Origin: Saccharopolyspora elongata
GTDB lineage: Bacteria > Actinomycetota > Actinomycetes > Mycobacteriales > Pseudonocardiaceae
DNA length: 64,000 nucleotides
Direction: 5' to 3'
Assembly (NCBI RefSeq): GCF_004348985.1
Contig: NZ_SMKW01000011.1
Location: 1-64,000 of the forward strand
Shown: piece by piece, positions 1-64,000 of the stretch
Numbering within the stretch: position 1 is the stretch's first letter
How the letters are laid out: every line of letters starts with the position of its first letter
Notes under the pieces: model-generated
The model's database searches: none
What the model was told of the DNA's origin: nothing
Seen by the model: only the letters and a program-made list of their open reading frames with translations
Program-made: the position numbers and the translations under genes

Positions 1-1
1 C

Positions 2-124
2 CTCGCCCTGCACTACTCCGCCGGGTTCCGCACCGTCGGCATCCGCGAACGCATCGCCCAACACCACGGCGCCTGGCGCGACACCGTCTTCCTGGAACGC
101 CGCCGCGCCTGCGACGACAACTAA
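2..124 (+). CDS. GNAT acetyltransferase, C-terminal fragment (PAT/ArsN1-like)
   Basis: The window opens inside this gene, so only the last 40 codons and the TAA stop are visible. The tail reads YSAGFRTVGIRERI, then HHGAWRDTVFLERR. This is the typical end of the phosphinothricin N-acetyltransferase branch of the GNAT fold, where a Gly-Phe-Arg turn and a W-R-D strand close the acetyl-CoA site. That branch includes ArsN1, which acetylates the arsenic antibiotic arsinothricin. The next gene resembles ArsO, so an arsenic role is plausible but is inferred only from that neighbour. The substrate cannot be read from the fragment. A detoxifying acetyltransferase for another amino-acid-like toxin is equally possible. 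Confidence 0.7.
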   Translation, partial: LALHYSAGFRTVGIRERIAQHHGAWRDTVFLERRRACDDN

Positions 125-194
125 CCCGACACATCCCACACTCCCCTGACCCGTCACCCCGCACTGGGTGATGGGGCGTTGAAAGGTGCCCGAC

Positions 195-1286
195 TTGAGT
201 GACCACGACGTCATCGTCATCGGCGGCGGCCAGTCCGGCCTCGCCGCTGCCCACGCCCTCCGCTCCCGCGGCCTCCGCCCCGTTGTGCTGGAAGCCGGGC
301 CCGAACCGGTCGGTTCCTGGCCGCACTACTACGACAGCCTCACCCTGTTCTCACCCGCGCGCTTCAGTGCGTTCCCAGGAGTGCCCTTCCCCGGTGATCC
401 CGACCGCTACCCGCACCGCGACGAGGTCATCGACTACCTCCGCCGCTACGCCGCCACCCTCGACGCCGACATCCGCACCCACCACCACGTCCAGTCCGTG
501 ACCGCGATCGACGGCACCTACACCGTCCACACCGGACACAGCACGCACACCGCGCCTATCGTGATCGCCGCCAGCGGCGGATTCAGCCTCCCTCACCACC
601 CGAACCTGCCCGGCCTCGACCGCTTCACCGGCACCGTCGTGCACACCGCCGACTACCGCGACCCCACCGCCTACACCGGCCAGCGCGTCGTCATCGTCGG
701 CGGCGGCAACTCCGCGATCCAGATCGCCGTCGAACTCGCCGACCACGCCCATACGACCATCGCCAGCCGCACGCCCCTGCGCTTCGCCAACCCCACCCTG
801 CTCGGCAAAGACCTGCACTGGTGGACCGCCACCACCCGACTCGACATCCTCCCGATCGGCCCCTGGCTACGCACCCCGCCCACCACACCGATCTCCGACA
901 AAGGCGCCTACAAAGCGGCGATCGCCGCCGGCCGCCCCGACCGGCGCGAGATGTTCACCAGCCTCGACGACACCACCGTCACCTGGGCCGACGGCACCCG
1001 CGAAACCATCGACACCCTCATCCTCGCCACCGGCTACCACCCCGACGTCACCTACCTCCAAGACCTCGGCGCCCTCGACGCCACCGGCGCACCACGCCAG
1101 CGCCGCGGGATCTCCCACACCTGCCCCGGCCTCGGCTACGTCGGCCTGGAATGGCAAACCAGCTTCTCCTCCGCCACCCTCCGCGGCGTCACACGCGACG
1201 CCCACTACGTCGCCGACCACCTGATCAAACAAGCCCAGGGCGCGAAAACCCCGGCATCGTGCTGCTCAGCGCGTGCGCGGGCGTAG
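195..1286 (+). CDS. FAD/NAD(P)-dependent flavoprotein monooxygenase, ArsO-like
   Basis: This is a single-polypeptide flavin monooxygenase of about 363 residues. An FAD Rossmann motif, VIVIGGGQSGLAAA, lies near the N terminus, and GSW plus the LFSPA segment follow as in ArsO and flavin-containing monooxygenases. A second dinucleotide motif, VVIVGGGNSAIQIA, is mid-protein, and an ATGYHPD motif lies near the C terminus. A GTG at 186 is possible, but the ribosome site GAAAGG occupies 181-186 and fits the TTG at 195 (product starts MSDHDVIV). The C-terminal tail (AKTPASCCSARARA) is not family-like and may be new sequence acquired near the island edge. Together with the upstream acetyltransferase it resembles part of an organoarsenical resistance set. 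The substrate is not proven. Confidence 0.72.
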   Translation: MSDHDVIVIGGGQSGLAAAHALRSRGLRPVVLEAGPEPVGSWPHYYDSLTLFSPARFSAFPGVPFPGDPDRYPHRDEVIDYLRRYAATLDADIRTHHHVQSVTAIDGTYTVHTGHSTHTAPIVIAASGGFSLPHHPNLPGLDRFTGTVVHTADYRDPTAYTGQRVVIVGGGNSAIQIAVELADHAHTTIASRTPLRFANPTLLGKDLHWWTATTRLDILPIGPWLRTPPTTPISDKGAYKAAIAAGRPDRREMFTSLDDTTVTWADGTRETIDTLILATGYHPDVTYLQDLGALDATGAPRQRRGISHTCPGLGYVGLEWQTSFSSATLRGVTRDAHYVADHLIKQAQGAKTPASCCSARARA

Positions 1287-1344
1287 CAGGGCAATGGCGT
1301 GGCGTTGACGAAGGACACCGTTCGCCATCTCAGGCTCAGGCTGG

Positions 1345-1560
1345 TCATCGGTCATCGACCTTTTCTCCTTGCCGGAAGGCGGAATCGAGGGCAGCCGCGG
1401 CGGCCGGATTGACAGTTCCACGCCCCAGGTAGTGGTCCTGGGTCATCGACGGCCGGGCATGGCCCAGGACGTCGTCGAGCAGCGTGGCAGCCGTGCGGCG
1501 GAACGCGTGCGGCGTGACCCACCCGAGACCGATCTCTTCTCGGGTCACTCGCACGCAACC
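1345..1560 (-). pseudogene. Tyrosine recombinase (phage/ICE integrase), C-terminal remnant
   Basis: The minus strand encodes the end of a tyrosine integrase. GLGWVTPHAFRRTAATLLDD carries the H-x-x-R box, and LGHARPSMTQDHYLGRG carries the second histidine box and the nucleophilic tyrosine. Intact relatives have about 11 residues between these blocks (of the type AGLSARQIADQ). Here LLDD joins directly to VLGHA, so an internal piece has been deleted. Nothing upstream encodes the catalytic N-terminal half, and the open frame reaching 1623 before the homology is unrelated sequence. This is a dead integrase marking an old mobile-element boundary beside the acetyltransferase/ArsO-like pair. No attachment site or tRNA is visible nearby. 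Confidence 0.72.
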
Positions 1561-1647
1561 CGAGCTGCTGCCCGGCCTGCTGGCTGCCGAGGAGCTGCCC
1601 GAGGAGGTCAAGGCCCGCGCCATCGCCCGCTGCGTTCGAGCTGTACT

Positions 1648-1790
1648 AGGGCCGTTTCAGAACTGTGTGCAGGCACGTGTGGGATGCGGCCGTCTGGAAC
1701 GCTGGGCGACGTTTTCGCGCGAAACCGGCGTTCCGCCCTCACGCGAGCGCCGGTTTCGCGCGAAAACGCCACCCGTGTCAGGCACCGGCG
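1648..1790 (-). repeat. Paired-palindrome repeat, copy 1 (inverted orientation)
   Basis: This element carries two TTTCGCGCGAAA palindromes at 1713-1724 and 1754-1765, 41 bp apart, each extended into a hairpin by flanking G/C pairs. Its reverse complement aligns with the copy at 17.9 kb: the CCGGTGCCTGACA entry, both palindromes, CACGCG between them, then CAGACGGCC. It ends at 1648 with AGGGCCGTTTCAGA, which matches the start of the 17.9 kb copy. No coding potential is seen. Confidence 0.75.
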
Positions 1791-1841
1791 CGCCTTTGGG
1801 AGGAGCTTGCGCGGAGCCCTTTTTGGAGCGCCGCTTTGAGG

Positions 1842-1885
1842 CCGTGAGTGTTTTGTGTTGTTGTGGCAACACAAAACACTCACGG
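1842..1885. terminator. 19-bp perfect hairpin of the CCGTGAGT family
   Basis: The arms 1842-1860 and 1867-1885 are perfect reverse complements with a 6-nt loop. The outer stem is CCGTGAGTGTTTTGTGTTG. It lies just downstream of the leftward MFS gene, which stops at 1925, and is the likely terminator for it. Hairpins with the same CGTGAGT outer stem occur at 12.76 kb and 58.84 kb. Confidence 0.75.
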
Positions 1886-1924
1886 GCCCCGTCGTCGGCG
1901 GAACCGTTGAACTTTCGGTCGTCC

Positions 1925-3418
1925 TCAGCGGCGGGTGAGGACCCACCACGCTTGGACCGCCGCGTAGGCGAGGATCACCGCGCCGACCGCGCTGGTGATG
2001 TGCACGCCGAAGGTGAAGGCGTGCGCCGCCGACTCTCGCAGCGCGATGCCCTGCTCCACCGGCAGCTCTGCAGCCGCCGACAGCGCGCCGCCCAGCGTGT
2101 CCCGGACTGTGTCCACTATGGATTCCGGGACGCCCGCGACGTCGACGCGACCGCGGTAGGCCGCGGTCAGGACGCTGCCGAGGATCGCCGTGCCCATCGC
2201 GGCGCCCAGCTCGTAGCCGGTCTCCGAGATCGCCGAGGCCGCGCCCGCGTTCTCGGGGGCGACGCTGTCCATGATGGTGTCGTTGGTCGCCGTCTCGGTG
2301 ATGCCTGCACCGAGGCCGACCACCATGAACGCCACGACCACCAGCCAGGTGCCGCCCTCCGCGGGCAGCAGCACCATCAGCAGGTAGCCGAGCGCGGTCG
2401 CCAGTATCGCCGCGCCCAGCAGCTCGGCCAGCCGGACCCGGCGGATCAGCCGGACCGCCACCAGCGACCCGAGGACCGACAGCGCGATGCCCGGCAGCAG
2501 CGCGAGGCCCGCGCGCAGCGGGCTCATGCCCAGCACGAGTTGCAGGTACTGGGTCATGAAGAACAGCCCGCCGACCATCACGAACACCGCCAGCAGGTTG
2601 CTGGTGACCGCGACGCTGAACCGCGGGTTGCGGAACAGGGCCAGGTCCAGCATCGGGGCGTCCAGCCTGCGCTGCCTGCGCACGAACGCGTACCCGGCGA
2701 TCACCGCGACCGCCACCGCGGGCAGCGCCAGGGCGCCGCCGCCGGCGAACTCCTTGATGCCGAGGACCAGCGCCAGCATCGCCAGCAGCGACAGGCCCGC
2801 GCTGGCCAGGTCGTAGCGGCCGGGCGCCGGGTTGCGCGACTCCGGGATCACCAGCGGGCCGACGATCAGCAGCAGGACCATCACCGGCAGGTTGATCAGG
2901 AACACCGAGCCCCACCAGAAGTGCTCCAGCAGCAGCCCGCCGAGCAGCGGGCCGAAGGCGGAGCCGCCGGCGAAGGTCGCGGTCCAGGCCGCGATCGCGG
3001 TGGTCCGGGCGCGCGGGTCGGTGAAGATGTTGCGGATCAGCGACAGCGTCGAGGGCATCAGCGTCGCGCCTGCGATGCCGAGCAGCGCGCGGGCCGCGAT
3101 GAGCAGCTCGGCGGTGGGCGCGAAGGCCGCCAGCGCGGAGGCGAGGCCGAAGCCGGTCGCGCCGATCAGCAGCAGCCTGCGGCGGCCGATCCGGTCGCCG
3201 AGCGTGCCCATCGTCACCAGCAGGCCGGCCAGCATCAGCGAGTAGATGTCGACGATCCACAGCAGTTGTCCGCCGGTGGGCCGCAGCTCCTCGCTGATGT
3301 GCGGGAGGGCGAAGCTCAACACCGTGTTGTCGACCGAGATCAACAAAACGGGGAGGAGGAGGGCGGCCAGCGCCGTCCACTGCTTGCGGGAAATCTGAGG
3401 CGAATTCAGCTTTAACAT
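1925..3418 (-). CDS. MFS drug:H+ antiporter, DHA2 (14-TM) family
   Basis: A 497-residue polytopic membrane protein with the length and helix count of DHA2 exporters (QacA/SmvA type), which expel cationic or amphipathic drugs by proton exchange. The first helix contains LLISVDNTVLSFALPHI, the DHA2 D1 motif. MGTLGDRIGRRRLLL is the motif A loop between helices 2 and 3, and GSAFGPLLGGLL is motif C, diagnostic of antiporters. A divergent TetR gene starts 66 bp away and the gap holds two strong palindromes, so the exporter is almost certainly repressed by that TetR protein. The substrate cannot be told from sequence. Confidence 0.9.
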   Translation of the reverse strand: MLKLNSPQISRKQWTALAALLLPVLLISVDNTVLSFALPHISEELRPTGGQLLWIVDIYSLMLAGLLVTMGTLGDRIGRRRLLLIGATGFGLASALAAFAPTAELLIAARALLGIAGATLMPSTLSLIRNIFTDPRARTTAIAAWTATFAGGSAFGPLLGGLLLEHFWWGSVFLINLPVMVLLLIVGPLVIPESRNPAPGRYDLASAGLSLLAMLALVLGIKEFAGGGALALPAVAVAVIAGYAFVRRQRRLDAPMLDLALFRNPRFSVAVTSNLLAVFVMVGGLFFMTQYLQLVLGMSPLRAGLALLPGIALSVLGSLVAVRLIRRVRLAELLGAAILATALGYLLMVLLPAEGGTWLVVVAFMVVGLGAGITETATNDTIMDSVAPENAGAASAISETGYELGAAMGTAILGSVLTAAYRGRVDVAGVPESIVDTVRDTLGGALSAAAELPVEQGIALRESAAHAFTFGVHITSAVGAVILAYAAVQAWWVLTRR

Positions 3419-3437
3419 TCTCTACTCGTTTCGACTG

Positions 3438-3472
3438 TACCGTCTGGACGGTATAGTAACCGTCCGGACGGT
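3438..3472. promoter_or_regulatory. Twin TetR operator between exporter and regulator
   Basis: Two dyads lie in the 66-bp divergent gap. TACCGTCtgGACGGTA is at 3438-3453 and the perfect ACCGTCCGGACGGT is at 3459-3472. Their centres are 20 bp apart, close to two helical turns, which would place two TetR dimers on the same face. They overlap the likely promoters of both genes, which suggests joint repression and autoregulation. Confidence 0.8.
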
Positions 3473-3484
3473 ACAGTGCCACCC

Positions 3485-4033
3485 ATGGCAGCCACCAGCA
3501 CCCGAGACCGCATCCTCGACGCGCTCCAGCGGATCCTGATCCGCCAGGGCACCGCGGCGGTGACCCTCGAATCGGTCGCCGCCGAGGCGGGCGTGTCCAA
3601 GGGCGGCCTGCTCTACCACTTCCGCTCCAAGCAGGCGATGCTCCAGGGGCTGACGCGGCGGATCGACGAGGACGCCGAGGCCGAATTCGCCCAGGCCACC
3701 CGAGAAGGCGTGGACGTCGTCCGGTACTTCCTGCAGACCTCGCTGCCCGAGTCGGACGAGGAGGCGGCGCTCTACTGGTCGGTCATCGCGGCCCTGCGCA
3801 GCGGCGAAGGTCTCACCGACGACGGCACCGAGGTGCTGGCCAACGTCTTCAACCGGTGGTCCGAACTGCTCACCGACTACATCGGCGACCCGGTGCTGGC
3901 CGAGACCGTCCGCCTGGTCGGCGACGGCCTCTACCTGAGCGCGCTGTCCGGCCTGCCGCGCCCCGACCCGGACCTGCTGCGCCGGGTCTTCGACCGGATC
4001 CTCGAACAGGTCGCGGCGACGCGCGGGGCCTGA
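3485..4033 (+). CDS. TetR-family repressor of the adjacent exporter
   Basis: A 182-residue TetR regulator. The N-terminal helix-turn-helix is clear: RDRILDALQRILIRQG, then VTLESVAAEAGVSKGGLLYHF with the usual K-G-x-L-Y-x-H-F recognition end. The C-terminal ligand domain is variable (LPESDEEAALYWSVIAALR). I prefer the ATG at 3485 to the in-frame GTG at 3476, because TetR proteins begin a few residues before the first helix and the GTG sits directly beside the operator. A very short leader implies tight autoregulation. The inducer is presumably a substrate of the divergent MFS pump. Confidence 0.88.
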   Translation: MAATSTRDRILDALQRILIRQGTAAVTLESVAAEAGVSKGGLLYHFRSKQAMLQGLTRRIDEDAEAEFAQATREGVDVVRYFLQTSLPESDEEAALYWSVIAALRSGEGLTDDGTEVLANVFNRWSELLTDYIGDPVLAETVRLVGDGLYLSALSGLPRPDPDLLRRVFDRILEQVAATRGA

Positions 4034-4181
4034 TCGCCGCCATTTCCGGGAAGAAACCTTTTCGGTATGTCGCCCGGAACTTGGCGAGTGTTACCCAGTT
4101 CGTATACAAAAGATCGTACCGCTGAGTAAGATCCACCCCGACAAATTTGGCTCGTCGGGAATTCCATGCGGGGGTCGCACG

Positions 4182-5564
4182 GTGTGGACGCAGCGGGATC
4201 AGATCCAGGCATACCGGTTCCTCCGCCGACGACTGGTATCCGCGCTCGTCTCCGCCGACGCCAACCATCCGGTCGCGCCCGCCAAGCGGGTCGTCCTCGG
4301 CACGGCGCTCGGCCTGGCGGTCGCGCTGCTGGTGGGTGCCGTGTTCGGCGTCATCGGCCTGCTCGCCCCGACGCGCGCGGAGGCGTGGCGCCAGGGCGGC
4401 CAGGTGATCATCGAGAAGGAGACCGGAACGCGGTTCGTCCTCGGGCAGGACGGCCTGCTGCACCCGGCGCTCAACTACGCCTCGGCGCGGCTGCTCGCGG
4501 GCGGCGACGGCGGCAAAACCGTGACGGTGTCCGCAAAATCGCTGACCGGCGCGCCCCGCGGCGCCGCGGTCGGCATCGCGGGCGCGCCGGATTCGCTGCC
4601 AGGCGGCGATCGCCTGCTGACCGGCGCCTGGACTGCCTGCACCCGCGTCGCACCCGGCCGGCCGAGCGGCGAGGCCCCGATCACCACCGTCCTGTTAGGA
4701 CCGAGCGGCGCGGGCGCGGAACTCCGCGAGGGGCAGGCGCTGCTGGCCCGCCTGCCCTCCGGCGAACGCTTCCTGGTGACCGGCGGGCACCGGTACCGGC
4801 TGGGCGGTGAGCGTGCCGTGGTCGCGCTCGGCTACGCGGCGGCCGAGGAGGTCCCGGTGGCGCCCGCGTGGCTGAACACCCTTCCGGCGGGCCGGGATCT
4901 GGCCACCATCGCGGTGCCGGACGCGGGCAAGCCCGGCATCCGGGTCGGGTCCGAGACCCGACCGGTCGGGCAGGTGCTGGTGTCCGAGGTCGGTGAGTAC
5001 TACCTGGTGCGGCGCGACGGCCTCGCCGTGATCACCGAGACCGAGGCGGACCTGCTGCTCGGCGCGCCGGAGAACACCGCCGCCTACCCCGGCGGGCGCC
5101 CGCACCGGGTGGAGGTCGCCACCGCCGACATCGGCGGCGTGCCGCGATCACCGGAACGCCAGGACGGCTACCCCGACCGGCGCCCGGAGCCCGTCAAGCC
5201 AGGCCGCGCGCCGACGGTGTGCGCCACCGGCGAGCGCGTCACGATCGGCCAGGCGCTTCCCCTGCGGGGCGGGGAAAAAGTCGTCCCCGTCACCGCGCCC
5301 ACCCCGGACACCGCCGCGGAGGTGTACGTGCCGGGCGGGTCCGGCGCGGTCGTCGCCGAGGAACCGGCCCCGGGCGTGCCCGCCGGGGCGGTGTACCTGA
5401 TCACCGACACGGGGATGAAGTACCCGATCCCGGGCGACGAGGCGGTTTCCGCGCTCGGCTACGGAAACCGGCCGACGCACGGCGTGCCCGCGTCGGTGCT
5501 CGCGCTGTTCCCGACCGGCGCCGTGCTCGACCCGGCACTGGCCGGGCAGGTGTTCCCGGGCTGA
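4182..5564 (+). CDS. eccB: EccB, type VII secretion membrane core protein
   Basis: This is EccB of an ESX system (about 460 residues), the core component that spans the membrane once and projects a large periplasmic domain. The N terminus TQRDQIQAYRFLRRRLVSAL is the family signature. One membrane helix follows at about residues 38-60 (VVLGTALGLAVALLVGAVFG), then the repeat-rich external domain with conserved cysteines (TACT, VCATGE). The GTG start at 4182 matches the family N terminus. The stop overlaps the ATG of the sensor kinase (TGATG at 5562-5566), so the kinase is translationally coupled to the secretion core, which is an unusual partnership. eccC and eccD lie 16-22 kb away in the same locus. 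Confidence 0.93.
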   Translation: MWTQRDQIQAYRFLRRRLVSALVSADANHPVAPAKRVVLGTALGLAVALLVGAVFGVIGLLAPTRAEAWRQGGQVIIEKETGTRFVLGQDGLLHPALNYASARLLAGGDGGKTVTVSAKSLTGAPRGAAVGIAGAPDSLPGGDRLLTGAWTACTRVAPGRPSGEAPITTVLLGPSGAGAELREGQALLARLPSGERFLVTGGHRYRLGGERAVVALGYAAAEEVPVAPAWLNTLPAGRDLATIAVPDAGKPGIRVGSETRPVGQVLVSEVGEYYLVRRDGLAVITETEADLLLGAPENTAAYPGGRPHRVEVATADIGGVPRSPERQDGYPDRRPEPVKPGRAPTVCATGERVTIGQALPLRGGEKVVPVTAPTPDTAAEVYVPGGSGAVVAEEPAPGVPAGAVYLITDTGMKYPIPGDEAVSALGYGNRPTHGVPASVLALFPTGAVLDPALAGQVFPG

Positions 5565-7801
5565 TGGGATCGGCGGAACGCGGGCTCGTCCGGCTGGGAC
5601 TCCGCTACGCCGTGTGGCTGCGCTTCGTCGTGATCGCCGTGGCGAGCGGGGCCTCGCTGGTGCTGGAGAACGAGCGGAAACCCGGCTGGGCCATCTTCAT
5701 CGTCCTGGCGCTCAACGCGTGGAACGCGTGGTACGCCGCCCGGATGTCCCGCTCTGCCGCGCGCTGTCCGGTCGCCGTCGACGTGCTGGTGATGTGCGCG
5801 ATCTGCCTCACCCAGGTCTGGACGACGCCCACCGCGCCCAGCCCGGAGGGCACCAGCTGGGTCCGGGTCGCCGCGGCGATCACCGTGGTCGCCTACCCCT
5901 GGCAGCTCGGCGCGGGGGCGCTGGGCGCGGCGACCGCCGTGATCACCGCCGCGCACCTGGCCGGGACGGCGCTCTCGCTGCCCGAGCACTGGCTGACGGC
6001 CGCGCCGATCCACCTGTGGATGTTCATGGAAGCCGGCCTGTCCTGGGGGCTCTACCTGCTGGTCCGGCGCGGCGCCCGGACCGCCGACCAGATCGTCGCC
6101 CGCGGCGAGCGGGTGCGCCGCCGGTCGGCGGTCGCCGAGGCGCGGCGCACCGACGAGCGCGAGCACCTCGCGGCCCTGCACGACACCGCGTCGGCCACGC
6201 TGCTGATGGTCGGCGCCGGGGTGGTGGCCGAACGGCAGATCTGGCTTGCGGAGCAGGCGAAACGGGACCTGGAGGTGCTCCGCGGCCGGTCCGAGGTGTC
6301 CGACGGCGAGGTCGATCTCGTCGGCATGCTGCGGGAAACCATCACCAGGACGCCGCTGCGGGTCCGGCTGACCGCGCCCGACGAGCTGGTGGTGCCCGCG
6401 GTGGAAGCGGCCGCCCTCTGCCACGGCACGCGGGAAGCGCTGACCAACGTCGTCCGGCACGCCGGGGTCGACCGGGCCGACGTGGCCGTCGCCCAGCACG
6501 GCGACAGCGTCGTCGTGGAGGTCGTGGACTCCGGACGCGGATTCGACCCGGGCCGGATCTCCGGCCACCGCTACGGCGTGACCGGCTCGCTCGTGGAGCG
6601 GATGCGCCGGACGGGCGGGAGCGCGCAGGTGATCAGCAGTCCCGGCGACGGAACCCGGGTGCGGATGACGTGCCCGCTCCGGGCCGCGGAGGACGCCGGG
6701 GGCGACGCCGAGATCATCGCCACGAAGTTCCAGCAGGGCATGCAGTGGGCCGTGGTGGTGATGAACCTCGTCATCCTGTGCCTGCTCGACCTGCCGAAGC
6801 TGCTGGCGAACCTGGACGGCTACCGCTTCGCGCCCACCCAGTTCCTCGCCTTCGCCGGGTTCCTCGCGGTGACCCTGGTCGTGCTGGTCAGCCTGCGCAG
6901 GCAGCGGCCGATCGGCCGATGGCGCTGGCCACTGCTGGCGCTGGTGTTCGCGTTGTCCGCGGCCGGGACCGCGTCGGTGCAGCCCGAGCACCTGCTCGGC
7001 TTCGCGCACTGGTCCGAAGGGGACGCCGGCTGGACGGTGGCGCTGCTCCTGCTCGACTGCCGGATCCCGACCTTCACCCTGACCCTCGTCGCCCAGTACG
7101 TGATGACCTTCGTGCAGGTCGGGCTCGCCGGGAACGCCGCGACCTCGTTCTCCGACGCGGTGAACGCGACCGTGCTGATCCTCAGCTACCAGACCGCGAT
7201 GGGTTTGATCGCCGCGGTGCTGCGCGCGCTCGCGGTGTCCTCGGCCCGGGCAGCCAGGGAGGAGGAGCAGCTGCGGACCGCCGAAGAAGTGGCGCGGCAG
7301 CTGCACCAGGACCGCAAGAACCGCTACGCCGACCTGGAAGGCACGACCGTTCCGCTGCTCGACGGCCTCGGCGCGGGCGCCCTCGACCCGGGCGACGTGT
7401 CGGTCCGCCGGCGGTGCTCGGTGGAGGCGGCGAAGATGCGCCGCCTGTTCGCCGAGGACGCCTCCACCCCGGATCCGCTGCTGCACGAGCTCCGGGCCTG
7501 CATAGAACTGGCCGAGCGGCAAGGGGTTTCGGTGCGCTTCGCCGAGTACGGCAAGCGCCCGGCGATCCCCAAGGACGTGCGGCGCAAGCTCACCGAGCCC
7601 GCGGTCACCGCCCTGGCCACCGCCACCGGCACGGTGCGGGTGACGGTGGCCGGCTCCGGCGACGCCGTCACGGTCAGCCTCGTGGCCGCGGCCGTCGAAC
7701 CGGTGCTCGCCGAACCCCGGTCCGACGGCGACGTGGTCACCACGACGGTGGTGGACGGCGGCCGGATCTGGATCGAGGCGAAGTGGAGCCTCCCGACATG
7801 A
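5564..7801 (+). CDS. NarL-type sensor histidine kinase with a second, degenerate membrane/kinase half
   Basis: A membrane histidine kinase of 745 residues, nearly double the usual length. The first half has about five helices, an H-box LAALHDTASATLL (His at about residue 206), an N-box HGTREALTNVVRHAG, G1 VVDSGRGFD and a final ATP-lid glycine segment, so it looks active. A second set of about five helices follows (from VVVMNLVILCLLDLPKLL), then a linker with another His-containing helix, ARQLHQDRKNRYADL (about residue 581). The terminal domain after it lacks N and G boxes. It reads as a duplication or fusion of active and pseudo-kinase halves. The start ATG overlaps the eccB stop. The response regulator at 7869 is the obvious partner. 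Confidence 0.82.
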   Translation: MGSAERGLVRLGLRYAVWLRFVVIAVASGASLVLENERKPGWAIFIVLALNAWNAWYAARMSRSAARCPVAVDVLVMCAICLTQVWTTPTAPSPEGTSWVRVAAAITVVAYPWQLGAGALGAATAVITAAHLAGTALSLPEHWLTAAPIHLWMFMEAGLSWGLYLLVRRGARTADQIVARGERVRRRSAVAEARRTDEREHLAALHDTASATLLMVGAGVVAERQIWLAEQAKRDLEVLRGRSEVSDGEVDLVGMLRETITRTPLRVRLTAPDELVVPAVEAAALCHGTREALTNVVRHAGVDRADVAVAQHGDSVVVEVVDSGRGFDPGRISGHRYGVTGSLVERMRRTGGSAQVISSPGDGTRVRMTCPLRAAEDAGGDAEIIATKFQQGMQWAVVVMNLVILCLLDLPKLLANLDGYRFAPTQFLAFAGFLAVTLVVLVSLRRQRPIGRWRWPLLALVFALSAAGTASVQPEHLLGFAHWSEGDAGWTVALLLLDCRIPTFTLTLVAQYVMTFVQVGLAGNAATSFSDAVNATVLILSYQTAMGLIAAVLRALAVSSARAAREEEQLRTAEEVARQLHQDRKNRYADLEGTTVPLLDGLGAGALDPGDVSVRRRCSVEAAKMRRLFAEDASTPDPLLHELRACIELAERQGVSVRFAEYGKRPAIPKDVRRKLTEPAVTALATATGTVRVTVAGSGDAVTVSLVAAAVEPVLAEPRSDGDVVTTTVVDGGRIWIEAKWSLPT

Positions 7802-7868
7802 CGTCCTCCCCCGCCCGCCGAGGCGGGATTCCCCGGAATGACACGACATCGAGCAGCGGAGGTTGGAG

Positions 7869-8510
7869 TTGATCACGGTCGTGGTGGTAGACGATCATCC
7901 CGCGGTGGTCGCCGGCGTGCGGGCCTGGTGCTCGTTGGCCGACCCGCCGATCAAGGTGCTCGATTCGGGCCCGGCGGTGTCGGTCGCGTGGCTGGATCCC
8001 GGTGCCACCGCCGACGTGGTGATCTTCGACCTGCAGCTGGACATCACCGGCCCCGCCTACGGCGACCTCAAGCGGCTGGTGGACGCCGGCCGCCCGGTGG
8101 TGATCTACAGCATGCGGGCCGACCGGGAAACCGTGTTGACCTGCCTGGACATCGGCGCCTTCACGTACCTGACGAAGGCGGAGGGCGAGGACCACCTGGT
8201 CGCCGCCGTGCAGGCCGCGGCGTCCAACACGCCGTACCTGCCGCCGTCGCTGTCCGGCGCGTTCGGCACCGACGACCGGCCGAACCGGCCCCGGCTGTCG
8301 CCCCGGGAGACCGAGGTGCTGCTGGAGTGGTTCCACTGCGAGTCGAAGGAAATGGTGGCGCGGCGGCTCAACCTGACGGTGCACCGGGTCAACTCCTGCC
8401 TGGAGCGGGTGCGCATCAAATACGCGAACGTCGGACGGGAGGCCCCGACCAAGGCCGCGCTGGTCGCCCGCGCGATCCAGGACGGCCTGGTGCGCGCCGA
8501 CGAACTCTGA
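7869..8510 (+). CDS. NarL/FixJ-family response regulator
   Basis: A 213-residue two-domain regulator. The receiver keeps the acidic pair (VVVDDHP), the phospho-acceptor Asp at about residue 54 (VVIFDLQLD), the Ser switch (IYSMRAD) and the Lys (YLTKAEG). A LuxR-type helix-turn-helix follows, LSPRETEVLLEW then KEMVARRLNLTVHRVNSCLERV. A GGAGG at 7858-7862 sits six bases before the TTG at 7869, which I prefer to the TTG at 7863. It lies 68 bp behind the dual kinase, its probable phospho-donor, and probably controls the ESX genes around it. The target promoters are not visible. Confidence 0.88.
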   Translation: MITVVVVDDHPAVVAGVRAWCSLADPPIKVLDSGPAVSVAWLDPGATADVVIFDLQLDITGPAYGDLKRLVDAGRPVVIYSMRADRETVLTCLDIGAFTYLTKAEGEDHLVAAVQAAASNTPYLPPSLSGAFGTDDRPNRPRLSPRETEVLLEWFHCESKEMVARRLNLTVHRVNSCLERVRIKYANVGREAPTKAALVARAIQDGLVRADEL

Positions 8511-8650
8511 TCCCCGTTGCGCTCCTGACGCCGGCAGGCCCGCGACCGGCGATTCCTGTCGGCATGCCCGGCCACCTTCCCCGATCGTGACCCGACCGGC
8601 GACGCGACCCGCTCATCACCAGCGAACTCACCGACCACGCCTGTCCCGGA

Positions 8651-9814
8651 TTACGCCGTGCGGAGTTCCTTCTCCAGCGGTGTCGGGAAGGACGGGACCA
8701 CAGGAGTGCCGTCCAGCCGGGGCTGCAGCCTGTCGGCGGCGTCCTGCACCGCACGGGCTGCCGCCGCCCCTCGGTCGACCAGCAGCCTGGTAACGATCTC
8801 CCCGTCCGGCCGCACAGCCCAGCCGCCGACGACCTCGCCACCCCACCAGATCGTCGGCCCGATGTTGCCGTTCCGGTCGAACAGGGGCCGGGAGTCCGCA
8901 GGCAGGTACCAGTCGCGTTCCTTCCAGCCCATCGGAGTCGGGTCGAGGGCGGGCAGCAGCGCAGCGGACGGGGCGGCAGGCTCGTCGGCCACGGCGTCGT
9001 CGGCCAGGACCAGCCCACAGCCGACGTCCACAGTGTCCAACGCGGCGAGGGCCTTCCTGGTGGCACCGAGCGTCCAGCCGGTCCACCACTGGACGTCGGC
9101 GACGGTGGCCGGGCCGAACCGCCGCAGGTACTGCTCGACCAGTCGGGCCTTGGCATCCGGCAGCCCGGGGATCCCCTGCGGCCACCAGTTCGACGCCGGT
9201 TCCCAGGTGTGCGCCCGGGACGTCCACGATCCGCGCGGCTCGCAGCGGACCATCCGTCCTTCGGCCGCCATCAACACCAGCACGTTCGTGGTGATGTTTC
9301 GTTTCACGTCCCACTTATTGCCAGACGTCGGCAGCAGCGCGGTCCGTAGCCGAGGCTCGTCGGCCGACAGCTGGGCTGCGGTAGCCGTACCGCGTTTCGC
9401 CAGCGCCCGTTCGACGGACGACTCCACCGACCGCAGCCACCCGTCTACATCGGCGGGCAGTTCCGGCTCGGTGGAAATGGTGGTGAGCTGCCGGACCAGC
9501 CGTTTGCGTTGCTGGCCGGCGATGTCCAGCGACGCGGCATGGTGCACGACCGAAACCAGATCGGCAGGCACCACGAACAGCGTCCGGCGCATCGCCAGCA
9601 TCCGGACCAGCTTGCGGTCGCCGTACATCACCCTGGCGACGTCCTTGACCGACGCCGACGGGCAGCGGGCGAGCACCGACAGGAAGACGGTCGCTGGGTC
9701 GGTCGCGTGCAGAACCACGACGTCGGCCGCCGCCTGCTCCGGATCGCTCGCCGTCCCGCCGAGGTGATGGCGGGCGACCAACCGGGCCCGCCGCCCTTCG
9801 ATGCCAAACCGCAT
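8651..9814 (-). CDS. Winged-helix DNA-binding protein, HTH_42 (AlkX/AlkZ-like) family
   Basis: A 387-residue member of the HTH_42 (former DUF1006) family of triple winged-helix proteins. Relatives include AlkZ/Azi36 and YcaQ (AlkX), DNA glycosylases that unhook interstrand crosslinks or remove alkylated bases. Family landmarks are the LVRMLAMRRTLFVVP segment and the late winged helix with NVLVLMAAEGRMVR and DWYLP. Where characterised glycosylases carry a Gln-x-Gln or Gln-x-Asp catalytic motif, the corresponding stretch here reads VVLHATDPATVFL, without the glutamine, so activity is uncertain. It faces left into the ESX locus and looks like an unrelated housekeeping insertion. The ATG at 9814 gives the family-like start MRFGIEGRRARL. 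Confidence 0.78.
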   Translation of the reverse strand: MRFGIEGRRARLVARHHLGGTASDPEQAAADVVVLHATDPATVFLSVLARCPSASVKDVARVMYGDRKLVRMLAMRRTLFVVPADLVSVVHHAASLDIAGQQRKRLVRQLTTISTEPELPADVDGWLRSVESSVERALAKRGTATAAQLSADEPRLRTALLPTSGNKWDVKRNITTNVLVLMAAEGRMVRCEPRGSWTSRAHTWEPASNWWPQGIPGLPDAKARLVEQYLRRFGPATVADVQWWTGWTLGATRKALAALDTVDVGCGLVLADDAVADEPAAPSAALLPALDPTPMGWKERDWYLPADSRPLFDRNGNIGPTIWWGGEVVGGWAVRPDGEIVTRLLVDRGAAAARAVQDAADRLQPRLDGTPVVPSFPTPLEKELRTA

Positions 9815-10088
9815 GAGCCCATCGCTACCAGCCGACACCGACAACCACCGGACGCACCGCCATGAAACCTCCCGGTCGGATGCACTCATCATCTGGCCGC
9901 TTGCTGCATGACAGCGAGGTAGGCACCGACTCGTCCAGGTCGCACCCGACGTCTGGGTCGCCGACATGATCGGCCAGCACTGCATCAGGACCAGCCGCGG
10001 CCGCCCGGAAATGGGGTACGAACGGCCCCCACCGCGCGCGAGCGGACCTCGCTAACGTCCTCCGCGGAGATCCAATCGGGAGGAATCG

Positions 10089-10748
10089 GTGGAGACCAAG
10101 CGGATTCGAGTCGGGGTGGTGGAGGACCACCCGCTGTACCGCGCGGCGGTGGCCCGGATGCTCGCCGACGCGCCGGACATCGAAGTGGACGCGGTCGCCG
10201 AATCGGTCGCGCAGTTCGCGGCCCGCAGCCGGTGCGCCGGGAGCATCGTCGTGCTGGACCTCGGGTTGCCCGGGGTGCGGGGCGCGGCGGCCGTCATGGA
10301 ACTCGTGCGCCGCGGCCACCCGGTGCTGGTCGTCTCGGCGATGGCCGACCGCACCGAGGTGGTCGGCGCGATGCTGGCCGGGGCCCGGGGCTTCCTCGGC
10401 AAGGACGCCGAGGGCGAGGAGATCCTGGCCGCGATCCGGGAGATCGCGGCCGGGCGCAGCCACGTCGCCCCGAAGCTGGCGGCGGTCGTGCTGGACACCT
10501 CGCGGGAGCGCAACGCCGGCGCGCGCATCGAGCTCTCGCACCGCGAGGCCGAGGTGCTCAGCAGGCTCGCCGCCGGCGAACGCGACCAGGACATCGCGAT
10601 GGGCCTGCGCATCAGCATCCGCACGGTCCGTTCCTACTTGGACCGGATCAGGGACAAGACGGGACTGCGGCGGCGTCCCGCGCTCACCGCTTACGCGATC
10701 GAGAACGGCTTTGTGACCTGCCCGGCGCCCGACCGGATGCCGGCCTGA
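10089..10748 (+). CDS. NarL/FixJ-family response regulator (second in ESX locus)
   Basis: A 219-residue regulator with an intact receiver (VVEDHP acidic pair, Asp at about residue 57 in VVLDLGLPG, switch Ser in VVSAMAD, Lys in FLGKDAEG) and a LuxR-type helix-turn-helix (LSHREAEVLSRLAAGERDQD then SIRTVRSYLDRIRDK). A clear GGGAGGAAT lies just before the GTG start. It precedes the small sensor kinase at 10875 by 127 bp. Together they form the second NarL-type pair between eccB and the mycosin-like gene, so secretion or its cargo is probably under two-component control. Confidence 0.88.
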   Translation: METKRIRVGVVEDHPLYRAAVARMLADAPDIEVDAVAESVAQFAARSRCAGSIVVLDLGLPGVRGAAAVMELVRRGHPVLVVSAMADRTEVVGAMLAGARGFLGKDAEGEEILAAIREIAAGRSHVAPKLAAVVLDTSRERNAGARIELSHREAEVLSRLAAGERDQDIAMGLRISIRTVRSYLDRIRDKTGLRRRPALTAYAIENGFVTCPAPDRMPA

Positions 10749-10874
10749 GAACTCGTCCGGAACGTGGTGGCGCGGCGACTTCGAAGCGGCGCAGCCGCAC
10801 GGCCCGCCTGCGCAACTCGCACCGCCACGCAAGGTGAGCCTGGAAACAGGCCCTGACGTCGGGAGAAGCGCGTG

Positions 10875-11534
10875 ATGATCCTCGCGTCCACGATCTGCTT
10901 GATGGCGATGCTGACCGTCAGCGTCCGCCTCGCGCACCACGCCGGGTACCGGCGCGGGCGAAGGCGGGAGCGGGCCGTCATGAACCGGTACCTGCACGAC
11001 ACCGTCCTGCCGACGCTGGAGGCGCTGGCGCTGGCCGCCCCGTCGGATGCGGCCGCCGCGCCGGCCAGGCTCGCCGAGCTGCGCCAGGCCGCCAAGGAGC
11101 AGGCCGCGTTGGTGCGGCGGGACATGATGGCCCGCACCGAGGCTGGGCGCGCGCGGCTGGAAACCGATCTGGTGGCGCTGGCGGCGGATCTGGCGCGCCA
11201 CCGGCTGCACACCGAACTGATCCGGGAGGACGTGGACGACACGCTCCCGGCCCATCGGCGCACCGCGATGCGCGACGCCGTCCGGGAAGCGCTGCGGAAC
11301 ACGCAGAAGCACAGCGGAACCGATCGCGCCGTCGTGCGCGTCGAGGAGCGCGACCGCGGAATCGCGGTGGTCGTCCGCGATCACGGGTCCGGCTTCGACA
11401 CGGCGGGCAGGGACGCCGGATTCGGCATCAGGGAGTCGATTTCCGCCAGGATGGCGGAGGTCGGCGGCTCCGCCCGCGTCGAATCACGCCCCGGCTGGGG
11501 AACCCAGGTCACGCTGTGGGTTCCGCAGTCATGA
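10875..11534 (+). CDS. Small single-helix sensor histidine kinase
   Basis: A compact kinase of about 219 residues. One N-terminal membrane helix (MILASTICLMAMLTVSV) leads to a HisKA_3 H-box with His in NRYLHDTVLPTLEAL, then an ATPase domain with N-box RDAVREALRNTQKHS, G1 VVRDHGSGFD and G2 GFGIRES. There is no extracellular sensor domain, so it may sense through its helix or a partner protein. GTG at 10872 is an alternative start, but the ATG at 10875 has better spacing from GGGAGAAG. Its TGA overlaps the ATG of the mycosin-like gene (ATGA at 11531-11534), so the two proteins are made together. Confidence 0.85.
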   Translation: MILASTICLMAMLTVSVRLAHHAGYRRGRRRERAVMNRYLHDTVLPTLEALALAAPSDAAAAPARLAELRQAAKEQAALVRRDMMARTEAGRARLETDLVALAADLARHRLHTELIREDVDDTLPAHRRTAMRDAVREALRNTQKHSGTDRAVVRVEERDRGIAVVVRDHGSGFDTAGRDAGFGIRESISARMAEVGGSARVESRPGWGTQVTLWVPQS

Positions 11535-12697
11535 CGCGGGGGGCATCGCTGGCCGCGGCGGTCTGCGCGGCGCTCGGGGCCGACCTGCTCATCGGCGCGC
11601 CGCCCGCCTCCGCGCAGTGCGCCGCTCCCGCCGGTGTGTACCGGGAGGCGATGGGGTGGGCGCAGCGGCTCACCGACGCATCGGGGACCTGGCCGATCGC
11701 CGACGGAACCGGGCAGCTGCTCGCGGTCGTCGGCACCGGGATCGACGCGGACAACGACCAGTTCGGGCCGGGACAGGTGGTGCCGGGCTCCGATCTCGGG
11801 GACTGCGACGGGCGCGGCACCTTCGCCGCGGGCATCGTCGGGGCGCGGCCCGACCCGGCGACGGCCTTCGCGGGCATGGCGCCGGGCGCCCGCCTGCTCG
11901 GGATCCGGTACACCGAAACCCGCTCCGGCGGCGGCGATCCCGCCCCGGACGCGCTGGCCGGCGCGATCCGGCGGGCCGTGGACGCGGGCGCCACGGTGAT
12001 CCTGGTCGCCGTGCCGGCGCCGCGCACGAGCCCGGCGCTGGAGGACGCGGTGCGGGATGCCCTGGCCGGCAACGCGCTGGTCGTGTCGCCTGCGGTGGGC
12101 AACGAGCCCGGGACGCGGTCCTACCCGACCGGCCTGCCCGGCGTCGTGGCGGTCGGCGCGCTCGACCCGTCCGGCGCGGCGGTGCAGGACGAATCGGGTC
12201 CGCACCTCTCGATCGCCGCCCCGGGCGCGGACCTGTCCGGCCTCTCGGCCGGGGCCCGCGGCGGGCTCGGGCACCGCTGGGGCGTGGACGGTCCGGCGTT
12301 CTCGGCGGCGTACGTCGCGGGCGCGGCGGTGCTGGTGCGCTCCTACCGGCCGGGACTGAGCCCCGAGCAGGTCTCCGAGCGGCTCGCCCGGACCGCCAGC
12401 CACCCGCCGAACGGGCACGACCCCCGGCTGGGGTGGGGCGTGCTGAACGTCGGGGCCGCCGTGGCCGCGGAGCTGCCCGAGGATCCTTCCGCGCTTCAGC
12501 TCCCGAACGCCCCGGCGCCGCCGGTGGCGACCGTGCGTCCGGCCGCGGGCCCGGCGCCGCTGCCCGACCACGAGCCGCTACCGGGTTGGCTCGCGCTGCT
12601 GGGCGTCGCCGCCGCCGCTCTCGCCGTCGTCGCGCGCGCGACCATCCGGCTCGGCAAGGCCCGCGGCTGGCGCCCGGGCTCCCGACGCTCCCCCTGA
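11531..12697 (+). CDS. Mycosin-like S8 protease homologue lacking the catalytic triad
   Basis: A 388-residue secreted, membrane-anchored subtilisin-fold protein matching ESX mycosins (MycP): a signal peptide ending PPASA, the subtilase core, a proline-rich linker and one C-terminal helix (GWLALLGVAAAALAVVARA) with a basic cytosolic tail. Every catalytic residue is replaced. The Asp motif V-I-D-T-G is AVVGTGID (Gly at about residue 68). The His motif D-G-H-G-T is CDGRGTFAAG (Arg at about 95). The Ser motif G-T-S is DGPAFSAAY (Ala at about 256). The oxyanion Asn is kept (AVGNEPG, about 191). The Gly and Arg changes are each one A-to-G step from GAC and CAC. Mycosins also have a structural role in ESX complexes, and this copy could do only that. 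Confidence 0.85.
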   Translation: MTRGASLAAAVCAALGADLLIGAPPASAQCAAPAGVYREAMGWAQRLTDASGTWPIADGTGQLLAVVGTGIDADNDQFGPGQVVPGSDLGDCDGRGTFAAGIVGARPDPATAFAGMAPGARLLGIRYTETRSGGGDPAPDALAGAIRRAVDAGATVILVAVPAPRTSPALEDAVRDALAGNALVVSPAVGNEPGTRSYPTGLPGVVAVGALDPSGAAVQDESGPHLSIAAPGADLSGLSAGARGGLGHRWGVDGPAFSAAYVAGAAVLVRSYRPGLSPEQVSERLARTASHPPNGHDPRLGWGVLNVGAAVAAELPEDPSALQLPNAPAPPVATVRPAAGPAPLPDHEPLPGWLALLGVAAAALAVVARATIRLGKARGWRPGSRRSP

Positions 12698-12759
12698 GCG
12701 GAGTTCCGCCGACTTGGCCGCCAGAAACCGATCGGCTCGATGTTTTCGCTGGTCACGGG

Positions 12760-12803
12760 CCGTGAGTCTTTTTGGCTGCGATAGCGACCTGAAAGACTCA
12801 CGG
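12760..12803. terminator. Bidirectional terminator hairpin, CCGTGAGT family
   Basis: The 12-bp arms CCGTGAGTCTTT (12760-12771) and AAAGACTCACGG (12792-12803) flank a 20-nt loop. It sits between the convergent mycosin-like gene and the small leftward gene at 12911, where a two-way terminator is expected. Confidence 0.72.
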
Positions 12804-12910
12804 GCGTTGACCTGCCCAAACGAACCTTCGGTGCCATGGCGAAGACCCATTTGTCGCCCTACGACCTAGGGGGCGGCAAGCGCCCCGGGCGCTCGTGATC
12901 GAGCGGGGGC

Positions 12911-13186
12911 TCACTCGTCTTGGTCTTGGTGTGCCTCTTCGCGGGGTAAGGGCCACCCGTGGAACGGCGGCTCCGCAGTCCCATCGAGCAAGGCCGCGAG
13001 GTCGCGGCGCAGTTCCTTCTCGGTGTCGTACGCGACGATCACCTCGTCATGCCCCGGCACGCGGAAGGTGACTCGCCAGGTGCCGGTGGGGGCCCGTTCG
13101 ATCCGCATCAGAAGTTCGCGCCCCGCCCCCCAGCGGATGACTGTCCCGTTCACGGCGTGCCGCTCCCCTGCTCGTACGGGCTTCAC
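12911..13186 (-). CDS. Small hypothetical protein
   Basis: A short leftward gene of about 91 residues that I do not recognise. The middle reads as a plausible beta-rich fold (LLMRIERAPTGTWRVTFRV, then DEVIVAYDTEKELRRDLAALLDG) and the tail is acidic (REEAHQDQDE). The frame stays open to 13384, but translation above 13186 is basic and repetitive and overlaps the promoter region of the rightward VOC gene. I therefore place the start at the GTG at 13186; no strong ribosome site supports it. Codon use in the visible half looks like a real gene. No function is offered. Confidence 0.5.
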   Translation of the reverse strand: MKPVRAGERHAVNGTVIRWGAGRELLMRIERAPTGTWRVTFRVPGHDEVIVAYDTEKELRRDLAALLDGTAEPPFHGWPLPREEAHQDQDE

Positions 13187-13349
13187 GGTATGCGTCGTGA
13201 CGGTCGCGCAGTAGAGTCCTTCGCCTGGGGAGGGCCGGGCGAACGCCCGTTCCAGGGCCGGAGTGATGCTCCCTCCAGCCCGACCACGTCGTGCACGGCT
13301 GTCGAGCGCTCGAGGCGCGATGTCGTTGCCCCGGGGCACAATGCGGGGC

Positions 13350-13724
13350 ATGTCCCAGTCATCTCCGCACCGGCACCACGCCATCGACTACGTGGAGCTC
13401 ACGGTCACCGATCTCGAAGCCGCCAAGCGCTTCTACTCCGAAGCGTTCGGCTGGCGGTTCAACGACTACGGCCCGGCTTACGCCGGCATCCGGGCCTCGC
13501 AGGACGAATCCGCACCCGAGGTCGGCGGCCTGCGCACCGACCAGGAGGTGCGAGCGGGCGGGCCGCTGGTGCTGCTCTACTCGACCGACCTGGACCGGTC
13601 CGCGGAGGCGGTGCGCAACGCCGGCGGCCGGGTGGTGAACGGGCCGTACGAGTTCCCCGGCGGGCGCCGGTTCCACTTCACCGACCCGAGCGGGAACGAA
13701 CTCGGCGTCTGGGCGGAGGCGTAG
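13350..13724 (+). CDS. VOC-family (glyoxalase/bleomycin-resistance fold) protein
   Basis: A 124-residue single-domain vicinal-oxygen-chelate protein. It has the paired beta-alpha-beta pattern: VELTVTDLEAAKRFYSEAFGWRF starts the first module, and GNELGVWAEA, with the usual metal-ligand-type glutamate before the end, closes the second. His and Glu positions typical of metal binding are present (HAIDYVEL, FHFTDPSGNELGV). Such proteins include glyoxalase-like enzymes and drug-binding resistance proteins, and the substrate cannot be assigned. The ATG at 13350 gives the family start, with an in-frame ATG at 13341 as alternative. It stands alone between the mycosin-like gene and the ESX substrate block. 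Confidence 0.82.
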   Translation: MSQSSPHRHHAIDYVELTVTDLEAAKRFYSEAFGWRFNDYGPAYAGIRASQDESAPEVGGLRTDQEVRAGGPLVLLYSTDLDRSAEAVRNAGGRVVNGPYEFPGGRRFHFTDPSGNELGVWAEA

Positions 13725-13852
13725 CCGGGGTCGTGAGCGGCAGTGGTCGCTCGAACGACGACGAGCGCGATGGGAAGTGGAACGGCCGCTGAGCGACGGG
13801 GGGGTTGCGCTCAGCGGCCGGGTTCGTGGGCCGGTCCACAGTGGTCAGGCGA

Positions 13853-15103
13853 TCACAGCGCGGACTGCCTTTCCCTGATGGCGCCGTGGACGACGTCGTT
13901 CATGTCCCGCCAGGACGGCGAGCCCGGGTCCAGGACGCTGCTGTGCGAGGACACGTCCGGGACGAACCAGCCGTCCGAGTCGTGGCTGGACGGCAGCGGC
14001 GTGACGCCGGGGAAGTCGTCCGGGTCGGGCCCGTGGGCGCGGCCCTGCGCCCACTGGATCGGGTCGTGCTCCAGCGTGACCGAGTACCGGGCCGTCGGGT
14101 ACGGGTTGGTCAGCTCCGTCACGCCCTCGCCCATCCCCGCCGAGGCCACGTGGATCACGTTGTCCGCGCGCATGCCCGCCGCGTCGGCCAAGCCGACGAT
14201 CGCCCCGCCGTAGCTGTGCCCGATCACGGTGACCTGGGCGCCCTCCCCCAGCCTCGGGCGCAGGTCGTTGTTGACGAACTCCGCCAGCCGCGGCGCCATC
14301 TCCCGCGACGGGCCCGCGGAGCTCGCCTCGGGCAGGCCCTGCGGGAAGTCGCCGTTCATCCACAGCACCGATGCCGTCCGGCCGGTCGGGTCGGCGCCGG
14401 CGAAGCTGCCCACCCGGTCCGCGTAGCGCGGGAAGTCCTCCAGCCCGGTGTTCATACCGGGCACCAGGACGGCCACCGACTGGGTGTCGGAGTCGAGCCG
14501 GCCGATCAGGCCCACGATCCGCCCGTCCCCCGCCGGGTCGAACTCGATGATCTGCGTGTTGCTGTTGAGGATCTCGTCGTACGCCGCGATCTTCTCGCGG
14601 AGGTGCCGGATCTCCGCCTCGCGGTCCCCCGGGCCCGGCCTGGCCTCCAACTCCTTCAGTTCCGCGCCGGCCACCGTCCGCGCGGCCTCGATCTGGGCCC
14701 GGTTGGCGGCGTTCAGGTCGGCGACCGAGCCACCGGAGGGACCGTCGGCCAGCTCCGGGACGACCAGGTCCGGGTTCAGCCGCCGGATCTTGGCGGCCTG
14801 CTCGGCGTCCCAGCGGCGCACCGCGACGTTCGACGCCGTGATCCCGTCGATGATCCCGGTCAGCCTGCTGGACGCGGCTTGCAGGCCGCGCTCGTTCAGC
14901 TGGATGTTGCCGGAATGGCCGGCCTGGGCCGCCTGCGAGCCCGACACGTTCGCGAACGCGGACGTCACCAGCGTGCGCGCGGTGAGGTTGCGGCGGGCTT
15001 CACCGAGCACCGCCACCTGGTCGGGCAACGCCTGCGCAGCGGTGTCGAGCGCGGCGTGGTTCACCGCGAACCGCGCCACCGAGGTCTGCTCGGAACGGTC
15101 CAT
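13853..15103 (-). CDS. DUF1023 alpha/beta-hydrolase, likely ESX-linked effector
   Basis: A 416-residue protein with two parts. The first about 180 residues are helical and coiled-coil-like (LNERGLQAASSRLTGII, RHLREKIAAYDEIL), the kind of N-terminal region ESX substrates use for docking. The second half is the DUF1023 hydrolase domain: a core strand SVAVLVPGMNTGL, the nucleophile elbow VTVIGHSYGGAIVG, an Asp-containing turn after GMGEGV, and a late His (SSHSSVL). Members are found beside WXG100 genes across actinobacteria and are thought to be secreted esterases or lipases. No signal peptide is visible. It is the last gene of a leftward run of ESX substrates. A second DUF1023 protein is encoded at 46139. 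Confidence 0.82.
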   Translation of the reverse strand: MDRSEQTSVARFAVNHAALDTAAQALPDQVAVLGEARRNLTARTLVTSAFANVSGSQAAQAGHSGNIQLNERGLQAASSRLTGIIDGITASNVAVRRWDAEQAAKIRRLNPDLVVPELADGPSGGSVADLNAANRAQIEAARTVAGAELKELEARPGPGDREAEIRHLREKIAAYDEILNSNTQIIEFDPAGDGRIVGLIGRLDSDTQSVAVLVPGMNTGLEDFPRYADRVGSFAGADPTGRTASVLWMNGDFPQGLPEASSAGPSREMAPRLAEFVNNDLRPRLGEGAQVTVIGHSYGGAIVGLADAAGMRADNVIHVASAGMGEGVTELTNPYPTARYSVTLEHDPIQWAQGRAHGPDPDDFPGVTPLPSSHDSDGWFVPDVSSHSSVLDPGSPSWRDMNDVVHGAIRERQSAL

Positions 15104-15138
15104 TCTCCTGGCTCCTCACGGGAAATCCGGACGACCGC

Positions 15139-15906
15139 TCAGGTCCTGAGGGTCGGCGGGGTGATGTCGTCGAGCAGGGCGTGCTGCGCCTGCTGGGCGC
15201 GGGTGGCGCGCTCGTCGTGCTGCCGGATCAGCCGCGCCGCCCAATCGAGGTCGTCGCGGAACTTCTGGTCGCGGTCCAGGGCCTTGCTGGTGGCCTCGGA
15301 GCTGCTGGTGATGTTCGACCGGTGCGCGCCCGCCGCCGCGGCCGATGCCTGCACCCGGCCGAAGGCGTCCTGCGACGCGGCGCCGTGCCGCAGCGCCTGC
15401 GAGGTGTTCAGCAGCGGATTCCTGGTCCCCTCGACGAGTTTCGCCACCGCGTCGAAGAACTTCGGGACCTCGGCGCGGAAACCTTCCGGGTTGCTGGCGG
15501 ACGAGCCGGTGCTCGCCGAGTTCTGCGCGCCGCGCTGCCGGACCGCATCCCGCGCCCGGCCGAGGAACTCCCGGTACTGGCCGCCGGTGTAGGTCGACCA
15601 CTGGTCCCACCCGTGCGCCTGGAAGATCGCGTGGGCGTTGCGCGCGTTCGTCGCCGGGTCGGCGTTCGCCGCCTCGTTGCGGTGCCGCTGGTCGAATGCG
15701 TTGCCGTGACCGGGATTCACCGACCGGATCTGCCACAGCCCGACCGACGGGCCGTACACCTCGTTCTGCAGGGACACATCGCCGATCGCCCCGGGGTTCC
15801 CGCGCGACTCCGCGAGCGCGACGGCGACCGCGATCCGCAGGTCCTCGCCGGTGAAGCCGGCGTTCGCGGCGTGCTCCGCGATCTGCTGGTCGGTGAGCGT
15901 TGGCAT
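15139..15906 (-). CDS. SLT-type lysozyme domain fused to helical ESX-like domain
   Basis: A 255-residue protein without a signal peptide. Residues of about 10-125 form a lytic-transglycosylase/lysozyme-like domain, with a catalytic-type Glu in AVALAESRGNPGAIG, then YGPSVGLWQIRSVNPG and a W/Y-rich region ending YTGGQYREFLGRA. The last about 110 residues are alpha-helical and charged (FDAVAKLVEG, RDQKFRDDLDWAARLIRQHDERA), resembling a WXG100-type hairpin. A muralytic domain joined to such a helical part, inside an ESX substrate block, suggests a secreted cell-wall enzyme exported by type VII rather than Sec. It may remodel the producer's own wall or attack neighbours. The export route is inference from context. 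Confidence 0.8.
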   Translation of the reverse strand: MPTLTDQQIAEHAANAGFTGEDLRIAVAVALAESRGNPGAIGDVSLQNEVYGPSVGLWQIRSVNPGHGNAFDQRHRNEAANADPATNARNAHAIFQAHGWDQWSTYTGGQYREFLGRARDAVRQRGAQNSASTGSSASNPEGFRAEVPKFFDAVAKLVEGTRNPLLNTSQALRHGAASQDAFGRVQASAAAAGAHRSNITSSSEATSKALDRDQKFRDDLDWAARLIRQHDERATRAQQAQHALLDDITPPTLRT

Positions 15907-16048
15907 TGCCCTCTCCTCTTGCGGTGGTTCGGGTTCGCAGGCTCTCGGCCAACGAGGCCAGCACGGAGCCGTGTATCGGCCGGGAATCCCGCGGTCCGGA
16001 CGGCGTCCGAGAGACCGCCACCCGCAAGCGCGTTGAAGAAACTCCCCG

Positions 16049-17281
16049 TCAGAACGAGCGCTGGTCCGGTGGTTCGGCGCCGAGGACGGAGGGGGTGATG
16101 ACCGAGGACTCGCCCCAGACCTCCTCGGTTTCCACCAGCCACGGCGGGATGCGGCGCGCCCCGGACATGTCCTGTCCTCCCGGCGCGAACGGCATCATCG
16201 GCATCATCGGCATGCCGCCGGCGCCGCTGCCCGCCGCGTTGACCGCTCCCGCCGCGGCGCCCAGCACCCCCGCGGCTCCCATCGCGTTCGGCGCCGCAGC
16301 GACGCCGCTCAGCCCGGCCGCCGCCGTCGGGGCGGGCACGGCCGCTCCGCCGCCGAGCGACGCCCCTCCGCCGAGTCCGGGCATCGCGCCGCGCGGCATG
16401 CCGATCGGCTTGGCTTCGTCCTTCTCCTCGTTCGCGGGGTCTTTCGGCTTCCCCCACTCCGGCACCTTCGGCGGCCGGAAGCCGCCGAGCCGTCCCATGC
16501 CCGCGGCCGACGCCGCGGCCAGCCCAGCGGTGAACATGTTGCCGAACAGCGGCGTGCGCGGTTCCGCGCCGGGCTCGGGCTGCTGCCCGGGCTCGGGTTC
16601 CCCTGCCCCGCCGCCGGATCCGTCGTGGCCACCGGTGCCGCCGTCCGCCCCGCCGCCTTCCCCTTCGCCGGGCACCGGCGCGCCCGGCACCTCGGTCTGG
16701 TCCGCCAGCGGCATCCCCTGGTCCGCCGCGCGGTACTGGCCGCCGAGCTCGGTCATCACGGCGATCGCCTTGGCGTGCGCGGCATCCGCGGCCGCCGTCG
16801 CCTGCTGGTGCTCCTGCACCGCCTTCGCCGCATCGGCCTGCCGCTGCCGCAGCTGGGCCACGGCCGCCGGCGAGGCCGACTGGTCGACCTCCAGCGGAGT
16901 GGTGGCCAGCTGCGCGGTCTCCGCGGGCAGCGCCGCGACCTCGACCGCGGGCGGCATCTCGGTGCGGGCCTTCGCCAGCGCGTCGGCCGAGTCGTGCACC
17001 CGGTCGCGGATGGCGAACGCCGCGTCGCCGATCCGGCGGAGCCCGCCGGAAAGGTCGTTGATCATCACCCGGTACTGCTCGGAAGCGCCGCCCCGCCACT
17101 GGTCCTGGAACTTCGCGAGCTTGGCCTCCAGGTTGCCGGCCTGCTCGTGCAGCGCGGCGCCGACACTGTCCCAGGAGTCCGCGGCCGGACGCACCGATGA
17201 GTCGTCGCCTCGTTGCAGCATCGCGAAGAGCTGCGCATGGCTGTAGGCCGAGAAGTTCGTCGGTTCCCGCATCCCGCTCAC
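16049..17281 (-). CDS. PPE-like / WXG-domain ESX substrate, long Gly-Pro-rich C-terminus
   Basis: A 410-residue protein. The N-terminal about 180 residues are helical with a W-R-G turn (FQDQWRGGASEQYRVMI), as in PPE and WXG100 helical hairpins. A low-complexity Gly/Pro/Met-rich middle follows (GAGGMPMMPMMPFAPG). The C terminus ends in PWLVETEEVWGESSVITPSVLG, a tail I recognise from many actinobacterial PPE-like ESX substrates. The GTG at 17281 overlaps the upstream stop (GTGA), so it is coupled to the EspC-like gene; an in-frame ATG lies at 17272. Its likely role is a secreted or surface ESX substrate working with the small partner upstream. Confidence 0.78.
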   Translation of the reverse strand: MSGMREPTNFSAYSHAQLFAMLQRGDDSSVRPAADSWDSVGAALHEQAGNLEAKLAKFQDQWRGGASEQYRVMINDLSGGLRRIGDAAFAIRDRVHDSADALAKARTEMPPAVEVAALPAETAQLATTPLEVDQSASPAAVAQLRQRQADAAKAVQEHQQATAAADAAHAKAIAVMTELGGQYRAADQGMPLADQTEVPGAPVPGEGEGGGADGGTGGHDGSGGGAGEPEPGQQPEPGAEPRTPLFGNMFTAGLAAASAAGMGRLGGFRPPKVPEWGKPKDPANEEKDEAKPIGMPRGAMPGLGGGASLGGGAAVPAPTAAAGLSGVAAAPNAMGAAGVLGAAAGAVNAAGSGAGGMPMMPMMPFAPGGQDMSGARRIPPWLVETEEVWGESSVITPSVLGAEPPDQRSF

Positions 17282-17637
17282 GCCTTCCCCACGCCGGGCA
17301 GGCCGACCGACTGCACGGCCGCGCCGAGCCCGGACAGCGATGCGGTGACCTGGTCGTCGTGCTGCTCGTACGCGGAGAGCACGGTGCCGGTGATCTTCTC
17401 GGCGAAGTCGATCGCCTCCCGGGCCCGGCTCACCAGGCTGCGCATCTCCGCCATCGCCAGGAAGTGGTTCTCCCACAGCGAATGGGCCTCGCCGAACTCG
17501 CCGAGCCGCAGCTCGCGCTCGGTGAGCGAGTCGAGCTGCCCGGCCGGCCGGTCCATCCCGGACAGCTGGGTGGCGAGTTCACCGGCGAACTCCACCAGCG
17601 ACCGCAGGTGGACCGCGAACGACTCGTTGCTGGACAT
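17278..17637 (-). CDS. EspC-like small ESX-associated helical protein
   Basis: A 119-residue all-helical protein (FAVHLRSLVEFAGELATQL, AMAEMRSLVSRAREAIDFAE) with the length and pattern of ESX-1 secretion-associated EspC-type proteins, which pair with a larger PPE/EspA-like partner. It has no W-x-G turn. GGAAAGGG lies about six bases upstream of the ATG at 17637, which I prefer to the ATG at 17643. Its stop overlaps the start of the PPE-like gene by four bases, supporting a heterodimeric secretion pair. Assignment rests on size, fold pattern and context, so the family label is moderate. Confidence 0.65.
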   Translation of the reverse strand: MSSNESFAVHLRSLVEFAGELATQLSGMDRPAGQLDSLTERELRLGEFGEAHSLWENHFLAMAEMRSLVSRAREAIDFAEKITGTVLSAYEQHDDQVTASLSGLGAAVQSVGLPGVGKA

Positions 17638-17874
17638 GGACATCCCTTTCCGCACATCGATGCGACCGCGCACTGCCGACGTCGCCCCGCTCCGGGATCG
17701 CGCACTCGCCTCTCCCACGACCCCGGAGCGGGGCCCTGCCCGCCCGAAAGCTGTTCTCCAAGCGGCGTAGCCGCTTGCGGTGCGGGACTCAGCTCGCACC
17801 GCCGCCGGGTTCTCCGGCTGAGCGCGCCCTTCTGGGCGACTCGGCGAGGCCAGTCCCCGACGCCGCGCAACTCA

Positions 17875-18058
17875 GGGGTCGTTTCAGAACGGCTTCGCCT
17901 GGCTCGTCCCGGAGGTGCCCGGTGTCTGACAGGCGGTGGCGGTTTCGCGCGAAACCGCCACCGAGCCCCACGCGGACGCCGGTTTCGCGCGAAACCGGCG
18001 CCCTGCAACACAGACGGCCACGTCCCGCACATGCCCGCGCGCCAATCTGGAACGACCC
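17875..18058. repeat. Paired-palindrome repeat, copy 2
   Basis: TTTCGCGCGAAA occurs at 17943-17954 and 17983-17994, 40 bp apart. Each is a perfect hairpin core with GGCGG/CCGCC and GCCGG/CCGGC arms. The element starts GGGGTCGTTTCAGA and ends TCTGGAACGACCC, which are imperfect terminal inverted repeats. It fills the gap between the EspC-like gene and the WXG100 gene, whose stop codon at 18059 touches its end. Confidence 0.78.
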
Positions 18059-18388
18059 TCAAGCGCCCTGCTGGAACTTGCCGGCCAGGGCCGAGTCCAG
18101 GGCCGCGCCGTCCATCGCCGAACGGCTCAGCAGCGAGCCGAGGTTGTTGATGATCTGCGTCATCTCGCCCAGCGCACCGCGGAGGTTGGCCTCGGCGGTC
18201 CGCGCGTCGGAACCCGACTGGCTGCCGGACTGGTACCACGTTTCCCGCACCGGGCCCAGCGCGGTGTCCAGCTCCCCGAGCGCGTTGCCGATCGCACCGG
18301 AGTACCGCACCAGCGCGCCGCCCGCGTTGTCCACCGCGCCGAAGTTCATCGCGACGGTGTCACTCGACGGTCCACCTGCGTAGATCAT
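18059..18388 (-). CDS. WXG100-family ESX protein (EsxB-like)
   Basis: A 109-residue small helical-hairpin protein. Its turn region ETWYQSGSQSGSDART has the Trp and a nearby Gly of the WXG100 motif in a relaxed form. The flanking helices (RYSGAIGNALGELDTALG, LRGALGEMTQIINNLGSLL) are amphipathic. ESX systems export such proteins as dimers, and the related gene 340 bp upstream is the natural partner. AGGAAG lies upstream of the ATG. Sequence before the start matches the region in front of the other esx gene, including the end of a TnpB-like frame. The stop lies at the edge of a palindromic repeat, so the C terminus may have been trimmed. Confidence 0.78.
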   Translation of the reverse strand: MIYAGGPSSDTVAMNFGAVDNAGGALVRYSGAIGNALGELDTALGPVRETWYQSGSQSGSDARTAEANLRGALGEMTQIINNLGSLLSRSAMDGAALDSALAGKFQQGA

Positions 18389-18530
18389 GTCTGCTGCTTC
18401 CTACTCGTTGTCGATAGCTGTTCGAGTAGGATGTCTCGCTCTCCGCCGTGCCAACGGCACGGCTGGAGTCCAGGCTGGGCAGTCTCAGCCGATCGGCCAC
18501 CATTCCGCAACCTGCGGCGATGGCTACGCT
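18389..18530 (-). pseudogene. 3'-end remnant of a TnpB-like gene upstream of esx
   Basis: Sequence at about 18381-18520 aligns with 19077-19215, the end of the TnpB-like gene plus the leader of the other esx gene. Shared blocks are CATGTCTG, TCGCTCTCCGCC, GCTGGAGTCC, GGCAGTCT and the CCG-TCGGC stretch after it. In the TnpB frame the remnant reads VADRLRLPSLDSS then AESETSYSNS, matching TDRRPDQTADPG and AESEISN. Nothing upstream continues the gene. It is either a truncated copy or a duplicated leader/right-end element. Confidence 0.6.
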
Positions 18531-18727
18531 TCGCTCCTTCTCCAGGGAACCCCGCACGAACGGTGACGCACCGGCCGAGGCCGATACGTGTGATCCCTGA
18601 GTCTGAAACGGACCGCTACCGGGAACCTCCCGACACCTGACATCCTAGTCGGTCTTTTCAGCCTTGATCAAATGCGGTCAAGAAAACCGCAACTAGTCTA
18701 AAATTTCCCCGGACTGGTCCGTGCGCG

Positions 18728-19084
18728 TCAGCCGTTGAGGCCGGCGATGATGCCGCCCGAGTGCACGGCCGCGGTCGTCTGGTTGATCTGCGCGCTCTGC
18801 TGCTCGGAGAAGCCCGCGTGCTGGTTCATGACCTCGTTGAACTTCGTCGCGATGACCGTCAACGCGTTCTGCGCCCGCTGGATCTTGTCGTTGAGCAGCA
18901 TCTTGTTCTGGTCGAAGGCCAGCCGGGCCGCGCCGTTGAAGTTCTGCGTCGCGCCGACCAGACCCTCCACCTCCGCGTTGAGCTTGGCCATCATCTCGCG
19001 GATCCGCGTAGCCGTGTCGTCGAAGTCGCCGGCCGCCTTGGTCATGATCGCCCGATCGACGACGACACCCTGGGGTGTGCTCAT
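18728..19084 (-). CDS. WXG100-family ESX protein (EsxA-like)
   Basis: A 118-residue WXG100-type protein. The two helices (VVVDRAIMTKAAGDFDDTAT, then AQNALTVIATKFNEVMNQHA) flank a turn reading TQNFNGAARLAFDQ, where Phe-Asn-Gly stands in for Trp-x-Gly. It is the likely heterodimer partner of the 18059 gene and a substrate of the EccB/C/D system here. It starts only about 40 bp after the stop of the TnpB-like gene. A 340-bp gap separates it from the next esx gene, mostly taken by the TnpB-end remnant and an AT-rich stretch near 18640-18715 that could hold a promoter. Confidence 0.82.
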   Translation of the reverse strand: MSTPQGVVVDRAIMTKAAGDFDDTATRIREMMAKLNAEVEGLVGATQNFNGAARLAFDQNKMLLNDKIQRAQNALTVIATKFNEVMNQHAGFSEQQSAQINQTTAAVHSGGIIAGLNG

Positions 19085-19124
19085 GTCTGTAGCCTGCTTC
19101 CTTCCTATTGATCGAAATTGGTCT

Positions 19125-20174
19125 TCAGTTGGATATTTCGCTCTCCGCCCACAACGTAAGCTGGAGTCCTGGATCGGCAGTCTGATCCGGTCGGCGATCA
19201 GTCCGTTGCTGCACGATGCGTTTCACCCTTTGGTATGGGGTGCGCGGGGTGATGTCGGGATCACCCACTCGATGTAGAACGTTGATCGCTGCCGCGTGGT
19301 CTGCCTGCCACACCACCCCGCACCGTGTGCAGTGAAGCCGCTCCCCTTTGCGTTGCCCGAGAACGCCGCAGCAGGGGGCGACTTGTGCGGTGTAGGCCGC
19401 GTTGACCAGCGTGAGCGCAGAACCTCTGCGCTCCGACACGCTCGCGAGCGCCTCGGCGGTGACTCCCTTGGTCCACGCCGCCAAGCGCCGGTTGACGTTC
19501 CGGCCACGCCGAACGCGGCCGGTGAACGTTCTAGTGAGGTCTTCAGCCGCGATCAACGCTGCCTTGTCGACAACAGCATGCACCGCACGAAACGTCGTGG
19601 TACGCACTGTCTGTTGCCATCGGGACGAACGCCGATCCCGTTTGACGGTCCCTAGGTTGTTGCCGACGATCCGGTCTGCTTTGGCGTGATCACCGGCTTC
19701 GCGGGCTTTCTCCGCGACCGACCGGATCTTCGCCCGCCGCGCGTTCTTGACCTTCCGGTAGTCCGACTCGCAGGTCAGCAGCGCACCGAGTTCGGTGCCG
19801 TGGTGCTGACCGTCGGAGTCGGTGAGGACTTTGAGTGCGGTGTACATCCGCTTCCGCTCTGCCTGATCCAAGGTCCGCTGGTGGATGGCCTTGCGTACGG
19901 CTACTTTCGCCGCAGCCCGGTTCGCGGCGATATCCGCGACCGCATCCCGAACCGTCTCCTTCCACGCATTGGCCAACACACCGAAGGCCTCAGCGGTGCC
20001 GTCGGCCATCCACTGGTCGCGAATCGCGCGATCGGAGACGCCTGCTCCATTGACCGAACCGTAGCGCTGCCACACCTCACCACGGACCCGCCCCAACCGG
20101 CGAGCCTGCTCGGCCAACTGCGCGAACTTCCCTGCGTTAAGGCCCTGCGAGTACGCAATTCTGGTCACCTTCAC
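19125..20174 (-). CDS. TnpB-like (IS605 OrfB family) RNA-guided nuclease homologue
   Basis: A protein of about 349 residues related to TnpB. The late RuvC region is clear: a RuvC-II-type Glu in LIAAEDLTRTF, a zinc ribbon (CCGVLGQ then LHCTRCGVVW) and the RuvC-III Asp in QADHAAAINVLHR. I cannot find a convincing RuvC-I G-I-D-x-G motif; the only D-rich candidate is VLTDSDGQHHG. Nuclease activity is therefore doubtful. No TnpA or serine resolvase partner is nearby. The GTG at 20174 gives MKVTRIAYSQGL. It lies between eccC and esxA in the same orientation, so it interrupts the usual eccC-esx order. Its 3' end is duplicated in front of the next esx gene. Confidence 0.75.
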   Translation of the reverse strand: MKVTRIAYSQGLNAGKFAQLAEQARRLGRVRGEVWQRYGSVNGAGVSDRAIRDQWMADGTAEAFGVLANAWKETVRDAVADIAANRAAAKVAVRKAIHQRTLDQAERKRMYTALKVLTDSDGQHHGTELGALLTCESDYRKVKNARRAKIRSVAEKAREAGDHAKADRIVGNNLGTVKRDRRSSRWQQTVRTTTFRAVHAVVDKAALIAAEDLTRTFTGRVRRGRNVNRRLAAWTKGVTAEALASVSERRGSALTLVNAAYTAQVAPCCGVLGQRKGERLHCTRCGVVWQADHAAAINVLHRVGDPDITPRTPYQRVKRIVQQRTDRRPDQTADPGLQLTLWAESEISN

Positions 20175-20383
20175 AAGGCCACCCAGGAGGAGTATTGCGG
20201 CCTCGATCGACCACACTGGACAGTGACATCCCTCTCTAGTCCCGATCGCCGCACAGTGCTGACCGAACGGCCTATCTTCTGCGTGAGGTCGTCTTTGCCG
20301 AGCACGCCGACCATTATGGCCAACCGCGATCAAAGGTGAACGAGAGACATGCACTAGATCCCACCTCCTTTCGCCACCAGACA

Positions 20384-23300
20384 TTAGCGACGTTCGGCGC
20401 GGTCGCCCACGGCAGAACTCACGTCGTCGCCGACGGCACTTTTGCCCGCATCGAACGGAGTCCAGGCCACCTGGACCAGTTCGTGCCCGGCGCGGCGGCG
20501 CACCAGGACCCCGCGCCCGGGCGGTTGCTTGCGCGGCCGGACGTCGCCGAGCAGGGCGCCTTCGTCCCGGCTGCCCGACATCACCAGGCCCGGCGAGCCG
20601 AGCTCCCTGATGCGCTGGATCACCGGGTCGAACATGGCGCGCGCCGCGCCGCCGCTGCCGCGCGCGAGCACCAGGTGCAGGCCGATGTCACGGGCGTGCG
20701 GCAGGAGGTCCAGCAGCGGCAGCAGCGGGTGCGAGACCTTGCCCGGCGAGGCGACGAGCTCGTAGTCGTCGATGAGCAGGAACAGTTCGCGGCCCTGCCA
20801 CCAGTCGCGGCGGCGGAGCTGTTCGGGCGTGATGTCCGGTCCCGGCAGGCGTTCTCGCATGGCCTGGGAGACCTGGGCGACGACGTCGTCGAGGACCGGC
20901 TCGGAACCGGCGTAGCTGAGCAGGTGCTCCTCGGCGACCGCGCCGAGGAGGCCGCGCCGGTAGTCCACCGCGATGATCCGCGCCTCGGCCGGCGTGTAGC
21001 GGTCGGCGATTCCGTGCGCGATGGTGCGCAGCAGCGCGGTTTTCCCGCTCTCCACGTCGGCGAACGCGATGAAGTGCGGTTCCTTGCCGAAGTCGAGGAA
21101 CACCGGCCGGAGGTCGGATTCCGCCACGCCCAGCGGGATCGCGCGGCCGGGCGGCGCGCCGAGCCGGTCGACGGTGATCTCGCGTGGCAGCAGTCGCACG
21201 CGCGGTGCGGGTGGGCCCGGCCAGGCCCGGGAGACTCGGGCGACGAGATCGGCGGTGCCCGTGCCGAGTGTCTCGGCGCGCTGGTCACCGTCCACTCTGG
21301 GCAGTGCACCCAGCATGTGGAGGCGTTCCGGGGTGATGCCCCGGCCGGGCGCTCCGGCGGGCACGTTCTGCGCGGCGCGGCGATCGATCATCGAGTCGCT
21401 CGGGTCGCCGAGCCGCAGTTCGACGCGGGTGCCCATGCTGTCGCGCAATGGCGTCGGCATGCTCAGCCACCAGGTGGTGGAGATGATCACGTGGATGCCG
21501 AAGCCGAGCCCGCGGGTGGCGAGCTTGACCAGCGAGTCTTCCAGGGAGGAGAACTCCTGGCGCACCGTCGCCCAGTCGTCGACGACGACGAAGACGTCGC
21601 CGAATTCGCGTTGTCCGCCGGTGCTTTCGGTGAATTCAGCGCGGCGCTGCCGGAAGGTCTGGATGGAATCGATGCCGTTCTCGGCGAAGAACGCCTCCCG
21701 CTGCTCCAGCAGGGTCGTGGCCTCCGCGACGATGCGCCGGCAGCGCTCCTCGTCCCGCCGCAGGGCGTGGCCGCTGACGTGCGGCAGCCCGGCGATCGAG
21801 CCGAGCGCGCCGCCGCCCATGTCCAGCAGGAAGAACTGCACCTCCTCCGGGGTGTGGGTGAGGGCGAGCGAGGCGATGACGCCGCGCAGGAAGGTGCTCT
21901 TGCCGCTCTGCGGCGCGCCGATGAGCAGGAGGTTGCCCGCCGCGCCGGAGAAGTCCACCCACAGCTGGTCGCGGCGCTGTTCGAAGGGTTTGTCCACTGT
22001 GGCCACCGGGACGGCCAGGTTCGCGTTCCAGCCCCGGGGGCGCAGGCCGCGCTCCGGGTCGAGCTCCAGCGGCGGCAGGAGCTGGTCGAGGGTCGGCGGC
22101 TCGTCCAGCGGCGGGAGCCAGATCGGGTGCGCGGCCGGGCCCTTGCCGATGAGCCTGGACACCATCGCGCCCATGATCGTCTCGCCGGTGCTCTCCCCCT
22201 GCTCCGGCGCCGCGGGTGGCTCGGGCACCGGTTCCGGATCCACGATCTTGTTCAGCCCGAACGGGATCACCCGTCGTCCCGGAGCCAGCGCCGGGGCCGA
22301 ACCTGCCGCCCGGGGCGCGAGTTCCCCGGAGACGTAGGCCGCCTTGAGCCGCCGCAGCGTGTCGGTGTCGCTCTTCAGGTAGGCCGAGCCCGGCACGGCG
22401 GGCAGGTGGTAGGCGTCGGGCACGCCGAGCACGGTCCGGCTCTCCGACGCTGAGAACGTGCGCAGCCCGATCCGGTAGGACAGGTGCGCGTCCAGCCCGC
22501 GCAGACGGCCCTCCTCCAGCCGCTGCGACGCCAGCAGCAGGTGCACCGACAGGCTCCGGCCGAGCCTGCCGATCATCACGAACAGGTCGATGAACTCCGG
22601 CCTGCTGGACAGCAGTTCGCTGAACTCGTCGATGATCACCAGCAGCGCGGGCAGCGGCGCGAGGTCGGCGCCGGATTCGCGGGCCTGCTCGTAATCCCGC
22701 ACCGACGCGTAATTGCCCGCGGCGCGCAGCAACTCCTGGCGGCGCACCAGTTCCCCGTTGATCGCGTCGGCCATCCGGTCGACGAGGGCCAGGTCGTCGG
22801 AGAGGTTGGTGATCACCGCGCAGGTGTGCGGCAGTTCGCTCATCCCGGCGAACGTCGCCCCGCCCTTGAAGTCGATCAGCGCCAGGTTCACCGCCTCCGA
22901 CGAGTGCGTCACGGCGAGCCCGGTGACCAGGGTGCGCAGCAGCTCGCTCTTGCCGGAGCCGGTCGCGCCGATCACCAGCCCGTGCGGGCCCATCCCGCCC
23001 TCGGCGGACTCCTTGATGTCCAGTTCCACCGGCAGCCCGTCGGGATCGAGCCCGAGCGGGACGCGCAGCCGCTCGCGGGTGGTGCGGGTGCGCCAGGTGA
23101 CCGCCGGGTCGGTGTCGCGCGGATCGCCGATGCCGAGCAGGTCGGCGAGCCCGAAGGTGGTGGACATCGGCGTCTCGGCGCCGGCGGTGCCCGGTGAGTG
23201 CCACGGGGCCATCGACCTGGCCAGCGTCTCGGCGGCGGTGGCGCTCAACCGGTCCGGCTCGCCGATGTAGCGGAAGCCGACCTCGTCGTCGCGGCCGACC

Positions 23301-24376
23301 AGCATGCCCACGAAACCGTCGGAGACGTGCAGGAACAGGGCGTTCGCCCGCGATTCGGCGGGCGGCAGCTCGGACAGCTCGATCACGGTGACGCCCTGCC
23401 GCTCGGCATCTGGCGGCACCCGGCCGCCGTCGGCGATCACCACGACGTGCGGCCGGTCGGCGTCGCCCTGCCTGCCGAACGCCGCGCGCTCGCCGAAGTC
23501 GTCGCCGAGCAGCTCCGCGAGCGCGCCCATGTCACCGGCCGCCAGCCGGGCCGGTCCCGCCGCGTCGGGATCGCTGTCGTCTTGGGCGTGCGGCAGCCAC
23601 TTCACCCAGTCCCAGTCGGCCCACCGCCGCGGCCCCAGGCACAGGCCGATCCGCAGGTCGTTCGGGGACTGGAAGGTGACGGCCTGGGCGAGCACCGCGC
23701 GCACCAGCTCGATGACCTCGTCGCGCTGCCCGCTGACGCCGATCCGGGCGTAGCCGCGCAGCGCGATGGCCACCGGCAGGTCGGCCACCGTCGAGTAGGT
23801 GCGGATGAAATGCCGCAGCGCGGTGGAGGAAACCGGGTCGAGGTCCTCCAGCGGCGCGGTCTGCGGGGCGCGCAGCGGGGTGGCCAGCTGCTGGGGCCCG
23901 CGGCCGATGCGCACCTGCCCGAAGTGCGGGTCGCGCCTGCGCCGCTCCCAGCGCCGCGTGGTCGGCACGAGGGTCCACAGGTCCTCCGGTTCGGGCTGGG
24001 CGAACAGCAGCGCGGCGCGCTGCGCCTCGGCGGTTTCGCGCACCTGCTTGCGCAGCCCGGCGAGGTAGCGCTGGTAGTCGCGGCGCTCCTCGTTGATCTT
24101 CGCCTTGGTGGACTGCCGCCCGCCGGCCAGCGACATCGTGATCATGCCGATCATCACGACCAGGAACAGGCCGCCGAAGAGGTAGGTCATCGGGCCGCCG
24201 GATCGTCCGATGTAGACGAACGACATGGCGCCCATGCCCAGCATCATCGGCACCATGAACAGCAGCTGCATCCAGGACTGGCCGCCCTTGACCAGGCTGG
24301 GCGGCGCCTGCAGCACGATCTCGCCGGTGTGCTGCTCCGGCGCGCGCCCCGGGCGCAGCGCTGGTTGGGTCCGCAT
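20384..24376 (-). CDS. eccC: EccC, FtsK/SpoIIIE-type ESX motor ATPase
   Basis: A 1330-residue fused EccC, equal to EccCa plus EccCb in one chain. Two membrane helices lie at about residues 35-85 (MQLLFMVPMMLGMGAMSFVYI, TYLFGGLFLVVMIGMITMSL). Three P-loop domains follow: GATGSGKSELL at about residue 470, GAPQSGKSTFL at about 815 and FADVESGKTALL at about 1100. The first ATPase should drive transport, and the later ones bind WXG100 C-terminal signals. The ATG at 24376 gives the family start MRTQPALRPGRAPEQ. The open frame extends upstream but is not gene-like. It is divergent from the 24509 gene, with a 132-bp shared promoter gap. Confidence 0.95.
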   Translation of the reverse strand: MRTQPALRPGRAPEQHTGEIVLQAPPSLVKGGQSWMQLLFMVPMMLGMGAMSFVYIGRSGGPMTYLFGGLFLVVMIGMITMSLAGGRQSTKAKINEERRDYQRYLAGLRKQVRETAEAQRAALLFAQPEPEDLWTLVPTTRRWERRRRDPHFGQVRIGRGPQQLATPLRAPQTAPLEDLDPVSSTALRHFIRTYSTVADLPVAIALRGYARIGVSGQRDEVIELVRAVLAQAVTFQSPNDLRIGLCLGPRRWADWDWVKWLPHAQDDSDPDAAGPARLAAGDMGALAELLGDDFGERAAFGRQGDADRPHVVVIADGGRVPPDAERQGVTVIELSELPPAESRANALFLHVSDGFVGMLVGRDDEVGFRYIGEPDRLSATAAETLARSMAPWHSPGTAGAETPMSTTFGLADLLGIGDPRDTDPAVTWRTRTTRERLRVPLGLDPDGLPVELDIKESAEGGMGPHGLVIGATGSGKSELLRTLVTGLAVTHSSEAVNLALIDFKGGATFAGMSELPHTCAVITNLSDDLALVDRMADAINGELVRRQELLRAAGNYASVRDYEQARESGADLAPLPALLVIIDEFSELLSSRPEFIDLFVMIGRLGRSLSVHLLLASQRLEEGRLRGLDAHLSYRIGLRTFSASESRTVLGVPDAYHLPAVPGSAYLKSDTDTLRRLKAAYVSGELAPRAAGSAPALAPGRRVIPFGLNKIVDPEPVPEPPAAPEQGESTGETIMGAMVSRLIGKGPAAHPIWLPPLDEPPTLDQLLPPLELDPERGLRPRGWNANLAVPVATVDKPFEQRRDQLWVDFSGAAGNLLLIGAPQSGKSTFLRGVIASLALTHTPEEVQFFLLDMGGGALGSIAGLPHVSGHALRRDEERCRRIVAEATTLLEQREAFFAENGIDSIQTFRQRRAEFTESTGGQREFGDVFVVVDDWATVRQEFSSLEDSLVKLATRGLGFGIHVIISTTWWLSMPTPLRDSMGTRVELRLGDPSDSMIDRRAAQNVPAGAPGRGITPERLHMLGALPRVDGDQRAETLGTGTADLVARVSRAWPGPPAPRVRLLPREITVDRLGAPPGRAIPLGVAESDLRPVFLDFGKEPHFIAFADVESGKTALLRTIAHGIADRYTPAEARIIAVDYRRGLLGAVAEEHLLSYAGSEPVLDDVVAQVSQAMRERLPGPDITPEQLRRRDWWQGRELFLLIDDYELVASPGKVSHPLLPLLDLLPHARDIGLHLVLARGSGGAARAMFDPVIQRIRELGSPGLVMSGSRDEGALLGDVRPRKQPPGRGVLVRRRAGHELVQVAWTPFDAGKSAVGDDVSSAVGDRAERR

Positions 24377-24508
24377 CGGTTCTACTCCCCGGGCTCGGAA
24401 CGCGTGCCGGTCCCGAGTGTGGTCATCTCCGCCGCTGCGCAGGTGGGTACTTTTGCCGTCCACCTGAGATCCCGGCGGACCTACGCTCGCGGGGAATGGA
24501 GGTGCGGG

Positions 24509-25099
24509 ATGGACACCAGTCAGGTCACCGCGATCATCAGGGCGGGGCTGTCGTTGCTGGCCCAGACGATCAGCGACGTCACCGGCGACCCGGGAGAGCT
24601 GCGGTCCAAGGCGCGGGACTGCGCGGTGTGCGCCGAGCAGGTGGGGGCCGCCGCGTCGGCGACCGGGCGGATCGTGACCCAGCTGGGCGAGACCTGGAAC
24701 GGCCGGGGCTACGACGCCTGCCGGCAGACGTCCGACAACTTCGTCGACCAGCTCAACAACGCCCTGAAAGTGGCGCTGGAGAAGGAAAGCCAGCGGCTCA
24801 CCGCCGCCTCGGACGCGCTGGTGAAGGCGCGCAACACCGCGCAGGCGCAGAAGAAGGGCTTCTTCGAGACGGCGATGGACATCGTGCAGCGGATGATGGA
24901 TGCCATCAGGGCGGCGCACTCGATGTCCTCGCCGTGGCGCGAGGCGGCCATCGCGCTGGCCATCATGAACGCGGTCGTGCAGGCGCTCCAGGCGAAGTCC
25001 CAGGCCGAGGCGGACGCCGAGCAGACCAGGAACGAGCTCAGCCAGACACTGTCCACCTTGTTCGCCGACAGCGGCGCACCCGCCGCGGTGGCCGCCTGA
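24509..25099 (+). CDS. WXG100-like helical protein, extended (ESX substrate candidate)
   Basis: A 196-residue helical protein. Residues of about 40-95 contain a W-N-G turn (GETWNGRGYDACRQTSDNF) between amphipathic helices, so the first half is WXG100-like. The second half adds long helices with a hydrophobic stretch (FFETAMDIVQRMMDAIRAA, WREAAIALAIMNAVVQALQA). GGAGG sits about ten bases before the ATG at 24509. It heads a rightward operon with the EbfC-like protein and eccD and is divergent from eccC, so it is likely an exported ESX protein or a chaperone-like partner. I cannot place it in a named Esp family. Confidence 0.72.
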   Translation: MDTSQVTAIIRAGLSLLAQTISDVTGDPGELRSKARDCAVCAEQVGAAASATGRIVTQLGETWNGRGYDACRQTSDNFVDQLNNALKVALEKESQRLTAASDALVKARNTAQAQKKGFFETAMDIVQRMMDAIRAAHSMSSPWREAAIALAIMNAVVQALQAKSQAEADAEQTRNELSQTLSTLFADSGAPAAVAA

Positions 25100-25118
25100 A
25101 CCGAACGGGACATCGCCG

Positions 25119-25460
25119 ATGAACGCGCTGCACGCCCACCAGGGCCAGGACGACCCGCCGGAGCTCGCCGAGCTGATGCGCCGGTTGCAGGACCAGCAGG
25201 CGGAGATCGACCGGGCCCGGCAGGACGTCGACGCCACCCTCGTCTCCGGCTGCTCCCGGGACAACGAGGTGACCGTCACCGTGCGGGGAACCGGCCGGTT
25301 CACCGAGGTCTCGATCGACCCCGAGGCGCTGCGCCGGTACGACGCCCGCGATATCGGTGCGATCGTGGTGGAAGCCGCCAACGACGCGCTGGACCGGCTG
25401 GCGCAGCACGCGGCGCAGCGGCTCGCGCCGGCGCTCGACGCCGCCGACGAGTGGCCGTGA
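25119..25460 (+). CDS. YbaB/EbfC-family protein (EspL-like position)
   Basis: A 113-residue protein of the YbaB/EbfC nucleoid-associated fold: an N-terminal coiled coil (LAELMRRLQDQQAEIDRARQ), then strands VTVTVRGTGRFTEVSIDPEAL, then a helix with ALDRLAQHAAQRLAPAL. EbfC-like proteins bind DNA as dimers. In mycobacterial ESX-1 the homologue EspL stabilises EspE/EspF-type substrates, and this gene sits in a comparable place just before eccD. Its TGA overlaps the eccD start at 25458-25460, so they are coupled. A chaperone or regulatory role for the ESX system is inferred. Confidence 0.82.
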   Translation: MNALHAHQGQDDPPELAELMRRLQDQQAEIDRARQDVDATLVSGCSRDNEVTVTVRGTGRFTEVSIDPEALRRYDARDIGAIVVEAANDALDRLAQHAAQRLAPALDAADEWP

Positions 25461-26824
25461 TGTCCACTCCGCGCCGGGTGACCGTGGTGGCCCCGGGCTC
25501 CAGGATCGATGTCGCGCTGCCGTTGGAGTGCACGGTGGCGGAGCTGATCCCGCAGCTCGTCCGGCTCACCGGGGTGCCGAGCCGCCCGGAGCAGCACCCC
25601 GGCTGGGTGCTCGCCCGCATCGGCGGCTCGGCGCTGGCGCCCGGCCTCACGGTGTCGGCGACCCTGGTGCAGGACGGCGAGATCCTCTGCCTGAATCCCC
25701 GCCCGAGGCAGGAAATCCCGCTGGTCTTCGATGACACCGTCGACGCGATCGCCGGTGCCGCGCAGACCCGTTCCGGGCCGTGGCGGCCGAGGGCCGGGCG
25801 GATCCTGAGCCTCTTCGCCGCCGTGGCGTTGTTCGTCGGTGCCACCGTTTTCGCGGCCGCGGCGCTGGCCGGCGGCCCGGCGGCGCCGATCGGGTGCGCG
25901 GTGATCGCCGTGGCGCTGGCGGTCGCGGGCGGCGCCCTGTCCCGGGCCCGGGGCGACCTGGATTCCGGCAGCGCGACCGCGGGTGCCGGCGTGGTCGCGG
26001 CGCTGCTGGCGGGGATCACGGCCCTGCCGCCGCACCTGCCCTGGCCGTTCGAGGTGGGATCGTTCGCCGCGGGCCTGGGCGCGGTGGCGCTGTACGCGAC
26101 GGCGGCGGCGATGCTGGTCCACCGGTTCACCGTGTTCGCGCCGATCGTCGCGGCCTCGGCGCTAGGCGCGCTGATTACCGCGAGCGTGCCGCTGTTCGAC
26201 CTGCCGGGCACCTCGGTCGCGGCGGTCTCGGTGGCGTTGACGGCCGCGCTCACCGCCGCCGCACCGATGATCGCGCTGCGCCTGGCCAAGCTGCCGATGC
26301 CCAGGGTGCCCGCGGACATGGACTCGTTCCGCGCCGACGAACAACCCACGCTCGACTCGTCCGTGCTCGGCCCTACGACGACCGCGACCGACGTCCTCAC
26401 CGGCCTGGTCACGGCGCTCGGCCTGGTGACGGCCGGAGGCTGCCTCGTGCTGCTCGGCGACCCGTCGCCGTGGGCGGCGGTGCTGGTGGCGCTCGCGGCC
26501 ACCGCATGGCTGCTGCGCTCGCGCTCCTACGCGGGCACCGCTCAGCGAGTCGCGGTGATCGTCATCGGCCTGTTCCTGCTGATCGGCCTGAGCGCGCGCC
26601 TGCTGTCCACACTGGACTACTACTGGACGCTCGCGGTCGCCGCGTTCGCCGTCGTGGCGGGAGCGGGCTGCCTGCACTACGCCGCGCGGAACCCGGCGAG
26701 CCTGCCGTCCCCGCTCCGCGCCCGCTGGCTGGACATCCTCGAATACCTGGTGCTGATCGCGCTGATCCCCACGGCGGCAGCGGTCCTGGACCTCTACAAC
26801 ACGATCCGCGACGCGGTCGGCTGA
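25460..26824 (+). CDS. eccD: EccD, ESX membrane channel subunit with ubiquitin-like domain
   Basis: A 454-residue EccD. Residues of about 1-85 are the cytosolic ubiquitin-like (YukD) domain (RRVTVVAPGSRIDVALPLE through QDGEILCLNPRP). Eleven predicted helices follow, starting ILSLFAAVALFVGATVFAAA and ending ILEYLVLIALIPTAAAVLDL. EccD forms the membrane barrel of the ESX core with EccB and EccC. The ATG at 25460 overlaps the upstream stop; GTG codons at 25451 and 25457 are alternatives. No eccE follows: the operon ends at a 24-bp perfect hairpin, and the next genes face the other way. Confidence 0.92.
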   Translation: MSTPRRVTVVAPGSRIDVALPLECTVAELIPQLVRLTGVPSRPEQHPGWVLARIGGSALAPGLTVSATLVQDGEILCLNPRPRQEIPLVFDDTVDAIAGAAQTRSGPWRPRAGRILSLFAAVALFVGATVFAAAALAGGPAAPIGCAVIAVALAVAGGALSRARGDLDSGSATAGAGVVAALLAGITALPPHLPWPFEVGSFAAGLGAVALYATAAAMLVHRFTVFAPIVAASALGALITASVPLFDLPGTSVAAVSVALTAALTAAAPMIALRLAKLPMPRVPADMDSFRADEQPTLDSSVLGPTTTATDVLTGLVTALGLVTAGGCLVLLGDPSPWAAVLVALAATAWLLRSRSYAGTAQRVAVIVIGLFLLIGLSARLLSTLDYYWTLAVAAFAVVAGAGCLHYAARNPASLPSPLRARWLDILEYLVLIALIPTAAAVLDLYNTIRDAVG

Positions 26825-26863
26825 ACCGCCTGGCCAACCACGTTCCGGCGGCCGTCCGCCGTA

Positions 26864-26917
26864 GTCCCGCAATTTCAATGGAAATCGAAGGTCCGATTTC
26901 CATTGAAATTGCGGGAC
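26864..26917. terminator. 24-bp perfect hairpin between convergent genes
   Basis: The arms 26864-26887 and 26894-26917 are exact reverse complements with a 6-nt loop. The outer stem begins GTCCCGCAATTTCAATGG. It lies between eccD and the leftward regulator at 27023, so a two-way terminator is likely. The same stem sequence is used, with changes, at 44450-44749. Confidence 0.85.
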
Positions 26918-27022
26918 GGCGGTTGAACGCATGGTGAGCATGTCGTAAGAGGGGGATTGCTCCTCCTCCACGGGCCTGCCGGGTGCAGTGTCGCCGGTCC
27001 CCCGGCCGAAGCCGGACCACGC

Positions 27023-27703
27023 TCACCGACCTTGCGGGTCGAGGTCGGCGTCGTGCACGAGCAGGGCGACCTGCACGCGGTTGTTGAGGTCCAGCTTGGT
27101 GAAGATGGCCGATACGTGGGTCTTGACCGTCGCCAGGCCGAGGTGGTGGCGCGCGGCGATCTCGGAGTTCGACCGCCCGGCGCCGATCTCGATCGCGACG
27201 GTGCGTTCCCGGTCGGCGAGCAGGTCGAGCCGCCGGCGTGCCGCGTCGCGACGGGTGTCCTGTTCGGACCCGGCGACGCGGTCGATGAGCCGTCGGGTCA
27301 CTTCCGGTGAGAGCACCGGACGTCCTTGTGCCGCGTGCCGGATCGCGACGACGAGCTCGTCCGGCGGGGTGTCCTTGAGCAGGAATCCGGCTGCCCCGGC
27401 CCGCAGGGCGCGCAGCACGTGCGCGTCGGCGTCGAACGTGGTGAGCACGACGACCTGCGGAGCCTGCGGGCGGCGGCGGAGCGTCTCGGTCGCGGCGAGC
27501 CCGTCCGTGCCGGGCATCCGGATGTCCATCAGCACGACGTCCGGTGCGTGGCGGTCGGCCAGCTCCACCGCCTCCGCGCCGTCGCCCGCCTCGGCGACCA
27601 CCCGCAGGTCGGGGGCGCCGCGCAGCATCATGGTCAGCCCGAAGCGGACGATCGGGTCGTCGTCCACGACCAGCACGTCGACGGTCGGTGCGGGATCAGT
27701 CAC
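27023..27703 (-). CDS. NarL/FixJ-family response regulator
   Basis: A 226-residue regulator with a complete receiver (VVDDDPIVRFG acidic pair, Asp in VVLMDIRMPGTDG, Thr switch in VVLTTFD, Lys in FLLKDTPPDE) and a LuxR-type helix-turn-helix (LLADRERTVAIEIGAGRSNSE then LATVKTHVSAIFTKL). The GTG start at 27703 overlaps the kinase stop at 27702-27700 (GTGA), so the pair is co-translated. The gene is unlinked in direction to the ESX genes on its left and probably forms an independent sensory system with the 28863 kinase. Targets are unknown. Confidence 0.9.
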   Translation of the reverse strand: MTDPAPTVDVLVVDDDPIVRFGLTMMLRGAPDLRVVAEAGDGAEAVELADRHAPDVVLMDIRMPGTDGLAATETLRRRPQAPQVVVLTTFDADAHVLRALRAGAAGFLLKDTPPDELVVAIRHAAQGRPVLSPEVTRRLIDRVAGSEQDTRRDAARRRLDLLADRERTVAIEIGAGRSNSEIAARHHLGLATVKTHVSAIFTKLDLNNRVQVALLVHDADLDPQGR

Positions 27704-28863
27704 GCCGGCCACGGTAGCCGCATCCCGACCCGCCATCCGCCGGAACCGGTCGGCCCGTGGTCGAGCCGGCCGCCGACGAGCGCGGCCCGCTCGGCCAGCC
27801 CGCGCAGCCCTTCCCCGGAGCCGGCGGGTTGCGCGGAGGGCGTGGACTGCCGCTCGTTGACGATCTCGGCCGCCAGGTGGTCGCCGGGCTCACCGGTGAT
27901 CCGGACGACGACCGGCGCGCCGGGCGCGTGCTTGCGGGCGTTGATCAGGCCTTCCTGCACGAGCCGGTAGAGCGTGCGGCCCACCGTCGCGGGGACGGCC
28001 CGCCCGCCGGTCGTCACCGCGGAGTCGTCCCGCAGCTCGACCGGAGTACCGGCACGCTCGGCCTCGTCGATCAGCTCGACGACGTCCTCGACGCCCGGCA
28101 GCGGGAGTTCGCCCACCGGGGCGCGCAGCACGCCGATCACCTCGCGCAGGTCCTGCAGGGCACGATGCGCGTTCTCCCGGACCACCTCCGAGGCACGGGC
28201 GACCTCCTCGGGCGAGGCACCGCGGTGGTAGGCCAGCGCGCCCGCGTGGACGCTGAGAATCGACAGCCGGTGGCCGAGAACGTCGTGCATCTCCCGCGCG
28301 AGCGTCTCCCGTGCCTCGTGCTGGGAGCGCTCTGCCCGCAACCGGGCCTCGACCTCGGCCGCGGCGGCCCGTTCGCGCAACGATGCGATGAGCTGCCGCC
28401 GACTGCGGACCAGCAGGCCCCATGCGACGACCGCGACGTGCACGGTGACGATGAAGGCGAGGATGACCGACAGCGGCGTCGCCGGCTCCGGCCGCAGCAC
28501 CAGGTAGACCCCGATCGAGAGCACGCTGCCCATGGCCAGCACCGCAGTGGCCCTCGCCGAGCGGTGGACGGCCACGGTGAACAGCGCGATGAGCGCGGCA
28601 GCGGAAATCGACTCGGAGAACGTGACCGGCACGATCAGGGCGACGGCGAGCACCACCGGGTAGCGGCGCCGCCACCACAGCGCGAGGCATCCGAGCACAC
28701 CGGCGACGTGGTCCAGGTGCAGCACCCACAGCGGCACCGTTCCCGGGTCCTCCCACCGGTACGCAGCCACGTAGAACCCGGCCAAGGCCGCGATCACGAT
28801 GAACCCGCCGTCCGCGATCCGGTCCCGGACCGCCCCTCGCCGCGTGCCTGCTGTGTCGTCCAT
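27700..28863 (-). CDS. NarL-type sensor histidine kinase
   Basis: A 387-residue kinase with about five N-terminal helices (GFIVIAALAGFYVAAY through VHVAVVAWGLLV), a short coiled coil and a canonical HisKA_3 H-box (LAREMHDVLGHRLSILSVHAGAL). The ATPase domain has N-box LVQEGLINARKHAPG, a weak G1 (EIVNERQS, where the usual D-x-G-x-G is absent) and G2 GEGLRGLAERAALVGG. The poor G1 is common in this subfamily but may lower ATP affinity. I choose the ATG at 28863 over 28881. It forms a coupled operon with the downstream regulator. Confidence 0.86.
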   Translation of the reverse strand: MDDTAGTRRGAVRDRIADGGFIVIAALAGFYVAAYRWEDPGTVPLWVLHLDHVAGVLGCLALWWRRRYPVVLAVALIVPVTFSESISAAALIALFTVAVHRSARATAVLAMGSVLSIGVYLVLRPEPATPLSVILAFIVTVHVAVVAWGLLVRSRRQLIASLRERAAAAEVEARLRAERSQHEARETLAREMHDVLGHRLSILSVHAGALAYHRGASPEEVARASEVVRENAHRALQDLREVIGVLRAPVGELPLPGVEDVVELIDEAERAGTPVELRDDSAVTTGGRAVPATVGRTLYRLVQEGLINARKHAPGAPVVVRITGEPGDHLAAEIVNERQSTPSAQPAGSGEGLRGLAERAALVGGRLDHGPTGSGGWRVGMRLPWPA

Positions 28864-29181
28864 CGCGGCCAGCCTAGGCAAGCCTGCACGTCACCACCTC
28901 CTCCCGAAGGACGAGGCCCGCTCCGACTTCGGTCAGGCGATCCGAGCCCTTCGATCGATCCGCACCTCCGGGCGGCCGCCCTACCGTCCACGGCATGTCC
29001 CGAATGCCGCCGTCGCCTACCGGATCCCACCGCTGCTGCAGCGGCACGAGGCCGCGCTCAGCCCCGTCGTGCAGGGGTGTTGGCCCTGGCCGGAATCCGT
29101 GGGGTGACTGGGATTGCTGGTTTCGCCACGGCGGCACGGTCCACTGTGGCGCCGACATCTACCTGCCTCCGAGGAGTCATC
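28864..29181. other. 318-bp divergent intergenic region, nothing specific seen
   Basis: This gap separates the kinase start from the start of the lipoprotein hydrolase. I see no convincing ORF, hairpin or operator. It should hold promoters for both flanking genes. Confidence 0.4.
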
Positions 29182-30744
29182 GTGTTTCGTGTTCGCTCGA
29201 CGCTCGTCGCCCTGGGTGCGGCGTCGCTGGTCCTCATCGGCGCCTGCGCCGCACCGGCGCCGTTCGAGACGAGATCGGGGCCGCCTGGCTCGGCGCCGGC
29301 GGGAGAACTGGCGGAGTTCTACGACCAGCAGGTCGCGTTCGAGCGGTGCGCGCCATACGCGACGACGGCGCTCGACGAGAAGCTCTTCGCCGACGACCGC
29401 TACGACTGCGCGCGCGTCCAGGTCCCCGTGGACTACGCCGACCCGGACGGGCCGCGCGGGGAAGTCGCCCTGCTGCGGGTCAAGGCGCGCGGGGAGAAGA
29501 TCGGGTCACTGCTGGTCAACCCGGGCGGCCCCGGTGGCTCGGGGATGAACTTCGTCGCGCTGCTGGGGCCGCTGTGGGCTGCGGGGCCGGTGGGGGAACG
29601 GTTCGACGTGATCGGGTTCGATCCCCGGGGCGTGGGCGCCTCCACCCCGCGGGTGGACTGCTACACCGACGCCGAATACGAGCGCGGTGAAGGCTTCTCG
29701 GGCGCGCTCGTGCCGGACGTCGCCGACGAGCAGGAGGCCCGGATGGTGGCGCAGCGCTGCGCGGAGGGCTCCGGTGGTCCGCAAGCGCTGGCCAGTTTCG
29801 GCACCAGCAACGTCGTACGGGACATGGACGTGCTGCGCGCGACGCTGGGTGACGAGAAGCTGTCCTACCTCGGCATCAGCTACGGGACCCAGCTGGGCGC
29901 GGTGTACGCCGAGGCGTTCCCGCAGAACGTGCGCGCGATGGCACTCGACAGCGCCATCGACCCCGACCTCACCGCCACCGAGTTCAACTTCGCGCAGATG
30001 ACGGGATTCCAGAAGGCCTTCGAGCGGTACGCCGCGGACTGCGCCACCAGTGCCGACTGTCCACTGGGCACCGACCCGGTCCGGGCGACCGAGGCGTTCC
30101 AAGCCATCGCGCGGCCCCTGCTGGAGCACCCCGCACCCACCGCGGACGGTCGCGGTCTGACCTACGACGACGTCATGAACGCGGTGACGAGCGCCTTGTA
30201 CGCCCAGTCGCTGTGGCCGAAGCTCACCGAAGGACTCGCCGAGCTGGCCGCCGGACGCGGTGACGTGCTGCAGGCGCAGCGCGACAGCGCCTTCGGGCGT
30301 GGCCCCGACGGCCGGTACAACAATTCCGGCGACGCGGCATACGCGATCCGGTGCATGGATTTGCCGCGTCGCACCCCTGCGGAGCAGACCGAATTGGCCC
30401 GGCAGATCCGCGCAGCCGCCCCGTTCACGGACTCCGGTCGGCCGGTGCGGGAATCACACCACGAGTGCGAGGCCTGGCCGCAGCCGCCGACCTTGCCGCA
30501 GCCGTGGGTCACCGGCCCGGTCGGACTGCCGCCCACGCTGACGATCTCCATCACCGGCGACCCGGCCACCCCGTACGAGGGCGGCATCAACCTGGCCCGC
30601 GTGCTGGGCGGGAGCCTGCTGACCGTGGAGGGCGCCCAGCACGGCATCGCGCTGTTGGGGCAGAGCGAGTGCGTCGACGGCCTCGTCGCCGACTACCTGA
30701 TCGACCTGCAGACCCCGCCCGACGACGCCCGCTGCACCGCGTAG
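29182..30744 (+). CDS. Lipoprotein alpha/beta-hydrolase, TAP-like tripeptidyl aminopeptidase family
   Basis: A 520-residue exported lipoprotein: an N-terminal helix with lipobox LIGAC (MFRVRSTLVALGAASLVL), then the TAP/SCO-type hydrolase. The oxyanion motif is LLVNPGGPGGSGMNF, the nucleophile elbow is YLGISYGTQLGAVYAE, and the C-terminal TAP-like domain has the late Asp (SITGDPATP) and His (VEGAQHGIAL). Relatives cleave N-terminal tripeptides or hydrophobic esters outside the cell in Streptomyces and related genera. The GTG at 29182 follows GAGGAG. It stands alone with no operon partner; the substrate is not predictable beyond peptidase or esterase. Confidence 0.88.
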   Translation: MFRVRSTLVALGAASLVLIGACAAPAPFETRSGPPGSAPAGELAEFYDQQVAFERCAPYATTALDEKLFADDRYDCARVQVPVDYADPDGPRGEVALLRVKARGEKIGSLLVNPGGPGGSGMNFVALLGPLWAAGPVGERFDVIGFDPRGVGASTPRVDCYTDAEYERGEGFSGALVPDVADEQEARMVAQRCAEGSGGPQALASFGTSNVVRDMDVLRATLGDEKLSYLGISYGTQLGAVYAEAFPQNVRAMALDSAIDPDLTATEFNFAQMTGFQKAFERYAADCATSADCPLGTDPVRATEAFQAIARPLLEHPAPTADGRGLTYDDVMNAVTSALYAQSLWPKLTEGLAELAAGRGDVLQAQRDSAFGRGPDGRYNNSGDAAYAIRCMDLPRRTPAEQTELARQIRAAAPFTDSGRPVRESHHECEAWPQPPTLPQPWVTGPVGLPPTLTISITGDPATPYEGGINLARVLGGSLLTVEGAQHGIALLGQSECVDGLVADYLIDLQTPPDDARCTA

Positions 30745-30948
30745 CCGATGCGTCGGCAGACCGGGACCCCGGCGGCGGTGGACTCCCCGCGCCGGTCCCG
30801 GTGCCCGGCCCGGCGGCTGGAGGAACTCGGTGGCTCGAAGTGCCGGCACGGCTCCGGATCACCGTTCGCGCTCATCGGTCGTCGATGTGGATGGAAATGG
30901 CGGGGCGAGCGCTTCGCGCCGTAGCGGGCGCACCCCTGAGGAGGAAAC

Positions 30949-31593
30949 ATGTTCAAGAGGTACCGGCGGCGCTGGCAGCTCGCCAAGGTCAAGCCCGGCG
31001 ACGGGAGCACACTCCAGGAGTACCGCATCTGGCAGTTGTTCTCCCGTTCGCTGTTCGTCCTCGAACTCCCCCACCATTCGGGGAGCAGTCACGTCTTCGA
31101 GGTCGACGTGCGGCACATGGCAGACAGCACGACCAAGAAGAGCCCGGCCGCGCTCTACCGCGACGGTGTTCAGGTCTACCGCGCCAACCTTCCTGTGGCG
31201 TTCCCGGTGCCCGGCGGGGTCATCGAGGTCGCCACCAGCCAGTACGGGCTGAAACGCATGCACTACGTCACCGAAGACGGCGGCGAACACACGCTGCGCC
31301 CTCACCCTCGCTCGCAAGAAGGACTGCGAGCCAGGTTCGACCATCGGTTCCCCCGCACGAGCGCCTTCATCGGCGCAGCAGCCATCGCCATACTCCTCAC
31401 CGGACTCGCCGTCAGCCTTTCCCTTGCGGTAGAAGGGCTCACCCGGATCCCTGTCATCGCCCAGCACACCGGCACGTTCACCTCGCCGATTCACCTCCCG
31501 CAGTGGGCGAAAATCGCCCTACCCGTCGCAGGGGCCATCGCCGCTACCGAACGCGCCCTGAGACTCCGAAAAACCTGGCTGGTAGGCGGATGA
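30949..31593 (+). CDS. Hypothetical protein with two C-terminal membrane helices
   Basis: A 214-residue protein of unknown function. The first about 130 residues are soluble and beta-rich (SRSLFVLELPHHSGSSHVFE, VYRANLPVAFPVPGGVIEVA) with charged ends. The last about 80 residues carry two helices (TSAFIGAAAIAILLTGLAVSL and WAKIALPVAGAIAATERAL). GAGGAGGAAAC just before the ATG is a strong ribosome site, so this is a real gene. I do not recognise a family. Membrane location with a large cytosolic N-terminal domain is the simplest reading. Confidence 0.7.
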   Translation: MFKRYRRRWQLAKVKPGDGSTLQEYRIWQLFSRSLFVLELPHHSGSSHVFEVDVRHMADSTTKKSPAALYRDGVQVYRANLPVAFPVPGGVIEVATSQYGLKRMHYVTEDGGEHTLRPHPRSQEGLRARFDHRFPRTSAFIGAAAIAILLTGLAVSLSLAVEGLTRIPVIAQHTGTFTSPIHLPQWAKIALPVAGAIAATERALRLRKTWLVGG

Positions 31594-31713
31594 GCGCTGA
31601 GCACGTGCGCGCACCTGGCCCGGCTCGCCATGATCTTGGTTGACGGTAGGTCATCCTGAAAGCAGAGCTCGTCCTCGCGCACGCCGTCCCCGAAGAGCCG
31701 TACGGCCGCAACC

Positions 31714-32220
31714 TCAGTCGACCTTGATGAGGGTGACCTTCATGGACGGCTGGTAGGTCGTTCCGTCGTCGGTGCGCTCGTGCAGGACGGTCTGGACGCG
31801 GTGGTCGGCGCTGAACTCCACCGTGGCACGGGTGGTTTCGCCCCGGTAGGTCCACGTGTCGCCGCACGCGACCAGACTGCTGACGACCACGTTTCCGCCG
31901 CTGTCGAAGAAGTGCGACGTGTAGGCGCCGCTCGCCTCGTCGTAGCCGATGATCTCGGTTCCGCCCACGCCGGTCTCACCGATGCGCCCGTACGCCGTGT
32001 GGAGGAGGAAGAAACCGCCAGGAGCCCACTCGTACACGTCGGAGGTCGTGATCGCCGGCCCGGGAGTTCCGTCATCGTTGATCACATGGCCTTCGTTGAT
32101 CCACCTGCCCACCCAAGCTCCGAGCGCGTCGTGCTGCGGGCCGCGCGTCCGCCCCGGCCCGTCGGCGTGCTCCGCGCCCCGGTTGACCGCCACCACTCGC
32201 GGTGTCGTCTGCTCAGCCAT
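31714..32220 (-). CDS. DUF1579-family protein
   Basis: A 168-residue protein with the DUF1579 pattern: HDALGAWVGRWINEGHV, then VYEWAPGGFFLLHTAYG, then a calycin-like set of strands (TEIIGYDEASGAYTSHFFD, WTYRGETTRATVEFS). These small lipocalin-like proteins are widespread in actinobacteria and proteobacteria, and no function is established. The ATG at 32220 is preceded by a GAAAGGAG site. The gene is divergent from the frameshifted methyltransferase by 113 bp. Confidence 0.75.
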   Translation of the reverse strand: MAEQTTPRVVAVNRGAEHADGPGRTRGPQHDALGAWVGRWINEGHVINDDGTPGPAITTSDVYEWAPGGFFLLHTAYGRIGETGVGGTEIIGYDEASGAYTSHFFDSGGNVVVSSLVACGDTWTYRGETTRATVEFSADHRVQTVLHERTDDGTTYQPSMKVTLIKVD

Positions 32221-32333
32221 GTCTGCTCCTTTCGGCGGGGGGATTTCCCCAGTCGGCAGCCTGCCCGAACGGGCCCTCCCGGCGAGTGGGCCGTGGTATT
32301 TTCCCCGCGATCTGCAACAGGGGGTACTGCGGA

Positions 32334-33124
32334 ATGGCACACGAGTCCGTCGAGATCGACACATCCGTGCCGCCTCGGCGCGGATGTGGAACTACTGGCT
32401 CGGTGGCAAGGACAACTACGCCGTCGACCGCGCGGCCGGCGACGATTTCCGGGCCCTGTTCCCCGGAATCGACTTCGCGGCTCGCGCCGGGCGGTCGTTC
32501 TTGGCGCGCGCCGTGCGGCATCTGGTCGTCGAGGCCGGGGTGCGCCAGTTCCTGGACATCGGCACGGGCCTGCCCACCGCCGACAACACCCACGAGATCG
32601 CGCAGCGGCACGCCCCCGAATGCCGGATCGTCTACGTCGACAACGATCCGCTGGTGCTGGCCCACGCCCGGGCGCTGCTGACCGGCACCGCCGAGGGCGC
32701 CACCGACTACATCCACGCCGACATCCGCGACCCGGAGACCATCCTGGCGTGCGCCGCCGACACGCTGGACCTGGACCGGCCGGTCGCGCTGGTGCTGTTC
32801 GGCATCCTGGGCCTGATCCCGGACGAGGACGACCCGTGGTCCCTGGTGCACCGGCTGCTGGGGGCGCTGCCGCCGGGCAGCTACCTCGCGCTGTTCGACA
32901 GCCCGGACACCGATCCGGGGCTGCTGGCCGCCCGCCGCAAGCAGGCCGACGCCGGAGCGATCCCCTACCACAGCCGGAGCCCCGAGCAGATCGCCGCGTA
33001 CTTCCGCGACCTGGAGCTCCTCGAACCGGGGCTGGTGCCCTGCACCCGCTGGCGCCCCGACGAGCCACCGGTCGATTCCCCGGCCGACCTGTCCACGCTC
33101 GGCGGCATCGGCCGCAAACCCTGA
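32334..33124 (+). pseudogene. SAM-dependent methyltransferase (DUF574/S-adenosylmethionine family), frameshifted
   Basis: The family start lies in one frame (MAHESVEIDTSVP from the ATG at 32334) and continues in another as ASARMWNYWLGGKDNYAVDR to the stop at 33124. The break is at about 32371-32374, and restoring one base joins VP to ASARMW as in relatives. The rest is intact: FLDIGTGLPTADNTHE (SAM loop), VYVDNDPLVLAHARALL and ALVLFGILGLIPDE. This family is abundant in actinomycetes and methylates unknown substrates. The gene is either inactivated or carries a sequencing error; alternatively translation begins internally at the ATG at 32383, losing about 17 residues. Confidence 0.75.
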
Positions 33125-33140
33125 CCGTCCGGCGGGGGCG

Positions 33141-34277
33141 TCAGCACGCGTACCGCCAGAAGTCCCGCATCCACTCGGGCGGGACCGGGCCGTCCATCGC
33201 GACCTGGGCGTACAGGATTGCTACTGCGCCCGTGGACGGGACGATGTGCGCCGAGGTCCCGGTCCCGCCGACCCAGCCGTAGCGCCCCGGCACGTTCCAC
33301 GGGTCGATGGCCGCGATGTCGACCGAGCCGCCGAAGCCCCAGCCCTGGCCTTCCAGGAACACCTCGCCGGTCTCGCGCTGGGCCGCGGTGGTGTGATCGG
33401 TGGTCATCATGCGCACCGAATCGTCCGACAGCAGCCGACGGCCGTCGCCGGTGGTGCCGCCGGCCAGCAGCATCCGGCCGAAGGCCAGCCAGTCGTCGAC
33501 GGTCCCGACCAGCCCGCCGGAACCCAGCGGGAAAGCGGGCGGGGTGCTCCACTGCCCGTCGGGACCGTCGGCGAGCTCCAGCCCGGCGGGGCCGCTTCGG
33601 TAGTAGCTGGTGAACCGCGCCCGCTTCTCGGCAGGCACCACGAACCCGGAGTCGGCCATGCCCAGCGGCGCGAACACCCGCTCCGCCAGGAAGTCCGGCA
33701 GCGAACGGCCGGAGACGCGGGCGATCAGCACGCCCTGCAGGGCCGAGCAGGTGTCGTACAGCCATGCCTCGCCGGGCTGGTGCAGCAGCGGAACCCGGGA
33801 CAGCTCGGCCATCCACTCGTCCGTCGCCGGGAAGCTCTGCGGCTCGCGACCGTCCCGCTGCACCGAGAACAGGCGCTGGACCGCAGGCAGCTCGAAGTCG
33901 GAGGCGAAGCCATAGCCCGCCGTGGAGCTGAGCAGGTCGAACACCGTGATCGGCCGGGCCGCCGGCACCACGTCGTCCACCTCGCTGCCGGGCGTCCGGA
34001 CGACGGATGGCTCGGCCAGTTCCGGCAGCCACTCCCGGACCGGTTCGTGCAGCCCGATCCGCCCCTCCTCGACCAGCATCAGCACCGCCGCGGCGACGAC
34101 GGTCTTGGTGACCGAGGCGATGCGGAAGATCGAGTCCCGCGCCATCGGAGCACCGCCGACGGCGAGGGAGCCGACGGCGGCCACCTCGACCCGGTCGCCG
34201 CGAGCCACGAGGCCCACCGCCCCCGGCACCGATCCATCGTCGACATGCTTCCGCAGGATGCCGTGCAGGTCTGGCAT
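33141..34277 (-). CDS. Serine hydrolase, beta-lactamase/penicillin-binding-like (class C fold)
   Basis: A 378-residue cytosolic member of the beta-lactamase superfamily. The catalytic S-x-x-K is present (FRIASVTKTVVAAAVLMLVE). The usual Tyr-x-Asn is Tyr-Asp-Thr (WLYDTCSALQGVL), and a late G-G-T-G-T (GWVGGTGTSAHIV) stands in for the third motif. Such proteins are usually esterases or D-aminopeptidase-like enzymes rather than antibiotic lactamases. There is no signal peptide. GGAAGGTGG precedes the ATG at 34277, which I prefer to 34325. It is convergent with the methyltransferase by 16 bp and divergent from the esterase at 34510. Confidence 0.85.
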   Translation of the reverse strand: MPDLHGILRKHVDDGSVPGAVGLVARGDRVEVAAVGSLAVGGAPMARDSIFRIASVTKTVVAAAVLMLVEEGRIGLHEPVREWLPELAEPSVVRTPGSEVDDVVPAARPITVFDLLSSTAGYGFASDFELPAVQRLFSVQRDGREPQSFPATDEWMAELSRVPLLHQPGEAWLYDTCSALQGVLIARVSGRSLPDFLAERVFAPLGMADSGFVVPAEKRARFTSYYRSGPAGLELADGPDGQWSTPPAFPLGSGGLVGTVDDWLAFGRMLLAGGTTGDGRRLLSDDSVRMMTTDHTTAAQRETGEVFLEGQGWGFGGSVDIAAIDPWNVPGRYGWVGGTGTSAHIVPSTGAVAILYAQVAMDGPVPPEWMRDFWRYAC

Positions 34278-34509
34278 CGATCCACCTTCCGCGTTGAGAC
34301 CCACTAGGTAGACGACCGACGCCACCGGAACTCATCGGTCGGGCGACCATCCGATGCGGATCGCACTGCCGCCGGAGCAGCATGGAGGCGCCGCACCCGG
34401 CGATCACATCAAAACGGGATTCTCGGCGCCGCATTCCCTGTCATCCTCGCTGAGGTCACTGCTCCGATCGTTGTCGAAGAACGCACGGATCATCCGGAGG
34501 TCACCGACC

Positions 34510-35730
34510 GTGCCCGCACAGTCCATCCGCGACATCGTGAACCCGCTGCTCACCCTCGATCCCGGCACGAGCGACAACTCCGACTTCGAGATCTTGCGTG
34601 ATCTCGTCGGCGAGGCCCGTGTGGTGTGCCTCGGGGAGAGCGCGCACTTCGTCTCCGAGTTCGTCCGGTTGCGCGACCGAATCATGCGTTATCTGGTTCG
34701 CGAGCTCGGGTTCTCCGCGTTCGTACTGGAGTCCGGTCTGCCGGAAGGCCTGGCGGTTGACGAGTGGGTGCGCGGCGGACCCGGCAGCCTCGCGACGATT
34801 GCCCGCCGCGGGATCACCTATGCCTTCGGCCGGTGCGAGGAAATGCATGCCCAGCTGCAGTGGATGCGCGACTGGAACGCCACCCACAGCCATCAAGTGG
34901 GGTTCTACGGCATGGACGTGCCCGGCTGGTGCGCCAATCCAGCAGCCGGGGTGGCCGCCTGCCTGAACCGGCTGTCCCCACAGCCCGGGGACCGGGAGCT
35001 GCTGACCGCCGCCGATCTCGGCGACCCCACGCGCGCGGCCTCCGCGGACGGATCGGACACGCCCGACGTCCCTGCAGAGCTCTCTCGTGGCATCACCGAG
35101 CTAGTGGCACGAGCGACTGCAGCAGACGACGAGATCGCACTCCGGTGCGCCCACGGAGCCCAGCGCGTGGTCGAGTTCCTCCAGCACGGGCTCTACCCGG
35201 AGCCGGGGCGCAACCTGCGCAACGAGGTCATGGCCGACAATCTCCACTGGATCCTCGGCCGCGAGGAGCGGGTGATCGTCGGCGCCCACAACGTCCACCT
35301 GCAACGCACCCCCTCCTTCGACGGCACCGAACCCATCGGAAGCCTGTTGGCCCCCGTCCTGGGCCAAGAACTCGTCGTTATCGGCACCACCCGCGGCGCC
35401 GGGATCGTGCCCGGCCTCGACCTCGACGCCACCCCCGCCCGGCGCTACGCCACCCCGGCTGGTGAATTCACCGCACCCTCCCGCACCCTCGATGCACTGC
35501 TGGACACCGTCGGCCTCCCACACCACCTCGTGGACTTGCGCCACGCGCCACCGGAACTCCTTGCCGGGACCACAGCCATGTCCGGACAGGCCCAGCTGAT
35601 CGACCTCGACCCCAAGCAAGCCTTCGACGCCGTCGTGCACATCCACCAGATCACCCCGGCCCACGGGGCAACCGACCAGGAGAGCGACGAACCGCTCGAC
35701 CAGCTCGGCCAGGCTCCGACCAACGAATAG
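34510..35730 (+). CDS. Erythromycin-esterase family protein
   Basis: A 406-residue protein of the erythromycin-esterase (EreA/EreB, DUF2126-like) fold. The catalytic Glu-x-x-His appears as CLGESAHFVSEFVRLR, followed by FVLESGLPEGLAVDEWV, GFYGMDVPG and a late VIVGAHNVHLQR with another conserved His. True Ere enzymes open the macrolide lactone ring, but many actinobacterial homologues act on unknown esters, so macrolide resistance is not established. The GTG at 34510 is favoured by CGGAGG at 34495-34500 over the upstream ATG at 34354. It stands alone, without transporter or rRNA methylase neighbours. Confidence 0.83.
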   Translation: MPAQSIRDIVNPLLTLDPGTSDNSDFEILRDLVGEARVVCLGESAHFVSEFVRLRDRIMRYLVRELGFSAFVLESGLPEGLAVDEWVRGGPGSLATIARRGITYAFGRCEEMHAQLQWMRDWNATHSHQVGFYGMDVPGWCANPAAGVAACLNRLSPQPGDRELLTAADLGDPTRAASADGSDTPDVPAELSRGITELVARATAADDEIALRCAHGAQRVVEFLQHGLYPEPGRNLRNEVMADNLHWILGREERVIVGAHNVHLQRTPSFDGTEPIGSLLAPVLGQELVVIGTTRGAGIVPGLDLDATPARRYATPAGEFTAPSRTLDALLDTVGLPHHLVDLRHAPPELLAGTTAMSGQAQLIDLDPKQAFDAVVHIHQITPAHGATDQESDEPLDQLGQAPTNE

Positions 35731-35859
35731 GTGCTCGGCGAATACATGACGTCGCCGGTCCGGAGATGAGCTCCCGGGCGGCCGGGTGTCTGTACGGTTG
35801 GGCCACCGGCAGGTCGCGGTCCGGAGCGCATGCCACCACCGAGATGGAAAGAGACCGAC

Positions 35860-36414
35860 ATGGGCGAGATCCACGTGCACGAGTTCGTCAGCCTGGACGG
35901 CGTGTTCGAGAGCCCGAGCTGGACGGCCGAGTACGGCTTCACCGAGGGGATGGGCCGGGCGATCGGCGGCCTGACCGAGGCCAGCGGCGCGATCCTGTTG
36001 GGGCGCACCACCTTCGAGATGTTCGCCCCGGCCTGGTCCGGGCGCACCGCCGAGGACGACCCGGGGGCGCCGTTCTTCAACGACACCCCGAAGCACGTGG
36101 TGTCGTCGACCCTGACCACGGCCGACATCTGGAAGAACTCGACGGTGTTCGGGCCTTACGACCCGCAGGCGATCCAGAAGCTGAAGAACGACGTCGACGG
36201 CAACATCTACATCAGCGGAAGCGGCCGGCTGGTGCGCGCCCTGCTGGCCGACGGCCTGGTCGACGGTCTGCACCTGCTGGTCTACCCGCTCGTCCTCGGT
36301 TCCGGGGAGAAGCTGTTCCCGGAAGGCACCCCGCGCCTCCCGCTGAGCCTGACCGGCCAGGAAGTGTTCGAGAACGGCGTGGTCCACCTGACCTACGGCC
36401 CCGCGAAGTCCTGA
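35860..36414 (+). CDS. Dihydrofolate reductase-fold (RibD C-terminal domain) reductase
   Basis: A 184-residue protein of the RibD-C/DHFR-like family: the N-terminal strand-loop IHVHEFVSLDGVFESP, then GAILLGRTTFEMFAPAW, KHVVSSTLTTADIW, the NADPH-binding turn IYISGSGRLVRALLADGLVD, and LHLLVYPLVLGSGEKLFPEG. Homologues are NADPH-dependent reductases of unknown substrate, common as single genes in actinomycetes. GGAAAGAG lies upstream of the ATG at 35860; the ATG at 35830 would add ten odd residues. The gene runs into a tandem dyad array at its 3' side. Confidence 0.87.
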   Translation: MGEIHVHEFVSLDGVFESPSWTAEYGFTEGMGRAIGGLTEASGAILLGRTTFEMFAPAWSGRTAEDDPGAPFFNDTPKHVVSSTLTTADIWKNSTVFGPYDPQAIQKLKNDVDGNIYISGSGRLVRALLADGLVDGLHLLVYPLVLGSGEKLFPEGTPRLPLSLTGQEVFENGVVHLTYGPAKS

Positions 36415-36505
36415 GCGCCGGCAAGGTCCCGTGGGCACTCCGCACTGCCACGACCAACGCGAAGCACCCGCGGGACCAATCTCGCCGAGACACCAGCAGC
36501 GGCAC

Positions 36506-36730
36506 CGAAATCCCCCAAGTTCAGGCAAAACCAGAAACCCTGAGGCCGGAACCCACCGCCCGCGAGCACGGAAGATCCCAATTTCAGGCAAAATCGGAGA
36601 CCTCCACACCGGACTGCACTGGTCGCCTGGCATAGAAGTTTCCAATTTTAGGCAAAATCGGGAAGCTTCGCGCCACCGTGCGCTGATAGCCCGGGGGCGG
36701 ACGTTTCCGATTTTAGGCAAATTCGGGCGC
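36506..36730. repeat. Four-unit array of AGGC-centred dyads, 63-65 bp period
   Basis: Four copies of a partly palindromic block read roughly CCgATTTtAGGCAAAaTCGG. Their AGGCAAA cores are at 36522, 36585, 36649 and 36714, spaced 63, 64 and 65 bp. The third and fourth copies are the most symmetric, with a 4-nt AGGC centre. The DNA between cores is unrelated and the repeats diverge, so this is not CRISPR. The array fills the 332-bp gap between convergent genes. Confidence 0.8.
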
Positions 36731-36746
36731 GCTCCCCGGTGGGCGG

Positions 36747-37868
36747 TCAGTCGCGGAGGGCTCCGGTGTCGATCACCAGGTCTCGGATTCGTTCGAGCGC
36801 GCCCTGGGTGACCGCGCGGTCGCCGAGTTCCGCGAAGCGGACGTCCGGGCAGGCCGGCACGCGCCGGCCCAGTTCGGACCGGATGCCGACCAGGCCGGGC
36901 TCGCCGAGCTCGGTGGCCGCGCCGCCGACCAGCACCAGCGCCGGGTCGACGGCCAGCGACAGCACCACCGCCAGGTGGGTCCACGCCGCGACCACCTCGT
37001 CCAGCCTGCCCCGGTCGGCGAGCGCCCGCACCGGTTCCGCGGTGCCGATCTCGTCGGCCAGCCCGCCCAGCCCGTAGCGCTGCTCCACTGTGGACTCCCG
37101 GGCCTGCTCGCGCAGGGGCAGGAGGCCGATCTCGCCGCTGGCGCCGTGCGCGCCCGGCAGCACGCGCCCGCCGAGCATGATGCTCGCCCCGATGAACCGT
37201 CCGATGTAGAGCAGCACCACGTCGTCGGCGCCGCGGGCCGCGCCGTGCACCCGTTCGCCGGTGAGCATCAGGTTGACGTCGTTGTCCACCAGCACGCAGT
37301 CGCCGAACCCGCCCGCGAGCACTTCGCCCAGCGCCTCCGGGCCGGTCCAGCCCAGGTCCGGCGCGGTGCCGACGACCCCGGTGCCCGGCGCCACCACGCC
37401 CGGCACCGCGACCGCCACGCCGCACACGTCGGAGGCGGCCAAACCGTTCGCGCGGCACAGCGCGCCCAGCTCGTCGACCAGCCATTCCGGCTCCATCCGG
37501 TCGCCCTCGTAAGTGGCGTGCCGGTGCGCCACCACGGTGCCCGTGAGGTCGGCCAGCGCCAGCTCCGCCCGGCCGCGGGCGAGCCGGGCGAGCAGCACCC
37601 AGCGGCTTCGCGGCCGGATCGCCAGCAGCACCGGGCGCCGGCCGCCGGTGGAGCCGGCCGCGCCGATCTCGTGCACCGCTTCGTCCGCCAGCAGGTCCCG
37701 GACCAGCCTGGTGATCACAGGCTGGCTGATCCCGGTCAGCTCGGCCAGGTCGGTGCGGGACAGCGGGCGCTCGCGCAGCTGCCGGAGCACCGCCGCGCGG
37801 CCGTCCCGCCGCCCGCGCGGGGTCTTGCCTGGTGAGGTCCGCCGATCCTCGGCGAGCGTTCTGGTCAC
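36747..37868 (-). CDS. ROK-family transcriptional regulator
   Basis: A 373-residue ROK (repressor/ORF/kinase) protein. An N-terminal winged helix (AAVLRQLRERPLSRTDLAELT then ISQPVITRLVRDLL) binds DNA. The sugar-kinase-like domain follows, with VCGVAVAVPGVVAPGTG and DCVLVDNDVNLM. The typical zinc cluster (C-x-G-x-x-G-C-x-E) is absent: the region reads GRVLPGAHGASGEIGLLPL without cysteines, so ligand binding may differ. An inverted repeat lies 11 bp upstream of the start. The neighbouring PIG-L gene is transcribed in the same direction, so regulation of amino-sugar or glycan metabolism is a reasonable guess. Confidence 0.83.
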   Translation of the reverse strand: MTRTLAEDRRTSPGKTPRGRRDGRAAVLRQLRERPLSRTDLAELTGISQPVITRLVRDLLADEAVHEIGAAGSTGGRRPVLLAIRPRSRWVLLARLARGRAELALADLTGTVVAHRHATYEGDRMEPEWLVDELGALCRANGLAASDVCGVAVAVPGVVAPGTGVVGTAPDLGWTGPEALGEVLAGGFGDCVLVDNDVNLMLTGERVHGAARGADDVVLLYIGRFIGASIMLGGRVLPGAHGASGEIGLLPLREQARESTVEQRYGLGGLADEIGTAEPVRALADRGRLDEVVAAWTHLAVVLSLAVDPALVLVGGAATELGEPGLVGIRSELGRRVPACPDVRFAELGDRAVTQGALERIRDLVIDTGALRD

Positions 37869-37878
37869 GGGCCGCCTC

Positions 37879-37905
37879 GACTTTCTTTCTGTCGAAATGA
37901 AAGTC
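37879..37905. promoter_or_regulatory. Candidate ROK operator
   Basis: GACTTTC (37879-37885) and GAAAGTC (37899-37905) form an inverted repeat with a TTTCTGTCGAAA-like partly symmetric centre. It lies 11 bp before the ROK start and 81 bp after the stop of the PIG-L gene, so autoregulation is likely. Confidence 0.6.
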
Positions 37906-37985
37906 TAGCCCGCGCCACCGCCAGATCCAAGGCCACACGGGCCTGGTGAGCGGCCCTGCCGGACGGGACCGGCAGGGCCGCCGCA

Positions 37986-40670
37986 TCAGCCCTCGACGGG
38001 CGCGGTGCGGGCGAGCGTGGCGCCATCCGACTCGTAGGACAGCAGCACGCGATCAGCCGCGCCGACGGGCAGCCGCACCGTGGTCGCGCCCTTCGGCAGC
38101 TCGCGGCTCACCTGCCCGGTGACCTGCTCGCCGTCCCAGCCGAACAGCCGGACCACGCCCGCGACGTTCGCGGCGAGCTCGACGTCCACTGTCGTCGCGT
38201 CCACCCGGCGCACCGAGCGGATCTGCACCGCGTCCGCGGCCAGGCCCGGCGCCCCGGACAGCGGAACTCCGTCCACACTGGACTGCAGGATGCTCAGCGG
38301 TGAATCCACGCTCCGGGCCGCGGTGTCCGGCAGCACCGGCTCCTTCGGCCGGGCGGCCGGCGGCTGGTAGCCGGGCAGCTCGGCCAGGCCCCAGCGGTAG
38401 GGGTCGCCGCGCACGCCCTTCCAGGTCGACCAGCCGACCCGGGTCTGCGTGGTCTTGTCCTGGGTGTCCGAGTCGTAGATCAGCACGTTCAGGCCCATGC
38501 GCGCCGGGTCGACAGCGTCCGGCAGCACAGAGAACGGGATCTTCGCCTCGACCGAGTAGCCGCCGTAGGGCTCGGCGAGCTTCGACGCCACCTGCATGCC
38601 GGGCGCGGTCTCCTGCCCCGGGCCCTGGTGGTTGTCCGCGTCCCGCTCGAAGCACGGCGGGTTGCCGTGCTCGGGATCGTTGGTGATCGGGAAGATCCCG
38701 GACTTGAACGCGGTGGCGGTGTTCTCCGACCTGCCCCCGGGGTCGATGGTGATCTCCACCGAATCCGTGCGGCGGTGCCGCTTGCAGTCGTTCGGCTCGA
38801 TGACGGTGCCGAGGACGTCGTCGGTCACGTGCACCAGCACGTACAGCGCGTCGTCGGTGAAGGTCACCTTCGCGGTCCCGGAGATGTCGTCCGCCGGGGC
38901 CGGCGTTCCTTCCCACAGCGAGGACAGGTCCAGCTCCGGGCCGGTGTACTCGCCGTCGCCCGCCACGCCGTCGACGGCCGGGGCGGACTGCGCCTTCGGG
39001 ATCGTGGCCACCGGGACCAGCTCCAGCGCCGCCGCCTCGGTTCCGGTCCCGCGCGTCGACGTGGTGTCGATGGTGATCGGGTAGTCGCCGTCGTTGGGAG
39101 CGCGGTTGGACGTGGGCAGGTTCGGATCGGTGTTGGTCACCTCGAAGGTCACCGAACCGGCGGCGCCGGGCGCCAGGGCCGAGTACTCCTTCGCCGCGGC
39201 GTCCGCGCGGAAACCGTCGGGCAGGTTCAGCCGCACCGTGCCGCTTTCCGGGGTCTCGCCGTGGTTGACGAGGTCGACCCGCACCGAGCGGGACTGCCCG
39301 CTGCCCAGCGTCAGTACCGGCTTGTTCAGGCTGTCCAGCTGCGGCGCGCCGATGCTTCCGGCCCAGTCCCGGAACTGGCCGACCTGCGCCAGCGGCTCGA
39401 TGGTGCCGCGCACCGCGGGCACGACCCGCACCACGCGCGAGGAAACCCCGCTGGCGTGGTCGGCGGTGTCCAGCCTCGCCGCCAGCCTGGAGCGCGTGTT
39501 CGGCGCGGCGTCCGCCGGCGGCACCACGGTGAAGCGGACCGCCTTCTCGCGACCCGGCGGCACCGTGCCGAGCTCGCCCGAGCCGGTGATCTGCCATCCT
39601 TCCGGCACATCCAGCCGCACCCGACCCTGCGGGATGGCGCGGCCAGCGGCCTTGGCACGGACCGTCACCTCGAACGGCGCGCCCGGCACGACGTCGAAGC
39701 GGTCGGCCTCGACCACGAGCTCCGTGCCCGCCGGCAATCCACCCGAGCCGGGCAGCACTGCGCCGTCCAGCGCGGCGGTGACCCCGGCGGCGTCCGGGCC
39801 GTAGGGCGCGCGGCTGTCGATCTCGGTGAACCAGTCGCAGCCGATCTTCGCGGGATCCGTCGGCGCGGGCGGGTTGCTCGCCCAGCCCTGGGTGCGGTAC
39901 TCCCACTCCGCTTCGCGTTCCACTGTGGACCAAGGCTTCCCGCTGTTGGCGGCGGAAGGATGCCCCGCCCACACGCCGAGCACCCGGTCGGTGGGCTCCG
40001 CCGGGCGGTAGCCGGTCGTCTCGCACTCCGGCCCGGGGTCCGCGGTGCCCCGCGCGCCCGCCTGGAAGATCCGCCCCACCCGCCAGGGGTTCAGGTCCTC
40101 ACGCGAGATCTGCTCCGGGAACGCCGCCGGGTCACCGGCTTTCAGGTACGCCTCGACGGCCAGCCGCGCCGCCTGCTGGTGGTTGCCGTGGTTCCCCGGC
40201 GTCGGCGACGGGTCCATGGTGACGATCACCTTGGGCTTGGTCGCGCGAACGACCCGCACGATCCGGGAGAGGGTGTCCTCGTGGTCCCAGACCTGCTCGG
40301 TCAGCGGCGCGCTGACCGTGTAGAAGAAGTCGAGCTTGTCCAGGTTGTAGACGTGTCCGACGCCGGCCTTGCCGACCGCGCGCCGTTCTTCGCCCTCCCG
40401 GATCAGGCCCAGCGGCGGGCCTTCTTCGAAGCCGACGGCATTGCCCCCGCCCTCTCCTCGGGTCGTCGTGATGACACCGGCCTTGACCCCGTGCTGCTCG
40501 CTCCACTGGCCGAGCGTGGACAGCGTGCCTGCCTCGTCGTCGGGGTGCGCGCCGATGAACAGCACGTCGAGTTCGACCGGGTCGGCCGGGCGCGGCACAG
40601 CGTCCGCGACCGCTCCTGAACCGAAGGCGAACACCGCGACCGCGGCAGCGATCGCCGGATACTTCCGCAT
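37986..40670 (-). CDS. Large secreted PIG-L/LmbE deacetylase with NEW3- and CBM9-like modules
   Basis: An 894-residue exported protein. It starts with a signal peptide (MRKYPAIAAAVAVFAFGSGA). An LmbE/PIG-L domain follows: LFIGAHPDDEAGTLSTL holds the zinc-binding Asp/His cluster, with TTTRGEGGGNA and GNHGNHQQAARLA. A middle region has two Ig-like or NEW3-like repeats (PGAPFEVTVRAKAAGRAI, VEVTNTD type). A CBM9-like carbohydrate-binding module comes near the end (PAVDGVAGDGEYTGPELDL, then WSTWKGVRGDPYRWGLAELP). PIG-L enzymes remove acetyl groups from GlcNAc in glycolipids or thiols. This secreted multi-domain form suggests action on an extracellular glycan. AT-rich sequence at about 40680-40760 before the start could hold its promoter. 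Confidence 0.85.
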   Translation of the reverse strand: MRKYPAIAAAVAVFAFGSGAVADAVPRPADPVELDVLFIGAHPDDEAGTLSTLGQWSEQHGVKAGVITTTRGEGGGNAVGFEEGPPLGLIREGEERRAVGKAGVGHVYNLDKLDFFYTVSAPLTEQVWDHEDTLSRIVRVVRATKPKVIVTMDPSPTPGNHGNHQQAARLAVEAYLKAGDPAAFPEQISREDLNPWRVGRIFQAGARGTADPGPECETTGYRPAEPTDRVLGVWAGHPSAANSGKPWSTVEREAEWEYRTQGWASNPPAPTDPAKIGCDWFTEIDSRAPYGPDAAGVTAALDGAVLPGSGGLPAGTELVVEADRFDVVPGAPFEVTVRAKAAGRAIPQGRVRLDVPEGWQITGSGELGTVPPGREKAVRFTVVPPADAAPNTRSRLAARLDTADHASGVSSRVVRVVPAVRGTIEPLAQVGQFRDWAGSIGAPQLDSLNKPVLTLGSGQSRSVRVDLVNHGETPESGTVRLNLPDGFRADAAAKEYSALAPGAAGSVTFEVTNTDPNLPTSNRAPNDGDYPITIDTTSTRGTGTEAAALELVPVATIPKAQSAPAVDGVAGDGEYTGPELDLSSLWEGTPAPADDISGTAKVTFTDDALYVLVHVTDDVLGTVIEPNDCKRHRRTDSVEITIDPGGRSENTATAFKSGIFPITNDPEHGNPPCFERDADNHQGPGQETAPGMQVASKLAEPYGGYSVEAKIPFSVLPDAVDPARMGLNVLIYDSDTQDKTTQTRVGWSTWKGVRGDPYRWGLAELPGYQPPAARPKEPVLPDTAARSVDSPLSILQSSVDGVPLSGAPGLAADAVQIRSVRRVDATTVDVELAANVAGVVRLFGWDGEQVTGQVSRELPKGATTVRLPVGAADRVLLSYESDGATLARTAPVEG

Positions 40671-40949
40671 TCTTCCTCCACGAAAAGTGGGACGAGATAA
40701 AAAGGAACTCCCGCGCCGGAAACAATCTCCCACAACAGAAACAAAGTTCCCCGAAAGGCCCCGACCACGCGCTTTTCGGCCGGCTTCGACCGCATCACCA
40801 CATCCTCGGGACCGGGGGATCGAGGAATGCTAGGAAGAAGAAAAAGGGAAAGTCAACAGGCGACCGGAAATCGCGGGCCGCTTCCTCGATGCGCCGGCGG
40901 GGGGCAACGGCACGCGCCACGCCCTTGCCCCCGTCGGCAGCTCCACCCG

Positions 40950-41106
40950 GGATGGTTCTCGGCGACCGGTCATCGCGATGACGGCGAAATGCGGCTCCGC
41001 GCCGTCGTAAGGGGCACGGTGAGATCGCCCAGGACGTCGACGTCGGCGAATCCGGCATCGTTCAGCCCGCCGATCAAGTCCCTACGAATGTCCACGAGGG
41101 ACACTT
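40950..41106 (-). pseudogene. C-terminal remnant of a class I methyltransferase
   Basis: Reading leftward from 41106, one frame gives VDIRRDLIGGLNDAGFADVDVLGDL. A shifted frame then gives YDGAEPHFAVIAM. Together they match the end of a methyltransferase, whose last strands usually read AGF-x-D-V then P-x-F-A-V-I-A. The rest of the gene is missing and a frame shift separates the pieces. It lies in a 440-bp gap between PIG-L and the serine hydrolase that is otherwise without a recognisable gene. Confidence 0.45.
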
Positions 41107-41110
41107 GAAA

Positions 41111-42541
41111 TCACCTGCCGCGAGCGGCCTGCGCGAAGCGCATGATCCGCACCGAGAGCACCACGAGGCTTCCGGCGGCCGCAGTCGCGAGCAGCAGCAT
41201 GAACGTCGGGTACAGGTACGGCACCTGGATCCAGGCGACGTCCCGGCCGCGGTAGAGCGCGCTGACGACCCGGTCGACGAACACGAAGACTAGCAATGGA
41301 ATCGCCAGCGGCAGCAGGCGGAGTGCGGCGCGAACCGCGCTCGACCGCTTCGCCGCCCACCGCCGCGAACGCAGCACACCGCGGATCGCGAGCAGCGCGG
41401 CGCCCGCGGTCAGCACCAGGAACACGATGTCGGCCACCACGAGCGGATCGCCGGTCACCGGCGCGGGGGTGCCCTCCACCAGGGCAATGAGCCGATCCGC
41501 GATCGCCTTGGCGTCGCCGTGGGCGAGCCCGGTGTTGGCCATGACCGCGATCCCGTACCCGGAAGCCGGCAGCAACGCCTGGTATGCGGTGGCGGTGAAC
41601 AGGTCGCCGCTGTGCGCGATGACCGGAGCTCCCGAGCCGGTCGTGCCCACCGACCAGCCGAGGGCGTAATCGCCGGAGACCTCCGACGACGGGGTGTGCG
41701 TGGCGGCGATGGCCGAGGCCGTGGCGATGGTCGCCCCGCCGGGCCCGCGGCCCCCGTTGTTCTGCGTGATCAGCCAGGCGGACATGTCGTGCGCGGAGCT
41801 GAGCACGCCGCCGGAACCGTTGCCGAAGGCGGGCGGTTCCGGCACCGCGACGGCCGAACCGAGCACCTTCAGATGCCCGTGCGCGCTCGGCGGCAGCTCG
41901 TCGGCCGTGTCGATCGTGCGACTGTCCGTCATGCCCAGCGGCGCGAAGACGTGCTCCTGGAGGTAGCCGTCGAAGGGCTGCCCGGCGACCACCTCGACCA
42001 GCCGGGCGGCGACCTGGAAGTTGGGGTTGTGGTACTCCCACCGGGTTCCGGGCTCGGCGGCCAGCTCCGCCGAGTTCATCCCGGCCACCGCCGCGCGCAG
42101 CGAATCCGGTTGCGGCCGGCTGAAGGGCGGATAGGTCGAGTCGGAGAGCCCCGAGGTCTGGTCCAGCAGTTGGCGCACGGTGATGCGACCCGCGCGCGGG
42201 TCGGCCGTGGTGAATTCCGGCAGGTAGCTGCGCACCGGCTCGTCGAGGCCCACCCGGCCCGCCTCCGCCAGCTGCACCACGGCCAGCGCGGTGATCGACT
42301 TGCTCACCGAGGCCACGGCCATCGTCGTGTGCTCCGTGACCGGCTCGCCCGCCGGGGTGCGGCCGTACCCGGCGGCCCGCACCACTTCGTCGCCGCGGGT
42401 GACGGCGACGGCCGCGCCCGGCAGGCCGCTGTCCCGGAGGTATTCCTCCACGACGGAGTCGATGTCGGCGGCGCCGATCGGCGGCGCGAACGCGGCGGCG
42501 ACGGCGAACGCGCCGGATGCGATGAGTGCTTTGGTGATCAC
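41111..42541 (-). CDS. Exported serine hydrolase (beta-lactamase fold) with C-terminal membrane helices
   Basis: A 476-residue protein with a signal peptide (ALIASGAFAVAAAFAPPIGA). The beta-lactamase-type core has Ser-x-x-Lys in MAVASVSKSITALAVV, Tyr-x-Asn in WEYHNPNFQVAARLVE and a late H-S-G (PVIAHSGDLFTATA). About four helices at the C terminus (ADIVFLVLTAGAALLAI, LPLAIPLLVFVFVDRV, YPTFMLLLATAAAGSLVV) anchor it. Such hydrolases often act as D,D-peptidases or esterases. The GTG at 42541 gives MITKALIASG. It is divergent from a sensor kinase, and the gap holds a perfect 13-bp inverted repeat, so the neighbouring two-component system probably controls it. Confidence 0.87.
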   Translation of the reverse strand: MITKALIASGAFAVAAAFAPPIGAADIDSVVEEYLRDSGLPGAAVAVTRGDEVVRAAGYGRTPAGEPVTEHTTMAVASVSKSITALAVVQLAEAGRVGLDEPVRSYLPEFTTADPRAGRITVRQLLDQTSGLSDSTYPPFSRPQPDSLRAAVAGMNSAELAAEPGTRWEYHNPNFQVAARLVEVVAGQPFDGYLQEHVFAPLGMTDSRTIDTADELPPSAHGHLKVLGSAVAVPEPPAFGNGSGGVLSSAHDMSAWLITQNNGGRGPGGATIATASAIAATHTPSSEVSGDYALGWSVGTTGSGAPVIAHSGDLFTATAYQALLPASGYGIAVMANTGLAHGDAKAIADRLIALVEGTPAPVTGDPLVVADIVFLVLTAGAALLAIRGVLRSRRWAAKRSSAVRAALRLLPLAIPLLVFVFVDRVVSALYRGRDVAWIQVPYLYPTFMLLLATAAAGSLVVLSVRIMRFAQAARGR

Positions 42542-42572
42542 GCCGAGCAGTGTCGGCCGCGGATCGTCGTGT

Positions 42573-42623
42573 CCACATCGGACCAGGGGCCGAATCGCGG
42601 GATCGGACCGTGGTCCGATGTGG
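42573..42623. promoter_or_regulatory. Perfect 13-bp inverted repeat, candidate operator
   Basis: CCACATCGGACCA at 42573-42585 is exactly mirrored by TGGTCCGATGTGG at 42611-42623. An extra direct TCGGACC lies at 42603-42609. It fills the 111-bp gap between the divergent serine hydrolase and kinase genes and is a good binding site for the linked NarL-type regulator. Confidence 0.7.
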
Positions 42624-42652
42624 GGGCGTTCTCCTGCGGATATGGTCGTCGC

Positions 42653-43789
42653 GTGATCGCTCCTGGGACCGCCGCATCGCGACGACTGGTCGCGCTCGAT
42701 GCCGTGGTGGCGGCCGGGCTCGTGCTCGTGGCGGCGCTGCGCGCGCCCGGTGCCGCGCCCTTCGAATGGGCACTGGCGGTCGTGCTGTGCGCGCCGCTGG
42801 TGGTGCGCAGGCGCTGGTCGCGAGCGGTTCTCGGTGTCGTGCTCGTCGCGGGCATGACCGCGATCGCCACTGGGACCGCGAACGACGTCGTGGTCCTGGC
42901 GATCGCCTTCGCCCTCTACCCGGTCGGGCTGTCCAGCCCGGCACTCCCCTCGTGGGTGTCCCTGGCGGTTGCGCTGGCCGGGGTCGCGGTCGCCGGGCTG
43001 GCGGTGGTCCTGGTCCCGGGCCTGCCGCTCGTCGCGGTGCCGGAGAACGCGGAGTCCTTCGCGACCACTCCGGTGAGCGTGTTCGGTTACATCGCGGTCG
43101 TTCTGACCGGCACCTGGGTGCTCGCGCGGACCGTACGAGCGCGTCGCGGCCAAGCCGCCCAGCTCGCCGAGCTCCGCGCCCGGCAGGCGGCGGTCGAGGA
43201 AAGGCTGCGCATCGCCAGGGACGTGCACGACGTCGTCGGGCACAACCTCAGCCTGATCGCGATGAAAGCGGCGGTCGCCAACCACCTGGTGGACAGCCAC
43301 CCCGAAGAGGGCCGGGCCGCGCTCGCGACCATCGAGCGGGTCAGCCGCGGCGCGCTGGCCGACGTCCGCGCCGTCCTCGGCGCGCTGCGCGATCCGGCCG
43401 AGGCACCGCCGGATTCCGGATTCGACGGCCTGGTCGCCAACGTCCGGGCCACCGGTGTCGCGGTCGAGTTCGACGACTCCGACCTGGCGGACGTGCCGAT
43501 GGCGGTGCGGGCGTCGGCGTACCGCATCGCGCAGGAAGCGCTCACGAACGTGCTTCGCCACGCCAGGGCGACCAGCTGCCGGCTCGGCCTCAGCACCGAA
43601 GCCGGTGTCCTGACCGTGTCCGTCGTCGACGACGGGACGCCGCCCGAGCGGCCGGGGCCGCCCGGGCAGGGCATGCTTGGGATGCGCGAACGAGTCGCGT
43701 TGCACGGCGGGACGATCGACATCGGCCCCGAGCCCGGCGGCGGGTTCGCGGTGCGCGCCCGGCTTCCGTTCGAGGTGGCCGATGGGTGA
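42653..43789 (+). CDS. NarL-type sensor histidine kinase
   Basis: A 378-residue kinase with about five helices in the first 150 residues, the H-box IARDVHDVVGHNLSLIAMKAAV, a DHp helix (GRAALATIERVSRGALADVR) and an ATPase domain with N-box IAQEALTNVLRHAR, G1 VVDDGTPPE (one glycine short of the usual D-x-G-x-G) and G2 GQGMLGMRERVALHGG. The GTG at 42653 is used. The stop overlaps the regulator start by eight bases. Across the operator it is divergent from a membrane-anchored serine hydrolase, so it likely senses envelope state. Confidence 0.88.
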   Translation: MIAPGTAASRRLVALDAVVAAGLVLVAALRAPGAAPFEWALAVVLCAPLVVRRRWSRAVLGVVLVAGMTAIATGTANDVVVLAIAFALYPVGLSSPALPSWVSLAVALAGVAVAGLAVVLVPGLPLVAVPENAESFATTPVSVFGYIAVVLTGTWVLARTVRARRGQAAQLAELRARQAAVEERLRIARDVHDVVGHNLSLIAMKAAVANHLVDSHPEEGRAALATIERVSRGALADVRAVLGALRDPAEAPPDSGFDGLVANVRATGVAVEFDDSDLADVPMAVRASAYRIAQEALTNVLRHARATSCRLGLSTEAGVLTVSVVDDGTPPERPGPPGQGMLGMRERVALHGGTIDIGPEPGGGFAVRARLPFEVADG

Positions 43790-44465
43790 GCAGCTGCGCG
43801 TGCTCCTGGCGGACGACGAAGCGCTGTTCCGGAGCACCCTCCGCCTGCTGATCGACGCCACCCCGGGGATGGTCGTGGTGGGCGAGGCGGCCACCGGATC
43901 CGCCGCCGTGGAACTGGCAGCGGAACGGGCGGCCGACGTCGTCGTGATGGACGTCCGGATGCCCGAGCTGGACGGGATCGACGCCACCGCGCGGATCACC
44001 GCGCTGCCGCAGGCGCCGAGGGTGCTGGTCCTCACCACGTTCGACCTCGACGACTACGTGTACCGGGCGCTGCACGCCGGCGCCGGCGGCTTCCTGCTCA
44101 AGGACATCCGGCCCAACCAGCTGCTCGACGCGATCCGGGTGATCGCCGCCGGCGAAGCGCTGCTCGCCCCGAGCGTCACCCGGCGCCTGATCGCCGAGTT
44201 CACCCGCGGCCCGGCACCGCAGGCCCGGCCCCGCCGCGAGCTCAGCGGGATCACGCAGCGGGAGCTGGAGGTGCTGGCGCTGATCACGCGCGGGCTGTCC
44301 AACACTGAGATCGAGCAGCACCTGCACCTCAGCCGCAGCACGGTCAAGACGCACATCGGACGGTTGATGACCAAGCTGGCCGCGCGGGACCGGGCCCAGC
44401 TGGTGATCGCCGGCTACGAGTCCGGCCTGGCCGACCGGCGCTGGGACGGCCGCAATTTCCATTGA
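43782..44465 (+). CDS. NarL/FixJ-family response regulator
   Basis: A 227-residue regulator with intact receiver residues (LLADDEALFRS, VVVMDVRMPELDG, VLTTFDLDD, FLLKDIRPNQ) and a C-terminal LuxR-type helix-turn-helix (ITQRELEVLALITRGLSNTE then SRSTVKTHIGRLMTKL). It overlaps the kinase gene by eight bases. Its last codons (GRNFH then TGA at 44463-44465) come from the left arm of a hairpin, so the terminator doubles as its stop site. It probably binds the inverted repeat at 42573-42623. Confidence 0.9.
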   Translation: MGEQLRVLLADDEALFRSTLRLLIDATPGMVVVGEAATGSAAVELAAERAADVVVMDVRMPELDGIDATARITALPQAPRVLVLTTFDLDDYVYRALHAGAGGFLLKDIRPNQLLDAIRVIAAGEALLAPSVTRRLIAEFTRGPAPQARPRRELSGITQRELEVLALITRGLSNTEIEQHLHLSRSTVKTHIGRLMTKLAARDRAQLVIAGYESGLADRRWDGRNFH

Positions 44466-44749
44466 AATCGAAGGTTCGATTTCAATGAGGTTTTTCCAAC
44501 CTCGTTTTGCGTGGCGGTGCGGGTGGCGGAACCTCAGAGGCTCCCTGGTCTGTGGGTGCCCTGACTTATGTATGTCCAATACACGGCGTCAGGGCCGTCC
44601 TCGCCAGGAAGCCTCTGAGAACCCGCGGCGGTGCAGGTGTCGTAGGTGGGTTATGCGCCTGCGGCGCATGCGGCATCCCATCGACGTGCAGCTTTGCGAT
44701 CCGCGGCTGCGGGCCGACCAGGATGAAAAAGGCTCAATGGAAATTGCGG
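44450..44749. terminator. Split 23-bp hairpin between convergent genes
   Basis: The left arm is 44450-44472, the loop is GG, and the right arm begins at 44475. After 44487 the right arm stops and resumes at 44740-44749 with GAAATTGCGG. Removing 44488-44733 and one repeat copy gives a perfect 23-bp stem. Both convergent genes end RNFH-stop inside its two arms. Confidence 0.8.
44488..44733. mobile_element. MITE-like insertion, about 246 bp, with TCAATG target duplication
   Basis: The insert is flanked by TCAATG at 44482-44487 and 44734-44739. Its ends are imperfect inverted repeats (GGTTTTTCCAACCTCG on the left; reverse complement of the right end GCCTTTTTCATCCTGG). Inside are nested stems: CTCAGAGGCTCCCTGG (44533-44548) with CCAGGAAGCCTCTGAG (44604-44619), and GCCCTGAC (44558-44565) with GTCAGGGC (44588-44595). 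There is no ORF, so movement would need a transposase from elsewhere. Confidence 0.75.
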
Positions 44750-45936
44750 ATCAATCGGGGAAGGGCCATCAGGGCCGACGCCGCCGCGGTGGCGGTGGCC
44801 AGCACGAACGCGGACCGGGCGGAGGCCACGTCGAGCAGCGTCCCGGCCAGCGCCGAACCGATCGCGTTGCCGACCCCGAACGAGGTGATCATCCAGGCGT
44901 GCGCCTCGGTCAGCGTCCCGTCCGGCGCCATCCGGGCGATGAGCGCGAAAGCCGACGCCAGGACGGCGGGCAGCGCGCATCCGCTGAGGAAGGCCAGCGG
45001 GAACATCAGCGCGATGCCGGGCGTGAGCACCAGCGGCAGGTAGCCCGCGGCGAGCAACGCCAGCAGCACGAGCAGCCGGCGGTCTTCGCGGTGCGCCGCG
45101 CGCACGGCGGTGTACCCGATCCCGCCCGCCAGCGCTCCCGCCGCGTTCAGCGCGATCAGCCAGCCCGCGTGGGCGGAACTTCCCTCCGCCTCGGCGTATC
45201 CGGTGATGCCGACGGTGAAAACGCCGATCGTGGCCCCCACGCAGACCAGCACCGCGAAGAGCCTGAGCACTCCCGCACCGCGCAGCGGCCCGGCCCAGTG
45301 GCGTTCCACCCTCGTGCCGCGCCACGCCCGGGCCGGACGGGCGGTCGCGAACCAGGCCGCACCGGAAAAGCCCAGCACCGCGGCGGAAACCAAGCCTGCG
45401 GCGGGGCCCGCGACGGCGATCGCGCCGAGCACCACCAGCGGGCCGGTGACGAAGATGAGCTCCTGGGTCGCCGCATCCAGGGAGAACGCTGCTCGGACGT
45501 TCCGCTCGCCGACCACCACGTGCTCCCACAGCACCCGCAAGCACGGTTCGAGCTGCGGAGTCGCCGCGCCGGCGACGACGGCCGCGATCGCGCCGATCGC
45601 CGGGCTGCGCACCGGATCCGCGAAGGCCAGCACCAGGAGCGCGGCGGCCGACACCGACGCGCTCACCAACAGCGCCGGGGCCTGGCGCGTCCGGTCGATC
45701 AGCCTGCCCATCACCGGCCCGCACACCGCGGCGCTCGCCGCGTAGAGCGCGATCAGGAAGCCCGCCAAGCGGTAGTCGCCGCCGCCGTCGCGAACGGTGA
45801 GCAGGATCGCCAGCGGCGCCATGCCGGTCGGCAGCCGACCGATCAGCGACGCCGACAGCAGCCGCGGAACATGCCGAGAACGCAGCACCGCACCGACCGG
45901 AGTCCGCCCGCTGCTCAACGTCTGATCGGCGTTCAC
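44734..45936 (-). CDS. MFS transporter, about 12 helices
   Basis: A 400-residue MFS permease. The N-terminal half has LLSASLIGRLPTGMAPLAILL and the motif A loop GPVMGRLIDRTRQAPALL. The second half contains GGIGYTAVRAAHREDRRLLVLL and FLSGCALPAVLASAFALIARM. The short loops and length fit drug or metabolite exporters of the YfcJ/arabinose-efflux type. The GTG at 45936 is the likely start, since upstream residues are not family-like. The stop (44734-44736) lies in the target-duplication and hairpin arm. It is convergent with the response regulator, and no regulator gene is attached. Confidence 0.84.
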   Translation of the reverse strand: MNADQTLSSGRTPVGAVLRSRHVPRLLSASLIGRLPTGMAPLAILLTVRDGGGDYRLAGFLIALYAASAAVCGPVMGRLIDRTRQAPALLVSASVSAAALLVLAFADPVRSPAIGAIAAVVAGAATPQLEPCLRVLWEHVVVGERNVRAAFSLDAATQELIFVTGPLVVLGAIAVAGPAAGLVSAAVLGFSGAAWFATARPARAWRGTRVERHWAGPLRGAGVLRLFAVLVCVGATIGVFTVGITGYAEAEGSSAHAGWLIALNAAGALAGGIGYTAVRAAHREDRRLLVLLALLAAGYLPLVLTPGIALMFPLAFLSGCALPAVLASAFALIARMAPDGTLTEAHAWMITSFGVGNAIGSALAGTLLDVASARSAFVLATATAAASALMALPRLIRNFH

Positions 45937-46138
45937 AGCGCACCACCGACCGGAATCCCGCGCACGCCGCACGACGACGCCTCGACCGCCACGCCCCTGG
46001 AACCCGGCCCGCTGCTCGCCGGCAGAGTTGCTCGCTTCAGCGACACCCACCGACTGCATCGGGTTCCCTGCTCGTCCGCTGGACGAGCTGGTCCGCGCGA
46101 AGGAGGTGGAATACGGTCACCGCACTCGGTCAGGTAGC

Positions 46139-47725
46139 TCATTCGACCACGTCGTCCTGTTCTCCAGTCACGATCTTCTTGATGTTCTCGTAGCTCGTCG
46201 TGCCCGCGTCGAGATAGTCCGAGTGTCCATTGGTCGGCTGGTTCTTGCCTTGGGCGTCGGTGGACAGTTCCGTCGCGCCGTCGAGCTCTCCGGTGCGGAA
46301 GAGGCTTCCCATGGCTTCGACGATGTCGTTGTTGAAGTCGGACTTGCCGTGCAGGGAGACGGTCGCGTCCGCGCTGAGGGTGTAGACCGAGCCGGCGGGC
46401 ACCTTGAGCTCCGACACGTGGTCGACGACGTGCCCGGGGCTGCCGAACAGGACGGTGTGGTCCACACCGGTCCCCTCGTTCTTCAGCGCCGCCTCCGTGG
46501 TCACGGCCCCGTAGGAGTGGCCGAGCGCGGTCAGGTGCGGGTCGTGGTCCCGGGAGGCGTTGATGCCCTGGAAGAAGCGGGCGAGGTCGGTGGCGCCGCC
46601 TTCGGCCTGGCCGTTGCCGAGCGTCTCCGGCATGTTCGGCGAGTCGTACCCGATCCAGGTCACGCCGGCCACCGACTTGCCTTCGTCGTGCAGCCGGGTC
46701 ATCTCGCCCTGCTTCAGCTCCAGGGTGTCGCCGCCGACCGTCGAGTTCATCCCGGGGATCTGCACCGCGACGTGGTCGGCCGTGTCGACGTTGCCCGTGG
46801 CGACGGCGGCCTTCGGCCACTCCTCCGACATGTCCAGCAGCAGGAGCTGTCGGTCGCCCTGCGCGAGCTGCTTGTCGATCGCGTGGATCGCCGCCATCTT
46901 CTTCTCCGCGTCGGTGTAGACCCACGGCGTGGAGAACTCGTCGGTGAGGGTGCCGTCGAGTTCCTTCTGCACCGAGGCGCGGAGTGCTTTGAGCCTGGCC
47001 CGGTTCGCCTGGTCGCGGAACGCGGCGGGCACTCCGTCGAGGTTCCCGATCCAGGCCGGGTGGTTCTTGAGCACGGCCTTCTTGTCCGCGTCCGACAACG
47101 ATTCCCACCACGCAGCGTTCGCGCCGGGCTTGCCGTTGGGCGGTGGCGTGATCGGCAGGTCGCCCGCCTTCGTCCCGGTTTGCGCGGCCTGCTGCAAGGT
47201 TCCGCCGGGCCTCAGCTTGTCGCCGCGGGCGGTGCCGAGCACTTTCGCGAGCTCGGCATCGATGTCGCCACCGCGCCGCACCAGCTCCCGGACCCGCTCG
47301 ACCAGTTCGAGCTGCACGGCCCGCCGCTCCGCTTTGACCACGTCGAGCTCGCCGGCCGGCACGTTCCTCGGCGGGTCCGTGTCGTTGACCGCGCCGCCGT
47401 CGGTGATGGTGAAGCCGTTGGACTTCGCCAGGTTCTCCGTTTCCGCCAGGGATTTCCGCAGCGCCTCGACGGAATCGGCGGCGTCCGCGGCCGCCGTCCG
47501 GACCGCGGCGACTTCGGCGGTGAGCTGCCGAACGGAGGCGGCGATCCTGTCGTGGGCGGGAGCCGCCGCATCCGCGGCCGCCCCTCGCCAGCTCGCCGGG
47601 GGCTTGCAGCCGGTGACCTCGTCGTCGAGCGCGACCAACGCGTCGCGGTGCTTGAGCAGCGTCCGCACCGCCTCGTCCAGTGCAGCGGGTTCCCACTTCC
47701 GGATGGTGCCGATCGTGATGCTCAT
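46139..47725 (-). CDS. DUF1023 alpha/beta-hydrolase with long N-terminal helical domain (second ESX effector)
   Basis: A 528-residue protein. Its N-terminal about 110 residues are helical and WXG-like (WEPAALDEAVRTLLKHRDAL, SWRGAAADAAAPAHDRIA, where S-W-R-G forms the turn), followed by coiled coil. The C-terminal DUF1023 domain has the core strand VAVQIPGMNSTVGG, the nucleophile LTALGHSYGAVTTE and a late His in NGHSDYLD. A fused WXG-like N terminus and a hydrolase tail are strong marks of a type VII effector. Its ATG overlaps the stop of the small WXG-like gene upstream (ATGA), probably its secretion partner. No signal peptide is present. Confidence 0.84.
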   Translation of the reverse strand: MSITIGTIRKWEPAALDEAVRTLLKHRDALVALDDEVTGCKPPASWRGAAADAAAPAHDRIAASVRQLTAEVAAVRTAAADAADSVEALRKSLAETENLAKSNGFTITDGGAVNDTDPPRNVPAGELDVVKAERRAVQLELVERVRELVRRGGDIDAELAKVLGTARGDKLRPGGTLQQAAQTGTKAGDLPITPPPNGKPGANAAWWESLSDADKKAVLKNHPAWIGNLDGVPAAFRDQANRARLKALRASVQKELDGTLTDEFSTPWVYTDAEKKMAAIHAIDKQLAQGDRQLLLLDMSEEWPKAAVATGNVDTADHVAVQIPGMNSTVGGDTLELKQGEMTRLHDEGKSVAGVTWIGYDSPNMPETLGNGQAEGGATDLARFFQGINASRDHDPHLTALGHSYGAVTTEAALKNEGTGVDHTVLFGSPGHVVDHVSELKVPAGSVYTLSADATVSLHGKSDFNNDIVEAMGSLFRTGELDGATELSTDAQGKNQPTNGHSDYLDAGTTSYENIKKIVTGEQDDVVE

Positions 47726-48036
47726 CCGAGACCTCCGAAGGCCGAAAGCCGGATCGCGGTGAACTCCTCGGCGACGCTGTTGTCGCCCTTCAGGTATTGG
47801 GCGGCGCACGCGTCCAGGTTCTGCCCGTAGTCGCCGGCCGCCCGCGCCCACTGCTCGATCTCGGCATTCCAGTCCCCCGCCAGCGCCGCAGCCGCCGAGG
47901 ACGCTGCTGCACCGGGCAAGGCGCGAGCGATCTGCTCCGGGCCCGTCCGCAACGCGACTCCTCGCACCTGCTCCGCTGCGGAACTCGCCTGCCCGGCCGC
48001 TTTCCGCAGCTCGTCCGGGCGGATCGTGAACGACAT
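47722..48036 (-). CDS. Small WXG100-like partner of the DUF1023 effector
   Basis: A 104-residue helical protein starting MSFTIRPDELRKAAGQ, a common opening for ESX-1 secretion-associated EspC/WXG-like proteins. Helices flank a D-W-N turn (LAGDWNAEIEQWARAAG), with a C-terminal helix (FTAIRLSAFGG). The ATG at 48036 is preferred over 48120 because the upstream residues are arginine-threonine-rich noise. It is translationally coupled to the hydrolase downstream. The pair looks like a compact effector module that could use the EccB/C/D core encoded about 20 kb to the left. Confidence 0.72.
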   Translation of the reverse strand: MSFTIRPDELRKAAGQASSAAEQVRGVALRTGPEQIARALPGAAASSAAAALAGDWNAEIEQWARAAGDYGQNLDACAAQYLKGDNSVAEEFTAIRLSAFGGLG

Positions 48037-48144
48037 CGCCTGCACCTCCGTCACTTTCGTGGTGGTCGTGCAGGTGGGACGGCGGTGCCGGGTGGTCTCG
48101 ATCCGTCCGCGTGCGGCCATGTCCGCTGCCGGACAGGCACCGCC

Positions 48145-49164
48145 TCACAGCCGGTCGAGTTCGGAACCGTCGAGCCAGCCGAGCTTGGCCGCGCGGAAGG
48201 CGAGCTGGATGCGGCCGGACACCCCGGCGACCTCGTACAGGTCCGCGATCATCCGGCGCACCGTGCGGGTGGAAACGCTGAAGCGGCGCGCGACCGCCTC
48301 GTCCTTGCTGCCGTTGACGACCATCACCAGCAGCTGGTGCTGGGCCGTCGTCAGCGGCCCGATGGCAGGCTCGGGCCCGGCCTCGCCGAGCGGCGCGGCC
48401 GCCCGCCAGCACCGGCCGAACAGGTCCGCGGCGGCGGCCACCGCGCCGGGAGTCCGCACCAGCATGCTCCCGCGGTCGTGGTCGGCGATGTCGAGGGCGG
48501 TCACCACGTACTCGTGGTCGACGATGATCGTCCAGACCGGCAGCGTCGGGCTCATCCGGATCTCCACGCCGGCCTGCTGCATCCGCCGCGCGCCTTCGAC
48601 CAGCGGCGTCAGGTAGTTGATGCTGTCCAGCATGATCACCCGCAGCCGGACGCCGCGTTCGGCCAGCGAGACCGCCAGCTGCACGACCGGGCGGTAGTCC
48701 GTCGAATCCGGCACGCCGGGAGCCGGCCCGGACGCCGCCAGCACCAGCACGTCCTCTCGCGCGGTCGCCGCGATGCGCTCCAGGCAGCTGAAGGCCGCGG
48801 CGGGCCCGCGGTTGAGCTCGACCTCGGGCGAGCCCACGGCGATTCCCTGCGGCTGCAGTGCCGAAAGTTCCTCCACCGTCGCCGCAGCAAGCTCCACGCG
48901 TTGCTCCTCGGCGCGCAGCGCCACCCGGGCGCGGGCGAGCAGCGGCCCGAAGGCGATGTTGGGGTGAACCGCGCGGATCGAGCCGGTGCCGTCGTCGTAC
49001 TCCTCCACCAGCCCGCTCGCCCGGAGCTCGGCGAGCGCGGTGGTCACCTCGTCGGGCGCCAGGCCGAGTCGGGAACCGACAACTCCGGGCTCGGCAGCGG
49101 ATCCGGTCAGCAGCAGCCGGTAGATCTGCTCTCCCGGCTCGCTGATGCCCAGGCCCTGCAGCAT
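48145..49164 (-). CDS. TrmB-type winged-helix regulator with LuxR C-terminal domain
   Basis: A 339-residue regulator. The N terminus is TrmB-like (GEQIYRLLLTGSAAEPGVVGSRLGL then EVTTALAELRASGLVEEY). A PLD-like sensing domain follows (VRLRVIMLDSINYLTPLVEG, VWTIIVDHEYVVTALDIADH). The C-terminal LuxR-type helix-turn-helix is LTTAQHQLLVMVVNGSKDE then SVSTRTVRRMIADLYEV. This fused design is common in actinobacteria but poorly studied. It sits 108 bp upstream of the WXG-like/DUF1023 pair in the same direction, so it is a good candidate controller of that module. Confidence 0.82.
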   Translation of the reverse strand: MLQGLGISEPGEQIYRLLLTGSAAEPGVVGSRLGLAPDEVTTALAELRASGLVEEYDDGTGSIRAVHPNIAFGPLLARARVALRAEEQRVELAAATVEELSALQPQGIAVGSPEVELNRGPAAAFSCLERIAATAREDVLVLAASGPAPGVPDSTDYRPVVQLAVSLAERGVRLRVIMLDSINYLTPLVEGARRMQQAGVEIRMSPTLPVWTIIVDHEYVVTALDIADHDRGSMLVRTPGAVAAAADLFGRCWRAAAPLGEAGPEPAIGPLTTAQHQLLVMVVNGSKDEAVARRFSVSTRTVRRMIADLYEVAGVSGRIQLAFRAAKLGWLDGSELDRL

Positions 49165-49383
49165 AAGAATCCCCAGCCGTCGCCCCGCCCCAGAACAAGA
49201 TCGGGATCATACCGGCAGGCCCGAACCCCCTCGGGGACGCCGCCGTTCACCCGTTTGCATGTACTATGTCACCTGTCATAAATTACCGAACGGAAGTTTC
49301 TTCGACCTGCGGGAGGCGCTCGGCATGCCCAACAGCCCGTCCACCGCGGGCGCCGCTCCGGCGGTCGCCGGGACGGTGGCCGC

Positions 49384-49980
49384 GTGAGCCCGCGCCGGAG
49401 CGACAGCCGTGAGCGGATGCTCACCAGCACCGAGGCGCTGTTGCGGGAGCACGGGGCCACCGCCACCACCATCGACCGGGTCCTCGCGCACAGCGGCGCC
49501 CCTCGCGGCTCGGTCTACCACCACTTCCCCGGCGGGCGGACGCAGCTCATCGACGAGGCGGTGACGCTCGCCGGCGAGTCCATCACCGGCCTGATCGAGA
49601 CCGCCGCGCAGGCCGACGATCCCGTGGTGGTGATCGACGCCTTCTTCGCGCTGTGGCGCGACCGGATCGTGGCCAGCGACTTCCGGGCCGGCTGCCCGAT
49701 CGTGGCGGTGGCCGTGGAGACCAACGACGACGCGCCGCAGCTCGCGAGCTCGGCGGGCGCGGTCTTCGCCCGCTGGCAGGAGGCGCTGGCCGCCTTGTTC
49801 CGCCGGCACGGCCTGTCCGAAGAACGCGGGAAGCGGCTGGCCGCCTTCGTCATCGCCGCCGCCGAAGGCGCGGTGGTCATGTGCAAGGCCGAGAAGAGCG
49901 CCGCGCCGATGGAAGCGGCCGCGGTCGAGATCCACGAACTGCTGGCCCGCACCCTGCAGGAGACCACCGGCCGGTCCTGA
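49384..49980 (+). CDS. TetR/AcrR-family regulator (LmrA/YxaF type)
   Basis: A 198-residue TetR regulator: helix-turn-helix RERMLTSTEALLREHGATATT then VLAHSGAPRGSVYHHFPGG, and the LmrA/YxaF-type ligand domain signature DFRAGCPIVAVAVETNDDAP. The GTG start at 49384 overlaps the end of a short upstream frame. The thioesterase gene follows by 38 bp in the same direction, so the two form an operon, probably self-repressed and induced by a lipophilic compound. TGTCACCTGTCA at about 49266-49280 is a possible operator half-site region but is a direct rather than inverted repeat. Confidence 0.87.
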   Translation: MSPRRSDSRERMLTSTEALLREHGATATTIDRVLAHSGAPRGSVYHHFPGGRTQLIDEAVTLAGESITGLIETAAQADDPVVVIDAFFALWRDRIVASDFRAGCPIVAVAVETNDDAPQLASSAGAVFARWQEALAALFRRHGLSEERGKRLAAFVIAAAEGAVVMCKAEKSAAPMEAAAVEIHELLARTLQETTGRS

Positions 49981-50018
49981 GGAACGGCCCGATCATCAGC
50001 AACAGCAAGGAGCTTCCC

Positions 50019-50474
50019 GTGTCCACCGCAGACCTCGCCACCATGTCCGGCCTCGAACTGATGCGCTGGGTGCAGTCCGAGCGCACCGACGACATACCGT
50101 CCATCGGCCGGCTGCTCGGCATGCGGTTCGACGAGGTGGAACACGGCCGGATCGTCATCTCACTGGAAACGCGCCCGGACTTCGCCAACCCGCTGGGCAC
50201 CGTCCACGGCGGCATCGCGGCCACCCTGCTCGACTCGGCGATGGCCTGCGCGGTGCACACCACGCTCCCGGCCGGCGTCGGGTACACCACCCTCGAACTC
50301 AAGGTGAACTACATCCGCGCCGCGCGCACCGACGGACGCACGCTCACCGCCGAGGGCAACGTCATCCACGCCGGCCGCAGCACGGCGACGGCAGAGGGAA
50401 AAGTGCTTGACGAGCACGGGAAGCTGATGGCGCACGCCACGACGACCTGCCTGATCCTCCAGCCCGCCGGCTGA
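50019..50474 (+). CDS. PaaI-family hotdog thioesterase
   Basis: A 151-residue hotdog-fold acyl-CoA thioesterase of the PaaI/COG2050 group. The key H-G-G catalytic loop is FANPLGTVHGGIAATLLDSA, where the backbone near His-Gly-Gly activates water. A central helix (MACAVHTTLPAG) and four strands complete the fold (LELKVNYIRAARTDGRTLTAE). It cleaves acyl-CoA or aryl-CoA thioesters; the natural substrate is unknown. AAGGAG precedes the GTG at 50019. It is co-transcribed with the TetR gene, which suggests induction by an acyl or aromatic compound. Confidence 0.88.
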   Translation: MSTADLATMSGLELMRWVQSERTDDIPSIGRLLGMRFDEVEHGRIVISLETRPDFANPLGTVHGGIAATLLDSAMACAVHTTLPAGVGYTTLELKVNYIRAARTDGRTLTAEGNVIHAGRSTATAEGKVLDEHGKLMAHATTTCLILQPAG

Positions 50475-50960
50475 CCGCCCGGATCGCACGAGTCCGGTGT
50501 GGATTTCGTGACCATTCCCCGGACGGAAGGTGAACTGTTCGTGCTCGATTTCGCCGTCCGCACAGGACGATCCTGACGCACCGTCGCAGCAGTCCGAAGA
50601 GGACTCCGCGAAATCCGATGCCAGCGCGGCGAGTGCCGTCCGCGCCTCGACCTCTTCCCGGTCACCGGTTCCGCTGTGGGTATTTCTGCCTACACCGCAA
50701 GGATTCCGGACGGCCGAATGGCCCAGATCACCACCGCCGGTCGCGACCGAGCGTCGAATCGTCGGTGGCAGGTGGTATATCTGAACCGCGCGAGGCCGGC
50801 GGGGATGCGAAGCGGCCCAGCGCATCGGCTTTCCCTCCCGCCAACGGAGACTCGGCCGCGATCGGGCTGCCGCACGCGCCCCGATCGCAACCTCCGGCAC
50901 GGTCCCGCCGCCCGAACCCGCGCCCCCACCAGCGGGCGCACCGCGAAAGGAAGTTCCGCC
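50475..50960. other. 486-bp intergenic region without a clear gene
   Basis: No convincing ORF or family match is seen on either strand. The frame upstream of the HSP90-like start stays open but reads as arginine-rich noise. A TATATC near 50777 could be a -10 box for the HSP90-like gene. Confidence 0.4.
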
Positions 50961-52835
50961 ATGCCCACCACCGCACCCGAGCCCGGGAACCCGGCGGAGC
51001 AGGTACCCGCGCGCCCGTTCCAGGTGGACCTGCGAGGTGTGGTGGACCTGCTCAGCAGGCACATCTACTCGAGCCCGCAGGTGTTCCTGCGGGAGCTGCT
51101 GCAGAACGGGCGCGACGCGATCGAGGCCCGCCGGCGGCTGGACCCGGCGGCCCCCGAGGGGCGGATGCGGATCACGCCAGCCGCCGCGGGCCGGCCCGAC
51201 TTCACCTTCACCGACAACGGGATCGGGCTGACCCCGGCCGAGGCCACCGACCTGCTCGCCACCGTGGGCCGCTCCTCGAAGCGCGACGAGGTGCTGAACC
51301 TGCGCCGGGAGGACTACCTGGGCCAGTTCGGCATCGGCCTGCTCTCCTGCTTCATGGTGTCCGACCACATCACCGTGCTCAGCCGGTCCGCGCGCGGCGG
51401 CCGCGCCATCGAGTGGGTCGGGCGCGCGGAGGGCACCTTCCACATCCGCGAGCTGCCCGAGGACCAGACCGACGCGCTGCCGATCGGCACCACGGTGCGC
51501 CTGACCCCGCGGCCGGACGAGGCCGAGATGCTGTCGGCAGCCCGGGTTCGCGCCCTGGCCGCCCGGTTCGGCCAGTACCTGCCGCACCCGGTGGAGGTCG
51601 CCGCCCCGGACGGCACCCGGGACACCCTCACCCGCGCGCCGGTGTTCCTGGACCCGCACGCCCACCCCGAGCAGGTGCTGGAGCTCGGCACCGAGATCGT
51701 CGGCGCGAAGCCGCTCGCCGCGTTCCCGGTCGAGGCGCCCGGCACGGGTACCCGGGGCGTGGCGTTCGTGCTGCCGTACGCGCCGCCGCCCGGCGGGAAC
51801 CAGGCGAACCGCGTCTACCTGGGCCGGATGCTGCTGAGCGAGCGGGTGGACGACCTGCTGCCCGACTGGGGTTTCTTCGTGCGGTGCGTGCTGGACACGA
51901 CCGACCTGAAGCCGACGGCGTCCCGGGAATCGTTCGTGGGCGGCGACGACCTGGAGCACACCCGCACGGAGCTGGGCGCCCAGCTGCGCCGGTGGCTGCT
52001 CGGCACGGCCCGCACCGACCCGCACCTGTTCGGCCAGGTGATGGGCGTGCACCAGCAGGGCATGAAGGCGCTGGCCGTGCACGACGCCGACCTGGCCCGG
52101 ATCCTGTTCTCCTGGCTCACGGTCGAGACCAGCGCGGGCACCATGAAGGTCACCGACTACGCCGCCCTCACGCCCCGGGTGCGCTACACCGAGACCGTCG
52201 ACGAGTTCCGCCAGATCGCGGCCGTGATCCCGGCGGACGCGCCCATCGTGAACGCTGGGTACGCCTTCGACGCCGACCTGCTGCGGCAGCTGGTGGAGCT
52301 CACCCCGGGCCTGGCGCTCGAGCGGGTCAGCGTCACCGCCGAGCTGGACAACCTCAACCCGCCACCGCTGGCGGACCGGGAATCCGTTGTCGCGCTGGAG
52401 GATCGCGCCACCGCGGTGCTCGCGGACTCCGGCGCTGAGGCGGCGGTGCGCATGTTCGCGCCGGTGGACCTGCCCGCGCTGTACGTGGCGGATCCGGAGG
52501 TGCTGCGGCACATCGAGCGCTCCAAGGCCACCGACGTCGCCCCCACCCTGTGGGCCGGCCTGGTCTCCGACGCGGACGCGTTCATGGCCAAGCACGCGGC
52601 GGTGCGGGGCGCGGACGCGACGGCCCGGCTGTGCCTGAACTGGTCCAACCCGCTGGTCCGGCAGCTCGCGGACGTCCGCGACGAGGCGGTGTTCTCCCGC
52701 TCGGTGCAACTGGTCTACCTGCAGGCGATGCTCGCCGGCCACCGTCCGCTGTCCGCCCGCGATCGCCGTCTGCTCACGACGACGATGACCGATCTCGTCC
52801 ACCTGTCCATCGGATTCGAAAGCGACCTGGCATGA
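50961..52835 (+). CDS. HSP90-family chaperone homologue
   Basis: A 624-residue GHKL ATPase of the HSP90 family. The ATP lid and pocket residues are kept: FLRELLQNGRDAIEARRR holds the catalytic-type Glu, Asn and Asp; FTFTDNGIGLTPAEATDLL holds the DNGIG loop; GQFGIGLLSCFMVSDHI is the G-rich lid. Middle and C-terminal domains are diverged, and the chain is shorter in charged linkers than HtpG. There is no M-E-E-V-D tail. GAAAGGAAG precedes the ATG. The stop overlaps the TPR gene start (ATGA at 52832-52835), so the two are made in fixed ratio, which suggests a chaperone/co-chaperone pair. Confidence 0.87.
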   Translation: MPTTAPEPGNPAEQVPARPFQVDLRGVVDLLSRHIYSSPQVFLRELLQNGRDAIEARRRLDPAAPEGRMRITPAAAGRPDFTFTDNGIGLTPAEATDLLATVGRSSKRDEVLNLRREDYLGQFGIGLLSCFMVSDHITVLSRSARGGRAIEWVGRAEGTFHIRELPEDQTDALPIGTTVRLTPRPDEAEMLSAARVRALAARFGQYLPHPVEVAAPDGTRDTLTRAPVFLDPHAHPEQVLELGTEIVGAKPLAAFPVEAPGTGTRGVAFVLPYAPPPGGNQANRVYLGRMLLSERVDDLLPDWGFFVRCVLDTTDLKPTASRESFVGGDDLEHTRTELGAQLRRWLLGTARTDPHLFGQVMGVHQQGMKALAVHDADLARILFSWLTVETSAGTMKVTDYAALTPRVRYTETVDEFRQIAAVIPADAPIVNAGYAFDADLLRQLVELTPGLALERVSVTAELDNLNPPPLADRESVVALEDRATAVLADSGAEAAVRMFAPVDLPALYVADPEVLRHIERSKATDVAPTLWAGLVSDADAFMAKHAAVRGADATARLCLNWSNPLVRQLADVRDEAVFSRSVQLVYLQAMLAGHRPLSARDRRLLTTTMTDLVHLSIGFESDLA

Positions 52836-55627
52836 GCGACGCCGCCAAGACCATCACCGACCTGCTCGACGAGGCCGACCAGACGCCGTACGGCGCGCCG
52901 GAGCGCGCGCTGCTCGACCAGGCCATCGCGCTGGCCGAGGAGGCCGGGCACGAGGAACTCGCCTACGCGGCGCGGATGCGCCTGGTGACCTCGGCGAAGA
53001 TGACCGGCGACACCGACGGTATGCTCGCCGCCTTCGCCTGGTGCCTGGGCAAGTTCGACTCGGACCCGGTCCGGTTCCCCTCGGAGCTCACCGGCGCCGC
53101 CGATTCCTGGGACCTGCTCTGGTACTTCAAGTGGATGGCCTCCACGGTGACCGGCAGCCTGCAGTTCTCCTCGACGCAGCTGGAGGCAGTGCTCGCCGAT
53201 ATGGACCGCCGCTACACCGAAGCCGGCGTCGGCCGCTCCGGCGTGGTGCAGTCGCTGTTCTCCTCGTCCGTGGAGACGGGGCGGCTGGCGGACGCCGAGC
53301 GGTTCCGCCTGGAGCTGGAAGCCCTGCCCAGGGACGAATACTCGCACTGCGAGGCCTGCGCGCGCAGCGAGTTCGCGGACTACCAGCAGACCATCGGCGA
53401 CGACGCGGCTGCCGTGGCGCTGTTCGACGAGATCCAGGAGCAGCAGCTCAGCTGCGGCGAAGAGCCGGAGGGCAACGAGGCCGATTCGCTGCTGCCGCTG
53501 CTGAGGCTGGGACGCGGCGAGGACGCCGCCGCCGCGCACATGCGCGGCTACCGGGCCGCGCGCGGCAACCCGGACAACATCGCGATGATCGCCCGGCACT
53601 GGGTCTTCTGCGCGGTCACGGGCAACGAGGCACGCGGATTGGCGCTGCTGGAGCGGCACATCCGCGACCTGATGGTGGACCCGATGAACGACCGGCAGAA
53701 GTTCGCCGGGTCGTGCGCCGCGGCCGTGCTGCTGGACGCGGTCACCCGGGCCGGCCAGGGTTCGACGCCGGTGCGGCACTCCGACGACCCGGTGCTGGCG
53801 CCGCTGCTGGGCGACCACGCCGGCCCGTGGACGGCGGCGGACCTGGCCGCCACGTTCTGGGCGGCGGCCGACCGGCTGGCGGCGGCGTTCGACGCCCGCA
53901 ACGGCAACGACTTCCACGGCCGGCAGGTGGCCCGGTCCCGGGCGCTCGCCGACGAGCGCTACGACGTGCCGCTGGAGTCGAGCACCTACACGCCGGTCGT
54001 GGCGGCCGAGGTCACCACGACCGAACCGACCACGGCCGAGGACTGGCTACGGCGGGCCGGTGAGCGCGCCGCGACCGGAGATCACGACGGGGTCATGGAC
54101 GCCGTCGAGCGCGCTCTCGCCGCGGGTGGGCAGGAGGTCGCCGCGGACGCCTACCGCGTCGCGGTGCAATCCCTGGTCGCGACGGATCAGCACGAACAGG
54201 CCGCAAAGGCGCTCGCCGACCGCGGGAAGGCGCTGCGAGAGCTCGGCCGGGATGACTACGCCGACGTCGAGGACCAGGTCGGCCTCGCCCTGTACGGCAC
54301 CGCGACCGCGGCCGACCTGCCCGCGTTCGATGCCGCGATCGAGGACGCCCGCGCCCGCGCCGGCCGGGACGTCCTGGCCGACCTGCTCGCGACCCGGGCG
54401 GACGTGCTCGGCACCGAAGAGCGGGTCGACGAAGCACTGCGCGACGCGCAGGAAGCGGCGGCCCTGCTCGTGCCGGTGGCGGAGCCGACCATCGCAGAGC
54501 GGCAGCTGCGCAACCACGCCGTGCTGCACCGCACGTTCCTGCTGATGATGGCGCAGCGGTTCGAGGAGGCCACGGGTTCCATCGACGACCTGCTCCGCGA
54601 CGCCGGGATCGGCAGGCAGACCCGCCAGGTCGGGCTGCGGATGAAGGCGCAGGCGCTGGCCACCCGGGGCCGGCTCGACGAGGCCCTGCAGGCGGCCGAG
54701 GAGGCGCTGTCCCTGCAGGTGGCCATCGGCGGTGCCCGGCTGGTGCTCAACGCCGCAGGCCTGAGCGCGCAACTGCTTTCGGACCTGGGCCGCGACGCCG
54801 AGGCCGCGGCCCGCATGCGGTTCGCGCTGCGGCAGGCCGAGTCCGCCGGGGTCACCGGCGCCTTCGCCGAGAAGTTCCGGCTCGGGCAGTACCTGACCTG
54901 GTCGGACCAGGCCGACGAAGCGATCGAGGTGATCGACGAGGTCTACCGCGGCGAGTCCGAGTCCGGGGCGCCGCCGGCCGCGCTCGGCGAGACCATGCTG
55001 GGCCTGGGCGTCGCGGCCCTGCGCGGCAACCAGCCGGGCGTCGCCTACGGCGCGTTCCAGCGGGGGCTCGGGCACGCCGTCGAGGCCGAGCACCTGCCGC
55101 TGCAGGTGGGCCTGGCGACGCAGCTGGCGCGGATGCTGGTGCAGTTCCGCGACGACGAGGCCATCGAGGTGATCGACGCCGTGCTGGAGCGGGCTCGCGC
55201 CGCCGGGGACGGCCAGTCGGCGCTGCGGATGCTCAACGAGCGCGGGCTGGCCAAGGCGAACCTGGGCGACGAGTCGGCCATCGCGGACTTCGACGCGGTG
55301 ATCGCCGAGGCGAACGCCGCGGGCGAGGCGTGGCTCGCGGCCGACGCCACCGACTCCAAGGCGCGCGAGCTCGCCGGTGCGGAGCGCCACGACGAGGCGG
55401 TCCGGTGCGCCTTGGCGGCGGCGGACGGGTACGCCGCGAGCGGCGACGCGAACGCGGGCGCGAACAGCGAGTTCCTGGCCGCTCAGATCCTGCGCGACCA
55501 GGGTCGCGCGGACGAGGCGCTCGCCTGCTACACCTCGGCCATCGAGCGGGCCGAGGCGCCCGCCCTGGTCGAGCGCCTGACCGAACAGCGGGCGGAGTAC
55601 CTCGCGGAACTGGGCCGGAGCGAGTGA
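52832..55627 (+). CDS. Large TPR-repeat protein coupled to the HSP90-like gene
   Basis: A 931-residue, almost fully alpha-helical, soluble protein. Repeating helix pairs typical of tetratricopeptide motifs run throughout, for example LALRRAIALAEEAGHEEL-like at the start (ALLDQAIALAEEAGHEELAY), RLDEALQAAEEALSLQVAI and RADEALACYTSAIERAEAP near the end. There is no enzymatic domain, signal peptide or membrane helix. In eukaryotes TPR proteins dock onto HSP90. Here the co-translated HSP90 homologue makes a functional complex likely, although the bacterial HSP90 lacks the eukaryotic docking tail. A hairpin after the stop closes the operon. Confidence 0.8.
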   Translation: MSDAAKTITDLLDEADQTPYGAPERALLDQAIALAEEAGHEELAYAARMRLVTSAKMTGDTDGMLAAFAWCLGKFDSDPVRFPSELTGAADSWDLLWYFKWMASTVTGSLQFSSTQLEAVLADMDRRYTEAGVGRSGVVQSLFSSSVETGRLADAERFRLELEALPRDEYSHCEACARSEFADYQQTIGDDAAAVALFDEIQEQQLSCGEEPEGNEADSLLPLLRLGRGEDAAAAHMRGYRAARGNPDNIAMIARHWVFCAVTGNEARGLALLERHIRDLMVDPMNDRQKFAGSCAAAVLLDAVTRAGQGSTPVRHSDDPVLAPLLGDHAGPWTAADLAATFWAAADRLAAAFDARNGNDFHGRQVARSRALADERYDVPLESSTYTPVVAAEVTTTEPTTAEDWLRRAGERAATGDHDGVMDAVERALAAGGQEVAADAYRVAVQSLVATDQHEQAAKALADRGKALRELGRDDYADVEDQVGLALYGTATAADLPAFDAAIEDARARAGRDVLADLLATRADVLGTEERVDEALRDAQEAAALLVPVAEPTIAERQLRNHAVLHRTFLLMMAQRFEEATGSIDDLLRDAGIGRQTRQVGLRMKAQALATRGRLDEALQAAEEALSLQVAIGGARLVLNAAGLSAQLLSDLGRDAEAAARMRFALRQAESAGVTGAFAEKFRLGQYLTWSDQADEAIEVIDEVYRGESESGAPPAALGETMLGLGVAALRGNQPGVAYGAFQRGLGHAVEAEHLPLQVGLATQLARMLVQFRDDEAIEVIDAVLERARAAGDGQSALRMLNERGLAKANLGDESAIADFDAVIAEANAAGEAWLAADATDSKARELAGAERHDEAVRCALAAADGYAASGDANAGANSEFLAAQILRDQGRADEALACYTSAIERAEAPALVERLTEQRAEYLAELGRSE

Positions 55628-55633
55628 TCCACC

Positions 55634-55663
55634 GGTGCCGGGGCGGACGGCCGTCCCGGCACC
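55634..55663 (+). terminator. Terminator hairpin after the TPR gene
   Basis: GGTGCCGGG (55634-55642) pairs with CCCGGCACC (55655-55663), with a 12-nt loop. It starts seven bases after the TPR gene stop. No U-tract follows, as is usual for actinobacteria. Confidence 0.65.
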
Positions 55664-56107
55664 ATCTCTGTCCACATTGAACGGTTGCGGCCGGAACCGG
55701 CCTGCGCCGAGAGGAATGCGCCGAACGCGGTCCTGCTCAGCCCGTGGGACCACCGGCCGAGGTGATCGGGGTCATGAGGATCATCGCGTCGATGATGCTG
55801 CTGCCCGGCTTCGTGCCGACGGTGCTCTACATCAAGGCAGGCTCGACCGCGGCGGCCGTCGGCGATGACGTGGTGTTCGCCCGGCTGAACGAGTGGATGG
55901 CCGGTCGACCAGATGCAGCCGGGCAAGATCCTGCAGGTGCGCTTCCTGCCCTCGGACGAAACCATTTCGTGGTCATCAGCGCCCTCAACTGACCGCCACG
56001 AACCGGTTGCGATCCGCTATCGGGCGCCTAACTCGGGAACACATCGATTGCAGACTGCAATCAGACCGTGGAGGCGACGAATGGGCGACATCGAACCGCA
56101 CCGTGCT
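55664..56107. other. 444-bp intergenic stretch, no supported gene
   Basis: Short frames exist on both strands (for example 55744-55992) but none has a family-like sequence or a good ribosome site. The paired-palindrome repeats follow directly. Confidence 0.4.
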
Positions 56108-56124
56108 GGGCGGCCGGGACTAGC

Positions 56125-56365
56125 AAGGCTCGCCCGGCACCTGACAGGCGGGCGATTTTACGCGAAATCGCCACCCCGCCCTCACACGGACCACTGATTT
56201 CGCGCGAAATCGACGCAGTGCACCCATCATGAGCGATCATGCTCGTTGAGGCTCCGGGCAAAGTAGCCCCGAAGGCGCCCGGCGCCTGACCGGCCGGCGG
56301 TTTCGCGCGAAAGCGCCAACCCACCCTCACGCGGACGCCGTTTTCGCGCGAAAACGACGCCAGCA
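56125..56365. repeat. Paired-palindrome repeat, copies 3 and 4 in tandem
   Basis: Copy 3 has a decayed palindrome (ATTTTACGCGAAAT, 56155-56168) and an intact TTTCGCGCGAAA at 56198-56209. Copy 4 has intact palindromes at 56301-56312 and 56342-56353. Both share the CACCTGAC or CGCCTGAC entry and the C-C-C-T-C-A-C-x-C-G-G-A-C middle of the 17.9 kb copy. The tandem fills the gap before the cupin gene. Confidence 0.78.
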
Positions 56366-56386
56366 CACATCAGGGCTCGACCATGC

Positions 56387-56968
56387 TTACCGCTGGTCCT
56401 GAGCGCGGAAACTCGGTGTGCGCCAGCGGTGTTCCGGGAGGAACCGGACGTCGTACTCCCGAGGAACGGTCGCGAACTTGCCCGGCTCCGGCACCGCGGG
56501 CGTGCGCGGGAGACCGAGTTCTTCCGTCGGGACGCCCAGGTTCTCGAAGAACCGCTCGAAGGTGCCGCCGGGACCGGCCGCCACCCCGACGATCTGACTG
56601 TGGTGGCGCTCGATCCGGTAGGCGTGCGGGCAGTTCTTCGGCACGAAGCCGAAATCGCCCGCGCCGAGCAGCTTCTCGTACTGCTCGCCTGCAGTGTCCT
56701 CGACGAAGAGCCGGACCGCGCCGGCCGTGACGTAGAAGACCTCGTAGGTCTCCGCGTGGGAATGCGCCGGGATCGTGTCGCCCTTCGCGCCCTCGCAGGT
56801 GAAGAAGTTGAAGGTGCCCTCGGTCTGCTCGCCGCCGGCGTAGATGGTGATCAGGTCGCCGAACAGGTGCGCGCGGTCGCCCATCCCCTTCTCGACGAAG
56901 TACGGCCTTCCCGGCTCGGGCGGGAGGTGCGAGCGGGAGCGGTAGGGCGTGGCGAACTCCATCGTCAT
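56387..56968 (-). CDS. Cupin-fold quercetinase-like dioxygenase
   Basis: A 193-residue cupin resembling Streptomyces quercetin 2,3-dioxygenase (QueD). The metal ligands of cupin motif 1 are present (IPAHSHAETYEVFYVTAGAVRLFV, with two His and a Glu), and motif 2 follows (DFGFVPKNCPHAYRIE). Metal-dependent enzymes of this type open flavonol rings, but related proteins act on other substrates, so the reaction is unproven. GGAGGA lies before the ATG at 56968. A divergent MarR gene and a clean dyad in the gap indicate regulated expression. Confidence 0.84.
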   Translation of the reverse strand: MTMEFATPYRSRSHLPPEPGRPYFVEKGMGDRAHLFGDLITIYAGGEQTEGTFNFFTCEGAKGDTIPAHSHAETYEVFYVTAGAVRLFVEDTAGEQYEKLLGAGDFGFVPKNCPHAYRIERHHSQIVGVAAGPGGTFERFFENLGVPTEELGLPRTPAVPEPGKFATVPREYDVRFLPEHRWRTPSFRAQDQR

Positions 56969-56995
56969 GCGATTCCTCCTGGGAGCGACTACTTT

Positions 56996-57010
56996 GTCAG
57001 GCTACCTGAC
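56996..57010. promoter_or_regulatory. MarR-type operator between cupin and regulator
   Basis: GTCAGGctaCCTGAC is a perfect 6-bp inverted repeat with a 3-bp spacer. It lies 28 bp before the cupin start and 62 bp before the MarR start, the expected position for joint control. Confidence 0.72.
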
Positions 57011-57071
57011 GTTTTGTCGCGGGCGAAGGCGGCTGGGTATGCTCGGGGCCCGCTACCGCACCCCAGGAACC

Positions 57072-57515
57072 ATGACGGCACCACCACCGAACCTCCCCCA
57101 GCTGCTCACCGACGCCAAGCGCTGGTTCGACGACGCGCTGCTGAGCAGCATGCAGGCGGCGGGCGAACGCCCGGTGACCGTCGCCCAGGCCGCGGTCTTC
57201 GCGAACCTGGACGCGGGCGGGACCTCGATCTCCGAGCTCGCCCGCCGGATCGGCACCACCCGGCAGTCCGTCCACCAGGCGGTGCACGGACTGATCGGCA
57301 TGGGCCTGCTGAAGCAGGTCCCCGACCCGACGTCCGCGCGCAGCCGCCTGGTCCGCACCACCCCGGCGGGGGCCCGCGCCCACGAGCGCGCCCTGCGAAT
57401 GATCGCGACCATCGAAGGCATCCTGGCCGAACGGATCGGCGCCGACGCGGTCAACGCACTGCGCGACGGTCTCGACCGCGACTGGGGCGATCCACCACTG
57501 GTCCAGGACCGCTGA
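57072..57515 (+). CDS. MarR-family regulator
   Basis: A 147-residue MarR regulator. The winged helix is RPVTVAQAAVFANLDAGGTS, then ISELARRIGTTRQSVHQAV and the wing KQVPDPTSARSRLVRTTPAG; the C-terminal helices form the dimer (ERALRMIATIEGILAERIG). MarR proteins usually respond to phenolic ligands, in keeping with a quercetinase-like target gene. The ATG at 57072 fits the family; upstream in-frame ATGs at 57039 and 56949 would add unrelated residues. It is divergent from the cupin gene with an operator between them. Confidence 0.87.
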   Translation: MTAPPPNLPQLLTDAKRWFDDALLSSMQAAGERPVTVAQAAVFANLDAGGTSISELARRIGTTRQSVHQAVHGLIGMGLLKQVPDPTSARSRLVRTTPAGARAHERALRMIATIEGILAERIGADAVNALRDGLDRDWGDPPLVQDR

Positions 57516-57553
57516 CGGCAAGCACCGCCGCCGCAGGACTCACCGGCAGCCTT

Positions 57554-57690
57554 GGAGTGAACGGACCGTTCGTCCCAGTAGGCGAGGTGAACAGGCCGTT
57601 CACTCGATCCACCCAACGAACCGCGCACGACCAAGTTCGGAGCGAACGGACCGTTCGTCCCGATAGACGGAGCGAACAGGCCGTTCGCTT
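57554..57690. repeat. Two-copy GAACGGACCGTTC repeat, 85-bp period
   Basis: Two direct copies (57554-57606 and 57639-57690) share GAACGGACCGTTCGTCCC and GAACAGGCCGTTC, each with internal inverted repeats (GTGAAC/GTTCAC in copy 1, GCGAAC/GTTCGC in copy 2). They lie in the roughly 400-bp gap between the MarR gene and the amidohydrolase remnant. I have seen similar motifs in other actinomycetes, but no function is known. Confidence 0.7.
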
Positions 57691-57915
57691 CAGGTTGGCG
57701 GAGGTGGCTGGCGGAGGTCTGGTCGGGGCCGCGGGCGGCCGTGGGCCCCGTGGTCGCGCCGATCGTCTCGCTCGGCGACGCCGGAGCAGTGCCCGGTCGA
57801 TCACGATGTGCGCCGCGACGACGCTCGCCGCGGCCATCGCCTGGATCGGGGTGCGCCCGGAGCTGCGACCCGCGGCGCCAGCCCGCAGCACCGTCGCACA
57901 GCATCCATAGTGGAC
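57691..57915. other. 225-bp stretch with no recognisable gene
   Basis: Weak open frames exist on both strands, but none matches a family. It may be debris from the same deletion that damaged the adjacent amidohydrolase. Confidence 0.35.
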
Positions 57916-58708
57916 TCAGCGCCGCTGGTGCACCCGGCGTCCGGCGAACCACGTCTCCCGCACTGTGGTGGCGGCGATCTCGGTCACCGGCACGGCGAAC
58001 GGGTTCCCCCGCGTCCTGGAACGCGGTCACGCCGAAGGAATGCAGGATTTCCACGGCCCGCCGCGAAGCGAGCCGGTGCTGCTCCGCCGTGGGAGCCGCC
58101 GAATCGCGCACCGCGTGTGCCAACGCGATGCCCGCGGTCTCCAGCAACAACCCGGTCGGCTCGCCGGTGACGGGATCGCGCACGATCACGCTGCCGTCCG
58201 GATCGGGTGTCGTGGCACTGATGCCGGCCACCTGCAAGGCCCGCGAGTTCGCCCAGCGGTTGTGGTGGCTGTCGTCGGACAGCATCACGGGCCTGCCGCC
58301 CGCGGCCTCGTCGAGCGCCCGGCGCGCCGCCTCCCTCGAAAGCTCCTCGACGAGGTGCGAGCCCCACGAGCCGCCGATCACCCACTCGTCGGGACCGAGC
58401 CCACGGGCCCGCTCGGCGACCGAGGCGAGCACCCCGGATAAATTCGCGGTGGCGTCCACGGACAGCTCGAAGAGATCGGCCATCCCGGCCAGCGAGTGGT
58501 GGTTGTGCACGTCGACGAGGCCCGGCGTCACGAACGCCCCGCCCAGGTCGACGACGGTGGTGCCGGGACCGCGGTGCCGCGCCACCTCGTCGCCACCGCC
58601 GACCGCGAGCACCCGTCCGCCCGCGATCGCCAGGTCGGTCGCCCACGGCCGAGATGGGTCCACTGTGTACAGTTCTGCTCCGGCCAGGATCAGCTCGGCG
58701 ACGGGCAT
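57916..58708 (-). pseudogene. YtcJ-type amidohydrolase, internally deleted
   Basis: The gene starts well (ATG at 58708, MPVAELILAGAELYTVD) and runs about 260 residues with family motifs: VTPGLVDVHNHHSLAG holds the metal-binding His pair, then GGSWGSHL, LSDDSHHNRWANSRAL and VTAFQDAGE. After VTAFQDAG the frame becomes unrelated. The last about 30 residues of the family (NPFAVPVTEIAATTVRETWFAG) then appear in another frame, ending at the TGA at 57916. Intact members are about 540 residues, so roughly half has been lost by deletion and a frameshift. The product is almost certainly inactive. Confidence 0.78.
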
Positions 58709-58835
58709 GGGCGATCTCCTCCGCGGCGTCCGGCGTCGAAACCCGGTCAGCTGCAACCTAAGCGAGGACGGCGACGCGAGTCACCCGCCATAGGTGGGCG
58801 ATCTGCGCAAATCCTGACCGGTTCACCCGAAACCG

Positions 58836-58914
58836 TCGTGAGTGCTGACTCCGGTTCTTATCGGGACCAGCACTCACGAAGAACGCCCGCACCTGCGGGC
58901 AGGTGCGGGCGTTC
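58836..58914. terminator. Two adjacent hairpins after the lipase gene
   Basis: GAACGCCCGCACCTG (58881-58895) and its exact complement (58900-58914) form a 15-bp stem just past the lipase stop. TCGTGAGTGCTG (58836-58847) with CAGCACTCACGA (58868-58879) forms a second stem of the CGTGAGT family. Together they should end leftward lipase transcription. Confidence 0.8.
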
Positions 58915-58925
58915 TCGGGGCCGGC

Positions 58926-59741
58926 TCAGAGGTTCTTCTGGATCAGCTCGACGTACCGGTCGATCATGTGGTCGCGGATCCCGTCGGCGGCGGGCGCGAA
59001 CGCGTCGCCGGTGAACCCCTTGACCTTGTCGGTCAATCCGGCGGTGAAGGTGATCTTCTCGTGCAGCTTCCCGCCTTTGTCGAAGTACCGGACGTCCTCG
59101 ACGTGGTGGAACACCGGCTCCGGCGGGAGCTGCGGGACGACGTCGTTGTTGTTGACGAACCGGAACACCCGCTCGGCGAGCGCCTGGTTGTACGGAGTGG
59201 CCAGCACGCGGTCGCAGGTGCGCGGCTGCCCGAAGGTGTAGACGCCGTCCGGGAGCAGCTGCGGGTCTTCGAAGAAGATCCGCGCGGAGGCGAGCATGGC
59301 CAGCGCGCCACCCAGGCTGTGCCCGGTGAACCACAGGCTCTGGTCGTTGTCCCGGATTCGCTGGACCGCGTCCCGCACCTGCGGGTAGATCGAGTCCAGC
59401 GCGCGGCTGAAGCCCAGGTGCACGAGCCCCTTGCCGGCGGGACCGGGGGCGGCCAGCGTGTTGGTGTCGGTCAGCCAGTCCTTGATCTTCTTGGGCTCGG
59501 TGCCCCGGAAGGCGACGACGACCATTTGGTCGCTGCCCGCCACGAAGGCCTGCGTGTCCTCGATGGGGAACGACCCGTCGAGCTCGGCGTGGAAGTACTC
59601 GCACCGGTCGAAGCCCCACTCCCGCGTGGTCTCCCGGATCGTCGCCTCGTCGTCGTAGGCGAGCTTCGCCGCCTTGGCCAGCCAGTACGCGTGCTGCAGC
59701 CGGTAGCCGGTCACCGCGTGGTCGAATTCGAGCACCGTCAT
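58926..59741 (-). CDS. Class 3 lipase (fungal-type triacylglycerol lipase fold)
   Basis: A 271-residue lipase of the class 3 family. Landmarks: VVVAFRGTEPKKIKDWLTD, the nucleophile elbow LWFTGHSLGGALAMLAS, the Asp-containing FGQPRTCD to NNNDVVPQLPPE stretch and a late His (DHMIDRYVELI) that completes the Ser-Asp-His triad. There is no signal peptide, so it may act in the cytosol on intracellular lipid or be released by another route. GGAGG precedes the ATG at 59741. It is a single gene closed by strong hairpins. Confidence 0.9.
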   Translation of the reverse strand: MTVLEFDHAVTGYRLQHAYWLAKAAKLAYDDEATIRETTREWGFDRCEYFHAELDGSFPIEDTQAFVAGSDQMVVVAFRGTEPKKIKDWLTDTNTLAAPGPAGKGLVHLGFSRALDSIYPQVRDAVQRIRDNDQSLWFTGHSLGGALAMLASARIFFEDPQLLPDGVYTFGQPRTCDRVLATPYNQALAERVFRFVNNNDVVPQLPPEPVFHHVEDVRYFDKGGKLHEKITFTAGLTDKVKGFTGDAFAPAADGIRDHMIDRYVELIQKNL

Positions 59742-59919
59742 CGTTGGCCTCCATGAGAAGTCGCAGTTCTCGCCGGGTCGGCGCCGGGGCGCCAAGCGCG
59801 ACTATGGCAAGGGATGGCGGCGCTCATGTGCCTGGTCACTGGAAGGGATGGCCCCTGTGGCCCGGTTCAGCGACACGTCCGGAAAAGCCCGAAAGTACGA
59901 CGCATTCGCGGGCCCGGGC

Positions 59920-59950
59920 TTGCACTCAACCTGGGTTGAGCCAGCATGCT
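59920..59950 (+). promoter_or_regulatory. MerR-type promoter with 19-bp spacer
   Basis: TTGCAC (59920-59925) and CATGCT (59945-59950) are separated by exactly 19 bp. A dyad CTCAACC-TG-GGTTGAG (59925-59940) sits in the spacer. This is the over-long spacer geometry that MerR proteins correct by DNA twisting. It drives the MFS gene at 60012. Confidence 0.75.
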
Positions 59951-60011
59951 GCCCTCCGCTGCCCGAAGGTGTGCCGGCGGCATCGGTTCTTCCAGCAGGA
60001 GAAGGGAAAAC

Positions 60012-61394
60012 ATGCACGCGCAGTCCTCGCCGCCGAAGGTCGCCGCGCCCGCTGTGGTGCTCGCGCTGGCCTGCGCCGGCTCGTTCGTGGTCGTCCTCGA
60101 CGCCACGATCGTGTCCGTCGCGCTGCCCGCCATTCGCGCGGAACTGGCGTTCGGTCCGGCCGCGCTGTCCTGGGTGGTCAACGCCTACACGCTGGTCTTC
60201 GCCGGATTCCTGCTGCTCGGCGGGCGGTTGGCGGATCTCTTTGGGCAGCGCGCGATGTTCGTGCTGGGCATGGTCCTGTTCACGGCCGCCCGGCTGGCGG
60301 GCGGGCTGGCCGGGTCGGCCGAGCAGCTGCTCGTCGCGCGGGCGGCGCAGGGCCTCGGCGGGGCGCTGCTGATGCCGGTGACGCTGTCCCTGCTGACCAC
60401 GACCTTCACCGAGCCCGGCAGGCGGGCCCGCGCGCTGGGCACCTGGAGCGCCGTGGGCGCGGTCGGGGCCGCGTCCGGCCCGGTCATCGGCGGCGTGCTG
60501 ACGCAGTGGGCCGGGTGGCGCTGGGTGTTCTTCGTCAGCGTCCCTGTCGGCGTGCTGGCCGTCGCGGCCGCCGTCGCGGTGCTGCCGGGCCGGGCGGCCG
60601 CCGGAGCCCGGGCCCGGCTCGACGTGATCGGCGCTGTGCTGGCGACGGCGGGCTTGGGCGCGCTGCTGTACGCGGTGATGCAGCCCTCCGTCCAGGATGC
60701 CCTGCCGCCGCTGTTCGGCGGCCTCGCACTGCTCGGGATTTTCCTGCTGCACCAGGCGAAGTGGGCGGCGGATCCGTTGCTGCCGCTGGAGGTGTTCCGG
60801 CTGCGTTCGGTCAGCAGCGGGAACCTGGTGATGTTCTTGCTGGGCCTGGGGTTCTTCGCCAGTCCCGTGCTGCTGTCGCTGTACTTGCAGGACGTGCACG
60901 GCTATTCGCCGCTGCAAGCAGGCCTCGCCTACCTGCCGATCGGATTCGCGATGTTCTGCGGCGCGCAGACCGCCGGAGCACTATCGGTGCGGCTGGGCGA
61001 ACGCCACGCGGCCGTGCTGTGCTGCCTGCTCGGCGGCGCCGGTTTCGCCGGGGTGGCAGCGCAGATCGGCGTGCAAGCCTCGTACCTCTCGTCGGTGCTG
61101 CTGCCGGGATTCCTGCTGGGGTTCGGGACCGCCGCCGCGTTCACCCCGATCACCATCTCCGCCACCGGCGGCGTGCCGCCCCGCCACAACGGCCTCGCGG
61201 CCGGGCTCCTCAACACCGTCCGGCAGACCAGCGGCGCGATCGGGCTGGCGGCGCTGACCGCGCTGACGGCCGCCATCGCGTGGGAACCGGGTGCGGAAGC
61301 GCTCGCGCACGGCTACGCGGTCGCGTTCACCGCTTCCGCCGCATGCCTGGCGGTCGCGGCGGGCGTCGCGGCGCTGGCCATGCCGCGCCGCTGA
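60012..61394 (+). CDS. MFS exporter, DHA2-like, MerR-controlled
   Basis: A 460-residue MFS transporter with 13-14 helices. Motif D1-like VVVLDATIVSVALPAI is in helix 1, motif A GGRLADLFGQRAMFV in the 2-3 loop and antiporter motif C GAASGPVIGGVL in helix 5. Likely a proton-driven drug exporter. GGAGAAGGGAAAAC gives a ribosome site for the ATG at 60012. The promoter upstream has MerR geometry, and the MerR gene follows directly on the other strand. The stop codons of the two genes abut as the palindrome TGATCA at 61392-61397. Confidence 0.88.
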   Translation: MHAQSSPPKVAAPAVVLALACAGSFVVVLDATIVSVALPAIRAELAFGPAALSWVVNAYTLVFAGFLLLGGRLADLFGQRAMFVLGMVLFTAARLAGGLAGSAEQLLVARAAQGLGGALLMPVTLSLLTTTFTEPGRRARALGTWSAVGAVGAASGPVIGGVLTQWAGWRWVFFVSVPVGVLAVAAAVAVLPGRAAAGARARLDVIGAVLATAGLGALLYAVMQPSVQDALPPLFGGLALLGIFLLHQAKWAADPLLPLEVFRLRSVSSGNLVMFLLGLGFFASPVLLSLYLQDVHGYSPLQAGLAYLPIGFAMFCGAQTAGALSVRLGERHAAVLCCLLGGAGFAGVAAQIGVQASYLSSVLLPGFLLGFGTAAAFTPITISATGGVPPRHNGLAAGLLNTVRQTSGAIGLAALTALTAAIAWEPGAEALAHGYAVAFTASAACLAVAAGVAALAMPRR

Positions 61395-61775
61395 TCACGG
61401 CAGGTCGACGGCGGCGCGGAAGCGCGGGCACCGGTCGGGGCCGGACTCGTGCCGGCAGCCGAGCAAGTGGTTCAGGTACGCCCGCGCCGCTTCCAGCGCC
61501 GCCTGCTGCCGCTCGATCTCCGCGATCCGGGCGGGAACGGTGTCCTGCCAACCGGATTCCGCGTCGAGCATGGCCGCGATCTCGTCGATGCTCATCAGCC
61601 CGGTCGTGCGCCACAGCTTGATCAGCGCGATCCGGTAGAGCTGGTCGGCGTCGTAGCAGCGCTGCCCGCCCCGCCGCTGCGGGCTGATCAGGCCGCGCCG
61701 TTCCCAGTAGTGCAAGGTCGAGATCGCCAGCTCGAAGTGGTCTGCGACCACCCGGATCGGGGTCAGGGAGCTCAC
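61395..61775 (-). CDS. MerR-family regulator of the adjacent exporter
   Basis: A regulator of about 126 residues. The MerR helix-turn-helix is RVVADHFELAISTLHYWERRG then ISPQRRGGQRCYDADQLYRI, and a dimerisation helix follows (ARIAEIERQQAALEAARAYL). The C-terminal pair of cysteines (LLGCRHESGPDRCPRFR) recalls MerR proteins of the small multidrug group. GTG at 61775 is favoured; an ATG at 61796 is possible. It should bind the CTCAACC/GGTTGAG dyad and activate the exporter when it meets an inducer. The C-terminal cysteines could sense thiol-reactive compounds or metals. Confidence 0.85.
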   Translation of the reverse strand: MSSLTPIRVVADHFELAISTLHYWERRGLISPQRRGGQRCYDADQLYRIALIKLWRTTGLMSIDEIAAMLDAESGWQDTVPARIAEIERQQAALEAARAYLNHLLGCRHESGPDRCPRFRAAVDLP

Positions 61776-61819
61776 TGCGCTGATTCTATCCGGCACCGAA
61801 CGGCATCCGCCCCTGGTCG

Positions 61820-61847
61820 GTTCGCAGTTTCAATTGAAACTGCGAAC
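61820..61847. terminator. 28-bp perfect palindrome
   Basis: GTTCGCAGTTTCAA at 61820-61833 is followed at once by its exact complement to 61847, so there is no loop. It lies between the MerR start and the stop of the hydrolase at 61872. It could end the leftward hydrolase transcript or bind a protein. Confidence 0.6.
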
Positions 61848-61871
61848 AGCACCGTCCACTTCAGACGGTGA

Positions 61872-62894
61872 CTAGAACGGGGCTTCCCGGTCGAGCAGCT
61901 CCTTGAGCGCGTCGTCGATGAACGCGGTGTCCACCGGGTTGAGGCCGCCGCCGGCGAAGTGCCCCCAGGCACCGGGGATGACCCGCAGCTCCGCCCCGGG
62001 GATGCGGGCCTGCTCCCACTCGTTGTCCTCCGGCGGGAAGTACAGGTCCTGCTCGCCGGGCATGATGATCGTCATCGCCCGGATGCCCGCGAGCGCATCC
62101 TCGACACCGGCGTATCCGGGGGTGCCGCCGAGGTCCGCGTGCTGCCAGGTCCACAACATGGTCAGCAGGTTGTTCGCGTCCCGCTTGAGGAACAGGCCTT
62201 CCCAGAACCCGACCAGGAAGTCCTCCAGCGAGCCGTAGCCCAGCGGCTCCCGCGAGTAGATCTGCTCGCGGTAGAACTGCTGGCAGAAACCCCATCCCGC
62301 GTAGACCCGGGCCATCGCCCGCAGCCCGGTCACCGGCTGCTCCCGGTACCAGCCGTGGTGCCACTGCGCGTCCGCGGTGAGCGCGGCCTTGACGCCTTCG
62401 AGGAAGACGAAGTTGTGCAGGCTGGTCTTCGCCGAGCCGCAGAACGGCAGGATGCGCCGCACCATCTCCGGGTAGCTCAGCGCCCACTGGTAGGTCTGGC
62501 CGGCGCCCATGGACCACCCGGTGACCAGCTCCAGCCGTTCGATGCCGAACCGCTCGGTCACCAGGCGGTGCTGGAGGCGGACGTTGTCGTGCATCGTCAC
62601 CTCCGGGAACCGCGCCCGGTCGTGCGGTTCCGGGGTGTTGCTGGGCGACGACGACAGGCCGTTGCCCAGCATGTTCGGGATGATCACGAAGTACCGCGAG
62701 GGGTCGAGGGCCATGCCTTCGCCGATGAGCCATTCGTTGTCGTAGTGCTGCCCCGAGTACCAGGTCGGGTAGACGATCGCGTTGTCCTTGGCGGCGTTGA
62801 GCTCGCCGTAGGTCTTGTACGCCAGCTTCGCGTCGCGCAGCGTGGCCCCGCGCTGCAGCCGGACGTCGCCGAGGTCGAACACTTCGTAGTCCAT
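61872..62894 (-). CDS. Homoserine O-acetyltransferase-like alpha/beta-hydrolase
   Basis: A 340-residue alpha/beta-hydrolase of the homoserine O-acetyltransferase/MetX group. It begins MDYEVFDLGDVRLQRGATL, has the conserved IVYPTWYSGQHYDN strand, the nucleophile elbow LVTGWSMGAGQTYQWAL, the catalytic Asp in MPGEQDLYFPPED and His in GAWGHFAGGGLNP. True MetX acts in methionine synthesis. This shorter relative is usually annotated as a generic hydrolase and its reaction is unknown. GAGGAGG lies before the ATG at 62894. It ends just past the 28-bp palindrome. Confidence 0.86.
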   Translation of the reverse strand: MDYEVFDLGDVRLQRGATLRDAKLAYKTYGELNAAKDNAIVYPTWYSGQHYDNEWLIGEGMALDPSRYFVIIPNMLGNGLSSSPSNTPEPHDRARFPEVTMHDNVRLQHRLVTERFGIERLELVTGWSMGAGQTYQWALSYPEMVRRILPFCGSAKTSLHNFVFLEGVKAALTADAQWHHGWYREQPVTGLRAMARVYAGWGFCQQFYREQIYSREPLGYGSLEDFLVGFWEGLFLKRDANNLLTMLWTWQHADLGGTPGYAGVEDALAGIRAMTIIMPGEQDLYFPPEDNEWEQARIPGAELRVIPGAWGHFAGGGLNPVDTAFIDDALKELLDREAPF

Positions 62895-63110
62895 CGCGGC
62901 CTCCTCGTCACCCAGGGTGGTCCCCGCCGGGCGGTTCGAGCGGGCACGGAGGTCGTCCGGCGGGCTGCCCACCAATGTAGGTCCGCTCGCCGGAGGCGCC
63001 CGGCCGCGCACGATCCGCGACCTCCGTGCGTCCCCCAGAAGGGCGGCAGCGGCCGACGCGCCATCCGACCTGCCACGCGGCCGCGCGAACTTCGCGAAGG
63101 ATGCCGGTTC

Positions 63111-63467
63111 GTGACCGGAATCGACGAAGCCCTGCAGCTCTACCCGGAGCTGGCGGTCCTGCTCGGGCTGTCCCTGTGGACCTTCTGGAGCCTGAGCGGC
63201 GCGGCCGGGCGCCGGGAGTGGCTGTTCGGGGTGCTGAACTGGCCGGAGCACAGCGACGCGCTGTGGATCGCCGATCGCCACGAGGCCCTCGCGGTCCGGC
63301 TGCTCGTCGACTCGCCGGACCGGCGCGGTGGGGTCGTCTGGCGGCATTCGGGCACCTTGGCCGCCACCGTCGAGGCCCTGCGCAGCCTCCCCGCGCCCGG
63401 CGAACCCGGCGCTCCGCACCGGGTCATCCAGTCCGGGCCGTTCTGGCCGTCGCTCGACCTCCGCTGA
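63111..63467 (+). CDS. Small hypothetical protein
   Basis: A 118-residue protein I do not recognise. It starts at the GTG at 63111 behind an AAGGA, with a hydrophobic first stretch (LYPELAVLLGLSLWTFWSL) that may be a helix. It continues with Trp-rich segments (REWLFGVLNWPEHSDALWIAD) and ends GPFWPSLDLR. Codon use is typical of a real gene. It is divergent from the hydrolase and convergent with a leftward small gene by 13 bp. Confidence 0.6.
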   Translation: MTGIDEALQLYPELAVLLGLSLWTFWSLSGAAGRREWLFGVLNWPEHSDALWIADRHEALAVRLLVDSPDRRGGVVWRHSGTLAATVEALRSLPAPGEPGAPHRVIQSGPFWPSLDLR

Positions 63468-63480
63468 CCCCGCGCCGCAG

Positions 63481-63789
63481 TCATCGGACCCGCGGCCGCG
63501 CGGAGTCGAACGCCTGCCTGGCCCGGTCACGACGTTCCAGGTCGGCGAAGAACCGGACCATGCCGGCCTGCCCGCGCAGGCTGGCGGCCAGCTCGCGCCG
63601 GTCGCACTCCTCGGTCGGCCGGCCCGCGAGGACGTCCCGGGTGGCCCGGTCCAGCTCGTCCGCCAGCCGCTCCAGCAGGGCGGCCCGTTCGGCGTGGTCG
63701 TGGGTGGTAGCGCAGCGCCGCAGCAGATCCCGCATGGGCAATGCGGTGGTCCGCGGATACATCGAGAAGGGCACGTCCGCAGCTGTCAT
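63481..63789 (-). CDS. Small charged helical hypothetical protein
   Basis: A 102-residue protein of unknown function, rich in Arg, Glu and Asp and probably all helical (MRDLLRRCATTHDHAERAALL, ATRDVLAGRPTEECDRRELA, FFADLERRDRARQAFDS). Two cysteines lie near the centre. The GTG/ATG region upstream is short, and the start ATG at 63789 reads MTAADVPFSMYP. No partner gene suggests a role. Confidence 0.6.
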   Translation of the reverse strand: MTAADVPFSMYPRTTALPMRDLLRRCATTHDHAERAALLERLADELDRATRDVLAGRPTEECDRRELAASLRGQAGMVRFFADLERRDRARQAFDSARPRVR

Positions 63790-64000
63790 GCGCTCTCTCC
63801 CTGATGTTCGGTGTAAGGCCGAGTACTACCGCATCCACCATGCCCGGGCAGCGCGCCCGCAGCCCGCCACCGGTGCTCCGGAGGCACCCGCAGAACGCAT
63901 TCCCCCAGCGTGCCAAGGTCCAGCCACCCGACCGAGCGGACTTTGCCCAACGGCGCACGACGAACTCGGATCCCGGTCGGGACCTCTCCCGGGACCGCCG
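63790..64000. other. End of window, no gene seen
   Basis: The last 211 bp hold no ORF I can support on either strand. It may be the promoter region of a gene beyond the window. Confidence 0.35.

Follow-up and report, generated by a model that had tools for sequence, protein, structure and literature searches.

The protein encoded in one reading frame of a 64,000-nt stretch of the Saccharopolyspora elongata genome (assembly GCF_004348985.1, contig NZ_SMKW01000011.1, positions 1 to 64,000; here called the window) is, as judged from sequence comparison, not one odd protein but a member of a conserved mycosin family with an old, shared loss of the Asp-His-Ser catalytic triad. The protein, here termed a pseudo-mycosin, is predicted to be catalytically inactive and probably has a structural role, not a proteolytic one. 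It is likely to serve as a membrane-anchored, subtilase-fold subunit, the extracytoplasmic cap and stabiliser of a dedicated ESX (type VII) complex of EccB, EccC and EccD. An earlier note on this DNA had taken the gene to encode an inactive protease retained by an ESX locus, a description which the shared triad losses, the clade, the dN/dS values and the locus support at the level of sequence. The family is carried by soil bacteria akin to Saccharopolyspora. The features of the window are listed in Table 1.

Table 1. Features of the window: the pseudo-mycosin gene, its active-site positions and neighbouring genes
Feature	Position	Strand	Basis
EccB	4182..5564	+	PF05108 8.5e-97; EccB5 match 8.4e-21
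Large membrane histidine-kinase-like protein	5564..7801	+	PF02518 1.3e-10; 7 hydropathy peaks
Response regulator	7863..8510	+	PF00072 7.4e-12
LuxR-type response regulator	10089..10748	+	PF00072, PF00196
Histidine kinase directly upstream of pseudo-mycosin	10872..11534	+	PF02518 9.9e-11
Pseudo-mycosin (GR type), 388 aa	11531..12697	+	ATG 11531, stop 12697
Signal peptide hydrophobic segment, residues 5-23	11543..11599	+	Hydropathy peak
Gly68 (GGC), catalytic Asp position	11732..11734	+	Alignment; Gly 117, Ala 3 among 120 rows
Arg95 (CGC), catalytic His position	11813..11815	+	Alignment; Arg 120/120 rows
Gly190-Asn191, Gly in the oxyanion Asn column, Asn one residue on	12098..12103	+	Alignment
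Ala256 (GCG), catalytic Ser position	12296..12298	+	Alignment; varies among relatives
C-terminal membrane helix, residues 354-372	12590..12646	+	Hydropathy peak
Alpha/beta hydrolase	13853..15103	-	PF06259 1.2e-12
Lysozyme-like (SLT_3) protein	15139..15906	-	PF18896 3.4e-27
PPE/WXG100-like protein, start not fixed	16049..17275	-	PF25547 7.3e-10; PF00823 5.6e-7
WXG100 protein	18728..19084	-	PF06013 3.8e-8
EccC, FtsK/SpoIIIE ATPase, start approximate	20384..24300	-	PF01580 2.9e-80
EccD	25451..26824	+	PF19053 6.7e-67; YukD 4.7e-18

The reading frame is open and starts and stops exactly where it had been placed before. Its start codon and the stop codon of the preceding kinase gene (10872-11534) overlap as ATGA. 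The ORF matches Pfam PF00082 (Peptidase_S8) at 8e-21 and the NCBIfam model TIGR03921 (T7SS_mycosin) with 208.2 bits (E 2e-61), below the equivalog cut-off of that model, 278.75 bits. The Asp-His-Ser triad expected of a mycosin is absent, Gly-Arg-Ala being found instead. Signal peptide, subtilase domain and C-terminal membrane helix are all present (Pfam, hydropathy); the retention of signal peptide and anchor, also claimed before, is borne out by the two hydropathy peaks. EccB, EccC and EccD are encoded in the same locus.

The replacement of all three triad residues, first read from the sequence alone, was upheld in alignments to solved MycP1 chains, which are the best solved relatives of the protein, and to its paralogues. 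The oxyanion Asn was also said to be kept, but its column contains Gly here and Asn in 62/62 intact mycosins. The Asn of the motif VGN stands one residue beyond that column, where Asn is found in 3 of 120 rows, the row of the window among them; five Saccharopolyspora orthologues have Asp or Glu at this position. The statement that two of the changes are single-base steps is right for Gly (GGC) and Arg (CGC), separated by a single base from a codon for Asp and for His, respectively, but Ala (GCG) is equally close to a Ser codon. The order of the triad changes is unreadable from such codons.

A protein search with the pseudo-mycosin yielded 169 homologues at E 1e-20 or better, of which 120 were listed. 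The His position is occupied by Arg in all 120 listed homologues. Among the 119 with a residue in the Asp column, 116 have Gly there and 3 have Ala. The Ser position varies among the 120 (Gly 47, Ala 32, Ser 18, Thr 8, Leu 5, Ile 4, Val 3, Glu 2, Gln 1). When 358 well-filled columns were ranked by conservation over 120 rows (119 listed homologues and the protein of the window), the Arg column was among 36 invariant columns, the Asp column ranked 59 and the Ser column 312. These unequal ranks indicate a site that is not decaying evenly: the residues replacing His and Asp have reached fixation or come close to it, and the nucleophile position varies without restraint. A new constraint on the pocket, either structural or ligand-binding, is suggested by the invariant Arg.

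Proteins with Gly or Ala at the Asp position, Arg at the His position and any residue at the Ser position are here called GR type. A scan of named genomes, from which 80 of 98 loci were kept, contained 54 GR-type loci; its search patterns include Arg and Gly motifs, so that it is unfit for judging the frequency of triads. The GR loci were found in Saccharopolyspora, Actinophytocola, Goodfellowiella, Streptoalloteichus, Amycolatopsis, Kutzneria, Labedaea, Crossiella, Solihabitans, Micromonospora, Actinocatenispora and a Micromonosporaceae bin, and a homologue from Plantactinospora (Micromonosporaceae) is among the proteins of the 120-member list. The family ranges over Pseudonocardiaceae and Micromonosporaceae. 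The 18 sampled GR rows form one clade, with support of 100/99, in a 60-row tree built without the triad columns. As in a subtilase pseudoprotease, an S8 fold is combined with a triad that is replaced across a lineage and not in one strain.

Conserved columns were compared between 12 GR rows and an intact set of 62 rows, all of which have Asp, His and Ser in the alignment. At 11 of the 43 columns that are at least 95% conserved in the intact set, under half of the GR rows keep the residue; three of the 11 are the triad columns, which differ by the way the sets were chosen. Among the 40 non-triad columns, eight are changed (Val71, Asn158, Ser160, the oxyanion Asn, Gly254, Thr255, Ala258 and Pro307) and 32 are retained in the GR rows. 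Five of the eight belong to what we take to be the substrate-binding, oxyanion and Gly-Thr-Ser motifs, an assignment made post hoc. The probability that five of five motif columns change by chance is 9e-5, given this motif assignment, which was made after the table had been seen. Positions fixed specifically in GR rows are expected in any clade and are not counted as proof.

The pseudo-mycosin gene is present in 6 of 22 Saccharopolyspora genomes, this one included, at 76-100% identity. All five Saccharopolyspora orthologues (76-94% identity) share Gly, Arg and Ala at the triad positions; with six genomes in agreement, a sequencing error or an accident in one strain is ruled out. The gene is under purifying selection. 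Its dN/dS is 0.20 against S. indica, 0.21 against S. kobensis, 0.21 against S. hirsuta and 0.18 against one further distant genome of the genus; EccB gives similar values of 0.23-0.24 against the three named species. The comparison with the near relative S. shandongensis, based on few changes, gives 0.34 for the pseudo-mycosin and 0.14 for EccB. Synonymous differences between species occur at the codons of the Asp and His positions (GGC/GGG and CGC/CGG, respectively).

The surroundings of ORF 11531-12697 were confirmed as an ESX locus with EccB, EccC, EccD and a WXG100 protein. EccE (PF11203) gave no match up to E 1 on this contig among the 150 of 234 candidates scored; the available text of PMC11217815 describes EccE as absent from some ESX-4 variants. 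The large kinase-like product encoded directly after EccB (5564-7801) is a membrane protein of 745 aa with a kinase-type ATPase domain, and its relatives also follow EccB in GR loci of Saccharopolyspora, Goodfellowiella, Streptoalloteichus and Labedaea. A TnpB-like gene with a Cas12f1-like TNB domain (19125-20384) is located between the WXG100 gene and EccC. These two genes stand about 2 kb apart in S. shandongensis (L050), as against about 0.3 kb in three other loci (L051-L053); the difference points to an insertion in an ancestor shared by the two near relatives.

Proteins of the window served as the only queries in a search of the neighbourhoods of the 54 GR loci, which reached out to 10 kb or to the contig ends; 11 of the loci are shorter than 20 kb. 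A PPE/WXG100-like gene was detected in 49 loci, the hydrolase in 39, EccC in 26, EccB in 10 and EccD in 1. With these queries and distances, no EccC was detected in 28 of the 54 loci. Many Amycolatopsis GR loci showed accessory genes only in this search, and EccC, where seen, is at the edge of the stretch.

A profile search of this genome identified seven mycosins (7 matches at 1e-57), five of which lack triad residues. Apart from the pseudo-mycosin (G/R/A), these are D/Q/A on contig C202, D/H/A on C216, G/L/E on C18 and D/R/E on C258. Two other mycosins are intact, the earlier note having proposed a search of the genome for an active one: one on C109, in its own locus with EccB, EccC and EccD, and one on C71, in its own locus with EccD and a short EccC match. 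Around the mycosin on C216 (L222, G000:C216:190000-207000), which has Asp and His but Ala at the Ser position, nothing in the 17 kb covered matched an Ecc protein. The genome, assembled in 277 contigs, contains ten EccB and ten EccD genes to seven mycosins, and several of its ESX loci may be without a mycosin on the same contig.

A search of 40 Pseudonocardiaceae genomes from 39 genera with the mycosin profile returned 80 matches with E-values no higher than 1e-57. Among 72 of these matches, 53 have an intact Asp-His-Ser triad, 14 lack triad residues, four have His and Ser with the Asp outside the frame read, and one (L196) looks frameshifted; the remaining eight comprise five without the full triad and three intact ones. 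Triad residues are missing in 19 of the 80 matches, from 12 of the 40 genomes. Two such proteins score above the TIGR03921 cut-off (L016, 304.5 bits; L179, 310.8 bits). Among 40 matches from other families of the class, 38 are intact and two are not; these were hand-picked from the high-scoring matches listed, with the family coded f2 omitted, and the contrast with the family sample is approximate.

The triad appears to have been lost more than once. In the 60-row tree the other triad-less rows fall into three further clades beside intact ones, one of these placements with support of 84/89 only. Parsimony with free gain and loss gives three changes, and none of 200 bootstrap trees allows a single change; rooting among the intact canonical rows and allowing no regain of a triad once lost, the count is four losses. 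A quick tree of 95 rows gives four changes and includes a further triad-less pair from Streptomyces. The GR loss is apparently one of several among mycosins. A separate set of subtilases from 20 Streptomyces loci (L107-L113, L115-L118, L121-L129) has Gly at the Asp position, Gln at the His position, Gly or Ala at the Ser position and Asp in the oxyanion Asn column; no match to EccB, EccC or EccD was found within the stretches examined. A contig titled Candidatus Melainabacteria (L079, CAJCJE010000771.1) carries, next to kinase genes, a pseudo-mycosin of actinomycete type whose His position is taken by Gln; the contig is perhaps misbinned.

A decaying pseudogene or a sequencing error is scarcely credible: the Ser position does drift freely, but the frame is open, six genomes have the same triad, the Arg is invariant and dN/dS is about 0.2 against distant relatives. 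That the protein is still a hydrolase with relocated catalytic residues is very unlikely and was rejected. His248, which speaks for it, is present in 104 of 120 rows, but no His is invariant among these rows, the Ser two residues past the old nucleophile is not conserved, and the oxyanion Asn and other motif residues are gone.

Two further explanations were considered. In the one, the remodelled pocket would bind a ligand or peptide and signal to the adjacent kinase and response regulator, in the manner of the subtilase pseudoproteases of spore germination. The ATGA overlap with the histidine kinase, the invariant Arg and the precedent of CspC (PMC6636752, in its available text) speak for such a sensor, as do 7 of the 10 representative loci, where the ORF directly upstream of the GR gene is that of a kinase or response regulator. 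Of four Amycolatopsis loci tested, however, only L104 has a kinase gene upstream, the other three having one for quinolinate phosphoribosyltransferase; relatives of the window's small kinase were found in just 18 of the 54 GR loci, and the number of hydropathy peaks of the upstream kinase differs between species. A signalling role is therefore possible but not general, kinase coupling as a general rule is out, and as an account of the family the sensor is improbable. The pseudo-mycosin might otherwise assemble with, or be served by, an active mycosin encoded elsewhere, so that the complex still cuts. Intact mycosins are present in each of the 12 pseudo-mycosin genomes of the family sample and, here, on C71 and C109, but the latter two sit in their own loci and a second mycosin was detected in none of the 54 GR loci (window proteins as queries, 10 kb or contig ends); this arrangement is considered unlikely. 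A structural cap or stabiliser remains the preferred explanation, slightly weakened by the detection of the Ecc core genes in only part of the GR loci and of a kinase upstream in one Amycolatopsis.

The retention of fold, anchor, locus and selection after the predicted loss of catalysis fits the structural role described for mycobacterial mycosins. In Mycobacterium marinum, according to the available text of PMC5082899, protease-dead MycP1 and MycP5 restore secretion, and the active-site mutant of MycP1 restores the membrane complex. In the ESX-5 structure, as given in the accessible part of PMC8131196, three MycP5 cap the EccB5 chamber with their active sites facing inward, and the complex is loose when MycP5 is absent. 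By analogy with MycP1 and MycP5, the pseudo-mycosin would hold EccB units together and cap the chamber without cutting; proteolysis would have been lost for good, with fold, anchor, ESX locus and selection kept. The invariant Arg95 may fill the former active site and hold its shape or an interface. A further-reaching version is offered tentatively and is rather doubtful: the GR family would be neofunctionalised, its catalytic centre rebuilt around the invariant Arg for binding or gating on the side of the secretion chamber, actinobacterial mycosins would have become non-cutting about four times or more, and some ESX systems would operate without a protease of their own.

Trp437 and Trp469 of EccB5 (counted along the chain), which pack against MycP5, are absent from the EccB of the window. 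Both are also absent from the EccB beside the intact mycosin on C109, so that this check does not separate intact from dead cases; the EccB on C227 alone keeps the second. A C-terminal query retrieved MycP1 chains only, and Trp523 of MycP5 could not be mapped.

No natural triad-less mycosin is reported in the open-access literature searched (titles and starts of abstracts), a body of text that most subscription papers fall outside, or in the available parts of PMC3482391, PMC6411800, PMC9549277, PMC11217815 and PMC5156307. For the five MycP proteins of Mycobacterium tuberculosis, the Asp-His-Ser triad was identified by analysis (PMC5156307, in part). The view that mycosins are essential and their proteolysis dispensable has been argued from engineered mycobacterial mutants (PMC5082899 and PMC5156307, both in part). 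In actinomycetes outside the mycobacteria, the separation of the two seems to have been made naturally in a whole clade, apparently several times, and would allow the structural role to be tested without mutating an active enzyme. With 19 of 80 family matches lacking triad residues, two of them above the mycosin cut-off, gene names such as 'S8 family serine peptidase' or 'mycosin' need not mean a protease here.

Like the pseudo-mycosin, MycP1 and MycP5 of the mycobacterial ESX-1 and ESX-5 systems have a subtilase fold, a signal peptide, a C-terminal anchor and a position in an ESX locus. Two Cys residues, one in the N-terminal extension and one preceding the His position, are aligned between MycP1 and the pseudo-mycosin. 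MycP1 keeps Asp-His-Ser in the alignments; in the GR family Gly/Ala-Arg-any stands in its place, and the oxyanion Asn is gone. The laboratory variants MycP1 S354A and MycP5 S461A are mycosins without proteolysis that still support secretion (PMC5082899, available text); these are engineered single changes, whereas the GR family represents a natural and old loss of all three residues. Pseudoproteases with a subtilase fold are already known: CspC and CspA of Clostridioides difficile combine an S8 fold and a degenerate triad with a critical non-catalytic role (PMC6636752, available text). They differ from the pseudo-mycosin in belonging to another family, in having a prodomain and a jelly-roll domain, and in acting in spore germination, not secretion.
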